A stretch of DNA of 64,000 bases from Capitulum mitella (Eukaryota; Arthropoda; Thecostraca; Pollicipedomorpha; Pollicipedidae): assembly GCA_030062745.1 (NCBI GenBank), contig CP099851.1, positions 3,841,161-3,905,160 of the forward strand, in the 5' to 3' direction. Each line of letters starts with the position of its first letter. Position 1 is the stretch's first letter. The notes under the pieces were generated by a model, which was not told the DNA's origin, did no database searches, and saw only the letters and a list, made by a program, of their open reading frames with translations. Made by a program: the position numbers and the translations under genes. Positions 1 to 64,000 of this stretch are shown in pieces.

Positions 1-1072
1 CCGTTCAGCTGACTGTGATGACGTCGCAATTTTCCGCCAATCCCCTACCATGTCCACCGATTCCTCGTTATCTGCCACAGACGTCCACCCGAGGTGAATT
101 TTCGTCATGCGAGAAGGCCAGCTGACTAAACGACAGTGCTTCCACATGGTTTTCAGTTGAAAAAACACAAAGCGCTAAAAAAACTGTTCGCCGACCGCAG
201 AAAAGGATATGTTGACATGAAACCATGGCCACTTAATTTTGTTTATTGCGAAGTCGGAAAAGACCCCTTTAAGATGACCAAACTGAGCTCCGTTAAAATC
301 ATTAAGTCCACCGAAACATAGCTGAAACCATTTTCGTGTCCACCTCAGTCAAAAGTAGGACTACACCTCTCCTAACAGTAACTTCGTACATCCATGCTTT
401 GAAATGCCAATGTTTTCCTATTTGCATCGGATAATCATCACTAGCTATTTGATTATTGCGGTCTGAAATGCACGAATTTCCTACATTACAACGGGAACCG
501 GGTTTTTCCCATTCCTCTTTGTAAGAGCTTTTTAAAATGGTGCGGCATGACATATTTTAAGCAACTTTCACCTAGTTAGAAATCGACTGAAATTCTGCTA
601 TATTTGTAAGTCCCCGTCGGCGCCACGTTTTTACGCCGACGGGGACCAGCCTCCCAGTCATCAAGTTAAAACAGTAAAGAAGCCTTTCTGTCAGGGTCGA
701 GTACAGCAAGTGGGATTCAGCGTGCACTGTAGTTAATTAAATAGCCGTAGTGTCAGGGAACTTTGTAACAGCCATCTATACTTACCAAAACAGCTTGTTT
801 GTGGGGCTAGGTGCCTTAAATGATGGTGCCATCGCAAATTGACCATTATGAAACCAAAGGCCTAACGTCTTTACGCTGTTTGTCGGCCACGACAGCTGCG
901 AGGAACGTGAGATTTTACATGATAACTGAATCCCACACGCATACTGAAAAGTGCTCGCCCTGAAATTAGTGCGAGGTCTTCCTTATTATGTACCGATTGG
1001 ATCTCCAATGTCGGGGCCAAGACCGGGGGACATCGACTGAAGCACTGTCGGTTGAGGCTCGGAGCGGTGAAG
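1..1072. other. 5' flank of the first lectin gene, no gene seen
   Basis: I see no supportable coding region here. Short open frames have no recognisable motifs and mixed composition. At about 616-644 a short GC-rich inverted repeat occurs (cccgtcggcgcc ... ggcgacgggg type). The last 100 bases before position 1073 become GC-rich and are probably the 5' UTR or proximal promoter of the lectin-like gene, but no clear TATA box or initiator can be called. Confidence 0.4.
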
Positions 1073-1738
1073 ATGCGGTCGGCGCTGCTGCTGCCGCTGC
1101 TGGCCGCCCGGGCGGTGCTGGCGCTGGGCGAGCAGCTGTACGTGACGAGGGAGGTGACGCGTGCCCAGACGCCGCTGCAGCGTCTGGAGAACACAACGGC
1201 CGCCTTATGCGGCATGGCCTGCCTGCGGCGGCCAACCTGCCTCAAGTGGAGCCACGACCCAGGCTCGGCCGAGTGCATGCTGTGGCCGCTGCACTCGGCC
1301 GACAACCCGCTGACGTCCACCAACCACACGCTCCACCAGCGCCGCTACCCGCACGGCTACGTCCCCTTCGAACAGGACGGCGTGGCCTACCGTTTCCACA
1401 CGAAGCGCACCGTGGGCGGACCCGTGCTGATCGAGCTCTGCCTGGAGGACGATCCGCACTCGCTGCCAGCCTTTCCCACGACCGACCAGCAGCTGGACTT
1501 CTTGAAGACGCAAACCTACACCGGCAGGAAGTGGCTCAGCATTAACGACCTGGAAACGGAGCGCGTTTACAAGGATCTTTTCAACCGGAGAAACGTGACC
1601 ATGACACGGTACCCGCATGGAACTGGAATCTATTCGTTTCACAGTACCAACTACGATTGTGTTCCACTGATGAGGAGCTATGGAGTTCTCAACAGAGAAT
1701 GTTCTACATATTCGTATGTCTGCGAATACTGGATGTAG
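1073..1738 (+). CDS. Secreted C-type lectin-like protein (PAN-like region + one divergent CTLD)
   Basis: A 221-residue protein. I chose the ATG at 1073 because it opens directly into a signal peptide (MRSALLLPLLAARAVLALG); the open frame runs 21 bases further upstream, but only from a TTG. After the signal, residues about 20-70 hold a short cysteine region with CGMACLRRPTCLKWSHD and a later C, resembling a PAN/apple half-domain. The C-terminal half ends in a C-type lectin-like pattern: LCLEDD ... DFLK ... KWLSIND, a cysteine in YDCVPL, then a final RECSTYSYVCE. The calcium/sugar motifs EPN or QPD and WND are absent, so carbohydrate binding is doubtful. NTT, NHT and NVT are possible glycosylation sites. 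The coding part has no intron. It shares its PAN-plus-CTLD plan with the two lectin genes downstream. Secretion is inferred from the signal peptide; ligand unknown. Gene call strong, family assignment moderate. Confidence 0.8.
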   Translation: MRSALLLPLLAARAVLALGEQLYVTREVTRAQTPLQRLENTTAALCGMACLRRPTCLKWSHDPGSAECMLWPLHSADNPLTSTNHTLHQRRYPHGYVPFEQDGVAYRFHTKRTVGGPVLIELCLEDDPHSLPAFPTTDQQLDFLKTQTYTGRKWLSINDLETERVYKDLFNRRNVTMTRYPHGTGIYSFHSTNYDCVPLMRSYGVLNRECSTYSYVCEYWM

Positions 1739-2211
1739 GCCTGAAGATCAGACTATCTCTCTCAGGCTACGCTTAATGCAAGATGTTCTCCCGTATGTTG
1801 TTTGAAAAACACGTCCATGTTTTTTGAACACAATATTTTCATTATTGCTTCAAGTCAACATATACATAAAATGCCTATGTCGTAGTCGTGGGTCTAAGAG
1901 CTATGTCAAAGCATTAGTCTATGCCGAGGTTTTAATATTATTCATAGTTATGAGCCTTAAATGGTGAGGCAGCTTGTTCGGAAGTGATGTTCATAGTAGG
2001 CCTTGGATCATGGATTTTGTTTGTTTCGTAGATTTCTGAAGGACACCGGACCCAACCTATATTTTGATATTTCATCATGGGACATGCAGGCGTGGACCGT
2101 ACTGGAACGCCAGAAAACCTTATCGGGCCTACTGAGTGCCTTTTTTAGAAAATGACGCCAATGACGAGTTGCAGAATTCTGGTAAGTTCCATCCCTGCCC
2201 TTACTGGGGTT
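1739..2211. other. 3' flank of lectin gene, AT-rich
   Basis: AT-rich spacer, presumably containing the 3' UTR of the preceding gene. No strong AATAAA signal close to the stop codon. No other gene seen. Confidence 0.35.
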
Positions 2212-3419
2212 TTGACGCTATTCCCGGCAGAGGGAGGCTGAATCCGCCCCCGTCGGGTTTTTTGCTTGCCAATGGCAGGACTTTTGACAAAATTTCACGA
2301 AGCTTGGCGACTTTTCCTAGCTATTCTTTCCAGGTACTATGATAACATTTCGTAATTCTTTTTTGCCCAGGGACGGAGCCAGGCAACGTGTTTAAGACCA
2401 GACCGTTTTTGGCCATGTTGAGGGTAGAAGGAAAATGATCGCCAAAAGCAGAGTTTTAAAGATAGAACTTAAAACTTTATATGAATGTATAGCTAAATAA
2501 TTGGGCAATGAGCAGATGTAATTTTGTTTATCTGAGGTCATTTTACAAGGTCAGGTCAAGGTTAAAAATCAAAATTTGTTTTTTTCACTATAATTTCGGC
2601 ACCGTTTTTTCAACTGCCAAACCCGGAATACAAATGACGTAGAAGGTTGCCTTCTACTTGTGTATCAAGTTTCAGCTTGATATCAGGTCGGGTCACGGAG
2701 CTATGACTTAAAATGTCAGTGCGCGAACCCTATGTCGCAATAGCCATAAAATGAAATTTTTGAAGTAGAATGAATTCAAATGATTGGAAACGTTTACAGA
2801 TAATATTAAATGCACACGAGATCATTCCAAGTGACCCCAAGGTCACTGGAGGTCATTTAAGGTCAAAGGTCACAAGTTGATTTGAGAAACGTGTGACCAT
2901 GACAGTTCCCCCTTTTTCATGTCCCTGGCACCGCCTATGCTAACATTATACAAACATTGTAATGCGATTTGCACTTCTTTAGTATAACATGACTAGCAGA
3001 AGCCAAAAAAGGGTGTTTGCCTCTTTTGTTAATTCAGTCGTTAGAAAACCAATCCCCCTATTTTTGAAACCCTGTGGACGCCCATGAATTTTCTCGAAAT
3101 TTCAGATTTACGGACCCATGGTAAAAGCCTTATTAATAATCTCTTGATTCATGCCAGTTTCATCGAAATCGGTCGATAAACAACGGAGTTATAAGAAGTC
3201 CAAAAGTGCCCTCCATTTTGACATTTTTGACCCCCTGTATCCACAAATTTCAAAATTTTGAAAATTTCTTTTTATAAGAATGTAGTTTACGTCACGACAA
3301 ATCGATTGCCGTTTGTTGCGATGAAATCGGACAGGTAGTTCTCGAGATCTCAGGGGGGGCGAATCCGCCCCCGTGCCGGGAATCGACCATACCGTCTAGC
3401 CCTTCGGGAATAGGGTTAA
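2212..3419 (+). mobile_element. Family A TTAA element, copy A1 (MITE-like)
   Basis: About 1.2 kb repeat. The left end reads TTGACGCTATTCCCGG (TTAA boundary mutated) and the right end CCGGGAATAGGGTTAA, so the termini are inverted repeats of TTAACCCTATTCCCGG. Just inside each end is a G-run/C-run hairpin around 'gaatccgccccc'. The interior shares a conserved block order with the other A copies, including AGGTCAAAGGTCA at 2860-2872. There is no transposase frame, so this is a non-autonomous element. The piggyBac-like label rests on TTAA ends and a CCCT terminus. Confidence 0.75.
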
Positions 3420-3629
3420 TGTTTTTAAATGATCCCGCTTGCTCAGTGAGGCTTTGTCTTTTCAGGGGTCAATTTTAAGCTCTATGGCGGCGTGAGCGGA
3501 CAAGAACGCCGTGATGGGGCGGGCAAATAATTCCTAAAATAAAAGGAGATGACCCTATAAAGGTACCTATGGTTGGTCCAAACGAAGGCATTGTGCACAT
3601 CTTTAAACATTTTGCTTTCATAGGAATAT

Positions 3630-4971
3630 TTTGGCTATTTTTGAAATGCCAAACCCAGAATAATCTGACGTGAAAGGATGTCCTCTACCTATGTACCAAG
3701 TTTCAGGTTGATATCGGTTCGGGTCACTGAGCTATGACCTAAAATCTCAGTGCGCGTACCGTATTCACGATTTAAGTCGATAGTAGCGCCTCTAGCGGCC
3801 ATCCGGGTAAACTGTTCATGTAGGATGGTCAGCGCCTGGATCAGCGCCACATATTCCGGTGCGGCGGGTTGGAACGAAGATTGTCGGCATTTCGTTTGGA
3901 TTCTTCCCGTTAGAAAGCAAGAAATTGCCGATGAACGTTGAGGACAACAAGAAAGTTCCTTGGTGAAAGAAATCCCACACAAATGGGTGTGTTCCACACA
4001 GCAGAATTAGCAGAGCCGCAGGAACTCCTCCACAGTTGGGGGGGGGGGCAAAAAAGCATTTTAGGTAAATTCTTTCCGGTTAATGCACATATGGTTGATT
4101 AAATTTTTAAACGTTGGAGAAGCTGCCCCTTTTCCTCCCGCCTGTCGCGCCCTTGGACTATCACGGAAGGGATGGAGTGCTGAGTTTCCATTTGTTCCCG
4201 ATGCACAAACCTCTGCTAAAGGCAATGCAGTATTGGGACGGTGGATGCAGGTTAAAAAAGTACTTGCGTGCAAGAGTACATTTTAGATGATTCTTTTCTT
4301 GCAGCTCCCATTTGCCTATAATGTTAAATGACATTTTACATGAGGGCGCCCTATGGCAACTACCCAGAATCTTCTGCCATGGTCACAGAGACAGAGACCC
4401 CAGCGCCATCCTTGCATTGCATCGTGATGTTCCATGATGCGTCAGTGTAAACAAAATCTGAAGCCACTGATTACTGATAGATTTTTGTGTGTGTGTGTAA
4501 TGGATAAATGACAGAATACATTTTATACTTAGGGAAGGGGCAAATCAGCGACCTGCACTAGCCCCATTTTTTGCAGGCAGTGCAATTGTAATGGATGGTT
4601 GAGACTCATGGGTGTCGTTTTCCATACTTTTGGAGGGGGCTGAGCAATTCCAATTCTCATTTAAACAACTCCAATAATCATCTGAGCCTCCCAATGTTTT
4701 ATCACACCTCAGAAATGGAACATAGATAGGTGCAACAGATTATTATGGGCAGGCTGACATGCAAAATGATCAATTTACCAGTTAAATACAATCATTGAAT
4801 AGCGGTATACACATACGAGCCCTTGAATATACATCACGTCTGGAGATTTCTGAAATTTCTTGGGGGAGGGGTTTACATAGGATTTCAGACTGATCATTTC
4901 CCGTCATTGTCATATGTCTAATGCCAAAATCCCTGAATAGGGGGGCTCTGACTCACAGGATCGCCAGACAT

Positions 4972-5046
<75 letters not shown>

Positions 5047-6253
5047 CTCTACTTTAAACGTGATTGTAAGAATCAAAAAAGGGAAAATGAAAATTACCGT
5101 CAGTCAAAATAAAGTGGCCAAAATCTGTTGACAAATTTACTTGGGGGGGGGGGGAGTTTGGTTGTTGGGCACCTCGGCTAGGCCCTCCAAATCACGCACA
5201 CAAAACGGCACCTCTGTCGTGGCTAATGCATTTGAATAAATAATGGCTGATTTGAATAAAAGCTGCTGATTAATGCCGATAAGCTTTTGACGGAGATACG
5301 ATGTCTGAGCGCTTAAGGGAAGGATCTTCATTTCCTCCTCTTTTCTGTCAAGAATGCCGCATTCTGTGATATGCCCAGACTTGAGCACTGTTTCCCCTCC
5401 CTGCCAGCAACGTCGACGATCGCCAACATGTTTCGCAATGTCCCAAGTGTCCACAGAAAAGTCGCCACCACCCGGCATGCCATCGTCCGTCCTGACTCTT
5501 CACCGCATCATCGTACATAACGGTCTGCGATCGCGCGGAAATGCCGCGACCTGCGCGCCATCTGTTGGACACTTAAAACGCAAATATTACAACAGCTGTA
5601 AAATGGGGTTTTAGAAACAGAGTGAATTAAAATGTTTGGAATCGTTTCCAGATACACTAAATGCATACGAGATCATTTCAAGTGACTTTAAGGTCATCAG
5701 AGGTCATTTAAGGTCAAAGGTCGTAAGTTGGTCTGAAGAACATGTGACCATAACAGTTCCCCATTTTTATGTCCCTGGCACCGCTTATGCTCACATAACA
5801 CAAACATTGTAATGCGATTTGTATTTCTTCAGCACAACACGACTAGCACAAGCGGAAAGGTGCTTTGAACTTTTCGTTAATTCAATTTTTTTACTAATAC
5901 TCCTATTTTCCAAGCCCTGTGAACGCCTATGAGTTTTCTCAAAATTTCAAATGCATGGTCAAGGGTAGAAGTCCCGTCCATAATCTCTCCGTTCATCCCA
6001 ATTTCATAAAAATCGGTCCATAAGCAACGGAGTCATAAAGAGTCCATTTTAAATTTTTTGCCCCCTATATCCACCCTTTTCAAAATTTTGAAAACTTCTT
6101 TTTCTAAAAATGTAGTTTACGTCGGGGCAAAGCGATTGCCGTTTCCTGCGATGTAATCAGATGTGTAGTTTTCGAGATCTCGGGGGGGGGCTCCGAATCG
6201 GCCCCCGTGCCGGGAATCGGCCATACCGTCTAGCCCTCCGGGAATAGGGCTAA
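3630..6253 (+). mobile_element. Family A element copy A2, left-truncated and interrupted
   Basis: The block 3630-3775 matches the left-central part of A1 ('aaatgccaaacccagaataa' through 'ctcagtgcgcgtacc'). The homology stops and resumes at about 5595-6253 ('gagtgaattaaaatg' through the terminal 'gggaatagggctaat'). The roughly 1.8 kb between is unrelated to A and is either an insertion or a rearrangement. It holds a TA microsatellite and several G-runs but no supportable gene. The terminal TTAA has become CTAA. Confidence 0.65.
4972..5042. repeat. (TA)n microsatellite
   Basis: About 70 bases of nearly pure TA. The Ile-Tyr open frame over it is a repeat artefact. Confidence 0.97.
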
Positions 6254-6514
6254 TGTTTTGCAGTCAACGTCACGTCAAAGCCATAAAACATAAAGACATT
6301 TGTACCTCCTCACTCATTAAATGCTTTAATACCTTCAAACTAGACTGTCATTGAGCAAAGTCAATTGAAAATCGCATAGCTGCACTCGTTACGATTAATC
6401 CCCAGACAGTACATATTACAGGACTGACATCATTATGCATCATTTCCAGTGGCATAATACTAGGTGACTATGCATGAGCGTTCATTGCTGAAAGACAGCA
6501 GAGGGTAAGTAGCT

Positions 6515-7945
6515 GAACGCCGTCGCCACTCTAGAGTTCCTGGGCGCTGGCTGAGCGTTTGGCTTTGGTGGCGGACGGTTGTGTTTCAGCAGAGCTGTGA
6601 TGTGGCTGCTACTGATCCTGCTGCCCCTGTCCTCCTGCTTTACCATCGACCAGTTCAAGCTGGAGAAGGGCACCTTCACCAGGCCAGCCTTCTCCTCGTC
6701 GCCGGCGGCTGGACTTCAAGAGTGCGCGGCCCGCTGCGGCCGGCTGACGCCCGAGTATTGTGACGGCTTCAGGTACGGACCGGACCGGCTGTGTGAGCTG
6801 CTGGTGGAGCCGGACCACTGCCTGGTCGCCGACCGTCCAGCTCAGAAGGACCAAAGTTCCAGCTATTCCCGTCGGGCGGGCACCAGAATAACGGACCTCT
6901 GCGCCCCTGGCTGGATCGCCTTCAACGGCAGCTGCTACTTCAGGACCCAGGAAATGACCGATGGCAATAGCACCCATCAAGCATGCCTCAACCTGAGCTT
7001 ATGCTCCAAGCCAGCCTCCTTAAACGACGATCTGGAGTTGGCGTTCCTAATGCATCACTCCAGCCGACCCAACGAATCCGAGTGGATTGGACCTGTTCGA
7101 AGCTCAGGCTCGTCCTGGCGGAATCCAGATGACACCATCTTCGTGCCATCCCTAGAAATGCGTGGCTCGCCGAGTGATGCTTTCGTCTGCATGAACCTTC
7201 CTCACAAGTTCATAAAGATACACCTAGTCCAGCGGTCCTGTGCTTCCTCGAGGCCCGTCGTGTGCGAGGAGCGGCAGCCAACTCATCTGCTGAGCGGATG
7301 TCCCGCCGGCTGGCTGCAAATTGTCCAGCACTGCTACCTGCTGGTCTCCGAACCAATGACCTTCGACGATGCGGACCAGCACTGCGGCCGGCTGGCGGAC
7401 GGCTCTCGACTGGGCCACCCAACTGAGCCGGGCATGGCCGCCATCCTCGCCGCCTACGCAAAACAGACGGCCGGCATCGGTATCTTCTGGGTTGGGCTGC
7501 AAGACAAAAATGTAGAGGGCAGCTGGCACAGTCTGGACGGATCGCCTTCGTTTATTGCCTGGGACTCCACACATGCTGTTGAACCAAATGGAGGACGTCG
7601 CGAAAACTGCGCAGCTATCAGAGTGTCAACCGCTCTGATCTTGGATACAACCTGTGATTCTCGTCGGCCGTTCCTCTGTCACGTGGCTTTCCGCACAACG
7701 TGAGAAGGTCACAGAAGACTGCAACTACGGGATTTGGCCTTGGTCTCGACCTGGAACTCGATTTTGACCCTGTACTCGACATACCTGGCTTTTGACACCA
7801 TATGCAGCGTCACATTGCTATGCTTGTGTTGCTTGGCGTCAGGTACAGCTAAAATGGAACGTCTGGAGGCGTGCATCTGCGGGGGTTCCTTCACTTGTGT
7901 GACAGTGTCCGGCACCCGAATCAGCCCGTCGATAGATGGCGGTGC
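6515..7945 (+). repeat. Left arm of the inverted lectin-gene duplication
   Basis: Homology with the reverse complement of about 22784-24205 extends beyond the coding sequence on both sides. Upstream, both have 'ggtggcggacggttgtgtt' before the ATG. Downstream, both share a roughly 240-base 3' segment ending at 'tcgatagatggc'. The boundaries are my estimate from reading both copies. Confidence 0.85.
6600..7703 (+). CDS. Secreted two-CTLD lectin with N-terminal PAN-like region (copy 1)
   Basis: A 367-residue intronless coding region. The ATG at 6600 gives signal peptide MWLLLILLPLSSC; the frame continues 21 bases upstream only from a TTG, and the preceding ttgtgtttcag could be a 3' splice site, so a 5' UTR exon is possible. 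Residues about 35-80 form a PAN-like cysteine region (CAARCGRLTPEYCDGF, LCELL, DHC). CTLD1 spans about residues 105-225 (LCAPGWIAFNGSCYF ... EWIGPV ... VVCEE); CTLD2 spans about 230-365 (GCPAGWLQIVQHCYLL ... FWVGLQDK ... EPN ... ENCAAI ... CDSRRPFLCHV). CTLD2 keeps WVGL and the mannose-type EPN motif but lacks WND, so calcium-dependent sugar binding is possible but unproven. A near-identical inverted copy lies at 23018-24121. A role in secretion and recognition, such as immunity, is inferred only from the family. Confidence 0.9.
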   Translation: MWLLLILLPLSSCFTIDQFKLEKGTFTRPAFSSSPAAGLQECAARCGRLTPEYCDGFRYGPDRLCELLVEPDHCLVADRPAQKDQSSSYSRRAGTRITDLCAPGWIAFNGSCYFRTQEMTDGNSTHQACLNLSLCSKPASLNDDLELAFLMHHSSRPNESEWIGPVRSSGSSWRNPDDTIFVPSLEMRGSPSDAFVCMNLPHKFIKIHLVQRSCASSRPVVCEERQPTHLLSGCPAGWLQIVQHCYLLVSEPMTFDDADQHCGRLADGSRLGHPTEPGMAAILAAYAKQTAGIGIFWVGLQDKNVEGSWHSLDGSPSFIAWDSTHAVEPNGGRRENCAAIRVSTALILDTTCDSRRPFLCHVAFRTT

Positions 7946-8499
7946 CATCGATTGCCGAACTGTTCGAATGCAGAGGAATTGTTTCATCCGTTGTGGATGT
8001 AAAAGTCCGTGGCTCGGCCCTTCAGGGGCCGAGTTTCCAGGTACCATTTCTACCATTTCCATTAGCTACCTACCATTTCGAACACACCTGCATGAAATAG
8101 TCATTGCAATATGGCACGAGAATTTCAGATTTCAGATCATTCGTGCAATGTTGGGTCCCTTTTCGAAAAAGTGATCGTCGGACGCTTAATCAATATGGGA
8201 CTCGCATATATCGAATTTAAACGAAATGTGCCATAATTCTCATAGCAGCTTATAGCGCTTCTTGAAACATAAGAGCAAAGGTAAGCATTCAGCACTCGAA
8301 ACTACCACCGCCTGTAGGACTGCGCTTGGTTCCTCGCTTTGCTTGCCCCCTCACGTCGTGTGAATCGTCTTAATAAACTGATGTTCCAACGACCTTAGAA
8401 ATCTTAAACAATCACATCTTTTCGCTTGAGGTCTTTTGAGTCTCCGGTAAAAGATAATGCCACGGGCGTAGAAGGCTCTTCATGGCACTGGGAGCATTG

Positions 8500-8553
<54 letters not shown>

Positions 8554-8661
8554 ATTGATATAAATCTATTTCTATGACATTTTTGCGGCGCTGATGATCT
8601 GTTTTTCCTCACATCGGAAAAACACGACTTATCTTCCACGTATTGGTATTCGAGTTGCATA
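7704..8661. other. 3' flank of lectin copy 1
   Basis: The first 240 bases are shared with the other lectin copy and are probably 3' UTR. A possible polyadenylation signal AATAAA occurs at 8372-8377. The remainder is AT-rich with a TA microsatellite and no supportable gene. Confidence 0.4.
8501..8551. repeat. (TA)n microsatellite
   Basis: About 50 bases of pure TA dinucleotide. Confidence 0.97.
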
Positions 8662-9365
8662 TTAACCCTCGCCGGATTCGCACCGACAACGAAAAAGGGG
8701 AAACTGGGGTGGTAGGCATTCACCTCGCCATTGAGTCTCTAATTAAGTTAGCGCCTCGGGACGAAAACAATCAAAAGCCGGAATCAGGCAACCAAGGAAC
8801 CAAGGAATCAAAAACAGTGCCCTGGTCGACTCCGTCAGGTCAACCAATGACCTCGTAAGTCAGGCCAAACTTCATACTTGGGAACTATAAATCAATTTCC
8901 CGGAGTTAAAAACAACACATTTGGGTGACTGATCGGCCTAAAATCGTCGCCTGTATCATATTCAGTGACAAAAAGTAGTACAGGGACGTTCTAAGATTAA
9001 AAAGGGCAATCTTTGGCCACTGACCTTATATGGCCTTGAAAAGGTCATTCAAGTCTCTTAAGTGACCTGTTCGCATGTGGACTACCAATATAAACCGAAG
9101 TCATGCCTGTCATCTGTCTTTACGCATATCTGTTGCCATAAAACAGTAAAAAGAAACGAAATTTGGAGCAACAATCGTTCTGTAAGCCTTTGACGTCATA
9201 ACTTGGTGACTTGAGATGCCTTGAGACCATCCTTGTTCCAAAATATGCGCAACGAGCGCATCGTCAGCTATGACAAATTTCATGGCGCTGTCGTGCGCCG
9301 TTTTGCCGTGGTCCCTGAAATACGGCTTAGGGGACTTCATCCGGCCTTCGCCTAACAAGGGTTAA
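8662..9365. mobile_element. Family D TTAA-bounded element, copy D1
   Basis: About 0.7 kb segment starting TTAACCCTCGCCGG and ending AACAAGGGTTAA, so it has a TTAACCC-type inverted terminus like families A-C. Ends just inside differ (ctcgccggat / ggcgaaggccgg) but are partly complementary. No coding capacity. The family call rests on one clear copy plus a similar left end at 34664, so it is tentative. Confidence 0.45.
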
Positions 9366-10968
9366 GCAACTTATATGGGCGACTCTTCACTAAAATTAAG
9401 AAGAAAATGAAACTGAGGGAAGGAGAGAGTCATATGGGCCACTGAAGGAAGTTCGGAGACATCAAGCGCTTCAGACACACATCTGCAGCGTAGGTAACAT
9501 CGTAGACGGGGAGAAATATTCCAGTCAGCTAAGTGGAAAGGGAGGAGCACTACTACAACTGCTAGTCTGCTGGGAGCACAAAAAATTACCAGCAATGAAT
9601 TGTTGGCCGTATCGTCTCTTTGCTCTAAAATTACCCACAGCCCGGCCTCCTTTGTCGGGCCCGTGGCTTATGAACCCGCCAAAAGCCTCGATAATTGTAA
9701 GCCGCACAAAAAGGCGAAAATACCAGTAGAAATACCTTGTAGACACTGGAAGAAAGCTCTGAAAGTTTTCAAATCACGTTAATATTAAGGTCACCACAGG
9801 TTACTAACGATAGAATCCCCTGTTTTTTTTTTGACATTTTTGACAAAAGGCTTTTATGATTATGTGCTGTACATGGGTTCAAAAGGGTTATTAGTAAAAA
9901 AAAGACCTGATATATTTATGTAGTCCAAAAAGGGCACCTCACATCAAATCTAGCCATTTCAGAGAAGTTGAAATGACTGCAATTTGTGCTTTTCTTTATT
10001 TTTTTTTTGGAAGGACGAATCGCGTTCTTTGTATAATCATGCGTGCACTTTTCTGATGGAACACGCCAAAAACTGTCTGGTGCGCATATGAAGTCTGAGC
10101 AACCATTTTAATGCTATTTCTCTGAGAGGAGAAATTTCCCCCCATTCCCCCCAGCGTTTTATGCTTGCTCATTCCGAAGTGAATGAGTCACATTTCTGAG
10201 ACTTTTCTGACTTTCACATTTCTGAGGTGACGTTTCCTAACTTTCGTTTTTCACGCCTTTCAAACCTGCAGTGCACTGAGAGGCGGTTCCAGTGAGGGTT
10301 TTAGGGAGGCATGTTTTGACATTTTTGGATGCCTTGGTCAGGCACGCGGCATGCTTATTCAGACGGAGTAAGGAGTTTGCAACCCTTCACTCGGGTATTT
10401 GACTGACTAATAATCGAGCTTACTGCAAACATCTCTGAAAGGTGCATATGCGCCTAACTAGCCACAACTCGTTAAAACAGCACAGTGCGCATTGAGAGGT
10501 TTCAGTTATCTTTGCGAAAAGCGACATGGAGCACAAGCCAATATGCAATCACAAACAAGCTCGGCAAACCAAACGCACAATACAATCCGAACTGATTCGC
10601 ATACACGCGACCTAGCCTGAACGGACTCATAACGCGGCAGCAGTCTGCAGCTGAAGCTGTAATTCACCGACAATGAACGAAAATCTGACAAATAACTCAG
10701 CTCTTCCCACGGGATGCGGCTAGGAAATTACTACCGTTACCAATACCATAAACACGGCACGGCTCTCAGGCTCTCACCAGATGACGCCCAGTCACCCGTC
10801 GCCCAGCCGGCAGACATGTTCGGAACCACCGTCAGAGCCGACAGCTCTGGAGCAGGAGACGGTCCAGCCGACAGCACTCGACTTCGCTGGCTCCTGTATG
10901 CCATCATCATCACACATTTTCATTCTGGAACTAAAATGGCACAATGCCTGATGGAGACGTGGTTACCT
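9366..10968. other. Intergenic, nothing recognised
   Basis: AT-rich with short homopolymers. Open frames under 95 codons show no domain and no codon bias. No RNA gene seen. Confidence 0.4.
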
Positions 10969-12212
10969 TTAACCAGCGCACGACCTTAGGTCGGCCACGA
11001 TCACGCTCGACTGTGGGGGGGCAGTTAGCGCCCCCCCCCCTCTAACTCACGAACAGTTGGTCGCACGATAAAAATAGGCACACCGCTTGAAAGCTGGTGA
11101 CGAGTAGAGCTCGAAACTGGCCTCATTTTAATTTTAGATAATATGTAAGCAACTTACGTCCTATATATTTTTTTTTATAGCCGACAGCATGAGACCGGGA
11201 AACGGCCTGAATCTCAAGGGCTGTGACTAATAAAGCATAGGTAAAGACACCAGCGCACAAGTAAAAGTCTGTAGATGCCGATTAACATCTAATTTCTCGA
11301 ATTTGTTCAATATATACGCCGAAACATTGAGTTAAAGACACGACAATTTTCGCGCCGGATGTCGGCATGCGCCGCAGCCGTACGCAGTAAGAAACTGACA
11401 AGAACTAATTTTGGCGTTCCTGTATTTTCGTAAAAAAGACCTATCCATGTAGATTTTCTTGATCTTAGTGGTTCTTGTGATGGTTTTCATCCTTAAATTT
11501 TGGAAAAATTCATAAATTACCAATCTACACAACTGGCGGAGCTTTATTTGCAAGAGCCTGTTTATTTCCAAATTATGCAATTTTTTTTTAAATTTTTGAG
11601 GTTCCTGGTATTGATTCCGTGGCTTACACGGACGTGCGTACGCACGTCCGTGTAAGCCAGTTCTGCCATTTTCTACCCATTCTGAGTAACTGATGGCTGA
11701 TTTTGACGGTGGTACATTTTGGCTCACAACAGAAATTCGTGACCTGACCTCAGGTCAATGGATGGAACTCATTGATACTTTGCCCAGTGACGGCAACCAG
11801 ATTTCTGCTTCACTCCACCTTAAAATGTTGTGAAATATTCCGTCAATTTCCGAAAAAAACACATGTCTTAAAAATGGGCTTGACCTTAGGTCAATGACCC
11901 GGAAAATTCTGGAAAATCTGAGATTGCTGATTTGTTGCAGCTATCAAGTTCACTAATCCCTGAAAGTATTATTTTGATATCTTGTTTTGCGAAAAAGTTA
12001 GAGGACGCTAAACTTTTTTGGACATAGGTCCGTTTGAGCTGACCTAGGTCAGGCACCTGACCTGACCTGAGGTCAACACTTTGACACAAGGTGTAAACAT
12101 GATCAAGCAAAAGGTACAGAAAGTTTCGTGGCTCTTTGTTTGTTTGTTCTCTTGCAATCCCAGAAAAACCTCAGGGGGGCGGTCAGCTGCCCCCCAGTCG
12201 GGGTTGGGTTAA
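10969..12212 (+). mobile_element. Family B TTAA element, copy B4
   Basis: About 1.24 kb bounded by TTAA at 10969 and 12209. The left part reads TTAACCAGCGCACGACC; the right end reads gccccccagtcggggttgggTTAA in two stretches. It shares with the other B copies the block 'ctaactcacgaacagttggt', the phrase 'gctcgaaactgg' and a TGACCTAGGTCA palindrome at 12040-12051. It contains a private 38-bp perfect palindrome at 11621-11658. No transposase. Confidence 0.75.
11621..11658. repeat. Perfect 38-bp palindrome inside B4
   Basis: The left half ggcttacacggacgtgcg is followed by ta and then its exact complement, with no spacer. Other B copies have only one half ('acgtctgtgcaagc'-like) at this place, so the palindrome arose within this copy. 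Confidence 0.95.
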
Positions 12213-13412
12213 CGTTACGAGCATTAGGCTAACGTCTAAGAGAAGAACTGTGTTTAGATTTTCACACCGGCGTTATCCCTTGCATATTATAGTGCTGCAA
12301 GAAACTCACCCTTCCCCGGCTGATGTGAATTACTGGCAGACGAAATAGGGATCACACACCATGTTCGGTCGTGGCTTGAACTCCAACTAGTGTGGCGTAG
12401 CGGTACTATTGCCGAGATCTTTGTGCGAGATATTTGGCTTGACGGTAGCGTTTACAGATGGCTCTGAGCGCCTTTTGATGTCCGACGTACGTTTTGACAA
12501 ATTTGAACTGAAACTCTTCGCTGCTTTTGTCCCGAAGCAGGGGCATGTTCCACAGCAGATTGCGTTCTTTGAAACCATGCAAGACAAATCAGAGGGCTTG
12601 ACACCAGATGAATGCAATCATGTACTCATGAATGCAGTCATGTAGTTATATGTGGAGAATTAAAAGTGCATTTATCCCATTTAGATGCTGGTAAGCACAG
12701 ATTCCCTTGGTCTCGGACAGAGCAACTTTTGATAAAAACAGCAACAAGAAAGCAAGCCTTTAGAACTGTTGATATTTGGCGTGATGAATATGGATAGGAA
12801 GGATGCCTTGTCTGAAGGAAGAAACATCTGTGAAATATTTCACGCAAGGATTTTTGGGCGTCACTGCAAAATATCATAAACATAAAATATGGCAAACGAT
12901 AGGTCAGTTCTCGTCCTATCTCATGCTTTTCTAAGGAAGTACTTGTATAGTTTAGGCAAATTAACCCTTCCAAGAAGACCACTTATGCCAAAAAAATTCA
13001 CCAGCGACATTTCTGCAATAACGTAGCAATTTGCGTAGAAGGCTTCTCTTGGGCACTCGATAGCAATGAAATAAAGTAAGTTGACGACTTTCTTCATGTT
13101 CAAGAGAAGTCGGCATACCAAGCGTTCAATGACCGCTACCTACTTGTCCAAGTAAATCCACTTGCATGGGATGGTGCCTGGCTATTCCTCTGCAGTGGAG
13201 GCGTACTTTACTGCATAGTCCGCCCCATACTGCGGATGAAAGAACATTGCCTCCACTCCTTGTAATAGATGATAAGTCCATATTGCTACGTAATCAAATC
13301 AAAGATACTTTAAGCACGACCGCTGCCTAACATCGGCCAACAGCGCAACAACGATAGGAGAGTGAAAGTGTTATTTTTAAAGAACTTTGACAGGAAACAT
13401 ATTTGATCCCGT
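12213..13412. other. Intergenic, nothing recognised
   Basis: Contains an unexplained 78-codon open frame at 12409-12645 (+) with no upstream partner and no recognised motif. I do not call it a gene. Confidence 0.35.
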
Positions 13413-14626
13413 TTAACCCTATTCCCGGCAGGGGGGCGTAATCCGTCTCCCCTCGGATTTTTTGCTTGCCAATTCCAGGCTTTTTAATGCAGCTTCACGA
13501 AACTTGGTGACTTTTCTTAGCTATTGTTTCTACGTGCTGTGGCAAAATTTCAAAATTTTATTTTGCTCAGGGGCGGAGCCAGGCAACGTTTTTGGGAGGC
13601 ACCTCATGCCATTTTTGCCCATGTTCAGGGTAAAAGGAAAATGTCTGCCAAAAACACAGTTTTAAAGCTAAAACTTAAAACTTTATATGGATATATATAG
13701 CTAAATAGTTGGGAAATGTGCAGACATAATTTTGTTTATCTGAGGCCATGTTACAAGGTCAGGTCAAGGTCAAAAGTCAAAATTTGTTTTTTCGCTATAA
13801 TTTCGGCGCCATTTTTTCAAATGCCAAACCCGGAATATATATGACGTAGAAGGGTGCCTTTACTTGTGTACCAAGTTTCAGCTTGATATCGGGTCGGGTC
13901 GCGGAGCTATGACCTAAAATGTCAGTGCGCGTACCCTATATCGCAACAGCCGTCAAAGGAAATTTTTGAAATAGAGTGAATTCAAATGATTGAAAACGTT
14001 CACAGATAATATTAAATGCACACGAGATCATTCCAAGTGACCCCAAGGTCACTGAAGGTCATTTAAGGTCAAAGGTCACAAGTTGATCTGAGAAACGTGT
14101 GACCGTGACAGTTCCCCCTTTTTCATGTCCCTGGCACCGCCTATGCTAACATTATACAAACATCGTAATGCGATTTGTACTTCTTTAGTATAACATGACT
14201 AGCAAAAGCCAAAAAAGGGTGTTTGCCTATTTTGTTCATTCAGTTGTTAGAAGACTAATCCTCCTATTTTTGAAACTCTGTGAACGCCCATGAGTTTTCT
14301 CAAAATTTCACATGTGCGGACCCATGGTAAAAGCCCTATCCATAATCTCTCGATTGATGCCAGTTTCATCGAAATCGGTCGATAAACAATGGAGTTATAA
14401 GAAGTCCAAAAGTACCCCCCATTTTCACATTTTTGCTCCCCTGTAACCACAAATTTCGAAATTTTGAAAATTTGTTTTTATAAAAATGTAGTTCACGTCA
14501 CGGCGAATCGATTGCCGTTTGTTGCGATGAAATCGGACAAGTAGTTCTCGAGATCTCAGGGGGGGCCGAATCCGCCCCCCTGCCGGGAATCGGCCATACC
14601 GTCTAGCCCTCCGGGAATAGGGTTAA
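13413..14626 (+). mobile_element. Family A TTAA element, copy A3 (best-preserved)
   Basis: Complete copy of 1.2 kb with intact TTAACCCTATTCCCGG at the left and CCGGGAATAGGGTTAA at the right, each next to a G/C-run hairpin. The interior is highly similar to A1 along its length. AGGTCAAAGGTCA lies at 14066-14078 within a cluster of further AGGTCA half-sites. No coding capacity. Confidence 0.85.
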
Positions 14627-16439
14627 GATCACTGCGTCATTCAAGCTTCAAGGCTTACAGCATGGAATCATCCGTAGGCAATTTCCCACACGCCGTTTCT
14701 TTGCGTGAGGAGGGCAGTTGACCCATTTAGTGAGATCTGTGAGGAGATAGTGAATGGTTATGACGCACTATACAGCGTTCGTTTTTTCCAAAGTGCAGAA
14801 GTTAGAGAATATTGCGTGAATTGGATGCTATCGACCAAAAAGCAGAAATAAGGCAAACGTTTGTGGTTTCAGTCAGCAATGCTCTGCTCACATGTGTGAA
14901 GACTGAGAATGTTATAAAGTGCGCCTTATTGGCGGCCAAACGGTTCATAGTTCATCGGCGTTTTAGAGGTGGTCAGATAACTTTAATTTTTTCGCATGTT
15001 AAGCACCAAACATTTTGAGTGTTAAAAATGCATGGCATTTAAGGCACGGAAGGTAAACAAATTCCAGTCACGATGGGCGCTTCTCCTTTCCAAAAATGTT
15101 AACTTGCAGATGCCAATACTGAATATCCTGGCAGGGTAGTGGAGCGGCACGTTGTAAGAATGTGGGATTCCTTGCCCGATGACAATGAGTGGAAATTCGA
15201 GAAGCTGTGTGATTTCGTTGGCATTGTTGTACTTGCTCGTTGGTATACCCTTTCGTTCCTTGAAAAAAGCAGTCCTACAGGCGGCGCCATTTTGAATCAT
15301 TGAATCCTTAGTGGCTTGCTCTGATTCCAAAAACTGCTCATAAAGTGCACGGAGAAGCGGGATAAATTTGGCGCCAACTTGCGTCAATGAATTCATTATT
15401 GCCTCGGTTACCTTTCAGCAGACGTCTACAAATTGTTCGTAAAACAGAAGAATGTTAGACAAAAACGTGCACACTTGACTCTTTGGCACTTTCGCTTATC
15501 AGGTGCCTGAACGAAATAGATTCACCAATAATCTTCCTGCCGAAAGTGTAAAAAATGGCGAAGAAAAGTCGAACTCAACCAACGGCATAGCTTATGGACA
15601 CTGCACATAACCGGTATGTCTTCAGCATGTCCTGGTGAACGCTACGAACGAACGTACAACGAAAAATCCATGTCAAAGATGACGTTTATGTGAGATCAGA
15701 AACCAAGGACAAGACAGGTGTATCACGCCTTGTTAGAATCATATTTTTCGGTGAATTTAACACCGCGGTCTGACTAACGCAGTGTTCTTAATCCGTTTAA
15801 TACATCTAAGAGATGTCTGCCTGCCCGTTTGGTCTCTTTGAACAACACCACTAGTTGGGACATTTCTAACGCATATTTTTTGCTGCGTGCTATCATAATT
15901 CAGCTTATTCTTTGACGTATCTGCAAGATCGGTAATTAGGTACTGTGGCGTGTGAGGTGCTTCTGACAATATCTGCTTCATGCCATGCATGTCTTTATTC
16001 CAGGCAAGGCACGATATAGGGGGAGAGACTTTACAAGCCCTTTCCGTTTTTTACTTGCCATTCCCAGAGTTTTTGGAGCAGCTTCAGGATTGTACGAAAA
16101 TATGGATTTTAACCGAACTGCGGTAAAATACGATCATGTTTTGGGCTGATATGGAATCGCAAAACACCGGAAGAACATTAAGATGATTCTCATACCTAAA
16201 GGTTAGCGCAGGTTATGCAATATTTTTATGTCGTTTCTTATTTATTTTTTCGTAAATTTGATGGAATGGTTTGCCAGGGTGCATTGGGAGTACAGTCCGT
16301 GCTGAGCGGATGTTGAATCGTTCAGGAGCTCGAGGATGAGCGCGTACTCCTTTTCCAGGCGTCGTGGCGCTCAAATCATGGGTCAGAAGCGCAATCCCCT
16401 GATTGCCAGCACCACACTTAATCCCTGAGGACGTTCAGA
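14627..16439. other. Intergenic with a small A-like fragment
   Basis: A roughly 100-base fragment at 16006-16105 ('ttttttacttgccattccca' and flanks) resembles the left end of family A. An open frame of 124 codons at 15022-15396 (-) has no recognisable domain and no codon bias; it is not called. Confidence 0.4.
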
Positions 16440-17420
16440 AACATTTTTCACCTTGCCACGACTTGCATGTGGCATGTGCTGTTCGCATTGAAACGTGGTG
16501 CACGTCACACAATTTCCCATTCAATTATCGCTCTAAGTTGAAGCACGAGCCGATCCGGCACGTGGTTGCCGAGAAAACTCGTCGGAACCGAAAAAGAAGT
16601 TTGACGCTGTTCGTGACTTACGGTCTGTGTGATGTTCTTATGTGCTCAGAATTTCCCTTGAAATTGTGCCCGTCCATGGTGCACCACGCGCCATGGACTG
16701 GCCGCAGCGCGACGAAAACCACCTGATGCACTGGCAGAGTGTGAAACATTTCTAACGGTGCGCGGCAGATGCTGACCAATCAGCATCTGTCAGCATACAG
16801 TTTGGGCCCTGGGCCGAAGGGCATACTTAGGCACAGGCGGGCAGACAGAGAAGCAGACACACTTCGTTCAAATGGTACGTGGACTGGGATTCGACGCTTA
16901 CTACTTACAGCAAGATTGCTGAGTCCCTTTGCGCTGCCTGCTACGCTAATGTACGGATTTCAAGTAACGCCGTTTTCTAGTTCTAATCGTGAGTTTTTAT
17001 AAATAAAAGCAACACGTATTCTGTTGTGCAATGTTGCGCGCGGTGGATACCACGTACAATGCGCAATCTGCACCGCATGTCAGTGTTACTGCAGTTTTAT
17101 TTTTGGCAATAGGCCGGATCTGGCTCTAAGCCTGATGCTAAAAAAATGCTGTAGAAGTCCGTTGTGAACTTTGATTTTCTGAATGCGGTACCTGCTGTCT
17201 GATGTGCTTGCGTGGCGCTGTGCTAATGGGTGTTTGATTTCCTTCGAGGCGATACCCATTTTCAGACACTCTGACCTTGAATCGTCGATACATCGTGCCA
17301 CTTTGGGAACAAAAAGTGTCGATGTTTCACGCAGCGGATCCCAGATCCCAGGACCATGTGTGCATCAGCCAGCTCATTTAACTGTGGATTTAACCAGGGG
17401 CTTAAGCCGGCAAGTGGTTT
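16440..17420 (+). repeat. Repeat family E, copy E1
   Basis: Shares ordered blocks with 19570-20400 and 20705-21012, for example 'cacgtggttgccgagaaaac' and 'cgcagcgcgacga', followed further on by 'attctgtt' and 'gatgctaaaa'. Divergence is substantial. It could be a dispersed repeat or an old tandem segmental duplication. Confidence 0.6.
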
Positions 17421-17882
17421 CTTATCGGACAAAGCTTTAGGAATTACAGGACTTTATGAGCAAGATGGAATGCAGCTGAGCCTCGGACAGCTGTGATCCT
17501 TGGATCACCAGCACCACACCAGAGATCAGTTACTACGGGACTTGCCACTCGACGCTCTTGAATGACAGCGCACGCTCTTGAATGACAGCGCGTTTGCCCT
17601 GCCATCTAGCGAGGAGAATGTTGGAGAAAGGAGCGGCCAATGGCCGACCCATTTCAATGCATGGGCGCGCGAGAGTTACGGCGTTTGTAACGCGATTTAA
17701 AGCTAGCCTTTTTTCCATCAAAAGGCGGGAACTGACACTTTTGCATCATTGTCGCTTTGAGTTTCCGTTGGTTTTGCCGTATTTAAGTGAAACTCAACGG
17801 GCGCAGCATTGCTCTACTAGATGATGACAGGAATTGATTCCTGGTAATTAATGATAAAATATGACCAGGATGGAGACAAATA

Positions 17883-19305
17883 CTAACCCTAGCCCACTGG
17901 TGGGGGGTTTCGACACCCCCAGGAATTCTGATGGTAGCAAAGAACAGTTCTCGCAGCGAGCTGGAATGTTAAGTACATTTTTTACATCCTTCCAGCATGT
18001 TCTTTGGAATTTTTAAATTCTGGTCGTGTCAGGCCATTGCTCTAGCTCACGTAAAAGAGGTCAATCACCATTGTTTTTCTCAAAATCCTCTACAAACCAC
18101 GCAGTGCAAACGACTGCCCTCGAACTTTTAGGGAAGGTAGTCGAGGACATTTCTAAGAATTGCGTAATCTCGAATTTGTTGCAATAGCAAGGTCAATGAC
18201 CTGAAGTCAGCTCAATCTCTGCGGTTTTTCTCGCGGTTTTGAACTGTTTCTTCGTCTTGTTGGCGCCTCAGATGTATTCCTAGGCCAAGGCCAAGGATAC
18301 CAAACATGACAAATGGTGTTGGTCCACATGAAACATCATTAAATCAGGTCTGGTTACATTGGTAAACTAGAAAAAAATAGTCTAAAACCCCTTTTGGATT
18401 CTCCATAAAATGAAACCAGTCACTGGACTCGATTCTGCTGTCCAAAATTGCATGCAGGTGATTCCAAGCTGTAATTTGACCTTAGGTCACCTGAGGTCAT
18501 TCGAGGTTGCCGTGGCGGAAGCTTAGTTTATATCCAGATGTCCAGCTTTATCTCTTTGGCTTGTTTCACAATCAGCTACACATCTAGGCATAAAAGATGA
18601 AACCTAAGCGCGTCTCAAGTCACGTCATGGTCCTAAGTCGGGCCAGGTCATATGCCCGACCTTATATAGCACCCTATTAAACACTGTTGTGGAACCAAGG
18701 AGTTTTATTCCAAAGGTACTCCATATCCATGTGTTCGCATTGTTATTGATCGTGGACAGAACACGAAATAAAGCAAAGAAAATGGCTGAATGCTAGGTGA
18801 GGTCACAGGTTCAGTTCAATGGCTTTCTAGTCTGTCGGCATTCAAAAATTTTTCGTACTAATGGTTCCTTACTTTGGAAACATACATTGACAAAAATTTT
18901 CCGGTGACGTCCAAAAGTCCCACAAATTAAGCAGAATGAAAAATGGAATTATATCAGGTCACCTGATGTGATATGCGATTATATACATGTTATAAATTAT
19001 ATACAACTTCAGTGTACTTAACTTTCCATTGGTATTCTCAGAATTGCTCTAGCTTTATCTGGGGTGGAGTTAAGCTCTCCTCAGAAATTCCTGTTTTGCT
19101 AATACATAGGGCAAATCTGCATGGTTTTCAACGCCTCCTTTGAAAACAATCATTGTTTTGGAACGCATTTATGGTGAGCTTTCTGATCACGTAAGTTTCA
19201 TTTTTATCCGACGTTCTGTCCGCGAAGTGGGGAGGAGGAGGCACCGAAACGCCCTGCCCCGAGCTCCGGCTGCCCACGTCAGGATGCCATTCGGACGTGG
19301 GTTAA
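17883..19305 (-). mobile_element. Family C TTAA element, copy C2
   Basis: The right end reads, on the minus strand, TTAACCCACGTCCGAATGG then TGACGTGGGCAGCCGGAG and GGGCGTTTCG, matching the left end of C1 at 53319. Internal blocks also match in inverse orientation ('tctaggcataaaagatgaaa', 'tatatagcaccctatt'). The left boundary is CTAACCC, a mutated TTAACCC. No coding capacity. Confidence 0.7.
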
Positions 19306-19569
19306 GACCGTTGAGTAATTCGTCATTGAACCATATGATGACCGACAACCGCGCGCACCGCTCTCATGTACATTGCAATTCTCCCGCTAGATGGCAGGAG
19401 GTCCGCGCACTGTCGCCGAGACCAATGAATAAAGTCGGGAGTGGCCAGTTCTGTTATAACTGGTCCCTGACCACACTAAATCCTGAAAGCGTCCGAAAAC
19501 AGCTTTTTTACACTGCCATTGCTTGCGCGTGGTACTTATAGTAATGTATATACTATACGTTAGCACCAA

Positions 19570-20400
19570 TCATCGTGAGCATTAAAACGTGTTGTACGCC
19601 ACGCAATTATCCCTTCAGTCATCGTTCCAAGTTTGCGCGTTCCGGTTCGATCCGACTCGTGATTGCCGAGGACACTCGTCGCAGCCAAGAAGCTGCTTGA
19701 CGCTGTTGGTGAGTGTCGTTTTGATTGTTATCCCAATGGGCTGATGCCCTCTTGAAGGACGCATCACGCGCTAACTACGGGTCGCAGCGCGACGACAACT
19801 GGTCGATTCACTGGCAGAGCGCGGGACCTTTCGGTGCGCAGCGCGTGCCGATCCGATGCAGCGTTTGAACTGAGGTTATTTGTCGACAGACAGGCAGACA
19901 GACGTACTCCAGCCAAACAGTATGTAGACTACGGCTCGCCGCTCACTTCATTAATCAAGATTTATGCGCCACTATGCACTCAATAGTTTGAACTGATACC
20001 CATTTCGAGGCCCTCAGATTGCTGGATCCAATTGAAGGCGATGAGAAATGAAAGCAGCACATATTCTGTTTTATACTCCTGCGCGTGGCAGGTGCGACGT
20101 GCAATGCACATTATATACCGCAAGGCAATACTACTCGTATTACAATTTCTCTGTTGACATCAGGCGAAATCATTCTCTAGGTTTGATGCTAAAAACAACA
20201 ATACTGGTATTTATTGTTGGACGTCCGTGGTACCCGACGTTTGGGTGTTTACTTTCCTTTGGGATGATGTCCTTTTTGAGTTGCTCTGACCTGGGACTGC
20301 CGATACAAATGCTACAAATGCTGTAACCGAGACTGCTTTGCAGACAAAAGGTAACCATTTTTACACAGTGGACCCCAGATACTGATGCCGTGGGTGCGTC
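19570..20400 (+). repeat. Repeat family E, copy E2
   Basis: Co-linear with E1 over most of its length, with indels. Between E1 and E2 lies the inserted C2 element, so the original spacing of the two E copies was shorter. Confidence 0.6.
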
Positions 20401-20704
20401 TTCATTTGACGGTAAATTTAGCTAAAGCGTGCAGCTGCTAGGCGATTCTTTTTTGCGAACAACTCGCTTTAGGATTTGCAGGGATTTGCCAAAAATAGAT
20501 GGCAACTAAACAGCAACAAATTCGACCATGGCAGGGGTGGGTATGGTGCACAAAAGAACGGAGTATTGAAGTAAGTAAGAATTACACTTCGATCTAATTT
20601 TCATCATAAAAATTCAGCGACCTTTATGCATGCTGCTACGATCTCTGCATCGTGAGCACCTCACTCCATCCTAAAAACGCCCAAAAACGGCTTATCACAT
20701 GTTC

Positions 20705-21012
20705 ATCTCTTGCGCGTGGCACGTGACGAGCGCACTGTGACGTGCTGCGCGTCCTGTGATTGCCCGTTCAATTCTCGTTAGATGTTGCTTTGTTTCGAGC
20801 TGATCCGACACGTGGTTGCCGAAAAAACTCGCCGGAACCGATGCTGTGCTTAACGTTCTTGGCGATTCTCGTTTTGCTTGTTATCCCAATGGACTACCAA
20901 TTTCCCTTGAACCGCACACCACGCACCAACGACGGTTCGCAGCGCGACGAAAATTAGCCAATCCAGTGGTAAAACTCAAATCCTTTTGAACGGCACGCGT
21001 TACGTGCCGATG
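20705..21012 (+). repeat. Repeat family E, copy E3 (short)
   Basis: Matches the first 300 bases of E1/E2 ('cacgtggttgccgaaaaaac', 'cgcagcgcgacgaaaa'). It ends at the TTAA where A4 begins, which suggests A4 inserted into it. Confidence 0.55.
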
Positions 21013-21014
21013 CT

Positions 21015-22163
21015 TTAACCCTATTCCCGGAGGGCTAGACGGTATGGTCGATTCCCGGCGGGGGGAGGGCGGATTCGGCCCATTTCAGAACTACACGTCT
21101 GATTTCATCGCAACAAACGGCAATCGATTTGACGTGACGTAAAGCACATTTAGGAAAAACTAGAAAATTTTGAAAGGGGTGGATATAGGGTGCCAAAAAT
21201 ATCAAAATGGGGATAATTTTGGACTTCTTATAACTACGTTGTTTATGAACCGATTTCGATGGAACTGGCGTGAATCGAGAGATTATAGATGGGACTTTAA
21301 AAATTGGTACACACATTTACAATTTTGAGAAAATTCGAAGGCGTTCACAGGGTTTCAAAAATAGGAGGACCAGTTTTTTAACAAATGAATGAATATAAAA
21401 AGCAGAAGCACTTTTTCGGTAATGTTAGCATAGGTGGTGCCAGGGACATGAAAAAGGGGGAACTGCCATGGTCATATGCTTCTCACAACAAATTGTGACC
21501 TTTGACCTTAAGTGACCTCCAGTGACATTGGAGTAACGTGGAATGATCTTGTGTACATTTAATACTGTCCGTAAATGTTTTCAATCATTTGAATTCACTC
21601 TATTTCAAAAAATCCATTTTACGACTGTTGTAATATAGGGTACGCGCACTGACATTTCAGGTCATAACTCCGTGATCCGAACTGATATGAAGCTGAAACG
21701 TGACACGCAAATAGAGGACGCGCTTCTACGTCATATATGTTCCGGGTTTGACATTTGAAAAAATAGCGTCGAAATTATTACTGTAAAACCAAATTTTGAC
21801 TTTTGACGCTCACCTGACCTTGGAAAGAGACCTCACATAAACAAAATTGTATTTGCACGTCGCCCAGGTATTTAGCTATACATCTATTGAAAGTTTCAAG
21901 TCCTATCTTAAGAAGGCTATTTTTGGCCGTCATTTTCCTTTTGCCTTCAACAGGTCCAAAAATGGTCTGAGGTGCCTCCCAAAAACGTTGCCTGGCTCCG
22001 CCCCTGGGCAGAACAGAATTTCAAAATTTTGTCACAGTACGTAGAAAGAACAGCTGGGAAAAGTCACCAAGTTTCGTAAAGCTGCGTCAAAATAGCCTGG
22101 AATTCGCAAGCAGAAAACCCGAAGGGGGGCGGACTCAGCCTCCCCTGCCGGAAATAGGGTTAA
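21015..22163 (-). mobile_element. Family A TTAA element, copy A4
   Basis: Inverted copy. It begins TTAACCCTATTCCCGGAGG and ends GGAAATAGGGTTAA. The DR1-like motif appears as TGACCTTTGACCT-type sequence at 21496-21508. Moderately diverged from A3. Confidence 0.8.
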
Positions 22164-22783
22164 TATTCTTGGGCACGAGGCACGGGATCATATCCCTCGG
22201 CAGGACGAAAGACAAACAAACATACTTCAATCAGATAGTGTAATAGACAAAAAATGACGGGTGACATCCAGCGAGATGAGGAGATTTCCACATAAGTGAC
22301 ATTATCTTTTGTCCAAAAGGCTAACGATGTCGAGCGGAAAGATGGCATGAGTGTTTACAACTTTTAATATCGCTGGAAGATCTGTCCACTTGGACAATGT
22401 GGATGTTTTAAACGGAGTGAGGGGACAAGGGAAAAGAGCTACAGAACGCAGTCCTATAGGCTGCGGCAGTTTCGATTTTTTCATGCTTGCTTGCTTATGA
22501 ACCTCTATGAAACATACCATATTTGGTTTAAATTTTCCTTTAGCGGATATCGTATTGATTAAGCGCACAACGGTCACTTATTCGAAAAAGAGAATACGAT
22601 ATTGCACAAATGGTCTAAAATCCAAATCCTTTTGCCATGTTGCAATGACTATTTCATGCACGTTTGTAAGAAATAGTTATCTGGTAGCTACGTCCCTGTG
22701 GCACCAAACTACAGACGTTTTACATGCAAAACTGATGAAACATTTTTATTGCACTTGAACAGCTTGCTAATCGATTGCAAAGC

Positions 22784-24205
22784 CATCTATCGACAGACAA
22801 ATTCGGGTGCTGGGAACTGTGGCACAAGTGAAGGAACCCCGCAGATCCATGCCTCCAGACGTTCCATTTTAGCCGTACCTGACGCCAAGCAATACAAACA
22901 CGGCAGAGTAAGGCTGCATAGGGTGTCAAAAGCCAGGGATGACGATTTCAAGGTCATGATCAAGTTCATTGTCGAGGTCGGCGTCAAATCCCGTAGTTGC
23001 AGTCTTCTGTAACCTTTTCACGTGGTGCGGAAAGCCACGTGACAAAGGAACGGCAGACGAGAATCACAGGAGATATCCAAGATCAGAGCAGTTGACACTC
23101 TGATAGCTGCGCAGTTTTCGCTACGTCCTCCATTTGGTTCAACAACATCTGTGGAGTCCCAGGCAATAAACGAAGACGACCCGTCCAGACTGTGCCAGTC
23201 GCCCTCTGCATTTTTGTCTTGCAGCCCAACCCAGAAGATACCGATGCCAGCCGTCTGTTTTGCGTAAGCGGCGAGAATGGCGGCCATGCCCGGCTCCATT
23301 GGGTGGCCCAGTCGAGAGCCGTCCGCCAGCCGGCCGCAGTGCTGGTCCGCATCGTCGAAGGTCATCGGCTCGGAGAGCAGCAGGTAGCAGTGCTGGACAA
23401 TTTGCAGCCAGCCGGCGGGACATCCGCTCAGCAGATGTGCTGGCTGCCGCTCCTCGCACACAACGAGCCTCGTGGAAGCACAGGACCGCTGGACTAGGTG
23501 TGTCTTATATAACCTGTATGGAAGGTTCATGCAGAGGAAAGCTTCGCTCGGTGAGCCATGGATCTCTACGGATGGCACGAAGATGGTGTCATCTGGATTC
23601 CGCCAGGACGAGCCTGAGCTTCGAACAGGTCCAATCCACTCAGATTCGTTGGGTCGACTGGAGTGATGCATCAAGAACACCACCTCCAGGTCGTCGTTTA
23701 AGGAGGCTGGCTTGGAGCATAAGCTCAGGCTGAGGCATGCTTGATGGGTGCTATTGCCATCGGTCGTTTCCTGGGTCCTGAAGTAGCAGCTGCCGTTGAA
23801 GGCGATCCAGCCAGGGGCGCAGAGGTCCGTTATTCTGGTGCCCGCCCGACGGGAATAGCTGGAACTTTGGTCCTTCTGAGCTGGACGGTCGGCGACCAGG
23901 CAGTGGTCCGGCTCCACCAGCATCTCACACAGCCGGTCCGGTCCGTACCTGAAGCCGTCACAAAACTCGGGCGTCAGCCGGCCGCAGCGGGCAGCGCACT
24001 CTTGAAGACCAGCCGCCGGCGACGAGGAGAAGGCTGTGCTGGTGAAGGTGCCCTTCTCCAGCTTGAACTGGTCGATGGTGAAGGAGGAGGACAGGGGTAA
24101 CAGGATCAGTAACAGCCACATCACAGCTCTGCTGAAACACAACCGTCCGCCACCAGAGCCAGGCGTCCAGTTGAGTCCAAGGCTCGGGCAACTGGAATGG
24201 CGACG
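22784..24205 (-). repeat. Right arm of the inverted lectin-gene duplication
   Basis: Reverse complement of 6515-7945, including shared 5' and 3' flanks. The two genes point toward each other across about 15 kb. Confidence 0.85.
23018..24121 (-). CDS. Secreted two-CTLD lectin with N-terminal PAN-like region (copy 2)
   Basis: A 367-residue intronless coding region with start ATG at 24121 and signal peptide MWLLLILLPLSSS. It has the same length and architecture as copy 1: PAN-like cysteine region, CTLD1 (LCAPGWIAFNGSCYF ... EWIGPV), CTLD2 (GCPAGWLQIVQHCYLL ... FWVGLQDK ... EPN ... ENCAAI). By hand comparison about 33 of 374 frame positions differ, roughly 91% identity, with no indels, so both copies look functional. 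Differences cluster at the end of CTLD1, where copy 1 has HKFIKI and copy 2 YRLYKT, and in CTLD2 around EPN (THAVEPN versus TDVVEPN). WND is missing here too. All cysteines of the folded domains are kept. Ligand unknown. Confidence 0.9.
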   Translation of the reverse strand: MWLLLILLPLSSSFTIDQFKLEKGTFTSTAFSSSPAAGLQECAARCGRLTPEFCDGFRYGPDRLCEMLVEPDHCLVADRPAQKDQSSSYSRRAGTRITDLCAPGWIAFNGSCYFRTQETTDGNSTHQACLSLSLCSKPASLNDDLEVVFLMHHSSRPNESEWIGPVRSSGSSWRNPDDTIFVPSVEIHGSPSEAFLCMNLPYRLYKTHLVQRSCASTRLVVCEERQPAHLLSGCPAGWLQIVQHCYLLLSEPMTFDDADQHCGRLADGSRLGHPMEPGMAAILAAYAKQTAGIGIFWVGLQDKNAEGDWHSLDGSSSFIAWDSTDVVEPNGGRSENCAAIRVSTALILDISCDSRLPFLCHVAFRTT

Positions 24206-24484
24206 GCTTTCAACTAATCACCTGCTGTGTTGTCAGCATCGGCCATTAACTTGTAGTCGTTAGTTTTCTACAACTTCGAAATGGTGCCGATTACTGTTAA
24301 ATGGACTTGATGGCCATCATTCGCAATGGCTACAGCTATATAATTTTAATTCACCTTCCCAAACTATATCGTAGTTTGAAGTCTTAACCTTATTCTCAGT
24401 GGGGGGGCGGCCTCCGCCCCTCTCCATCTATATTTTTTACGCCCAATTCCTGGGTTTTGGGGGAAGCTGTAGGAACTCTATGGC

Positions 24485-24488
<4 letters not shown>

Positions 24489-24530
<42 letters not shown>

Positions 24531-24541
24531 CATAGATACAT
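24489..24541. repeat. (TA)n microsatellite
   Basis: TA array with a few interruptions at its end, inside A5. Confidence 0.9.
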
Positions 24542-24650
24542 ATGTATGAGTGTGTGTGTGTTCAGGCTCCCTTGATGGGATTTGGTATTAGAACTTCAAA
24601 CTGTATTGCAATTTAGAAAGGCAAAAAATCCTTAGTGATGGTCATTAGGA

Positions 24651-24652
<2 letters not shown>

Positions 24653-24737
<85 letters not shown>
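24653..24737. repeat. Compound (AC)n-(TA)n microsatellite
   Basis: About 35 bases of AC followed by about 48 bases of TA, inside A5. Confidence 0.97.
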
Positions 24738-24739
<2 letters not shown>

Positions 24740-25517
24740 CTCAGAAAGGCACCCTCTTTTTGTTTACCAAGTTTTAGGCCGATATCTGAGCACTTCACAG
24801 AGCTGGGACCTAAAATGCTCGTTTGCATACCACATATCATGACGGCCACGAACCGGACTTTTACGAATATGGTGAATTTAAATGATAGTAGCATTTTCGA
24901 ATGATATGAAACGAACTCAGTGCCATTAAATATGGCCTTTAATTCATTTAATGTTACTGAAGGTCATAGGCCGTGAGTTGAGCTGATGAGCATGCCATGA
25001 CAATGCGGCACCGTCTTCCTGTCCCTGGAGAAGCCTACGCCTAGCATTAAACAAACAGTGTAATACGATTTGTTCTTCAGACATATATCATGAATAATAA
25101 AATTAAAAAACCCAAGCTTTTATGTTGATTAAGTTTTTTTTTCAATATCATTCCTTCCCTTTTCGAAATCCTGTGAACGACTCAGCAAGTTTTCCCAGAA
25201 TTCCTGACATGTTGGCCAACAGGGAAAGTCCGATCGATTAGCTCTCCATTCATACCAATTGCATCAAAATCGAGCCATAAGCAGTAGAGTTAAAACAAGT
25301 AAAAAATATTCCTTATTTTAACTGTTTTGCTCGCTTTATTCACCCATTTGTAAATTTTAAAAAAGATTTTCTCTGAAAATATAGTCCACGTCATGCTAAA
25401 CTGAATGTCGTTTGTTACAATGAAATTGGATGTGCAGTTCTGCAGATCCTGGGAGGGGACGAACCCACCTCCCGTGCAGGAAGACTAGATTGTTGAGCTC
25501 TCCGGGAATAGGGTTAA

Positions 25518-26598
25518 GGTCGTGAGTGAATGAGTTAGAGGTATATTTCCTCATTGCTTTCAACTTTATCATGACGCTGATTACCAGACCATGAAAAGTG
25601 CCCTGAAGGCGTCGATGTCACCTATACCCCATCATACTCAACCGTGGTGACGTTTAGGATTTTCGATATTGCAAAAGAATCGGCTTCCGAAACTCTAGAG
25701 AACAGTCACAGGTAGACAAATACGATAGAAATGTTTTTAAATCCATCACATATGTTTTGTTATTATGAATTTTTACTTTTAAATCATTTTCTTAAATTTC
25801 GCTTTGGTCATTATTTTGGGTTATGTCTCGTTTCACCATAAATCACAATTGCCTTTTTGCCAATTATAGTCGATAAACCTTCACTACGACCTGATGCGTT
25901 TCGTGTGACATAAAAGGTTTTGTTTCTGTAGTAATTAGACTTGGCTGAAAGCCGTCTTTACCATCGGCAATATATGGTATTTGGCTACCTTCGACAATTT
26001 AGTGGTTGGTACGACTCACAGGCCATTTCAGAACCTTGAGTAACAGAGGAATGAAACAAGGACGCACGTGTGACTTGTTTGGATTTTGACTTGCGATGAA
26101 ATTTTTATCCTTTTAGGCAACTGAATAAGCTTCCAAGTGACAACAGAGGACGTTATATTAATACATTCTGGTTTTCATTCCATCCCATGCAACGTAACCT
26201 ATAGGCCACTTTTGAGGGGCCCAGAATGACGTCTGACGATCACTAGACGACAGCCACTATTGCATGTAAGCCAGCCGTTTCGATTAGTTAATGTCCCGTG
26301 CAAGGTCGGCAAAAGACGAAAAAAGTGCGAGAGACCTCATTTCATAAATTTGAGTTAAGATGACCTTGACGCTGGTAAGGACCCAAAGGCGGAATCGCTC
26401 ACGCCATGGCTGATACCGTTGGATAACAATGAACAAGACTGAACATTGTACAACACTTAGAACGTTTGCTATACGACAACGACCGTTGTTGTACCATAAT
26501 TTATCCTTAGTTTTTCCCTCAAGAAAGAGGTCATAGACATCACCGAGCATTGGCTTTTCAATGACTTATCTTCAGATTTTCAAAGATAATGTAGAGGT
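25518..26598. other. Intergenic, nothing recognised
   Basis: AT-rich sequence with no credible frame or repeat match that I could see. Confidence 0.4.
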
Positions 26599-27790
26599 TT
26601 AACTCGCGTTACGACTGGCAGTCGGCGTCATGCACGTCCGAATCGTGGGGGGTTTACCGTTCCACTCTAACTAACTAACGGTTGGTCTTAATGTAAAAAT
26701 AAGCATTCCGCTGGAAAGCTCGTGACGAGTAGAGCTCAAAACTGGCCTCATTTTTATTTTTTCGGAAAATATGCAATACCTTTACGCCCCATATGTTTTT
26801 GCTAATACCACACTACATGAAATCGCGAAACGGCCTACATTTCAAGGGCTGTGATAAATGAAGCCTAGGTAAACGAAGATGAAAAAGTTCGCAGATGCTG
26901 ATACACGTCTAATTTCGCTCATTTGCATAGTGTATTTGCTTGCTTGTATATGAGTAAATATTGAGTTAAAGACCCAGGAATATTTGCGGCACTGCACGGC
27001 GGGCGCCTGTGCCCAACGCGGCATGGAATTAATGAGAACTAATTTCAGCGTTCCTTCATTTTTGCAACATGTGTTTTGCCAAGTGATATCTCTTGATACT
27101 ATTGGTCATTGTGTGTTTTGCCTTCCTTAAATTTTGAAAAAAATTGGTTGGTGTTAATCTACACAATTAACTGAGCTTTATTGGTGAATGCCTCTTTATT
27201 TCTAAAATACGGCATTTTTTAAGCTTTTCGAACTTCTTGGTACTATTCTCAACTGTAAAGGCCACATCTGCTATTTTCTATCCATTCTAAGTCATCCATC
27301 GCCGATTTTGACTACGGTGCATTTTGATTCATAACAATCATTGGTGACCTGACCTCAGACCAATGGTTGGAGGTCATTGATACTTTGCCCAATGACGGAC
27401 ATTGAATGTCTGCATCGCCTCACCCTCAAAACGTTCTAAAAACTCCGTCAATTTCCGCAAAACGGTGGTATGCTTTAAAAATGGGGTTAACCTTAGGTTA
27501 ATGACTCGGAAGTTGTTGCATCTATTAAGATTTCCAGTGCCAGAAAGTTTTATTGTGATGCCATGCTTTCCGGAAAAAACGTTACAGGGCGATAAGCCTT
27601 TTCGGACATAGGCCCACTTCACCTGACCTAGGTCAGGCATCTAACTCGACTTGAGGTCAAAGCTTCGACGCAAGATGCAAAAATAGTCGAGCAAAAGATA
27701 CCTAAAATGTTGTGGCGATGCGTTGGTTCGTTCTCTTGCAATCTCAGAAAACCTCAGAGGGAGGTGATCACCCCCTAAGTCGAGACTGAT
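26599..27790 (+). mobile_element. Family B element, copy B5 (diverged)
   Basis: Starts TTAACTCGCGTTACGAC and follows the B block order ('gagctcaaaactggcctcat', 'gaaatcgcgaaacggcct', 'acctgacctcagacc'). TGACCTAGGTCA is intact at 27624-27635. The right end has decayed ('cccctaagtcgagac'). Confidence 0.65.
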
Positions 27791-29153
27791 GATCGTGATG
27801 AACAGTTATGAGTGATCGGAATAGCACTTTCCGTGATTTGCCACATCGGGCAAAAACCTCAGAAAAGCTGCATTAATCCCCCCCCCCCCGTCGGTGAATG
27901 ACACCAGTCCCTCCGTGTGCTGGCAAGGGTTGAACAAAAGGAGAACAACCAACAAGCAGCGCTAGTTCATTGCGTTGAATTTCATTTGCTGGATGCATTC
28001 CATTCCATACCATTAGTTTGATGAATTTACATGGGCGATTTGGCGAATGTGGCCTTATGGAAACGCCCGGAATTCTAGAGGAAATGGACAAAGAACCTTC
28101 AAAGAAAATTGGTCTTCTGATTGCATGCAATTAAATAAATGACGGATAATGTGTCCGGCACAACTTGTTCATTGACGTTTACGGAACATCAGAGCTTATG
28201 TCTGCAGTCAGCATTAGGTTTTTGAAACAATCACCATTACTTCGTAATTCTTGGTTCGTCAAATGAAACATTGCAGACGAACGCTTCAGCATATTGATAA
28301 TTCCTGAAAACGCAACCCGTTAAATCGTGCAAAATGATCTTTTTTCATAAGGTTCGATATGAAAATTCTTGCGTGTTGCCATTGCCGGAGAGCACGTTTC
28401 CTTGTGAAATGGGTGGCAAATTTTATGTAATTGATTGGTGCGTTGGTCTGCAGATCGAAAAGTGTTTCAGTTTCATCGATCACTGGTTGCGTGAAAACAC
28501 CAGTCTCGCCTGTCCGCGCGGCGTGAGAGATTTTTACGCCAAATGGCTAGAGCTGAGTGGGTGCGCCTGAATCTGATGTGAGCAAATAACGCAAATACAA
28601 AAATGCCCGAGTGCGTGAAACAATCCACCTCTTACCTTCGCTGCCAATGAACTGAATCGCTCCAGTACTAACCTACTTCGACTCCCGTAGTTCTACGCAT
28701 CTTGCTAGAGTAACTGTGCTGCTAAGATGGCTTGCAGCTGTCAGGAATGAAGTAAATCTCAGGGTGAATTTCTTTTCTTTGCTTGCCGGCTAGAAAAACC
28801 AAGAACATCAATTAAACCGACAATCGTTGCCGTTAAAATCGCGCATTTACATGCACTTATTTTATTTCATTTTGACTACTTGGTTGTCTTTGCATTTTGT
28901 CTCGATGTTATGCCCGATGTCTGAGGAGTATGACTTTATGTTCGGGCAGGAGGACAGGAAACACTGAGAAAGAGCCAAACCAGTCCTGGAGGTGTCGAAA
29001 CGGATCAAAAAGAACGTACGCGTAACATCTGCAAGGTGATATTCAAGTCTATCGTTAGTGGACGTCTCCAGATTTCAAACTCGTGTCTATTAGCTGTTAA
29101 GGAAAATATTGCGATGGATAGATAGTCAAATAGATAGGTGATGAGTCGACAAC

Positions 29154-29184
<31 letters not shown>

Positions 29185-29213
29185 GTAGATAGATAGACAG
29201 ATGAATAGATAGA
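29154..29213. repeat. (GATA)n microsatellite
   Basis: TAGATAGA array with a few substitutions. Confidence 0.95.
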
Positions 29214-32200
29214 GGAATAAGGAGGAAGAGAAGGGCGATAAGGAGGAGGAAACGCATTAGGTTTTGCCTCTGGTTTGCTGGACAGGACCGAGCTGTAGAT
29301 CACCACGTAATGAGATCAACTGTCCTGCAGCAACCGCCGAACCACAAAATTAACCCCGAGATCCGCCATACCAAGTGAACAATTTCGACGAAGTAGAGCT
29401 AAGTCGAAAGCCTGTGGTCTGCATTTTGGTTGTATACAAAAGCAGCAACAAACGCCAGCGGTGCCTTCGAGAGAAGAAAACGGTAAACAACGTTAATTAG
29501 TCCAAGCACATTTGGTGGTGAATTTTAGGGAAGTGGTGGATTCAGAGTTCTCAACATGAGGCGACAATTATCGGCAAACTTGTATAATGTTTTCCCTTCA
29601 CTTTAGCCTCAGTGACTGGTCAAGCTGTAATACCCTTACGTGATACGCTGGTTTCAGTATTTTACAGACATCAACAGCAGGTTTGGGAAACGAAAACAGA
29701 TGGTTTAATGTGGTCTACTGAAGCTGCCAGTGGTGTGTTCATGAAACCAAACCATGTTCCGTAATTGATGGTATGCCGATATTCTGCATCCGCCTCTGCC
29801 AGTGCATTTACAAATATCTGCCGTAAATGCATTCCTCGCAAACGTTATTAGCTGAGTTCAAATTGATGATATAAAGCATTGCCACGTATTGATCAAACTC
29901 CGAACCTTGCATATTTATTTGTGCACGACCGCAACGTAAATCCTCATTATCTTCTTTGTACTAAACATGGCCTTTATGTTAACCATATGCACGAACATGT
30001 ACAAACCGCGTGTAGAAACGTTTAATTATCGAGCTGTACCTTGTTTTCAGCACGAGGAATGGATGCGGATTTCTCTTTTGTCACCACATGTGGAGCATAC
30101 ATATGTCCAAACATTATGTAGACTATATGTGGATGGGCCAGTAATACATGTTTTTGCCAAATCTTGACTTAAAGTTTTGACGTCATGTATAAAAAAGAAT
30201 ACACAGGAAAATCCAATGAACTTCAACGCGATAACGCCAGAATTTTGCCTGGAAAATATATTCTACGCCGGAAAATTACACTGTGGGTAGGGGAAACTCC
30301 CCCGCAGTTTGGAAGGGGGAGAAAGGAGGTACAAAGACGTATTGTGTGTCATTGCTTTTAGTCAACGTCTAAGGTGGAAATGGACTACGCAAATTTCCTT
30401 CCCCCTACCGACAAAACAGATATTTTATTCTGTATATTCTCAATTAGTTATATGCTCTTCTCAAAGCAAATGACCGGAAAATCCTGAACGGCCTGTTTGG
30501 TCCACTTCAGTTCACATGTTACGGCTTACTTTCGTGAATGAACTAGATAAAACGGTACATGCGTCCGTGTGTGATGTAAAATGGAGCTCGCTTATTTCTG
30601 CGGAAGCATGCCATGGGAAAATATTGCTTACAAACTATAACACGTTCATTTGCATTTGCAGTGCGAAGAAACCCAGCTTATCATTATGGAGCTAAGAATA
30701 GTCAATTTGCGCGCCGGCGCAAAAAGACCGCTGGTGTCTTATTTCTGGCACGCAACAAAAAACGCCATGCGCTTGTATCAATCACCCGTCTTGTACCATC
30801 ACGAAACATCGCACTGGCGGTCGTCACAAAATTCCCGCGTCCTTCAAGGCTGCCGGTCACTGTCCGGAACGAGCTGATCAGGTGTGGGGAAAGTCGGGAG
30901 TGGGGGCGGGGGGAGGGGGAGCTCAGCACAGCCGGCTCCGGTTCTGAGGCGGGTACAAGTCGTCCGCGCGTCGCCGTGCCAGGTGCTTTGTTTGCCAGCA
31001 GCGGGAGCCCACTGGCAGATCTGGCCAGTGCAGGAAGGCGCCGATCAAGGAGGTGGCACGCTGAGTGCAGGTAGTCCTGTTGGAGGACATGCGGCGGATT
31101 ATCGCCGCAGAGGAAGCACTTCCTGACAGTGTTGCTGGCAGACTGATAGGACTTTGCCACCGTAGAAGAGGATTTAGATTGGTGCAGATGAGCGGCGCGT
31201 GGTAATTTGCCTACCGTTAAGTATTAAGCTGAGCGTTCTGTACTGCACACGCCGGATTTGTGGCAGATGTAAAACGCTTTACTGGCGAATGCGTGGCTAC
31301 CTTTTGAAGGAAGAAACTAATCCATTCCTTCTGAGAGAGGTATGGCAAATTGAAACTAGGCCCTTTGACCTTTGAAAGGCAGAAAGCGACATTTTGCGGC
31401 TCACAGGGAGCGAGGCAAGCGCTCCCCCATCTGGATCGGCCCCTGATTCCCTTAAACTGTTTTTCAAGATTGTTGTATGATTCTAGTATCGTTTCTAGTA
31501 TATTCCAGTATATTGTAGTCTAGTATATTAAAGTATCGTTTCCTTGATGTTTCACGTAAATATCAATGCAATATTAACACAAGTTGTGAAGAGGGAAAGT
31601 CGGATAGCTTTGTTTTTCTTCAGAATTGGTTTACTAGCCACTTTTATACGGGCGTTTGAGAAACTGCCAGATGCCCGGCCAAGTTGGCCAGATCGGCCAA
31701 GTTATAAAAATGGCGGTTTAATACTACAAGTTGGTTCTGTAAACGTGCATGTTGACGTTGTAGAACAGAATGACTGGGTTACGATACAAGCAAGCCATAA
31801 ATAAAAACACGAGTTGCCTTAGCATGGCGCACTATATGTAATGCGCAATAATTCCCTTGAGTGTTCTGAGGTCCATTTGGCAGCTTTTGGCCAGCCTGGC
31901 CGCGTCCGACTGATGCGGCGGCTGGCCGAATCCATTGGTTCGCAGTCGCTATGTACCTTGACAAGGTTAACAGGTTTTCGAACAAAGACGCTGACTGGTC
32001 GAATGCTGATGGGCTGGAAGCGCAACGGGAGTGGTAAGGGAGCATAAAATTCCTTCACTCCTTGTGTACGAGTGTACTCGTGTGCAGGCTTAGTGGTCAT
32101 TGCTCGCAGAAGTATGGATTTATGTTAGGACCGTTAGTTTGCTGGAGAGCAGGGCCACTCCCGTCGTTCGAAACAGTGCAGTGCACCATACGTCAGGACT

Positions 32201-35200
32201 GAGGAGCCGACCGCGGCCTCACGTGGAGTTTTGGGTGGCAACAGGGAGCGCAGCCAGAATTTTCTTAAGCGGAGGGGGCGGGACCTCAGAGTGACCTGAA
32301 ATCATACAAAAACACCCGCCGGAAAGACGATATACGATGGTTTTTACAAAAATGCGGGCTTAAGGGGGGCTCGGGCCCCCGGGCCCCCCTTGGCCGCGCC
32401 TCTGGGCGGCAATATGCGGGGTCGTCTCGCCAGTTGTAAATAAAGCGTTGAGCAGCGAGGACGAACGTGAGCCAGACGGGCGAGGGCGTGCGGTGACGCG
32501 GGCTAGACGAGGCGAATTTGAACTCCGCTGCTGCCACAGACTGTAGCCTTTGTTTCAACAAGTTTGTCATTTTCGAAACCTGAAGAAGGTAAGTGGGTGG
32601 GTATACGGACTTGGTTTGGCAAAATGACTTCCCAGCAAGATACCTGACCTGAATGACTAAGCAGGGCCGTAGAGGTCGGCTGACCTGCAAATATCAGGTA
32701 CAGCAGTGTTGTTTGACACGTCTGCGCCACCTAAGCTGCCATCTCCGATCATTTAAGGGAGCATGAAGGAAATACAGAACCTCGCGGATGATAACTGGCT
32801 AACGTAGCGGGGAATCTGGCAACTTTTCAAATGCCCGTGTAAAGGCGGCTACTGACACTCGGCCAAACATTTGTCACTGCTGTCTGTGAAAGCGCATTTA
32901 ACATCGGCTAACTGTCGGAGGTTGAGATAATTTGTGATGAGCGTCATCAAACCGTTGATTTTTGCAGAAAGCCATAAGATCGGACTGGAATTGATCACTT
33001 TGGTCTGTTCCAGCGACGTATCTTTCACAAAGCATTATGAAATCGCGAAAACTTACGGCATGCGATCAAGTCTAAGAGAACATGCATGTGCAGTGCATGC
33101 GCCTTGTGTTAAACGTGGAACATTTGCTCTTAAGCTTTATAAACGGGATTGCCTGAGGGGTAAAGTCGATGTCCATCGGCTACAGTGACAGTTACTTTTG
33201 CAGTCAGGGTCACCGACATTCCTTTTCCGAACGTGTGTTTATACTTCGTGCCGCTGTGGTGTTGCGATGCAGCGGCAAGAGCTCCACACTGACGTTGGGG
33301 CACGCCAAGCAGTTAATTTCGTTGCTGAACGGTCCTTGTCACGCGCCCCGCGTTGTCACAGGTCCCGCTCGGAAGTCGTTTGGTGGCAGGCGACGAAGTC
33401 GTCTCAAAATCTGTGTGCAAGTCACTTGTACAAAATCCTCACTGACACCCGCACCCGTATTTATTTGATCTCGCTGTCTCCGCCGGATAAACCAGGCAAC
33501 TTTGCTCGAAGATGTCGCATGCGTCTATTAGAGCGGTGCTCTTCGTCCACCACTCGTCGCCCTGAATCGAGATGCTCTCTCCCCGTGTTTTATCCATATT
33601 CGACGCGCATGCACCAACCAGACTCATGTGGATTACCATCTAACCGCTGATTTCTGCAGAAAGCCACAACATCGGACTGAGATTAATCATTAGGGATTAA
33701 GAACCCAGGCTCCCCTGCCGTGACAGATTCAACAAAAACTATAATGTTTCGGCGGAGGCGCGTGCTCGCGCTTCACGACCAGGCGCCGCAGAACATCGGG
33801 AGGTCACACGCGCTGTGCGTTTACCCTAGGGCGCGACACACAGGCAGAAACCCAAAGATGCATGGATAAGGATAGCCAGTATTCACTGTGGCGCCACGCT
33901 GGATCAGTCACGGTGGTAGAATCTCCTCGCTCAGTGCACGGAACGACACGCTCGATGAACGGAGCCGCTCTTTGGTCGGCGCCGGTCCCCGCGTGACCCC
34001 TGAGGTGAGGGCGCCAGTGATAAGCCTGGTGTCGCGTGTCGCATGGCTCGTGCTGATGTCTGCGCCTTCGTGATGACGCCGCTGTCGCTGTCTGGGCCAG
34101 AGGGCCATGGTGTTTGGCATGAGAGGCTCGTCGGCCTGCGGCGAAGACGGCGTCAGCATCCCGAGATCAGACTGAGCTTCGACGCCGTCGGCCCAACGTA
34201 CGCCGAGGTCACAGGGGGCTTTGACGCCCACTCCTCTGCGGGTTGACATGGCTCGTGGCCTCTTGGTGCTCCTGACCTGTTCAACGCACCCCTCAGCAAA
34301 ATCCTCGGTAGGCCTCTGGGGACTGGTGCAGTTGAAAGACCAGCCTCAAGGACGTGCATGCGTTTTCGAGGAAGAGAGGGACTCCCAAACGAAAAAAAAA
34401 CAGCTGAGAAAGTTTTTTTTGCCAAACATCTGCATTTATACAGAGTCATGCAAATTGTCGTCTGCTATACAGTGTGGACAAACTGCTAACATTTTCTTAC
34501 AGCACCCTGTGCATTTTCAGTCGAGGCCGAAGCCTTTTTTAAGTTCGACTTAAACCGATAGGGGAGCGCTGATAAGTCCAACACCTTCTTTACCACAGTA
34601 AAAAAGAGGTGGCCCACGGGTCGGACGCCTCCCCCCGTCGGTTCTTTCTCCCATCGTCTTAACCCTCGCCGGAAGTGAGGATTTTCGTCTATACGCTTGT
34701 CGAAGTGGGTAGCTGCTACCCCGGCCGATATCCCTCTCAATGAATACGGAAAAAAGGACCAAGTACAAATGTATAGCCTGTGACATTACTTTTAAGTTCA
34801 TATGCTGTTTGTCCATTTCAGGTCAAACTGTGGCCCCTCAGGTTACATTGAAAGAGCCTTCCTGCCTTCTCTTGCCTCTTCTTGCCACCTCCGTTGTCGT
34901 ATTTTTCCCCATTTTGGCTTCAGAACCGTCTTCCAAGCGTCAGATCAGTTCTATCAATGAAGTAAACAAGAAAAAACTTCTACAATTTTTCAAAGTCACT
35001 TCGAGGTAGATTAATACCAGTGACCTCATTTGAACTCCAAGACGTCACTGGCCTTTCAAACCCAAAACCGGGTCATCCTTATCATCTGCAAAATCTTGTC
35101 TTGGAAAGGCACCTTCGTGGAATCACACAAACAGATAAGAAGTGGCACGACAGCATATTCAGATAACTTGGCCCAAACGTATGTAAATACAAAATGAAAT

Positions 35201-36372
35201 AGCATTTCAAGCCCTGAAAATTGTTTGCCTATCATTATGTTTAAATAGTGCCCACATGTACTAAATCATCGCTTAGGGAATAAAAGTATCATTACGTTTC
35301 AGAACCGCTGAACCGTTTTACGTTTCGACGAAGGGCCGTTATAGCCTCCGTATCGTGGAGGTCCTCATGCAAGTCTGGATTCTGGACTCTTGAAGCACCT
35401 CTTGTGAGGCATGGAGGATGTGGGGGGCACAGGCACCTCTGTTTCCGGAGATGGCCGACCATGTCACACCAACGACCTGGCACCTTTTCCTGGAGCTCCG
35501 GGCGAGTAGACAGATCAGTTGGACTGAATCGGCGACTTAGCAAGATATGCCCCCAAATCTTGGAAATTCAGGGATGGTGATGAGTCGGATTCCCTCGACT
35601 TCAGGTGGAATTTACCGCCTCTTGGTTTCCACTGACCAAGTATCCAGTCGTCACAAATGAAACTGTGCAATCCGAGCAGTTTTCTGAATCACATGCTGTA
35701 ATTATGTTGTTTATTTGGTTGCCCGATCATATTTGTTCATTTCTATTCGGTTTCTTTCTTTTTTCTTGCTTGCATTGCGGCAGTCACTGAGGATGCCTGT
35801 CGCCACCTCAGGTCCAGACTTCCCGCTCCTGAACACGATGGCCCTGGTTTATCCTAATCCTCTGGGCGAGCTCGGTATGCCGGCCTGCGTAAACACTGGA
35901 CGGCTGGTGCACGACACGGCAAGAGGGGCGGAGATCGCGTTCCCCCCTCCCCGTCTGGTCTGGTCTGGTCTGGTCACCCAGGTGGCCGTCTGGTCACCCG
36001 ACTGGCCACCTGGCGCACGGCATTCCCGCTTTCTGGCTGCCGGACACGTCGCGGGTGGCCAGATGAGGCGCTCACCTTCGCCGGCGGAGAAAAATCGCCG
36101 CGAAAAAATCCCCCCTCGCGGACAGATCCGGTTGTGATAACCGCGCCGGGTCCACTGCGCCGGTCCGACTGGATTGGATGGTCGGCCTCGGCAGGGAAGC
36201 GTTGTCGTCACTGGGAAGCGTTGCTTGAGCGGCACTGGGTTCACACATCCGCCGCCCCGCGCTCAGTTCGTCCGCTCCGCAGTCTGCATATAATCGCCTC
36301 TTCCGGCACGAGTAAAGTGCCACTCAAATGGTGTCTCCATCTTTACCCATAGTTCGCGATAAGGAGTACCCA

Positions 36373-36376
<4 letters not shown>

Positions 36377-36421
<45 letters not shown>
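36377..36421. repeat. (GA)n microsatellite
   Basis: Uninterrupted GA array 0.5 kb upstream of the transporter start exon. Confidence 0.97.
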
Positions 36422-36427
<6 letters not shown>

Positions 36428-36926
36428 GCACGAATCTGAGCCGGTAGTGCTAAAGCGTCATAATCGGGGAGAGAATAACCCGGCCATATATGTTTTCAGG
36501 TAACTCATTTGAACCGACGTTGCATTTCAGATGCTGGGAGTGAAAACTATGTAAGCCTTCGTGATGATCCATGATGATTTTCCTGACTGCATGAGCTGCA
36601 CCTCGATGATTCACGACGAAACGTTATCATGACTGTTTATCCATGGCATACCATTCAGCCCGTTTGGCAGCATATGACAGCAGCAAACGGTCGCTCCGAG
36701 CTTCCAGAACGACCAGACATGCTGGTCAACCATTGCCCGTTCCGTAAGAAGCTGGTTGCGGAAGTTATCATGAACAACGTATTCGTGTACTCGACGTTTT
36801 GAACGCCGGACCACCTCCGGGAGTGAGCGTTGAATACGGGTGTTCCTGTTCCCTGTCTGCCTGCTCCTCGACCGCTCAGCAGTGCGTCCTGCTGACGGCG
36901 TGTCTCCTGCGCAGGCGGCCAGCACG

Positions 36927-37023
36927 ATGACGGGACCGGGCGAGTCCGGCGACGTTCTTCTGAGGCAGATCGGCGAGGTCGGACGGTGGCAGCTCATCAG
37001 CTTCTTCGTGCTCTCACTCTACT
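36927..37023 (+). CDS. SLC22-like coding exon 1
   Basis: The ATG at 36927 encodes MTGPGESGDVLLRQIGEVGR and then the start of helix 1. Preceded by acceptor-like ctcctgcgcag, so this exon starts at about 36915 and a 5' UTR exon probably lies upstream. Donor T|gtgagc, phase 1. Confidence 0.85.
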
Positions 37024-40000
37024 GTGAGCCTCAGCGTCTCGGCCGGGCGCCCACAAAACCCCGACCGGTTTCGTGCTTTGTTGCGGAGTTAAGCCTGTCC
37101 GATGCTTAGTCGTTCCCATGCCATCTCCACTGTAAAGCTGCTGGCGGACTCGGGGGGTGGTCGGGGGTATGAGTCATGTTTTGTTAGAAACAGTCGTCAT
37201 GATGTCGTTTGGCACCCCTTTTTGGGCGAAAATGTAATTTTTTACGTTTAAGCACTTTTGTTAAAAATACAAGCCAGTTTAAAAAAAAGACACAAAATGG
37301 CCGAAATCCGACGACAAATCGATGTTTGGGAGTAGATAACGTTAAGCAGAGGTTTGCCATCTCCCCACGGCATATGAGCTGAATCCGTCCTTGCGTATAG
37401 CTAATCGTGACACAGTGACTTGGATTTCCTTTGTCTTGAGACTTTCCACAGAGATGTTTGCAGCGTACAAAATAAGTCAAATGGTTCCTTCACTTTTAAT
37501 TCTGTAACCATTAAGTGCATAACAGGGCTAAGAAAAACATATGACAACCAGGTGGCCGTTGTGTGTCAGCTCATCAAGTGCCAACAAGTGCCTGTCACCC
37601 AACTGAAACATTCATTGGAAGAGAGGATTCCTTCTAGCATATGTCAAGCGATCCTTCATGCATGAACTGACGTCATCTGAACCCCTCTGAACCATGACAC
37701 CAAACAACACGTGGTCTGTCCCAAACCATGCCTTTCCGGAGGCCGAAACCGTAGCGGCGTTGACGGCGAGGTCATCGTGCCCACAGGTCTTCCAGCAGCC
37801 TGGCAAACCATGGTGGTGGTGTTTCACGTGCCCCCTGATGTCGACTTTTGGTGTAAGCCGCCAGCTGCCTTTGCAAACTGGACGGACGGCCAGTGGAGAC
37901 GGTACAGCACGCCATTCAATGTGGACAAGGTCAGTTTACCTACAGCAACGGACAGGGGCGCGGGAACTCCCCTGCAGTTCGGGGGGGCAAGGCGTATTTT
38001 GGATCCATTCTTTGTCGACGCCCATTCTTAAAACGTTCGGGGGAAGCTGCCCCTGCCCTTTCTGCGTACTTGGTTACGGAGTAGCTGAACCACAAAAAAG
38101 TGTAGTCCACGGGCATTGCTCCAGGAATTGACCATAATGCCTTCAAAAGACAAATGAATCACTATTCTCGTGGGAACCTTAGTCCGTCAGATCCGTTTCA
38201 CACTTGTGTCAAACGGATCTGACGAATGAAACCATCTTTTTTCATTTTTGACCTTTCTCTGACTTTGTGCAATGAACTCAGTGCGACAAAACTGTTTTTT
38301 TAGGTTGGCCCGATTATTTATCTTTACAGTCACGATGTTTCAATGTTCATCTAAAAACACCCTTTTTATTTTATTCCATTCTTTATTTTTGATAATCCCC
38401 TACCCGTTAATGGATAGGCAGGGGTGCCCTTCCATGCCTGTGCGACCCAATTACTTCACTACTTCAAGAATTTCTACACTACTTTCTACACTATTTCAAG
38501 AATCACTTCTGATCGCACCACTCCCCGCTATTCTTTTTTTCTAAATCCACTCCCGCCATCGGTGACAGTGATGGGCATCGCGAAATTCATGACAGCCATT
38601 TTTCTTCTATGTTGAACAGTGTCAAAAAGGTCTGCGGCGCCTCCCAAAACTTTGGCTTAGCTTCGACAGGACCGGACAAAATAAGAGTGAACATTTTGAC
38701 CTTATAGGACGTGAACAAAATTGAGAGGAAAGTATCAGAGCTGCGCCGAAAAACGCGGAGATGGCAAAAAACAAAATAATAATAAAAACTTGGAAAACGG
38801 AGGGAGAGCTCCCGGATCCCTTCACATATCTAAGCTTAGTACAGTCAAGTGCAGTGGAATTTGTAAACTAAAGTACTCGGCCTGTGATGAGGCAGTATGT
38901 ACAGTGTGATGCTAGAAAGGTGCTGAAAATTTTAATTTGGGCCGTCGTTTATCAGATATGTGAGAATTTTGCCCCAATGTTAATATTTGCCCCCTCCCCA
39001 GTCAATGGGGATTTACCCTAAAATTGCATTCTTGGTAGGTGCGGTGTACTTTGAAGGACAGGTTTTTGGGGGGTTGACTGTCGGGTCCTCCGTGAGGGAG
39101 GTGTGTGGTGTGCGGCAGGGACTGAAGTGCATCTGACCCGGTGCCGTGAGCAGAGCATTCTCGGTTCGAGTTGAGACTCGGTGGTCTGCAACCTTTACTA
39201 GGGTAGCCGAGATCTAGGGGTGAGGGAGAGACCTTTTCGGGGAGGGGACAAACCCCCAAGCATTTAATATGTATTCTTTATCATATGCAATATATTATTT
39301 AATATAAATTTGTAGTATATAAAACATAAATATATCATATGTATATAATATAACAAAATACGTATTCATGTCCGTATTTTGTTCAAGTATTTTCTTTGTA
39401 GGGTTCATGGGTAACCTGGCACCGTCCTTGTTCGTTCCAATGGCAAACAGAAGTAAGGGTGTTTCGGTCCGGTGCGATCCCAGGCGACCGGCTCCGTCGG
39501 GCGGAGTCCGTTGCCCAAATCCGATCCCGGCGAGCTACACCCGACACCGTACTGGCTGCCTGGCATTCCTTGAAGAGGCATCCCCATGGCCGGGTCACGG
39601 CCAGGGGACGTCTGATCTGATAGACTCACGAGGTGGAGTCGATCAGACTACCTTGTGATGTTCTTCAGTCTCTTGATAAAAAAAGAAATGTATATTAGAG
39701 GAAAATTACGCAGCAGGCTTCCGCCACCAGACGATTATTTCAGCATTTTCATGCCCGGCATTAACGTTTTGGAAGGATTTGCTACCCTTTTCTGTTGTTT
39801 GTTTCTGTTGGTTCTACGAATCTTTTTCAGAGGTATTGTTATTCAGGGTTAAAGAATAATTGTGAAATATTATTGGAAGAACCAAAGATCGCCGATCATA
39901 TAACTCCAAACACAGGAAAATTAAACAAGAATGCGTTTCCAGACGGAATCTTCAATGACCATGCAAAGCTATAGTACAACGCATGCTTTGCAGTTTCCAA

Positions 40001-41555
40001 AACCAGGTACGTGTCTTGCAATGACTGCTGCTGGCGCAAGCTCATACAGTTTGTTCTCACGTGTGGCGTAGACAGGTGGCGGGGTTCTCACACAGCATTC
40101 CTGTGTCCACTCACAGGAGCAGTGGGACACGTGTAAGGTATACAAACTGGACTACAGCGTCGCTCCGGAGGACCCCGACTCTCCTGAGCGGCTCTCCAAC
40201 GCCACCAAGCCGTGTCCGCACCAGAAGATGATCCCCAGCCGGTGGCGTTTCAACCACTCCTTCTATCATTGGACCATCCGAGAGCATGTCAGTCATATCA
40301 CGCCACGCGCGCATGCGTTTAGAGAATTCGAAATTTTCAGACAATAAAAAATATAAAAAAAACTTTACAGGTTCGCGTTGAGGATGCATAATAAGAGGAA
40401 CAGTTTGCAAAAAGAAATACGAATCGTCAAGGTTTCGCTTAAACGTTTTGAGTAGATATCCGAGCGATAGATGAAGTAGTTTAGGGCATAATTATTGTGC
40501 TATACCTTTGCTCCGCGAAGCTCACGTTGAAATTGTCCACATTTTGCGACATCAGTGACCATATCTGCTCGGTACAAAGTGACGTACACCGATGCGCAAA
40601 AGTCACGAATATCTTTCCTGTATTTACTCGGAACGCTCCGAAGATACTGGCTGATTCTAAAACCTATAGTAATGTGCGTAACTGTTGCGTGCTATTTGTC
40701 TGATCGGTCCAGTTCGGCCTGGTCTGTGAATACGAGTACCTGATTGGGGCTGTGAAGGCGTCCTACATGGTGGGGACCATCGTCGGCGTTTTCTTCAGCG
40801 GCATGATCTCTGACAGGTTAGTGCACATCTAAAAAGAAAACAAAAGAGAGTCTGACAAAACCATTCCGTCTTCAGATGGAGGCTTTGGCGATTCTTGCCT
40901 CTTTGTAGTTTTTTTTTAACATTTTGCGTTATTTGTGGACGGTTGGCAGACTCAGGTACATCATCTTTGCCTCCCATTTTTGCAAGTTTATATCAGTTTC
41001 CTACTTTAACCCAGGGACGTAACTGGGGGGGAAGACTTTGCGGGCCATGCCCGTCCCCCCCGAGCCAAGCGGTGTACGCTAGATATATGGTGATTTCGCA
41101 AGAATACGTAATAGTGATCATATATATGTTGCTAAAACAAACATTATATGATATTATATGCGTTATGTATGATGTCAGTTACATAAAGCTGGTGTTTTTC
41201 TTCCAATAATTTTCGCTATATGCCAGCGGCATATGACAAAGTTCGACATTTGCCCCCCCCAAAAAAAAATCCTGGCTACGTACCTGCTGTAACTGTATTC
41301 CCGGAACTGGGATAAGGATTCCGCAACCCCTCTCCGACTTTTTACTTGCCATTTCTTAAGTTTTAAGGTAGCGTTATTAAAACTAATCACTTTTCCTATC
41401 TGTTTTTTCGGTATGTTATGCCGAGCTTTTATCACTGTATTTTTCTGGCACCATGTCGGGTTTTTGGGAGGCATGTCAGCCCATTTTTGGTTCCGTTGAG
41501 CGTAAAAGAAATATGACCACAAAAGTAGTGCTTTTAAGACAAAACTTAAAACTTT

Positions 41556-41602
<47 letters not shown>

Positions 41603-43430
41603 AACAGTCAGAAATGTTTTTTGTTGACCGAGACTGTTTCACAAAGTCACGTCAAGGGCAGATCCCAAAATGTGGCTTTATACAAATATTTCTGTGATGA
41701 TCTTTTAAACTAAAAAGGCAGAACACATATGACTGAGAACAGTACTTTCCACTTATGTTCCGAATTTCATAGTCAATATCAGGTCGAGTCACGGACCTAT
41801 GATCTATGATCTTTGCACGTGTACTCTATGTTGCGACGGTCATAAACAGAACTTTTAGAAATACAAGTAATTCATATGAGTGGAATCGTTTTGAAACACT
41901 ATGCAATTAGCCCAAGGCCATTCCATGTGACCTTGAGATAGTTTGAGACCATTGAGACCTAATGTCGAAAGCTGACCTCATAAAAATGCATCATGACAGT
42001 TCCCTTTCTCATTCTCCTTACGTTGCCCTTATCATTGTTAAACGAATAATCCAACACGATTTTTACTTCTGCATTGCAAAATGACTATCAAACGCCAAAA
42101 TTGATTTTAACTTTCATGAAAATTCAGTTATAAAAAAGTGTTCTCGCTTGTTAAGTTCTATGAACCCCTATGAATTTTCGCAAAACACCAGACAAGTGGG
42201 CCAAAGGGAAAGTCCCATCGATGAGCTGTCGATTTATGTCACTTGCATCAAAATCGTTGTTCAAACGTCGGAGTTAAAAGCCAAAAATTACCCCTTTCTT
42301 GCTTTTTGCACCGTTCCCATATCCACCACAACACCTCTTATAATTCTCTTTTATAAAAATGCAATTTACGTCATGGCAAATCGATTGACGTTTTTTGCAA
42401 TGAAATGGGGCGGCTAGTCCTCGAGATCTCGTGGGGAGAACAAATGCCCCCCCCCCCCCTTACGTGACTGCATTGTAGCGTTATAGCCACGGGAGAACAG
42501 TTAAGCTTCGAGTTTTCTTGTCATGCATTTCTTTCTGTTTCTAACCCTCGGCACGCTTGGACTCGATAGTTCTTATTTGCTCTGATTCAAGCTGAATAGT
42601 TCCTATTATCCGGCTTCGCGTAGGTTCGGTTTCGGTGTATTTTTCTCTTTGTTTGTTGCCGACTTCCTCTCTAGCTTTGGCCATCGTCTGAGCCCCTGTA
42701 TGCTGATGCTGGCTGTGGGCGGGTTCGAGTTCAGTGTTTGTCTGTGACTGCTGACAGGTTTGGCCGACGGCCGACAATCCTCGTGCTGCTGTCAGTGATG
42801 CTCGTCTCCTCCGTGGCCGTCTCGTTTTCGAACAGCGTCATGCTGTACATCGTGCTGCGCTTCATTCTGGCCTTGACCGTCATCGCCATGTATAACACCA
42901 ACTTCGTCTTCTGTAAGTGGTCTGTCGTCCACCAACGACGTCAAAGAGAACTCACGGCAGCAGCAAGGGAATATATCTGCAAGAGGCCTTTGTTTGTTCG
43001 CTTTTTTGTTTTCGTTTTGAGAATGTTCAGCACGTTACTTATCGCTTTGCGATGAGCCGCCCTATCGCGATGCAGTTAGTGTCGTCACTTCGTCATCTAA
43101 TCCAAAAAAAGTCACCCACGTTCTGGTAGCCATCAGCGACAGCGGCACCACCACATTTGAACATTCCACAGTCCCAGCTCCCCGTACGTCTGTGGATACA
43201 GAGGCGTACCGGCAGTTCCGATGGTGTGGTCCGCAGGTATGGAGATGGTGGGAGCCAGGTGGCGCGCGATCCTCGGGCTGCTGTTCCCGCTGCCGTTCGC
43301 CGTCGGCCTCATCAGTCTGACGGGCATTGCCTACATGCTCACCAACTGGCGGCATTTGCAGCTGGCCGTGAGCGTGCCGCTGGTGCTCTTCTTCCTCTAC
43401 TATTGGTCAGTCCGTACTAACCCTCCCACC

Positions 43431-43484
<54 letters not shown>

Positions 43485-46400
43485 TCGTGGCAAGGGTGTT
43501 TCGCAAAGGCCGGGTATTTCTGCAACCGGTTTAGCATTTGCTCTTCAAGCTACGTCATACGTCGAATAATCGAGGTAGAACATGTTGAGACACAGTGCGA
43601 AGAGCTTTATCCCCAACAAGCTTAGCACAACCATATTCCTGATTTCGTCACCATATAGTCTACATGCCTGGTAATGGTTCACCTTACACGCTATGGTAAG
43701 TGGCCGAGCAAAACCATTGTAAGCCGACAACAGTCAACATCAATTACGCAGTTCCGGTTCTGCGCACTTGTGTAAGTCGGTTTCGGCGGCCGGTATTAAA
43801 ACCAGCTGCCACTTGTGGTCCGGACTGGGGGCCGGACTGAGTTTCTGCTTGATTACGTCCGGCGAACGACGTTATTAACGTAACAAAAAAATCCGGGTAA
43901 ATAAAAATCGACGCAACCGCAGCATGACATTGCTGTGGTGATCAGGGTCATGGAACGGGGATTAAACAGAATCCTGTCGCATTTGTCTCGCTGAAACGTA
44001 TGGCGTGATGAATCAACATGATGGATTTTACGCCATAAAATCTTAGTCGGAAAAGCGACGGCTTACGCGACGGCGCAAGAGCTGTTGAGTTCCAAGAAGG
44101 TGATGTGACTTCACCACACCGTCCTTCCTCAGTTGATGTCTGCCCGCGTCCTTGCAATTTTTTGGGGGAAAGAAAAGTAGGTTCTCCCATCCTGACGCCT
44201 TGTTTGAAGCCCCTTTGTTGTTGTTATTACTAAACCGGCTTTGGAAAATTTATAGGGTTTACGGACGACGATTGATATATGGAAATAACGTCCAGAATGG
44301 AATCATGCGTGCTGTGTTGCTGAGTGCCGAGCTCGTGTTGTGTAACTGGTAACGGGTTGCTGATGTTCTTTTTTGCGGATGATGATGATATTTGGTCGAA
44401 TACCAAGCGGCAGTTTTATCAAAGACAATTATTCAGATTGAGTGGCAGCAGATGGAACCTGATGATTATTACGATGATTCATACATGATGACAAAAATGT
44501 CTGGCTATTGTTTAGGTCAACATTCTAGTCACCTCGATGGCTACCCACTGATTTTGGCCATGCTTTGCTGATAACGGTCAACACTGATAACTGGCGAACA
44601 CATCAGGGTAAAGTGATGACGGTAATGGTAAATGTTAAATGGTGAAAATGACAATTTCCCCCTCCGTTCACCATTTTGATTAATAGATCAGTGGTGGTGA
44701 CTCGTTGATCGCGATAGTCCTTGTGTTTGGTCTATGCAAGATAGCATTAGGTACGTCAGTAACATGGTGGTGATTTGGTTATAGGCTTTGCGGCTCGCCA
44801 GCTTTTCATGGCAGTAGGGCAATCATACGGTGATGATAGTGATTATTTGCTCGCGGTAGTGTTTTTAGTTAATGCAGGACATAAGGGTACTCTCTGAAGG
44901 TTTCTCTTCTAGTAATGGTTTTCGGTCTTAACCCGCTTTTCAGGGAGGTCGCTGGATCTTGATCCTGGACAGGGTGATGATGATGACGGTAGTGACGGAT
45001 TTCTGTCTAACGAGCACCTCACTGTTTTCGGAAATGTAAAAGAGTCTCTCTACTAATAATGATGGCATTGATGTTTTAAAATATTGGGTACGGGGCAGTA
45101 TTGAATTCTCTGTCCTGGTGATAATGATGATGATGATGCTAATAGCAATGGTTTGCATTTGCTCTGCTTTGTGCGGAAGTTTGTATGCAAGTACTTTGCT
45201 TTGTATTTGCGGAAGCATCAGAGTTTCTCCCCTGATCATGACGATGATGATAAAAACGATAGTAATGGTTTGCGTCTGTGTCGCCGTTCATGGTTGTACC
45301 AGAGTCTCACCTCTGATGATGATGATGATGACGGCTATGACGACGATGATGGTCGGGATGATGATGATAGTGATGGCTGTGATGCTGATGACGGTGGTGG
45401 TGGTGGTGATGATGACGGTAGTGATGGCGTGTGTGCCGCCTTTCAGGGCTGTATCAGAGTCGCCGCGGTGGCTGCTCGCCGCCGGCAAAGTGGACAGAGC
45501 CGAGGGCATCATCGAGTCTGTGGCTGAGATCAACGACAGGAGATTACGACCACACAGTGCAGCTGGTGCCCCAGGTCAGGCAAGGTCCGGAGTCCGGCAG
45601 CGAAGACTCGTTTCGAAATTCTTCAGTAAATGACGTGCGCCTCTCGCAACGACGGACAGAACAACATAGCTGGAGATTATGCGCCGTACCGGTTGTAATC
45701 GTCATTGCTGGAGCGAATCCTTTGTTTTTCATTTATCTTTTCCGCCCCTTCGGTTTTTTCGGTCTGTTCTGTACTGTGTCGTTGGCCTTTGATGTCTGCT
45801 AACAAACACATACCAATGAAACCCAAAGCCACGTCTATGTGATAAGCTTATTATTACGCATTGCAACGAAACAGCAGCAAGTTCCTTCAGTCTACAATTT
45901 GCCGTTGCCTGCGCCAAACGCCGCGCCGCTAAAATCAAAGAGAAGTTGCAATAAAAGACGGTAAATGTAAAAAAAACAAAGGCTTGAGTTATGTGTCAAG
46001 CTCGTCGTCCTGGTTCTCCCCTTCACGCACTCTTTCCCAGCACGAAGAGCGCACGCACGTGCACGTGAAGGAGTTGCTGCGTCACCACGAGTTGCGCCGG
46101 ACCACGCTGCGCGTGTGGCTCGTCTGGCTGGCCAACGGGCTGGCCTACCACGGCCTGCTGTTCAACTCCGTGGACGTCAGCGGCGGCGTGTTCCTGCACA
46201 CGCTGCTGGGCGGCTGTGTGGAGGTGGCCGCCTGCCTGGCCAGTGTCCTGGCCTGTCTGAAGCTGGGCCGGCGGATCGCCATCATCGCGGCCATGGAGCT
46301 GACCGGGGTCTTCCTGCTGATCACGACCGCCTTCAGCAGAGGTCAGAGGCTGGTCACGGCCGCCCTCAGCAGAGGTCAGAGGCTGGTCACGGTCGCCCTC

Positions 46401-49203
46401 AGCAGAGGTCAGAGGCTGGTCACGGTCACCCTCAGCAGAGGTCAGAGGCTGGTCACGGTCGCCCTCAGCAGAGGTGAGAGGCTGGTCACGGTCACCCTCA
46501 GCAGAGGTCAGAGGCTGGTCACGGTCACCCTCAGCAGAGGTCAGAGGCTGGTCACGGTCACCCTCAGCAGAGGTCAGAGGCTGGTCACGGTCACCCTCAC
46601 CAGAGGCCAGAGGCTGGCCAGAGTCACCCTCAGCAGAGGTCAGAGGCATGGGTGTTTCCAAGAGAGGAGATAAACGGTAAATAAACAGGCCATAAGAGCG
46701 TCCATACGGTTGTAGAGCTGTCCTCACTCGGGAAAACTATCTGAACTGAATGTTTCTCTTTTTGACCGCGGCGTTGTCCACATTCAGAGGGGCTACGTGT
46801 CAGACCTGCGCCAGCTCCCAGCTTCAACGTCGCCTGCTCCAGATAGTCATCTTGAGATGGGTGAAGATAGGTGTGTGATAGCATTTTTAAACTAAATCCA
46901 AAATGCTGAAAATGTCTTATGTTATTTCTTTGAGGTATAGCTAGGTAGATTTGCATGTGAAAGTATGACCATCCATTTCTTAAAATGGAAAAAGAAACAT
47001 GTTTTCCCTAACCGTGAGCATGTTGGCGTCCCGGTTGTCTTTTTTCTCATCCACCCCCCACCCCCAGTCCCTCCTTGGTCTGCGTCTGCGCCGGCCTACA
47101 CTGATGTCCAACGATCAGCAACGCCGGTTCGCCATCAGGCGTCGAGGACTTTCAAGGAAATCGTCACGTTGGGGTTTGCTGTTTTTTTTGTGATCGGATT
47201 GTGCGTTTCTTCGAAATCTGTGGTGCAGCCCGTGCAACATACGCGCAGAGCTCGTGTGTTGGAGTGCCTGCAGTCAGGATGAATACCAGTGGCCTCTTGT
47301 TGAGCCGTCTAAACCGGGTAATGGCTTAGTTTCTGCTGTCAGCCAAGGCCTGTGGCATGCTGAAAACGTTCAGACACACGCGGCTGGGCAGCGAATTACT
47401 AACCATTTTTAGTGCAATACGTGCTATGAGGCTTGATTAATTTAGACGACCTATACCTTTGACTCTTTGGGCTTTACGTAAACCGCAACCATCTTATTTT
47501 TAAGTTATGCATGTCAGCTTAAACGTAAGCTTCCGAGTAGCGCCGTTTCCTTTATCAACGGCCCATTATCCCATGGTAATACCACATTGACAGCTTGGTC
47601 TTCCTCGTACAAAAAAATCCTGGGACCTGTTCTCTAGCTTCCCCCTCCCCTCGCCGGCCAGGCTGTCAGCCCGATGCCGCTATTGGTGGTCGGCCATTGT
47701 TCGGCCGCTGACGTCACACACGTCAGTGACGTCACGCCGTGTGGACGGGCTGCAGCCGGAGCCCGTCAGTCACCATCATGCGCTGCTTCAGGATTTCGGA
47801 GGGATAGGGATGGGGACAATTATGACAGCCAGCCTTGCAATCATTCGTTCAGCTGACTTTTCTGACTGGCCTTAATGCGAGAGCTGGAGGCCATCCTGTG
47901 ACGTGAACGCCGTCCTCTTTGAGTTGGGTGACGCTGTGGGCTGATGGGGACGGCTCATGGGCGGTCCTGATTTTGATGTGCTTCGGAGCTGTCGGTAACT
48001 CGGCGTTACAACCCTCCTCCACCCTCCTCAGCGGACTGCAGCAGGGACTGGCCCCTCCACGCTCCGCCGCGGACTACAGCAGGGACTGACCCCACCACCC
48101 TCCACAGGCGACTGGAGCAGGGACTGGCCCCGCCACCCTCCACAGGCGACTGGAGCAGGGACTGGCCCCACCACCCTCCACAGGCGACTGGAGCAGGGAC
48201 CGGCCCCATCACCCTCCACAGCGGACTGCAGCAGGGCCTGGACCCCTCCACCCTCCACAGCGGACTGCAGCAGGGACTGACCCCTCCACCCTCCGCCGCG
48301 GACTGCAGCAGGGACCGACCTCTGCACCCTCCGCAGGGGACTACAGCAGGGACTGGCCGCTGCTGCTGCTGACCCTGCTGGCCCGGTTTTGCGTCAGCGC
48401 CTCGTTCGGCATGGTGCACCTGTACGCGGCCGAGGTGTTCCCCACCGGCCTGCGGAACACCGGCCTCGGCTCCTCGGCGGCCTGGTCCGCGCTGGGCGGC
48501 ATTCTCGCTCCCCTGGTCGCTGGTCTGGTGAGTTCCAGCATGTTGTTCTGCCTTCTTTCACTCCGTTTTCCATCGCGTTACGGAGCAGTGCTCCTGCTGT
48601 CAGCTGGTGAAGTCGTGCTGTTCTCGCCCGTTGCCCAAGGCAGAGCAAACTGACTTACTGTTTTCGGCGAAGAATGTCTCCTGTTTGTTGTTTCACGCTA
48701 AGCAGGTTTTTGTTTGTTGGTCCAGCTGGAGGAGTGCGTCTGTCGTTTGTTGTTTCAGACTGAACAGATGAGTGTTGTTTGTTGACAGACTCATCTGTCT
48801 GTTTGCTATCGCAGAAGGGTCGGTATGTCTGTTGCGTTGTTTTAGGCTCGGCAGTACGTCTGTTGTTTGCTGTTTCAGGCTGAGTAGTTCGTCTGTAGTT
48901 TGTTATTTCAGGCGCAGCGGTACGTCTGTTGTTTGCTGTACGAGTCTGAGCAGCTCGTCTGCTGTTTGCTGTTTCAGGCTGATCAGTACGCTCACCTGCC
49001 GGCCATTGTGCTGGCCGGCTGTGTGATGGGCGCCGGGGCCCTGCTGCTCTCTCTGCCGGAGACGGAACACCTGAAGCTGCCGGACACGTTGCACGAGGCT
49101 GGCTCCCTGGGCAGGTCAGTCGCATTGGCGGTCACACTACAGGCAGGTCAGTGGAGGTATCGGACGCTCTGCGGGCAGGTCAGGCAGAGTCTGTATCTAT
49201 TTG

Positions 49204-49258
<55 letters not shown>

Positions 49259-49584
49259 TCCTCTCTCTCCATTCCCTTCTTCGTTTCCATTTCCGTTTCC
49301 GTCTCCGTCTCCATCTCCGTCCCCGCCCCGTCTCCGTCTCCGGCCTCCGTCCCTGTCGCCCTGTGTGTCGCTTGTCTGTCTGTCCCTGGCCTTGGCGCTG
49401 ACGTGTTCCCCTGTGACGTGACAGGGCCGGGCCGGACGGGCCGACCCAGCCCGTCCTGCCGCCGTGGAGCTTCGGCCAGACGCCGCCGCGGCGGCCGGCC
49501 ACCGGCGCCACCAGCGCCCAGGGCGTCCTCAACCGCGGCTTCTCCGCCATCGAGGAGTACCCGGACGAGTGTTCCGCCCTCTGA
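36927..49584 (+). CDS. SLC22-family organic ion transporter (11 coding exons)
   Basis: Twelve-helix major facilitator transporter of the plasma membrane, substrate unknown (organic cation, anion or zwitterion). Coding exons: 36927-37023, 37787-37929, 40117-40287, 40713-40816, 42758-42912, 43237-43405, 45447 to about 45574, 46041-46341, 48337-48527, 48978-49114, 49425-49584. About 585 residues, usual for the family. Diagnostic signs in order: N-terminal GEVGRWQLISFFVLSLY; large extracellular loop with cysteines and NWT, NAT, NHS glycosylation sequons; FGLVCEYEYL before helix 2; MFS motif SDRFGRRP across the exon 4/5 junction; SESPRWLL; WLANGLAYHGL; ARFCVSASFGM; YAAEVFPTGLRNTGLGSSA; SLPETEHLKLPDT. 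All junction phases agree except exon 7/8, which needs a donor I could not fix. Several introns end in splice-site-containing tandem repeats. Orthology within SLC22 cannot be decided by eye. Confidence 0.9.
37787..37929 (+). CDS. SLC22-like coding exon 2
   Basis: Acceptor cgtgcccacag. The split codon T|GT gives Cys, then LPAAWQTMVVVF (helix 1), then extracellular DFWCKPP and the sequon NWT. Donor AAG|gtcagt, phase 0. Confidence 0.85.
37930..40116 (+). other. Intron 2 of the transporter gene
   Basis: 2.2 kb. Holds a 40-base hairpin at 38185-38224 and an AT-rich stretch near 39270-39365. No gene seen in it. Confidence 0.7.
40117..40287 (+). CDS. SLC22-like coding exon 3
   Basis: 57 codons, phase 0 at both ends. 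Extracellular loop with DTC, NAT, PCP, NHS, then YHWTIREH. Acceptor tccactcacag, donor CAT|gtcagt. Confidence 0.85.
40713..40816 (+). CDS. SLC22-like coding exon 4
   Basis: Acceptor gatcggtccag. Encodes FGLVCEYEYLIGAVKASY, then helix 2 and the first half of the MFS motif (GMISD). Donor GACAG|gttagt, phase 2. Confidence 0.88.
41289..42504 (+). mobile_element. Family A TTAA element, copy A6, in intron 4
   Basis: Left end GTAACTGTATTCCCGG; right end decayed to cagttaa after a C-run. The interior retains A blocks ('actttataca', 'aggtcgagtcacggacctat', 'catgacagttccc', 'aatgggg'). It holds a TA microsatellite. Lies in the sense orientation of the gene. Confidence 0.65.
41557..41598. repeat. (TA)n microsatellite
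   Basis: Pure TA array inside A6. Confidence 0.97.
42758..42912 (+). CDS. SLC22-like coding exon 5
   Basis: Acceptor tgactgctgacag. Completes the Arg of SDRFGRRP, then PTILVLLSVMLVSSVAVSF (helix 3) and YIVLRFILALTVIAMYNTN (helix 4). Donor TTCT|gtaagt, phase 1. Confidence 0.9.
43237..43405 (+). CDS. SLC22-like coding exon 6
   Basis: Acceptor gtggtccgcag. Encodes MEMVGARWRAILGLLFPLPF (helix 5) and WRHLQLAVSVPLVLFFLYYW (helix 6). Donor TATTG|gtcagt, phase 2. Confidence 0.9.
43432..43482. repeat. (GA)n microsatellite in intron 6
   Basis: Uninterrupted GA array 25 bases after the exon-6 donor. Confidence 0.97.
44380..45446 (+). repeat. Degenerate GAT-rich tandem array ending at the exon-7 acceptor
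   Basis: Clusters of GAT/GATGAT alternate with a recurring stretch like 'ggtagtgatggcgtgtgtg' followed by an acceptor-like block and 'cagagtc'. A clear diverged copy of the acceptor region is at 45255-45310, where the true 'ctttcagggctgtatcagag' corresponds to 'cgttcatggttgtaccagag'. Weaker copies are at about 44980-45045 and 45140-45232. The repeat period is irregular. Confidence 0.55.
45447..45574 (+). CDS. SLC22-like coding exon 7 (3' end uncertain)
   Basis: Acceptor gtgtgccgcctttcag. Completes Trp, then AVSESPRWLLAAGKVDRAEG and IIESVAEINDR, matching the family's ESPRWL cytoplasmic segment. The donor is unclear: CCAG|gtcagg at 45574 looks best but leaves the reading frame one base off against exon 8. 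Alternatives at 45584, 45591 or 45609 are weaker. Confidence 0.75.
46041..46341 (+). CDS. SLC22-like coding exon 8
   Basis: Acceptor cgcactctttcccag after a pyrimidine tract. Encodes HEERTHVHVKELLRHHELRR, then TTLRVWLVWLANGLAYHGL (helix 7), helices 8-9 and FLLITTAFSR. Donor AGCAGAG|gtcaga, phase 1, which fits exon 9 exactly. The donor lies in the first unit of a 33-bp minisatellite; reading through instead of splicing keeps the frame open for about 110 further codons. Confidence 0.88.
46325..46652 (+). repeat. 33-bp minisatellite carrying the intron-8 donor (10 units)
   Basis: Ten units, each containing agcagaggtcagaggctggt then cacggtcaccctc, with few substitutions (one unit has gtgag instead of gtcag). 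Unit 1 is the last part of exon 8 plus the true donor. The unit length is a multiple of three, so the plus strand stays open (LSRGQRLVTVT repeated) and the minus strand is open too. Confidence 0.95.
46653..48018 (+). other. Interior of intron 8 of the transporter gene
   Basis: Unique-looking sequence between the donor-side and acceptor-side minisatellites. No conserved exon seen; frames here do not resemble the family. Confidence 0.5.
48019..48361 (+). repeat. 38-bp minisatellite carrying the intron-8 acceptor (9 units)
   Basis: Nine units (one of 39 bp) of the form ccaccctccacaggcgactg followed by gagcagggactggcccca. Unit 9 overlaps the start of exon 9; its ccctccgcag is the true acceptor. 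An AG at the equivalent place is kept in units 1, 3, 4, 5, 6 and 7 and lost in units 2 and 8 (ccgccgcgg). Confidence 0.95.
48337..48527 (+). CDS. SLC22-like coding exon 9
   Basis: Acceptor ccctccgcag. Starts GG to complete a Gly codon, then DYSRDWPLLLLTLLARFCVS, SASFGMVHLYAAEVFPTGLR and NTGLGSSAAWSALGGILAPL (helices 10-11). Donor CTG|gtgagt, phase 0. Confidence 0.9.
48675..48990 (+). repeat. 33-bp degenerate tandem array carrying the intron-9 acceptor (about 8 units)
   Basis: Units follow cgtctgttgtttgctgtttc then aggctgagcagta. The last unit contains the true acceptor and start of exon 10 (gctgatcagta). Similarity falls with distance from the exon. The unit two before the last keeps tttcag and an open frame (AQRYVCCLLYESEQ) into exon 10; the unit before that has an in-frame TAG. 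Confidence 0.85.
48978..49114 (+). CDS. SLC22-like coding exon 10
   Basis: Acceptor gtttgctgtttcag, phase 0. Encodes ADQYAHLPAIVLAGCVMGAG (helix 12), SLPETEHLKLPDTLHEAGSL. Donor GGCAG|gtcagt, phase 2. Confidence 0.9.
49109..49195 (+). repeat. Triplicated donor of intron 10, 32-bp period
   Basis: GGCAG|GTCAG occurs three times, with GT at 49115, 49147 and 49179. The sequence between the copies is only loosely similar. Confidence 0.75.
49206..49256. repeat. (CT)n microsatellite in intron 10
   Basis: Uninterrupted CT array followed by a diverged C/T-rich tract to about 49345. Confidence 0.97.
49425..49584 (+). CDS. SLC22-like coding exon 11 with stop
   Basis: Acceptor ctgtgacgtgacag. Completes Arg, then a Pro/Gly-rich cytoplasmic tail ending GFSAIEEYPDECSAL and TGA. 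The tail is poorly conserved in this family; frame and phase fit exactly. Confidence 0.85.
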
Positions 49585-50138
49585 CGGGGTCGGACCAGAA
49601 CGCCCGCCCGCGGTTCGGATCGGATCATGTCACCTCTCCGCAGCTCGGATCAGACCAGGACGCCTCCCCGCAGCTGGAATCAGATCCGCAGTGTGGCGGC
49701 GGTGACCGAGTGATGTGCGCTAACTTAAGTGCGTGCAGAGGTACGGTCGAGGAGCTGCAGTTACTGGCCTGCGGCCTTCGCCGGTACCGGTAGGGGGCAG
49801 GTAAACGTGTTCCCAAACTTGTGCGAGAGTTCGATGTCACCGGAGGTGCACAGGAAGAAACACGTTGAAGATTTCGATGGCCTCGCTGAACTCTGACCCT
49901 GGAGACGCGTTGGCCGCTGCTACCCTATCTGCGAACCCCATCTGCGAACAGCGGTCTGCGGTGTTGCCTGGTGAAGCTACCAGTCACTGGAGACGTCTGC
50001 AGCAGCTGCCCAGTTCGGAGAACCTACAAATGCCGGAGGGCGGCGAGGTATGCAGTAAGCCGCACGACCCGCAAAACACTCGAACCATCGTAGAGCTTGT
50101 CAGCACTGTTTTGCCACGCTGGGAACGCTTTTGCAGTC
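49585..50138. other. 3' flank of the transporter gene
   Basis: The first 120 bases are GC-rich with a short imperfect repeat of 'cggatcagaccagga'. Probably 3' UTR. No polyadenylation signal called. Confidence 0.4.
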
Positions 50139-51345
50139 ACGCTTACGGGTATTCCCGTATGCGGGAGCTTGAGAAGCCCGCCCTTTTGCTTGCCATTTCC
50201 AGGGTTTTTGAAGCAGTTTCACGAAACTTGGTCATTTCCCCTATTTATTCTCCCTATGTATTATGTAAAAGTTCCATATTTTTATTTCCCCAGGGGTGGA
50301 GCCGAAGAGCATTTTTGGCACTGTTGTTTCGGACCTCAGGGCATTTTTGACACTGTTAAAAGTAAATGAAAAATGACTGTTTAAAATAGCTTTTACGATG
50401 GATCTTGAAACTTTTTTTATGAGTTTAGGGAACTATGTGGAAATACAAGAAATGACAATGGTCTGAGATCACCTTATAAGGCCATTCAAGATTAAGTCAA
50501 AATGTGGTTTTATGTACATATTTTTGACTCCAATATTTCTCCATACGTATACGCATGGAGTATTATACGTGTATTATACAATATACGTAGCTTAGCACAG
50601 CGTCCCATATTTGTGTTTCAAGTTTCAGGTCGATGTCAGGTCAGGTCAACGAACTGAGATCTAAAATGTCCTATCGCATACCAGACGTCATGACAGCCAT
50701 AAACAGGACTTTACGAAAAACAGTCGATTGAAACCATTGGAAACGTTTCCAAATACCACGAGACGAACCCCAGGTCATTCTGTGACTTTGAGGTCACTTT
50801 GAGTCATTAGAAATAAGAAGTTGACATGATAAGCATGCGGCCATGACAATGTTCTTTTTTTATTCCCCTGGCGCTGCCTGAGAATATACACCATTATAAC
50901 GAATACAAATACACACACCATCATAACGAATATACACCATTAATATTTCCTCATTACAGAATGGCTAGCAAAAGCCGACCAGATATTTTATTTTAATTCA
51001 TTTTTTTCTTATTTTTCTCCCAATGTTTAAGCCTCTTAAACGTGTAGGCATTTCCCCAAAATTACAAACGTTCCGGCCGAAGGCCCTACCGATTAATTTC
51101 GATGTAAGCCAATTGCTCAAAATCGGTCAATAAACATTGGAGTTACCAGCAAAGCAATGCTCCTTTGTGGTTTTTTGCCCTCCTGTATCCACCTCTTCAA
51201 ATTTCCGATTCCTTTTTACGGAAATGCGGTTCACGTCTTACTGAATCGATTGCCCTTTCTTGGAGTCAAATCGGACAGTTCTCTAGATCGGCGAGGGGGG
51301 AGGAGCGCATAAGCCCCTCATACGCGAATGCGCACTAGCGTCACG
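50139..51345 (+). mobile_element. Family A element, copy A7 (diverged), between the convergent genes
   Basis: Begins near gggtattcccgtatgcggg and keeps A blocks ('ttttgcttgccatttccagg', 'acgaaacttggtcat', 'gtttcaggtcgatgtcaggt', 'aatcgattgcc'). The TTAA ends have decayed. Confidence 0.6.
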
Positions 51346-51749
51346 GGTATTGGAATAAGATTATCTCCCGAACTAAATCTCCTTCGATGTGACCATCCGT
51401 GTATTAAGCCTCGCACTGACAACATGCGTGAGCAGAGCATTGTGCTGGCCCGGAAACTCCGCAATGAAACTTACCTACCAGACGAAACGCACCGTGCACA
51501 GGAGCCGTGAAACCGCACAAAATCACGCGCCGTGGCTGGAGCCGTGCCATCGCATGTGCCGCACTCGGCCAGTGCCACCCGGGACCAAACTAAACAACGG
51601 AACGCAGCCGAACAGCTCCCAATGCCCGTCTGGCAACAGCAGCGAATGGTCCCGGCCGGACCCAAGCCTCAGTGACCCACAGCTAGCGTTATACGTGGCA
51701 GTGAGCAGACAGCTTGACCGCCACACGTACAGAAGGCCGATCCAAGCGC

Positions 51750-51875
51750 TACAGCGGGACCAAGGGGCACCGCCAGTCCAGCCGCAGGATCAGGGGCATC
51801 GCCGCCCCTGCGGCAAGACCAGGGGCACCGCCACCCTTCCGGCGAGACCAGAGGCACCGCCACCCCTCCGAAGCG
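51750..51875 (-). repeat. About 30-bp tandem repeat just downstream of KRTCAP2
   Basis: About four units like cggcgagaccagaggcaccg then ccaccccttc. It starts 14 bases past the KRTCAP2 stop codon and so probably lies in the 3' UTR. Confidence 0.7.
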
Positions 51876-51888
51876 TGTCGTTTGGGCA

Positions 51889-51994
51889 CTATCGCCTCTT
51901 CTTGGAGGGCGCCACCTGCACCGCCACGGGCGCCACATAGGTGGCTTGAGACAGCCTGTTCATGTAGTACAGGATGGCCACGGAGAAGATGAAG
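51889..51994 (-). CDS. KRTCAP2: KRTCAP2 coding exon 3 with stop
   Basis: Acceptor ctccatttcag. Completes Cys, then FIFSVAILYYMNRLSQATYV and the tail APSKKRR, TAG. Confidence 0.92.
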
Positions 51995-54900
51995 CTGAAA
52001 TGGAGAACGCATACTGGTGAACGGCACCAGTGGAGCACGCAACGTCAGAGACCACGCGCAAAGCAGAACGCACCGGTTGTTTAACATTGTCTGGGGGTTA
52101 ACCACGGCAGACGCCGGATGGGCGTTGAGCGAATAGACGACGTAGCACAGTAAGGATTCTGGACAATTGCTTTCGTACGAACGGTAACGGGTTTAGTCTC
52201 CTACGGCGAAGATCGTCAATCTGCTCGTGGAAAGCCACCGGGTCTGTTCCACAGGGGTCTGTCCCTACCTCTTTAGGAGTCTGGCACATTCGACTGAAGT
52301 GCAGTACTGCTATCATCATGACATAATCAGAGTGTGGAATTACTGAGCTTACGACAGAAATGCTTAACAGCCGTAAACTGGCAAAAACAAAAAAAAAACG
52401 GCACGACACGCAGTATGAATGTCTTTCCAAATAGGCGAAAATACAAAAAATCGGCATGCTCATGTTCCCATGCCCACAGATGATACAACCAGGTTACCAA
52501 TCTCCTGCGACCTGTGTTCCCGCACAATCTCGCCCTACCCTGAGTACATTTCCGGAGCTCTCCGTGGCCCACAGCGTCGCGGGAGGGACAATCATTGAGA
52601 CCCTGAACGCAGGGCGAGCACAGAAATTCAACACCAACCCTGCGGCAATGCCCTCGAGAAATGCCTTGCACACGGTCCGCGATCCTTCGCCCTGAAACTG
52701 GGACGTTCCATCGTCGATGTCTGGCGCAGTGCGAGCCTGCCCAGCGGCCACGGCCTCCGCCCTCACCAGACGGTGGTGCAGACCCGGTGGATCATGCCGG
52801 CGGCCGTGCAGGCCATGGCCAGGCAGAGCAGCACCTCCAGCAGCTTGGTCTGGAAGCCCTTGCCGAACAGCGTCGTCTCCAGGTTGCCGACGAACGTGAG
52901 CATGAGCAGGAAGAGCAGCGAGCTGGCGCCGCCGGCCAGCACCGTCAGCAGCGGCGAGGCGGTCAGCTGCGGCTTCAGCAGCTGCAGGCCGGCGAACAGA
53001 CTGACGGCCAGCACCAGCGACAGCACCAGCGACACCTGGCTGCTCACGGCTGCAGGATAAACACACGGCGGAATGAGCTAAAAGCACACTTGGTTTCTCA
53101 CGACCACCCGACAAAACGGTGTACTTGGGTTACTGCAGGATGAGCTAAAAATAAAAACACTTCAAACTGAATATATTGCTTATGGCAATGTGTCCGTAGT
53201 ATGGACCTACTATGTCTATACGAGATACTTAATTTCACAAAATACTTCATTTCCTATGCTGGACAGCTCAGACACACCAGTGTTCAAGACACAGGAGCCT
53301 CTTACTACGTCTTCCTGTTTAACCCGCGCCCAACCGGCACCCTGACGTGGGTGGCCGGAGCCCGGGGGAGGGGCGTTTCGACACAGTAACTCTATTTCAC
53401 AAATGGAACGTTCGAGGAAAATCAAACTTATATCATCGGTAATCTCCCGATGAGTAAGTTCCAAGGCACTTAAAACTTCGGAAATAGAAAAAAATCATGC
53501 AACTTTCTGCCCATTTATGTAAAAAAAATGGTAATTTCTAAGAATTATGGTTCTGCCCCTAAAATGGAGCTAGAACAACTTTGAGCATGTCAATGGAAAG
53601 CCACTAGAATGCACATTATTGTGACACAATTTATAACAGATATGCAATCACACACTGCATCACGTGACCTAAGGCAATGTCATTTTTCATTTTACTATAT
53701 TTACGAGGTCCCTGAATGTCATTGGTGAGCTGTTGTCCATGCATGCTTCCAAACCAGTAAGAATGGATTTCTATGAACATTTTCCAAATACTAGCAGACT
53801 AGAACAACGACCCAACGTGACCTAACCTGACCTTGTGGCCTGACCAAACATTCAGCCATTTTTTGTTCTATTTTGTGCCCTGATGAGGTTCAACAACCAA
53901 TCTACACAAAAGGATAATGACATCTTTGGACTGAAACTTCCACGATCATCATCAATAGGGTGCTATATAATGCCAATCATGTGACCTGGCCTAACATAGG
54001 ATCATGACTTGATTTGAAGCATGCTTGGGTTTCATCTTTTATGCCTAGATCTGCCAATGACTCATGAGATAAACCTGAGGGATAAAAATGGACATCTGGA
54101 TATGAAGTCAGTTTTCTCCCATCGTGACCTTGCATGACCTTAGGCGACCTAGGGCCATTTCACAGCACATGGGCATCATGGCAAAAATTAGAACAACAGA
54201 CTTCAGTGCCTATTCTTACCCCAAGGGTCATCAAAACAGGATTTTTCATTCTTTTTTGCTAGTTAACCCCAAATGTAACCAGACATGACCTCATGATCCT
54301 CTATGTGGGTCAACACTTTTTGTCACATTTAGTGACTTCCTTGGGCAAGGAATACATTTCAGACACAAACAAATCCAGTACACAGTTCAAAATCATTAGG
54401 AACAGGGAAATATGGTAGAAATTTACCTGATTTCATGTCACTGACATTGACCTTGACAAGAAATTTGAGACAGCACAATTTTCAAGAATGTCCTTCACTA
54501 TTATCCCTGAAAGTTTCAGGCTGATCCATTGCACAGCTGGTTTGTTGAAGACTTCTTTTAAGGAATTAGAGCTTGCTATCTTTTACGTGATCTAGGTCAG
54601 TGACTTGATGTGGCTGGAAGCTGGGAATTCTATCAGAACATGCGCAAAGGACACATGAAAAGTTACTGGTAGTTTCCGCATGTTATGCATGACGTTTTTT
54701 CCTATCACCAAAAACTGCCAGCCAGGTTGAACAAGGGTTAATGCTGTTCACAAAGTTGTGTGATTCTACTAAACCACTATTCTGTTATATAATTAACAAA
54801 TAACAATAGTACATTATTATGTAATGACATATAATATTAGGTATGTAATAAAAATTACATGCATATACATGTATAAATTCTACTTAGCCACACAAACATA

Positions 54901-56329
54901 CATGCATAGGTCCCTTGGTCCAAGGTGCCCTTCTCAAATAAAAGGGACTTGGATTTTCAAGGCCTCACATGCAGTGTTGAAAACCTGCTTTTTCTTCCTG
55001 GTGTCGGAGTGCACAAGTTCTCGTTTGGAATATAAAATGTCATGTGTTTATGTGAGAAACACAGACTAACTAGGTGCTTTGCAAACATGTGGCCAGCACA
55101 GGCAGATCCAGGGACTCTGTTTGGGGATGGGCCAAGCCAGTTTCCAGGGTCTACATGGTAGGTCAACAGAGCTGTTGACAGGGGCAGAAGGCAGCTGGCT
55201 GTGGGTTCAGAATATACTTCAGTGGGCGGGTATGGATGGTCAGCCATCAACTGGGGGGGATGCTGGGCAATTTCAAACTATTGCTGAGTAGGAATACCTG
55301 TGTCTCCTGGGGGAGGCAAATGACCATTTCAGAGCACAAAATTTTTCTTGGAGCATAAAATTTTTTGGTGCTCTTTAACACCAGAAAATGGTCTCCCCAT
55401 GTTAGTGCTAATGGTAACATGTAAAAATTTCATCTGAAATTTTCAAACTTTCAAAATCCTTATCTGTGAAACATTACTTCCTGTTAAAGGGAAAGTAGAT
55501 TCTTGTGTTGGAGCAAAATTTGGCATGGTCAACATTTACTGGCATTTTTCCTTTTCATATTTCATTGCTACTGAGTAGTCAGGGCCTTTAGTTAACAGCT
55601 GCATTTTACAATCTTACCAACACTATTTCCTTCAAGTGTATTATATCTGTGCTGTGATAATGAACTCAGCCTAAATTTTGCCCCTTGCCATTTTCTATAA
55701 GTTCATGTCATGGTAAATTTATTTGTTCTTAAGTTTAGGGCCATAACAGCAAATTTCCATCTTGAACTTACCTTCCAGAAAAAAATGGTATTAGGAGAGA
55801 AAAATCATCCAATAGGCAACTGTAATGCCAATACTTATCATACTCCACTGGTCTTGCTTATCAATACCACTTAATGACCCTGTGAACTGTCACAACTTTC
55901 CATCACAAAGTTGTAACCATGGCATCCCATAACATGCCAGCATGGCCAAGCAATGTATTACAAAAACGCCTTTACTTGATAAATAGTGATCCTAAGTACC
56001 TGAGAATGTAGTTACCAGGGAGCAAACATGGTATGTGGCCAAAAAATGCTTTTATCATCTGTCCAAGAAACCAACCTTTTGAAGTGACCCAACTAGAGGA
56101 CCAAAATTACGACACAGCGCTACACTAAAAAGGAATTTCTCTCCGGATATCTGCAATGCTTTGAAAATGCATGTGGCTAAATGCACATTTATTCCTGGTT
56201 TGTAGTTGTATTGCGATTGGAGAGCAAATCAAGGAATATTCTTCAGGAAAAAACGCACATAAGCCCCAAAACCAGATCAACAAAAATTGTGCAGTGAAGT
56301 CGGATATGATATACAAGATACTTACCCAT
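51889..56329 (-). CDS. KRTCAP2: KRTCAP2, oligosaccharyltransferase accessory subunit (3 coding exons)
   Basis: 130 residues, against about 136 in the human protein. KRTCAP2 (KCP2) is a small ER membrane protein of the translocon-linked STT3A oligosaccharyltransferase, which N-glycosylates nascent proteins. Coding exons on the minus strand: 56329-56326 (ATGG), 53049-52767, 51994-51889. Phases agree: 4 + 283 + 106 bases. Recognition rests on NLETTLFGKGFQTK, the GMIHRVCTTVCFIFS segment across the exon 2/3 junction, YYMNRLSQATY, and the lysine-rich end SKKRR, which fits a KKxx-type ER retrieval signal. Four hydrophobic segments lie at about residues 6-26, 36-56, 70-90 and 93-105. The gene converges on the transporter gene. 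Exon 1 was placed because ATGG|gtaagt is a consensus donor giving the expected MAVSSQVS start. Confidence 0.92.
51995..52766 (-). other. KRTCAP2 intron 2
   Basis: 0.77 kb, no repeats or genes recognised. Confidence 0.8.
52767..53049 (-). CDS. KRTCAP2: KRTCAP2 coding exon 2
   Basis: Acceptor gtgtttatcctgcag. Encodes VSSQVSLVLSLVLAVSLFAG through IHRVCTTV. Donor GTCTG|gtgagg, phase 2. Very GC-rich. Confidence 0.93.
53050..56325 (-). other. KRTCAP2 intron 1
   Basis: 3.3 kb. Contains the family C element C1 (53319-54741) and AT-rich unique sequence rich in short TGACCT-like motifs. Confidence 0.8.
53319..54741 (+). mobile_element. Family C TTAA element, copy C1
   Basis: Begins TTAACCCGCGCCCAACCGG and ends gaacaaggGTTAA; bounded by TTAA at both sides. 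Matches C2 (17883-19305) in inverted orientation, including the GC-rich left end and 'agggtgctatataatgcc'. No coding capacity. Confidence 0.75.
56326..56329 (-). CDS. KRTCAP2: KRTCAP2 coding exon 1 (ATGG only)
   Basis: The minus strand reads gaaacATGG|gtaagt. Only four coding bases; the rest of the exon is 5' UTR extending toward about 56450. Chosen because it restores the conserved start (M-A-V) and the phase needed by exon 2. Confidence 0.75.
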
Positions 56330-56600
56330 GTTTCTTTCCCGTGTAAGCGTACCAGAGGAACACACCAACTTCCTAAATGCGTGCACTTTCAAATTCTGTC
56401 CCGTCTCACACCGCTCCCAGCACACAAAACGCCGGTAATGAAAAACTGCCGCACCCCGCCATAATAGGAAACCGATTTGGCAGCAAAATACGAACGTGGC
56501 AGCTTACGAGAAAGAAATATTGGCTGAGGAGCAAGGCCAAAACCCGAGTCCCAGGTCAGTTAGTCGGAAGTGGTCAATACCAAGCGTGTAACTTTGTATA

Positions 56601-56655
56601 CCTTTGGTATGGAGCTTTCCATACCAAAGGATTTTATTGGTATGAAATTTCATAC
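56601..56655. repeat. Two adjacent palindromes upstream of KRTCAP2
   Basis: 56601-56630: 13-bp perfect arms (cctttggtatgga) around a 4-base loop. 56640-56655: the perfect palindrome gtatgaaatttcatac. They lie about 0.3 kb upstream of the KRTCAP2 start. Confidence 0.9.
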
Positions 56656-56798
56656 TAGTATTTTGGCCCACTGATCTATTTTCTTATGATATAAAATCCG
56701 TTTCTTTAAATACATTTTCAATGCCACACTAAAGGAACGGATGAATTTATTTTTCTCCATGTCAAAATTTGTCACAGTTTTCCACCCATGGTTCAAAC

Positions 56799-59190
56799 TT
56801 AACCCGTTCCCGACTTGGGGGGGGGGGGGCAGTTGACTGCCCCTGGGTTTTTTCTGGGATTGCGAGAGAACCAACAAACACAGAGTCACGAAACTTTGTG
56901 TACCTTTTGCTCCATCAATTTTACATATCGTGTCAAAATTTTGACCTCAGGTCACGTCAGGTGCCTGACCTAGGTTCGGTCAAACAAACCTATGCCAAAA
57001 AAGTTTAGCGCCCTCTAACTTTTGCGGAAAACAAGATATCTCAATAATTCTTTGAGGGATTATCGATCGTGATAGACGCAACAAATCTCCTATCTCAGAT
57101 TTTTCGGAATTTTCCGGGTCACTGACCAGCAAGTCAAGTCAGTCAGTGGAGTCAAGCAGACATCTAGTTACCGTCATTGGGCAAAGTATCAGTGACTTCC
57201 AGACATTTACCTGAGGTCAGGTCACGAATAAATGTAGTGGGCCAAAATGTACCACCGTCAAAATCGACGATGAATTACTCAGAATGGGTAGAAAATGGCA
57301 GAACTAGCTTGCACAGACGTAATTAATACCAGGAACCTCAAAAAAATTTACAAAAGTAGCATACTTTGGAAATAAACAGGCTCGCGCGAATAAGGCGACG
57401 CCAACTTTGTATATTGATAACCAATCAGTTTATCCAAAATTTAATCATGAGAAACCATCAGAAGAATCACAAAGATCAATAAAATTGACATAGATAGTCT
57501 TTTTTGCGAAAACAAAGGAACGCCAAAATTAATTCCCGTCATTTTGGTACCGCATACGGCAGCGGCGCACACTGACAGCTGGCAGGAGAATTGCCGTGTC
57601 TTTAACCCGCGCACGACCGTCGGTCCGTCCCGAACATCGGCGACTGGGGGGGGGGGCATTTGACCGCCCCCCTCTAACTCACGAACGGTTGGTCGCACGA
57701 TAATAATAAGCATACCGTTGGAAAGTCTGTGACGAGCAGAGCTCGAAACTGGTCTCATTTTTAGTTTTTGATAACATGTAAACCAATTTACGCCCTATAT
57801 AAGTTTTCTCATAGCCGACTGCATGAGACCGAGAAATGGCCTGAATCTCAAGGGTTGTGACTAGTAACGCATAGATAAAGGCACCAGCGCACAAGCAAAT
57901 GTCCGCAGATACCGATACACGTCTAATTTCCTCAGATTTGTTCAATGTATACGCCGAAACGTTGAGTTAAAGACACCGTAATTCTCCCGTCAGCCGTCAG
58001 TGTGCGCCGCTGCCGTATGCGGTACCAAATTGACGGGAACCAATTTTAGCGTTCCTTTATTTTCGCGAAAAAAGACGATCTATGTAAATTTTATTGATCT
58101 TTGTGGTTGTTGTGATGGTTTCTCATGGTGAAATTTTGGAAAAATTGGTTAGTTACCAATCTACAAAGTTGGCGGAGCTTTATTCGCGAGAGCCTGTTTA
58201 TTTCCAAAATATGCTACTTTTTCAAACGTTTTGAGGTTCCTGGTATTAATTACGTTTGTGCAAGCTAGTTCTGCCATTTTCTACCCATTCTGAGTAATTC
58301 ATCGTCGATTTTGACGGTGGTACATTTTGGCTGACTACAGTAATTCGTGATCTGATCTCAGGTCAATGGCTGGAAGTCACTGATACTTTGCCCAATGACG
58401 GTAACTAGATGTCTGCTTCACTCAACACTAAAAATGTTATGGAATATTCCGTCAATTTCCGAAAAAACGGCGATATGTCTTAAAAATGGGCTTGACCTTA
58501 GGTCAATGACCCGGAAAACTTCAAAAAATCTGAGATAGCAAATTTGTTGCATCTATCATGATCACTAATCCCTGAAAGTATTATGGAGATATCTTGTTTT
58601 GCGAAAAAGTTAGAGGGCGCTAAACTTTTTTTGACATAGGTCTGTTTGACCTGACCTAGGTCAAATACCTGACGTGTCCTGAGGTCAAAATTTTGACACG
58701 AGACGTAAAATTGATGGAGCAAAAGGTACACAAAGTTTCGTGACTCTGTATTTGTTTGTTCTCTCGCAATCTCAGAAAAACCTCAGGGGGGGCAGTCAAC
58801 TGCCCCCCAGTCGGGGACGGGTTAACTTAACGTTTCGGCGTATATATTGAACAAATCTTGGGAAATTAGACGTGTATCGGCATCCGCGGACCTTTACTTG
58901 TGCGCTGGTGCCTTTACCTATGCGTTATTAGTCACAGCCCTTGAGATTCAGGCCATTTCTCGGTCTCATGCAGTCGGCTATGAGAAAACATATATGGGGC
59001 GTAAATTGCTTACATATTATCTAAAACTAAAAATGAGACCAGTTTCGAGCTCTACTCGTCACAGGCTTTCCAACGGTATGCTTATTTTTATAGTGCGACC
59101 AACCGTTGGTGAGTTAGAGGGGGGCAGTCAACTGCCCCCCCCCCCCAGTCGCCCATGTTCGAGACGGACCGACGGTCTAGCGCGAATCAA
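56799..59190 (-). mobile_element. Family B element, copy B2, split by nested B1
   Basis: First part 56799-57605 (starts TTAACCCGTTCCCGACTTGG), second part 58826-59190 (gtttcggcgt ... gcgcgaatcaa, terminal TTAA mutated to TCAA). The break is exactly at an internal TTAA that is intact in B1 itself ('gttgagttaaagacac'). Confidence 0.85.
57602..58825 (+). mobile_element. Family B TTAA element, copy B1 (complete, nested)
   Basis: 1.22 kb, from TTAACCCGCGCACGACCG to cagtcggggacgggTTAA. Contains TGACCTAGGTCA at 58652-58663. It interrupts B2 with TTAA on both sides, so TTAA is the duplicated target. No transposase. Confidence 0.9.
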
Positions 59191-60124
59191 CTTTGCATCC
59201 ACTCGGCACTGAATCATGAAGTGTTAACGAGATGCTCAATTCGTTAAGTATTTAAATTGCTTTCATTGAAACAATATGTGATTAAAAGGACTTCAATTGG
59301 TAAACTGAAATGGCCAGATATGAATACCTATTCAGATACATTTTTCTAAGTCTTCTTCACTGCTGGCGGAACATGTTCCGTGAAGGTGGGTGTGGGAGAC
59401 GGGGGCACGGGCTACTTTTCGAGCCATTTCTTTCCATGTGCACCATAGGGTTAATGTTAAATTTCGTCAGTTAAGCACCCCATTTCCTTGCCCCATTCCG
59501 CTGCCTATGTCTCATCCTTGAAATTGTACATTATTCTAAGTTGCTTGAAGGCATACTTAAGTATCCAGGATTGATCTCATAAACTGTCTAAATATTAAGA
59601 CACAAGTTGCGATGCCTTTGCCAAGTAGATTCAGTGATTGGCAAGCATAAAAAAGGTGAAAGCAGTGCCAGCTACAAAGATAAACGCGCGGTTGATGGTA
59701 TATGCATATCGGTGCGAAGGTTTTTTGACGGGGAAACATTTTACAGACAAACGTACAGACAGCCGGTGGATAATCGCCCTCCCCCACACACACACACAAA
59801 CACAAACAGACCAGCGTGACAACTATTGGAATCAATCAGACCAGCAAAAACGGAGATAGCGATTTTAACATAGGCACTGAAAGTCCTCTGAAATCACTCA
59901 CCCTGGGAGGGCAAGGGGGATGAGAGGTGTCGTTCCCCAAGATCTCAGCAAATGTAGACGATAGAAACGCAGACTTTACACGGTATGTTTGGAGATTTAC
60001 AGGTAAACTTTACGGGTACCTCTCTTGTGTGTAAATTGTTAGGCTTTCGGTCATTCCTATTGCGGTCAGGTTAGGCCAAATGTGCCGAAATGATCAGTTT
60101 TAGGTTTTGTGGTCTTTCCTCTAA
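59191..60124. other. Intergenic, nothing recognised
   Basis: AT-rich. A short CA run at about 59785-59800. No gene seen. Confidence 0.45.
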
Positions 60125-61345
60125 TTAACCCGCGCAAGACCGTTGGTCAGTTACGATCATGACGAACTGGGGGGCGGGGGCAATTGGCTGCACCCTGACT
60201 CACGAACGGTTGGTCCCACGATCAAAATAAGCACATCGTTGGAAAGCTTGTGACGAGTAGAGCTCGAAACTGGTCTCATTTTTAGTTTTAGATAATATGT
60301 AAGCAATTTACGTCCTATATATGTTTTCTCATACCCCACTGCATCAGACCGAGAAACGGCCTGAATCTCAAGGGCTGTGACTAATAACACATAGTTACAG
60401 GTACCAAGGCACAAGTAAAGATTATCAAATGCTGATACACATCTAATTTCTCGGATTTGTTCAATATATACGCCGGAACGCTGAATTAAAGACACGGCAA
60501 TTTTCGCGCCGGCTGTCGGCATGCGGCGCAGCCGGTATGCCGTAAGATATTGACGGGAACTAATTTTTGCGTTCCTTTGTTTTGGCGAGAAAAGCCTATC
60601 CATGTAAATGTTCTTGATCTTACTGGTTCCTGTGATGGTTTTCATGCTTAAATTTCGGAAAAATTTATTAGTTACTAATCTACAAAATTTGCGGCGCCTT
60701 TATTCGCGAGAGACTGTTTATTTCCAGAGTATGCAACTTCTTAAAACTTTTTGAGGTTCCTGGTATTACTTACGTCTGGGCAAGCCAGTTCTGCCAATTT
60801 CTACCCATTCTGAGTAATTCATCGTCGATTTTGACGATGTTACATTTGGTTCACTACAGTCATTCGTGACCTGACCTCAGGTCAATGGCTGGAAGTTATT
60901 GATACCTTGCTCAGTGACGGTAACTAGATGTCTGCTTGACTCCACACTAAAAATGTTATGAAATATTTCGTCATTTTCCCCTAACAAAACGACGACATGT
61001 CTTAAAAATGGGCTTGACCGTAGGTCAATGACCTGGAAAACTCCAAAAAATCTGAGACAGCAGATTGTTGCATCTATCAAGGTCACTAGTCCCTGAAGGT
61101 TTTATTGTAATGCCTCATTTTCCGATAAAGTTACAGGGCCCTAAACTTTTTTGGACATAGGTCTGCTTGACCAGACCTAGGTGAAGCACCTGACCTGACC
61201 TGAGGCCAAACCTTTGACACAAGGTGTAAAAATAATCAAAAGATACACAAAGTTTCGTGGCTCTGTGTTTGTTCGTTCTCTCGCAATCCCGGAAAAAACC
61301 TTAGGGGGGTGGTCAACTGCCCCCCCGCAGTCGGGGGCGGGTTAA
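60125..61345 (+). mobile_element. Family B TTAA element, copy B3
   Basis: Begins TTAACCCGCGCAAGACCG and ends cagtcgggggcgggTTAA; full length, moderately diverged from B1. The TGACCTAGGTCA site has two changes here. Confidence 0.85.
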
Positions 61346-61826
61346 TATCCATTTTCATGGGGATATGATACAGTTATACATTGCAGACGTGGTGGATACA
61401 ATTAACCACGAAGAAAGTAAGGGACAGAAGTGTTTGACCTCAGGCCACTCATGTATCCAAATAGTTATATGGAGTATTTCATGGAAGCAGCCCATTGGAT
61501 GTGCTTTGGATGAATTGTATAGTAATAGAATTACTTCATTATTTGAAGGCGGTTTGGAAAATACAGTGCGAACGAAAGTAGCAATGGAGTTTTCTTGGAG
61601 TGTTAGATGATTGGTCATTGCACATTGCCAGTGTTGTGACATGTTTCGATAATGATTGTAACTTTTGTACAATGTGCCGTCCTCATCACAATTTTTCCAG
61701 TTCATCTAAAATAAAATAAATGTGTTGGAACACAACAATGATGAATTTCATGACCAGCAAATAAAACCCATTACAGGGCAAGCAAGATACATCACGTGGT
61801 ACACAAACACGTATGCGAATGCCATA

Positions 61827-61880
<54 letters not shown>

Positions 61881-62451
61881 ATCTACATCGATCAGCTGCA
61901 AACGCGCGAGTAGCACCAGATAACTGCAACAGTATCACCACAATAACTGCAACACGCCAATATTCAGCCTCACGCCGCCGACTGTTCCGGAAAAGAAATA
62001 GCTCAAGTACGTGTATAGCAAATCATGAAATGTACGCGTCGCTTGTTCCATAAAAATAACAATACGTTGCAGTCATATTTACAAACCAATCTTGCACAAC
62101 ATTTTGTCTACAAAATGGATACTCAGGCCAACAGTGGCATGTCCACTGACCTAGATTGGCCTAAATGGGCATGCATGAGATTCATTTTTATGTACATATG
62201 TACACCATTAAATATAAGATTTTCAGTCAATACTACCAAAACAAAGATAGCCCTTGGACATATTCTCAGTATGCCTCATTGTCCGTTTGAACCCGCTATC
62301 TCAACCAATACTTTTGACTTCAAAGGTCAACAGCATCAAGATTTTTGGTTGCTTTCATTTATTTAGAACAAAGCATTATCCATTTATTGGAAGGCAGACA
62401 AAAAATGAGACTTGTAGGATTGATAAAAATCTTCCCACGTTCCTTCCTCAC
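61346..62451. other. Intergenic with a TA microsatellite
   Basis: Pure TA array at 61830-61878. No supportable gene. Confidence 0.5.
61830..61878. repeat. (TA)n microsatellite
   Basis: Pure TA array. Confidence 0.97.
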
Positions 62452-62886
62452 CCGATTTCAGTATGGAGGGAACCTTTAAAAGCCCACTCCAGTTTTTTGT
62501 TTGCCATTTCCAGACGTTTTTAAGCAGCTTTAACAAAGCTTGGTGACTTTTACTACCTATTCCTGTTACGTATTACGCCAACTTTCCCACACGAAAAATG
62601 GCTGCCACAAAAAGAGCTTTTTAAGACTGAATTTAAGTGAGTGTACATGTGAATAACTCTTCAAACATACACAAATATTTATGTTGATCTGAGATAGCTA
62701 CACAAGGCTGGATCAAGGTCAAAAGTCAATATTTGGCTTTATGTATGCAAAATTCGGAAGACATTTCATTCAAAATGGTACCCTGTGTTTGCTTTTAGAG
62801 TTTCAGGTCAATACCAGGTCAGGACCATACAGCTATACCTACAATGACCGCGCTTACACCAGATCACGATGGTCACAGCCAGGAGT
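62452..62886 (+). mobile_element. Family A element, left part of copy A8
   Basis: Matches the first third of family A ('ttttttgtttgccatttcca', 'ttaacaaagcttggtgact', 'tttcaggtcaataccaggtc'). It breaks off at a TTAA where A9 begins. Confidence 0.6.
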
Positions 62887-64000
62887 TTAACGCTATTCCC
62901 GGAGGGCTAGCGGTATGGCCGATTCCTGGCAGGGGGGGGGGGGCGGATTCAGTCCTCTCCTGAGAACTCGAGAACTACTCGTTCGATTTCATGGCAACAA
63001 ACGGCAATCGATTTGTCATGACGTAAACCACATTTCTATAAAAAGAAGTTTTCAAGGTTTTAAAAAAGGTGAACATGAAGGCAAAAAAGTCAGAACTCAG
63101 GATATTTTTGAACTTTTTATGGTTCCGTTGTTTATGGACCAATTTTGACGAAATTGGCATGAATCAAGAGATTATGAGTGGGACTTTTGCTATTGGTCCA
63201 TACATTTGACATTTTGGGGAAAATTATTAGGCGTTCACAGGATTTTGAAAATAGGAGGATTCGTTTTCAAACAACTGAATGAAAAAAGGCAAAAACAATT
63301 TTTGGCTTCTGCTAGTCATGTTATGCTAAAGAAGTGCAAATCTTGTTATAGTTTTTGTACAATGCTAGCATAGGCGGTGCCAGGGACATGAAAAAGGTGG
63401 AACTGTCATGGTCACGTGTTCTTCAGACCAACTCTTAACCCTTGACCTTAAATGACCTCCAGTGGCCTTGGAGTCACTTGGAATGATTTCGTGTGCATGT
63501 AATATTATCTGTAAAGGTTTCAATCATTTGAATTCACTCCATTCCAAAAAATTCCACTTTACGAACATTGCCATTTAGGGTACTCATACTGACATTTTAG
63601 GTCATAGCTCCGTTACCCGACCTGATATCAAGCTGAAGCTGAATACATAAGTAGAGGGCGCCATTCTACGTCAAATAAATTCGGGGTTTGGCATTTTAGA
63701 AAAGTAGCGCCGAAATTATTACCATAAAATCAAATTTTGACTTTTGACTTTGACCTCACCTTGCCAATTGACCTCAGATGAATAAAATTGTATTTGCACG
63801 CTTCCCTACTATTTAGCTATATATCCATACGACGTTTTAAGTCCTATGCTAAAAACGCTACTTTTGGCAGTCATTCTCCTTTTACCCTCAACAGGGCCAA
63901 AAATGGCCTGAGGTGCCTTCCAAAACGTTGCCTGCCTCCGCCCCTGAGCAAAATAGAATTTCAAAATTTTGTCACAGTACGTAGAAAGAATAGGTAGGAA
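62887..64000 (-). mobile_element. Family A TTAA element, copy A9 (runs off the window)
   Basis: Begins TTAACGCTATTCCCGGAGGG and proceeds in inverse A order to the window end ('gcctccgcccctgagc', 'gtcacagtacgtagaaagaa'). The far terminus is outside the window. Confidence 0.8.

Follow-up and report, generated by a model that had tools for sequence, protein, structure and literature searches.

Tandem repeats whose units run across exon-intron boundaries are known from amphioxus, where they were named mirages and are described at both donor and acceptor sites (PMC3087553). The accessible parts of the amphioxus papers give Adh3, the globins BflGb6 and BflGb9, and TnC as examples, with PGBD5 as a further case (PMC3087553; PMC3902484, the latter for PGBD5). 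For the globin mirages, the available text reports that copy number differs between two haplotypes and that splicing is regular as judged by RT-PCR; intron gain from mirages was proposed in the same paper (PMC3087553). The idea that a splice boundary can itself be amplified has already been published for amphioxus and is not new.

In the Rogers model of intron gain, as the part of the paper at hand presents it, tandem duplication makes an intron out of an exonic AGGT (PMC3443670). Human variable internal tandem repeats have units of about 30 bp, and those located at exon-intron boundaries can change both the splicing and the structure of a gene; the cases in the accessible text concern paralogs from recent segmental duplications (PMC2812944).

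Here we describe a 64-kb stretch of the genome of the barnacle Capitulum mitella (hereafter the window) in which up to four splice sites of a single gene lie in arrays of this kind. As in the mirages, donor as well as acceptor boundaries are straddled by the units, and many, not all, of these keep AG/GT (PMC3087553, PMC3902484); their lengths overlap those of the mirages, which are 10-72 bp in Adh3 according to the section available (PMC3087553). Unlike in amphioxus, the host is a barnacle, and one gene carries up to four arrays, including one at each end of the same intron. The multiplication of AG/GT sites recalls the Rogers model (PMC3443670), whereas here array-free paralogs already have the introns, and the unit length of about 30 bp recalls the human repeats (PMC2812944). 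Regular splicing and length instability have been reported in amphioxus (PMC3087553), and many of the human cases are transcript-supported (PMC2812944), whereas the barnacle arrays are known from the genome sequence of one assembly. In the literature that we searched, crustaceans and barnacles included and most subscription journals outside reach, we found no arthropod case of boundary-spanning arrays.

Results

An SLC22-type gene with 11 exons

The gene at 36927-49584 (plus strand) was modelled with 11 exons, at 36927-37023, 37787-37929, 40117-40287 and 40713-40816 (exons 1-4), 42758-42912, 43237-43405, 45447-45574 and 46041-46341 (exons 5-8), and 48337-48527, 48978-49114 and 49425-49584 (exons 9-11). 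Its initial assignment as SLC22-like was borne out by homology. An organic cation transporter-like protein of the barnacle Pollicipes pollicipes shares 64% identity with the reconstructed protein (98% of the query covered), which also matches SLC22A3 in the PDB over residues 8-530 (E 1e-69) and contains a Pfam Sugar_tr domain. Homology at the sequence level thus extends across the transporter fold, and transport activity is putative. A tblastn search with the Pollicipes protein as query confirmed exons 1-10 at their modelled places, and exon 11 was placed by its open frame and splice sites. Exon 8 gave a single match in a DNA search of the assembly, and an Rfam search of the 64-kb window at gathering thresholds gave no match.

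Elsewhere in the window, an inverted duplicate (6560-8010 and 22711-24161) is 91.5% identical over 1453 bases, and each copy holds a long open frame that by eye resembles a secreted cysteine-rich, lectin-like protein. Two sets of dispersed repeats of about 1.1-1.2 kb with 80-89% identity (2211-3419, 13412-14626 and 62887-64000; 57602-58825 and 60125-61345) are probably mobile elements.

Four splice sites lie in tandem copies of themselves

Independently of any repeat finder, we took the 30 bases that span each boundary of the SLC22-type gene, 20 boundaries in all, and compared them with intron-side DNA at distances of 20-120 bases. At four of the 20 splice sites, one of them a weak case, the site itself recurs in a tandem repeat. 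Repeats of 33, 38 and 33 bp had been annotated across the intron-8 donor, the intron-8 acceptor and the intron-9 acceptor, and TRF and the exon model confirmed all three.

Array A (46333-46647, plus strand; 33 bp, 9.5 copies, 95% matches by TRF) spans the intron-8 donor, the boundary falling between 46341 and 46342. Its first copy carries the modelled donor and includes 9 exonic bases, the remaining copies are intronic, and 29 of the 30 bases across the donor match the neighbouring copy at lag 33. GT is kept in nine of ten registers; eight of these have the same donor score and one a slightly lower score, on a rough matrix derived solely from the gene itself (eight donors, eight acceptors). 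All ten registers leave the frame open, with a predicted gain of 11 residues per unit used, and because every register keeps the frame, isoform variation through the length of array A is possible. The copies are not identical to each other, and the ninth has diverged. A reading of array A as coding sequence was rejected; by inspection, its copies differ at amino-acid-changing positions.

Array B (48016-48358, plus strand; 38 bp, 9.0 copies, 87% matches by TRF) spans the intron-8 acceptor at the start of exon 9 (48337). The modelled acceptor is the last copy, with 22 exonic bases inside the array and 26 of 30 bases matching a copy at lag 38. Six upstream units have an AG; use of the one at 48184 would leave an open frame, and the other five would run into an early stop. 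Array C (48838-48990, plus strand; 33 bp, 4.6 copies, 72% matches, or 66 bp, 2.3 copies and 78% matches in an alternative TRF row) spans the intron-9 acceptor at the start of exon 10 (48978). Here too the last copy is the modelled acceptor, 13 exonic bases lie inside, and 25 of 30 bases match a copy at lag 99; two of the four upstream units would stay open and two would meet a stop. In each of arrays A-C, then, the modelled site is the most exon-proximal copy, and the repeats extend from 9-22 exonic bases toward the intron.

Array D (49107-49202, plus strand) is a degenerate repeat of three 32-bp units across the intron-10 donor, with the boundary between 49114 and 49115. The annotated 32-bp repeat at this donor stands above chance and is weak. 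It received no TRF call, matches itself at 53% at lag 32, and agrees with one neighbouring copy at 18 of the 30 boundary bases (P 0.03). A 14-mer at the boundary occurs in three copies at exact 32-bp spacing with 24 of 28 bases matching, a pattern with P 0.0012 over 20,601 window positions and equalled at none of 248 AGGT positions; since 20 boundaries were inspected, this P becomes about 0.02. All three units hold donor-like sites, and use of either later donor would lose the normal stop.

A fifth, degenerate case had been placed before exon 7, and this one did not hold. A GAT/TGA-like repeat in intron 6 (45315-45418, plus strand, or ending at 45426 in another TRF row) stops 20-28 bases short of exon 7 and excludes its splice site, and the 30-base test found no tandem copy of the exon-7 acceptor (14/30 bases).

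A unit that spans the boundary, as in the mirages, is thus found in arrays A, B and C and weakly in D. Decoy sites do lie beside the real ones, as anticipated, with AG/GT kept in 9/10, 7/9, 5/5 and 3/3 units of arrays A to D. The initial annotation was also right that the repeats are unrelated in sequence: the best identity between units of different arrays was 0.55, and the lowest P among 12 uncorrected comparisons was 0.033. The units of the two intron-8 arrays, donor against acceptor, likewise had a best identity of 0.55 (P 0.037, one of the same 12 uncorrected comparisons). Of the gene's four minisatellites, three overlap a boundary; P is 0.069 when arrays are placed without restriction along the gene, and 0.0004-0.001 when they are barred from entering exons by more than 22-30 bases.

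The introns are most simply older than the arrays

Three intron-bearing SLC22 paralogs, with exons placed by tblastn ends and AG/GT, lie on contig C2 at 3.43 Mb, C3 at 34.33 Mb and C2 at 36.05 Mb. Introns 8 and 9 occupy the same places in all three as in the window gene, and intron 10 is common to the window gene and the C3 paralog, the one whose stretch read reaches it; by eye, the phases read for these introns in the C2 3.43 Mb and C3 34.33 Mb paralogs agree with those of the window gene. We found no array at introns 8 and 9 of the three paralogs or at intron 10 of the C3 paralog. TRF on 14.4 kb of paralog sequence gave one array of score at least 80 and two smaller ones, each internal to an intron. 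Because the paralogs have the same introns without the arrays, the simplest reading is that the introns came first.

The suggestion that the arrays record the birth of these introns finds no support, given their array-free counterparts on other chromosomes. Birth by tandem duplication predicts that the intron is absent from relatives without the duplication and that its two flanks derive from a single duplicated segment; introns 8 and 9 are present in 3/3 paralogs, and the units of the intron-8 donor and acceptor arrays reach a best identity of 0.55.

One paralog offers a candidate intron gain of its own. The C2 paralog at 36.05 Mb has an extra intron inside exon 8 (L040 1863-2117, minus strand) with AG|GT at both ends, which neither the window gene nor the remaining two paralogs possess. 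Its acceptor is duplicated (24/30 bases at lag 62), and its donor and acceptor flanks do not resemble each other significantly, with 18 of 50 positions matching where the 99th percentile of chance is 20.

A genome search with PF00083 gave 12 matches, in which few introns were noticed. On contig C3, 18 clustered SLC22-like matches at 26.49-26.76 Mb are mostly intronless single long open frames, which suggests an expanded family derived from retrocopies.

Splice boundaries compared with the genomic background

As background we sampled 200 kb of the Capitulum mitella genome in 20 fixed-coordinate stretches from 15 contigs. This genome is rich in minisatellites, with 19 arrays (period at least 15, score at least 150) per sampled 200 kb against 3 in the 64-kb window. 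Over 35,138 position-sides, a copy was found at 18/30 or more bases in 8.5% and at 22/30 or more in 3.2%. Against these rates the SLC22-type gene, which was picked for its arrays, has 4/20 boundaries at the looser cut (P 0.084) and 3/20 at the stricter one (P 0.024).

We then scored 17 other boundaries: ten in a WDR47-like gene, three in a KRTCAP2-like gene, two in a probable HMIT-type sugar transporter and two in a further pair of sugar-transporter paralogs. These names are what we take the genes to be; one exon of the WDR47-like gene has a Pfam WD40 match, and the sugar-transporter genes were located by the PF00083 search. In these genes the boundaries were set by visual inspection, using open frames and AG/GT. 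A tandem copy was found at 5/17 boundaries at the looser cut and 2/17 at the stricter, and at 1/36 boundaries of the three SLC22 paralogs at both cuts.

The proposal that the boundary itself is amplified found no clear excess to rest on at unselected boundaries, with 5/52 observed against 4.4 expected at 18/30, and 3/52 against 1.6 at 22/30, in a set that omits one WDR47-like donor noticed for its array. As the WDR47-like gene was met through that donor, we also left out the whole gene; on this small sample, the overlap of tandem repeats with boundaries (3/43 against 3.65 expected, and 1/43 against 1.35) does not exceed the background, contrary to what the proposal requires. All 73 boundaries, selected ones included, gave 10 against 6.2 expected (P 0.088) and, at the stricter cut, 6 against 2.3 (P 0.028); against GC-matched background the values were P 0.24 and P 0.17, respectively. 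The sample is small, so a modest excess may still be present. Coding constraint should lower the counts at boundaries, so that parity with the background may hide such an excess.

Ab initio coding segments were tried as a proxy for annotation in the 200-kb sample, where 13 of 38 arrays adjoin coding-like segments against 2.6 expected. This result was rejected because locally shuffled DNA yields 71 such segments against 107 in real DNA. Reversed sequence (105 segments against 107) was judged unfit as a control because reversed coding DNA retains the three-base rhythm. Pfam matches were obtained for 7 of 50 segment translations, chosen as higher-scoring or array-adjacent.

Further arrays at intron ends

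Three further loci likely provide additional examples of boundary arrays. One is the extra intron of the C2 paralog. The second is the WDR47-like gene (C13, near 5.0 Mb), where three of ten boundaries are involved, two donors with arrays and an acceptor that is duplicated: an array of eight 26-bp units at L035 7006-7204 (23/30 bases), preceded by an exon that is an open frame and has no homology match itself; a degenerate 26-bp array at L019 2576-2690 (19/30); and an acceptor at L019 about 6440-6450 with a copy 68 bases upstream (24/30). The third is a sugar-transporter gene on C9 at 19.67 Mb, in which a degenerate 31-bp array with donor-like units (L025 3069-3377) starts 29 bases after the likely last donor (19/30 at lag 47) and a plausible last exon lies about 1.2 kb downstream.

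Discussion

We demonstrated that several intron ends of one barnacle gene lie in arrays of their own splice sites. The evidence in the Capitulum mitella genome does not show splice boundaries as special targets, and in our judgement the arrays are probably ordinary minisatellites that arose over existing intron ends and are likely tolerated through continued splicing at the exon-proximal site.

The strongest competing account, which we nevertheless regard as unlikely, is that exon edges in general attract arrays, GC-rich flanks breaking or slipping more often and splice sites being caught as edges. Between 36.9 and 53.1 kb, a region with two genes, all six arrays of score at least 80 have a coding edge no more than 35 bases away (P about 2e-6, for thresholds chosen once the data had been seen). 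Two of these lie past stop codons: a minisatellite at 49607-49686 begins 22 bases past that of the SLC22-type gene, and one at 51758-51870 starts 18 bases beyond that of the KRTCAP2-like gene (minus strand, 51889-53050). Because stop-codon arrays are included, the clustering favours exon edges over splice sites, and it hints at a real pull toward these edges. Moreover, intron GC content peaks at 0.57 beside exons and falls to about 0.43-0.45 further in, and tandem copies are more frequent in GC-rich sampled DNA. However, the paralogs, with a copy at a single one of their 36 boundaries and their one array of score at least 80 in the interior of an intron, give no sign of such a pull, and the choice of thresholds weakens the count for the window.

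That the splice boundary is the unit of amplification, and that the resulting arrays feed isoform variation and record the growth or birth of introns, appears very unlikely to us, despite the 4/20 boundaries of the SLC22-type gene, the 3/10 of the WDR47-like gene, the paralog-specific intron with its duplicated acceptor, and the mechanism of this type proposed, in the available text, for amphioxus (PMC3087553). Unselected boundaries show no clear excess, the same introns occur array-free in the paralogs, the intron-8 donor and acceptor arrays are unrelated, and the flanks of the extra intron match each other no better than chance allows. Finally, it is scarcely credible that the arrays are assembly artefacts or that the gene is decaying and unconstrained: a net one-base frameshift near the end of exon 7 (45447-45574) relative to barnacle relatives may be an assembly error or mark a decaying gene, but the array copies differ from each other, including the diverged ninth copy of array A, exons 8-11 are open, as are exons 1-7 up to the frameshift, and the published Capitulum mitella assembly, according to the accessible part of its report, was built with PacBio reads (PMC8416341).

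Under the reading that we favour, that of ordinary minisatellites over existing intron ends, slippage in replication or unequal exchange likely builds the arrays after the introns exist, in a genome where minisatellites are abundant. A duplication across a boundary would spare the exon if the outermost site stays in use, and the extra units would become intronic and free to drift, while selection would remove duplications that reach deep into coding sequence. The arrays are likely tolerated because the exon-proximal splice site would still do the splicing, and decoy sites could arise without any process directed at splice sites. If splicing slipped to a later donor of array A, each unit included would add 11 residues in frame. 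In the acceptor arrays, a pyrimidine tract and branch point of its own in each unit may let the last AG be used.

A broader picture, in which hypermutable splice-site arrays sit on conserved intron ends throughout the barnacle genome and give allele-specific, often in-frame isoforms, the first such case in arthropods, strikes us as improbable.

Taken together, our analysis extends boundary-spanning minisatellites from lancelets to a barnacle, with up to four in one gene and one intron carrying them at both ends. Since array-free paralogs indicate that arrays can postdate introns, the presence of an array where an intron ends cannot by itself be taken as evidence of intron birth. If the arrays vary between individuals, the gene would offer a natural test of spliceosomal choice among numerous near-identical sites.
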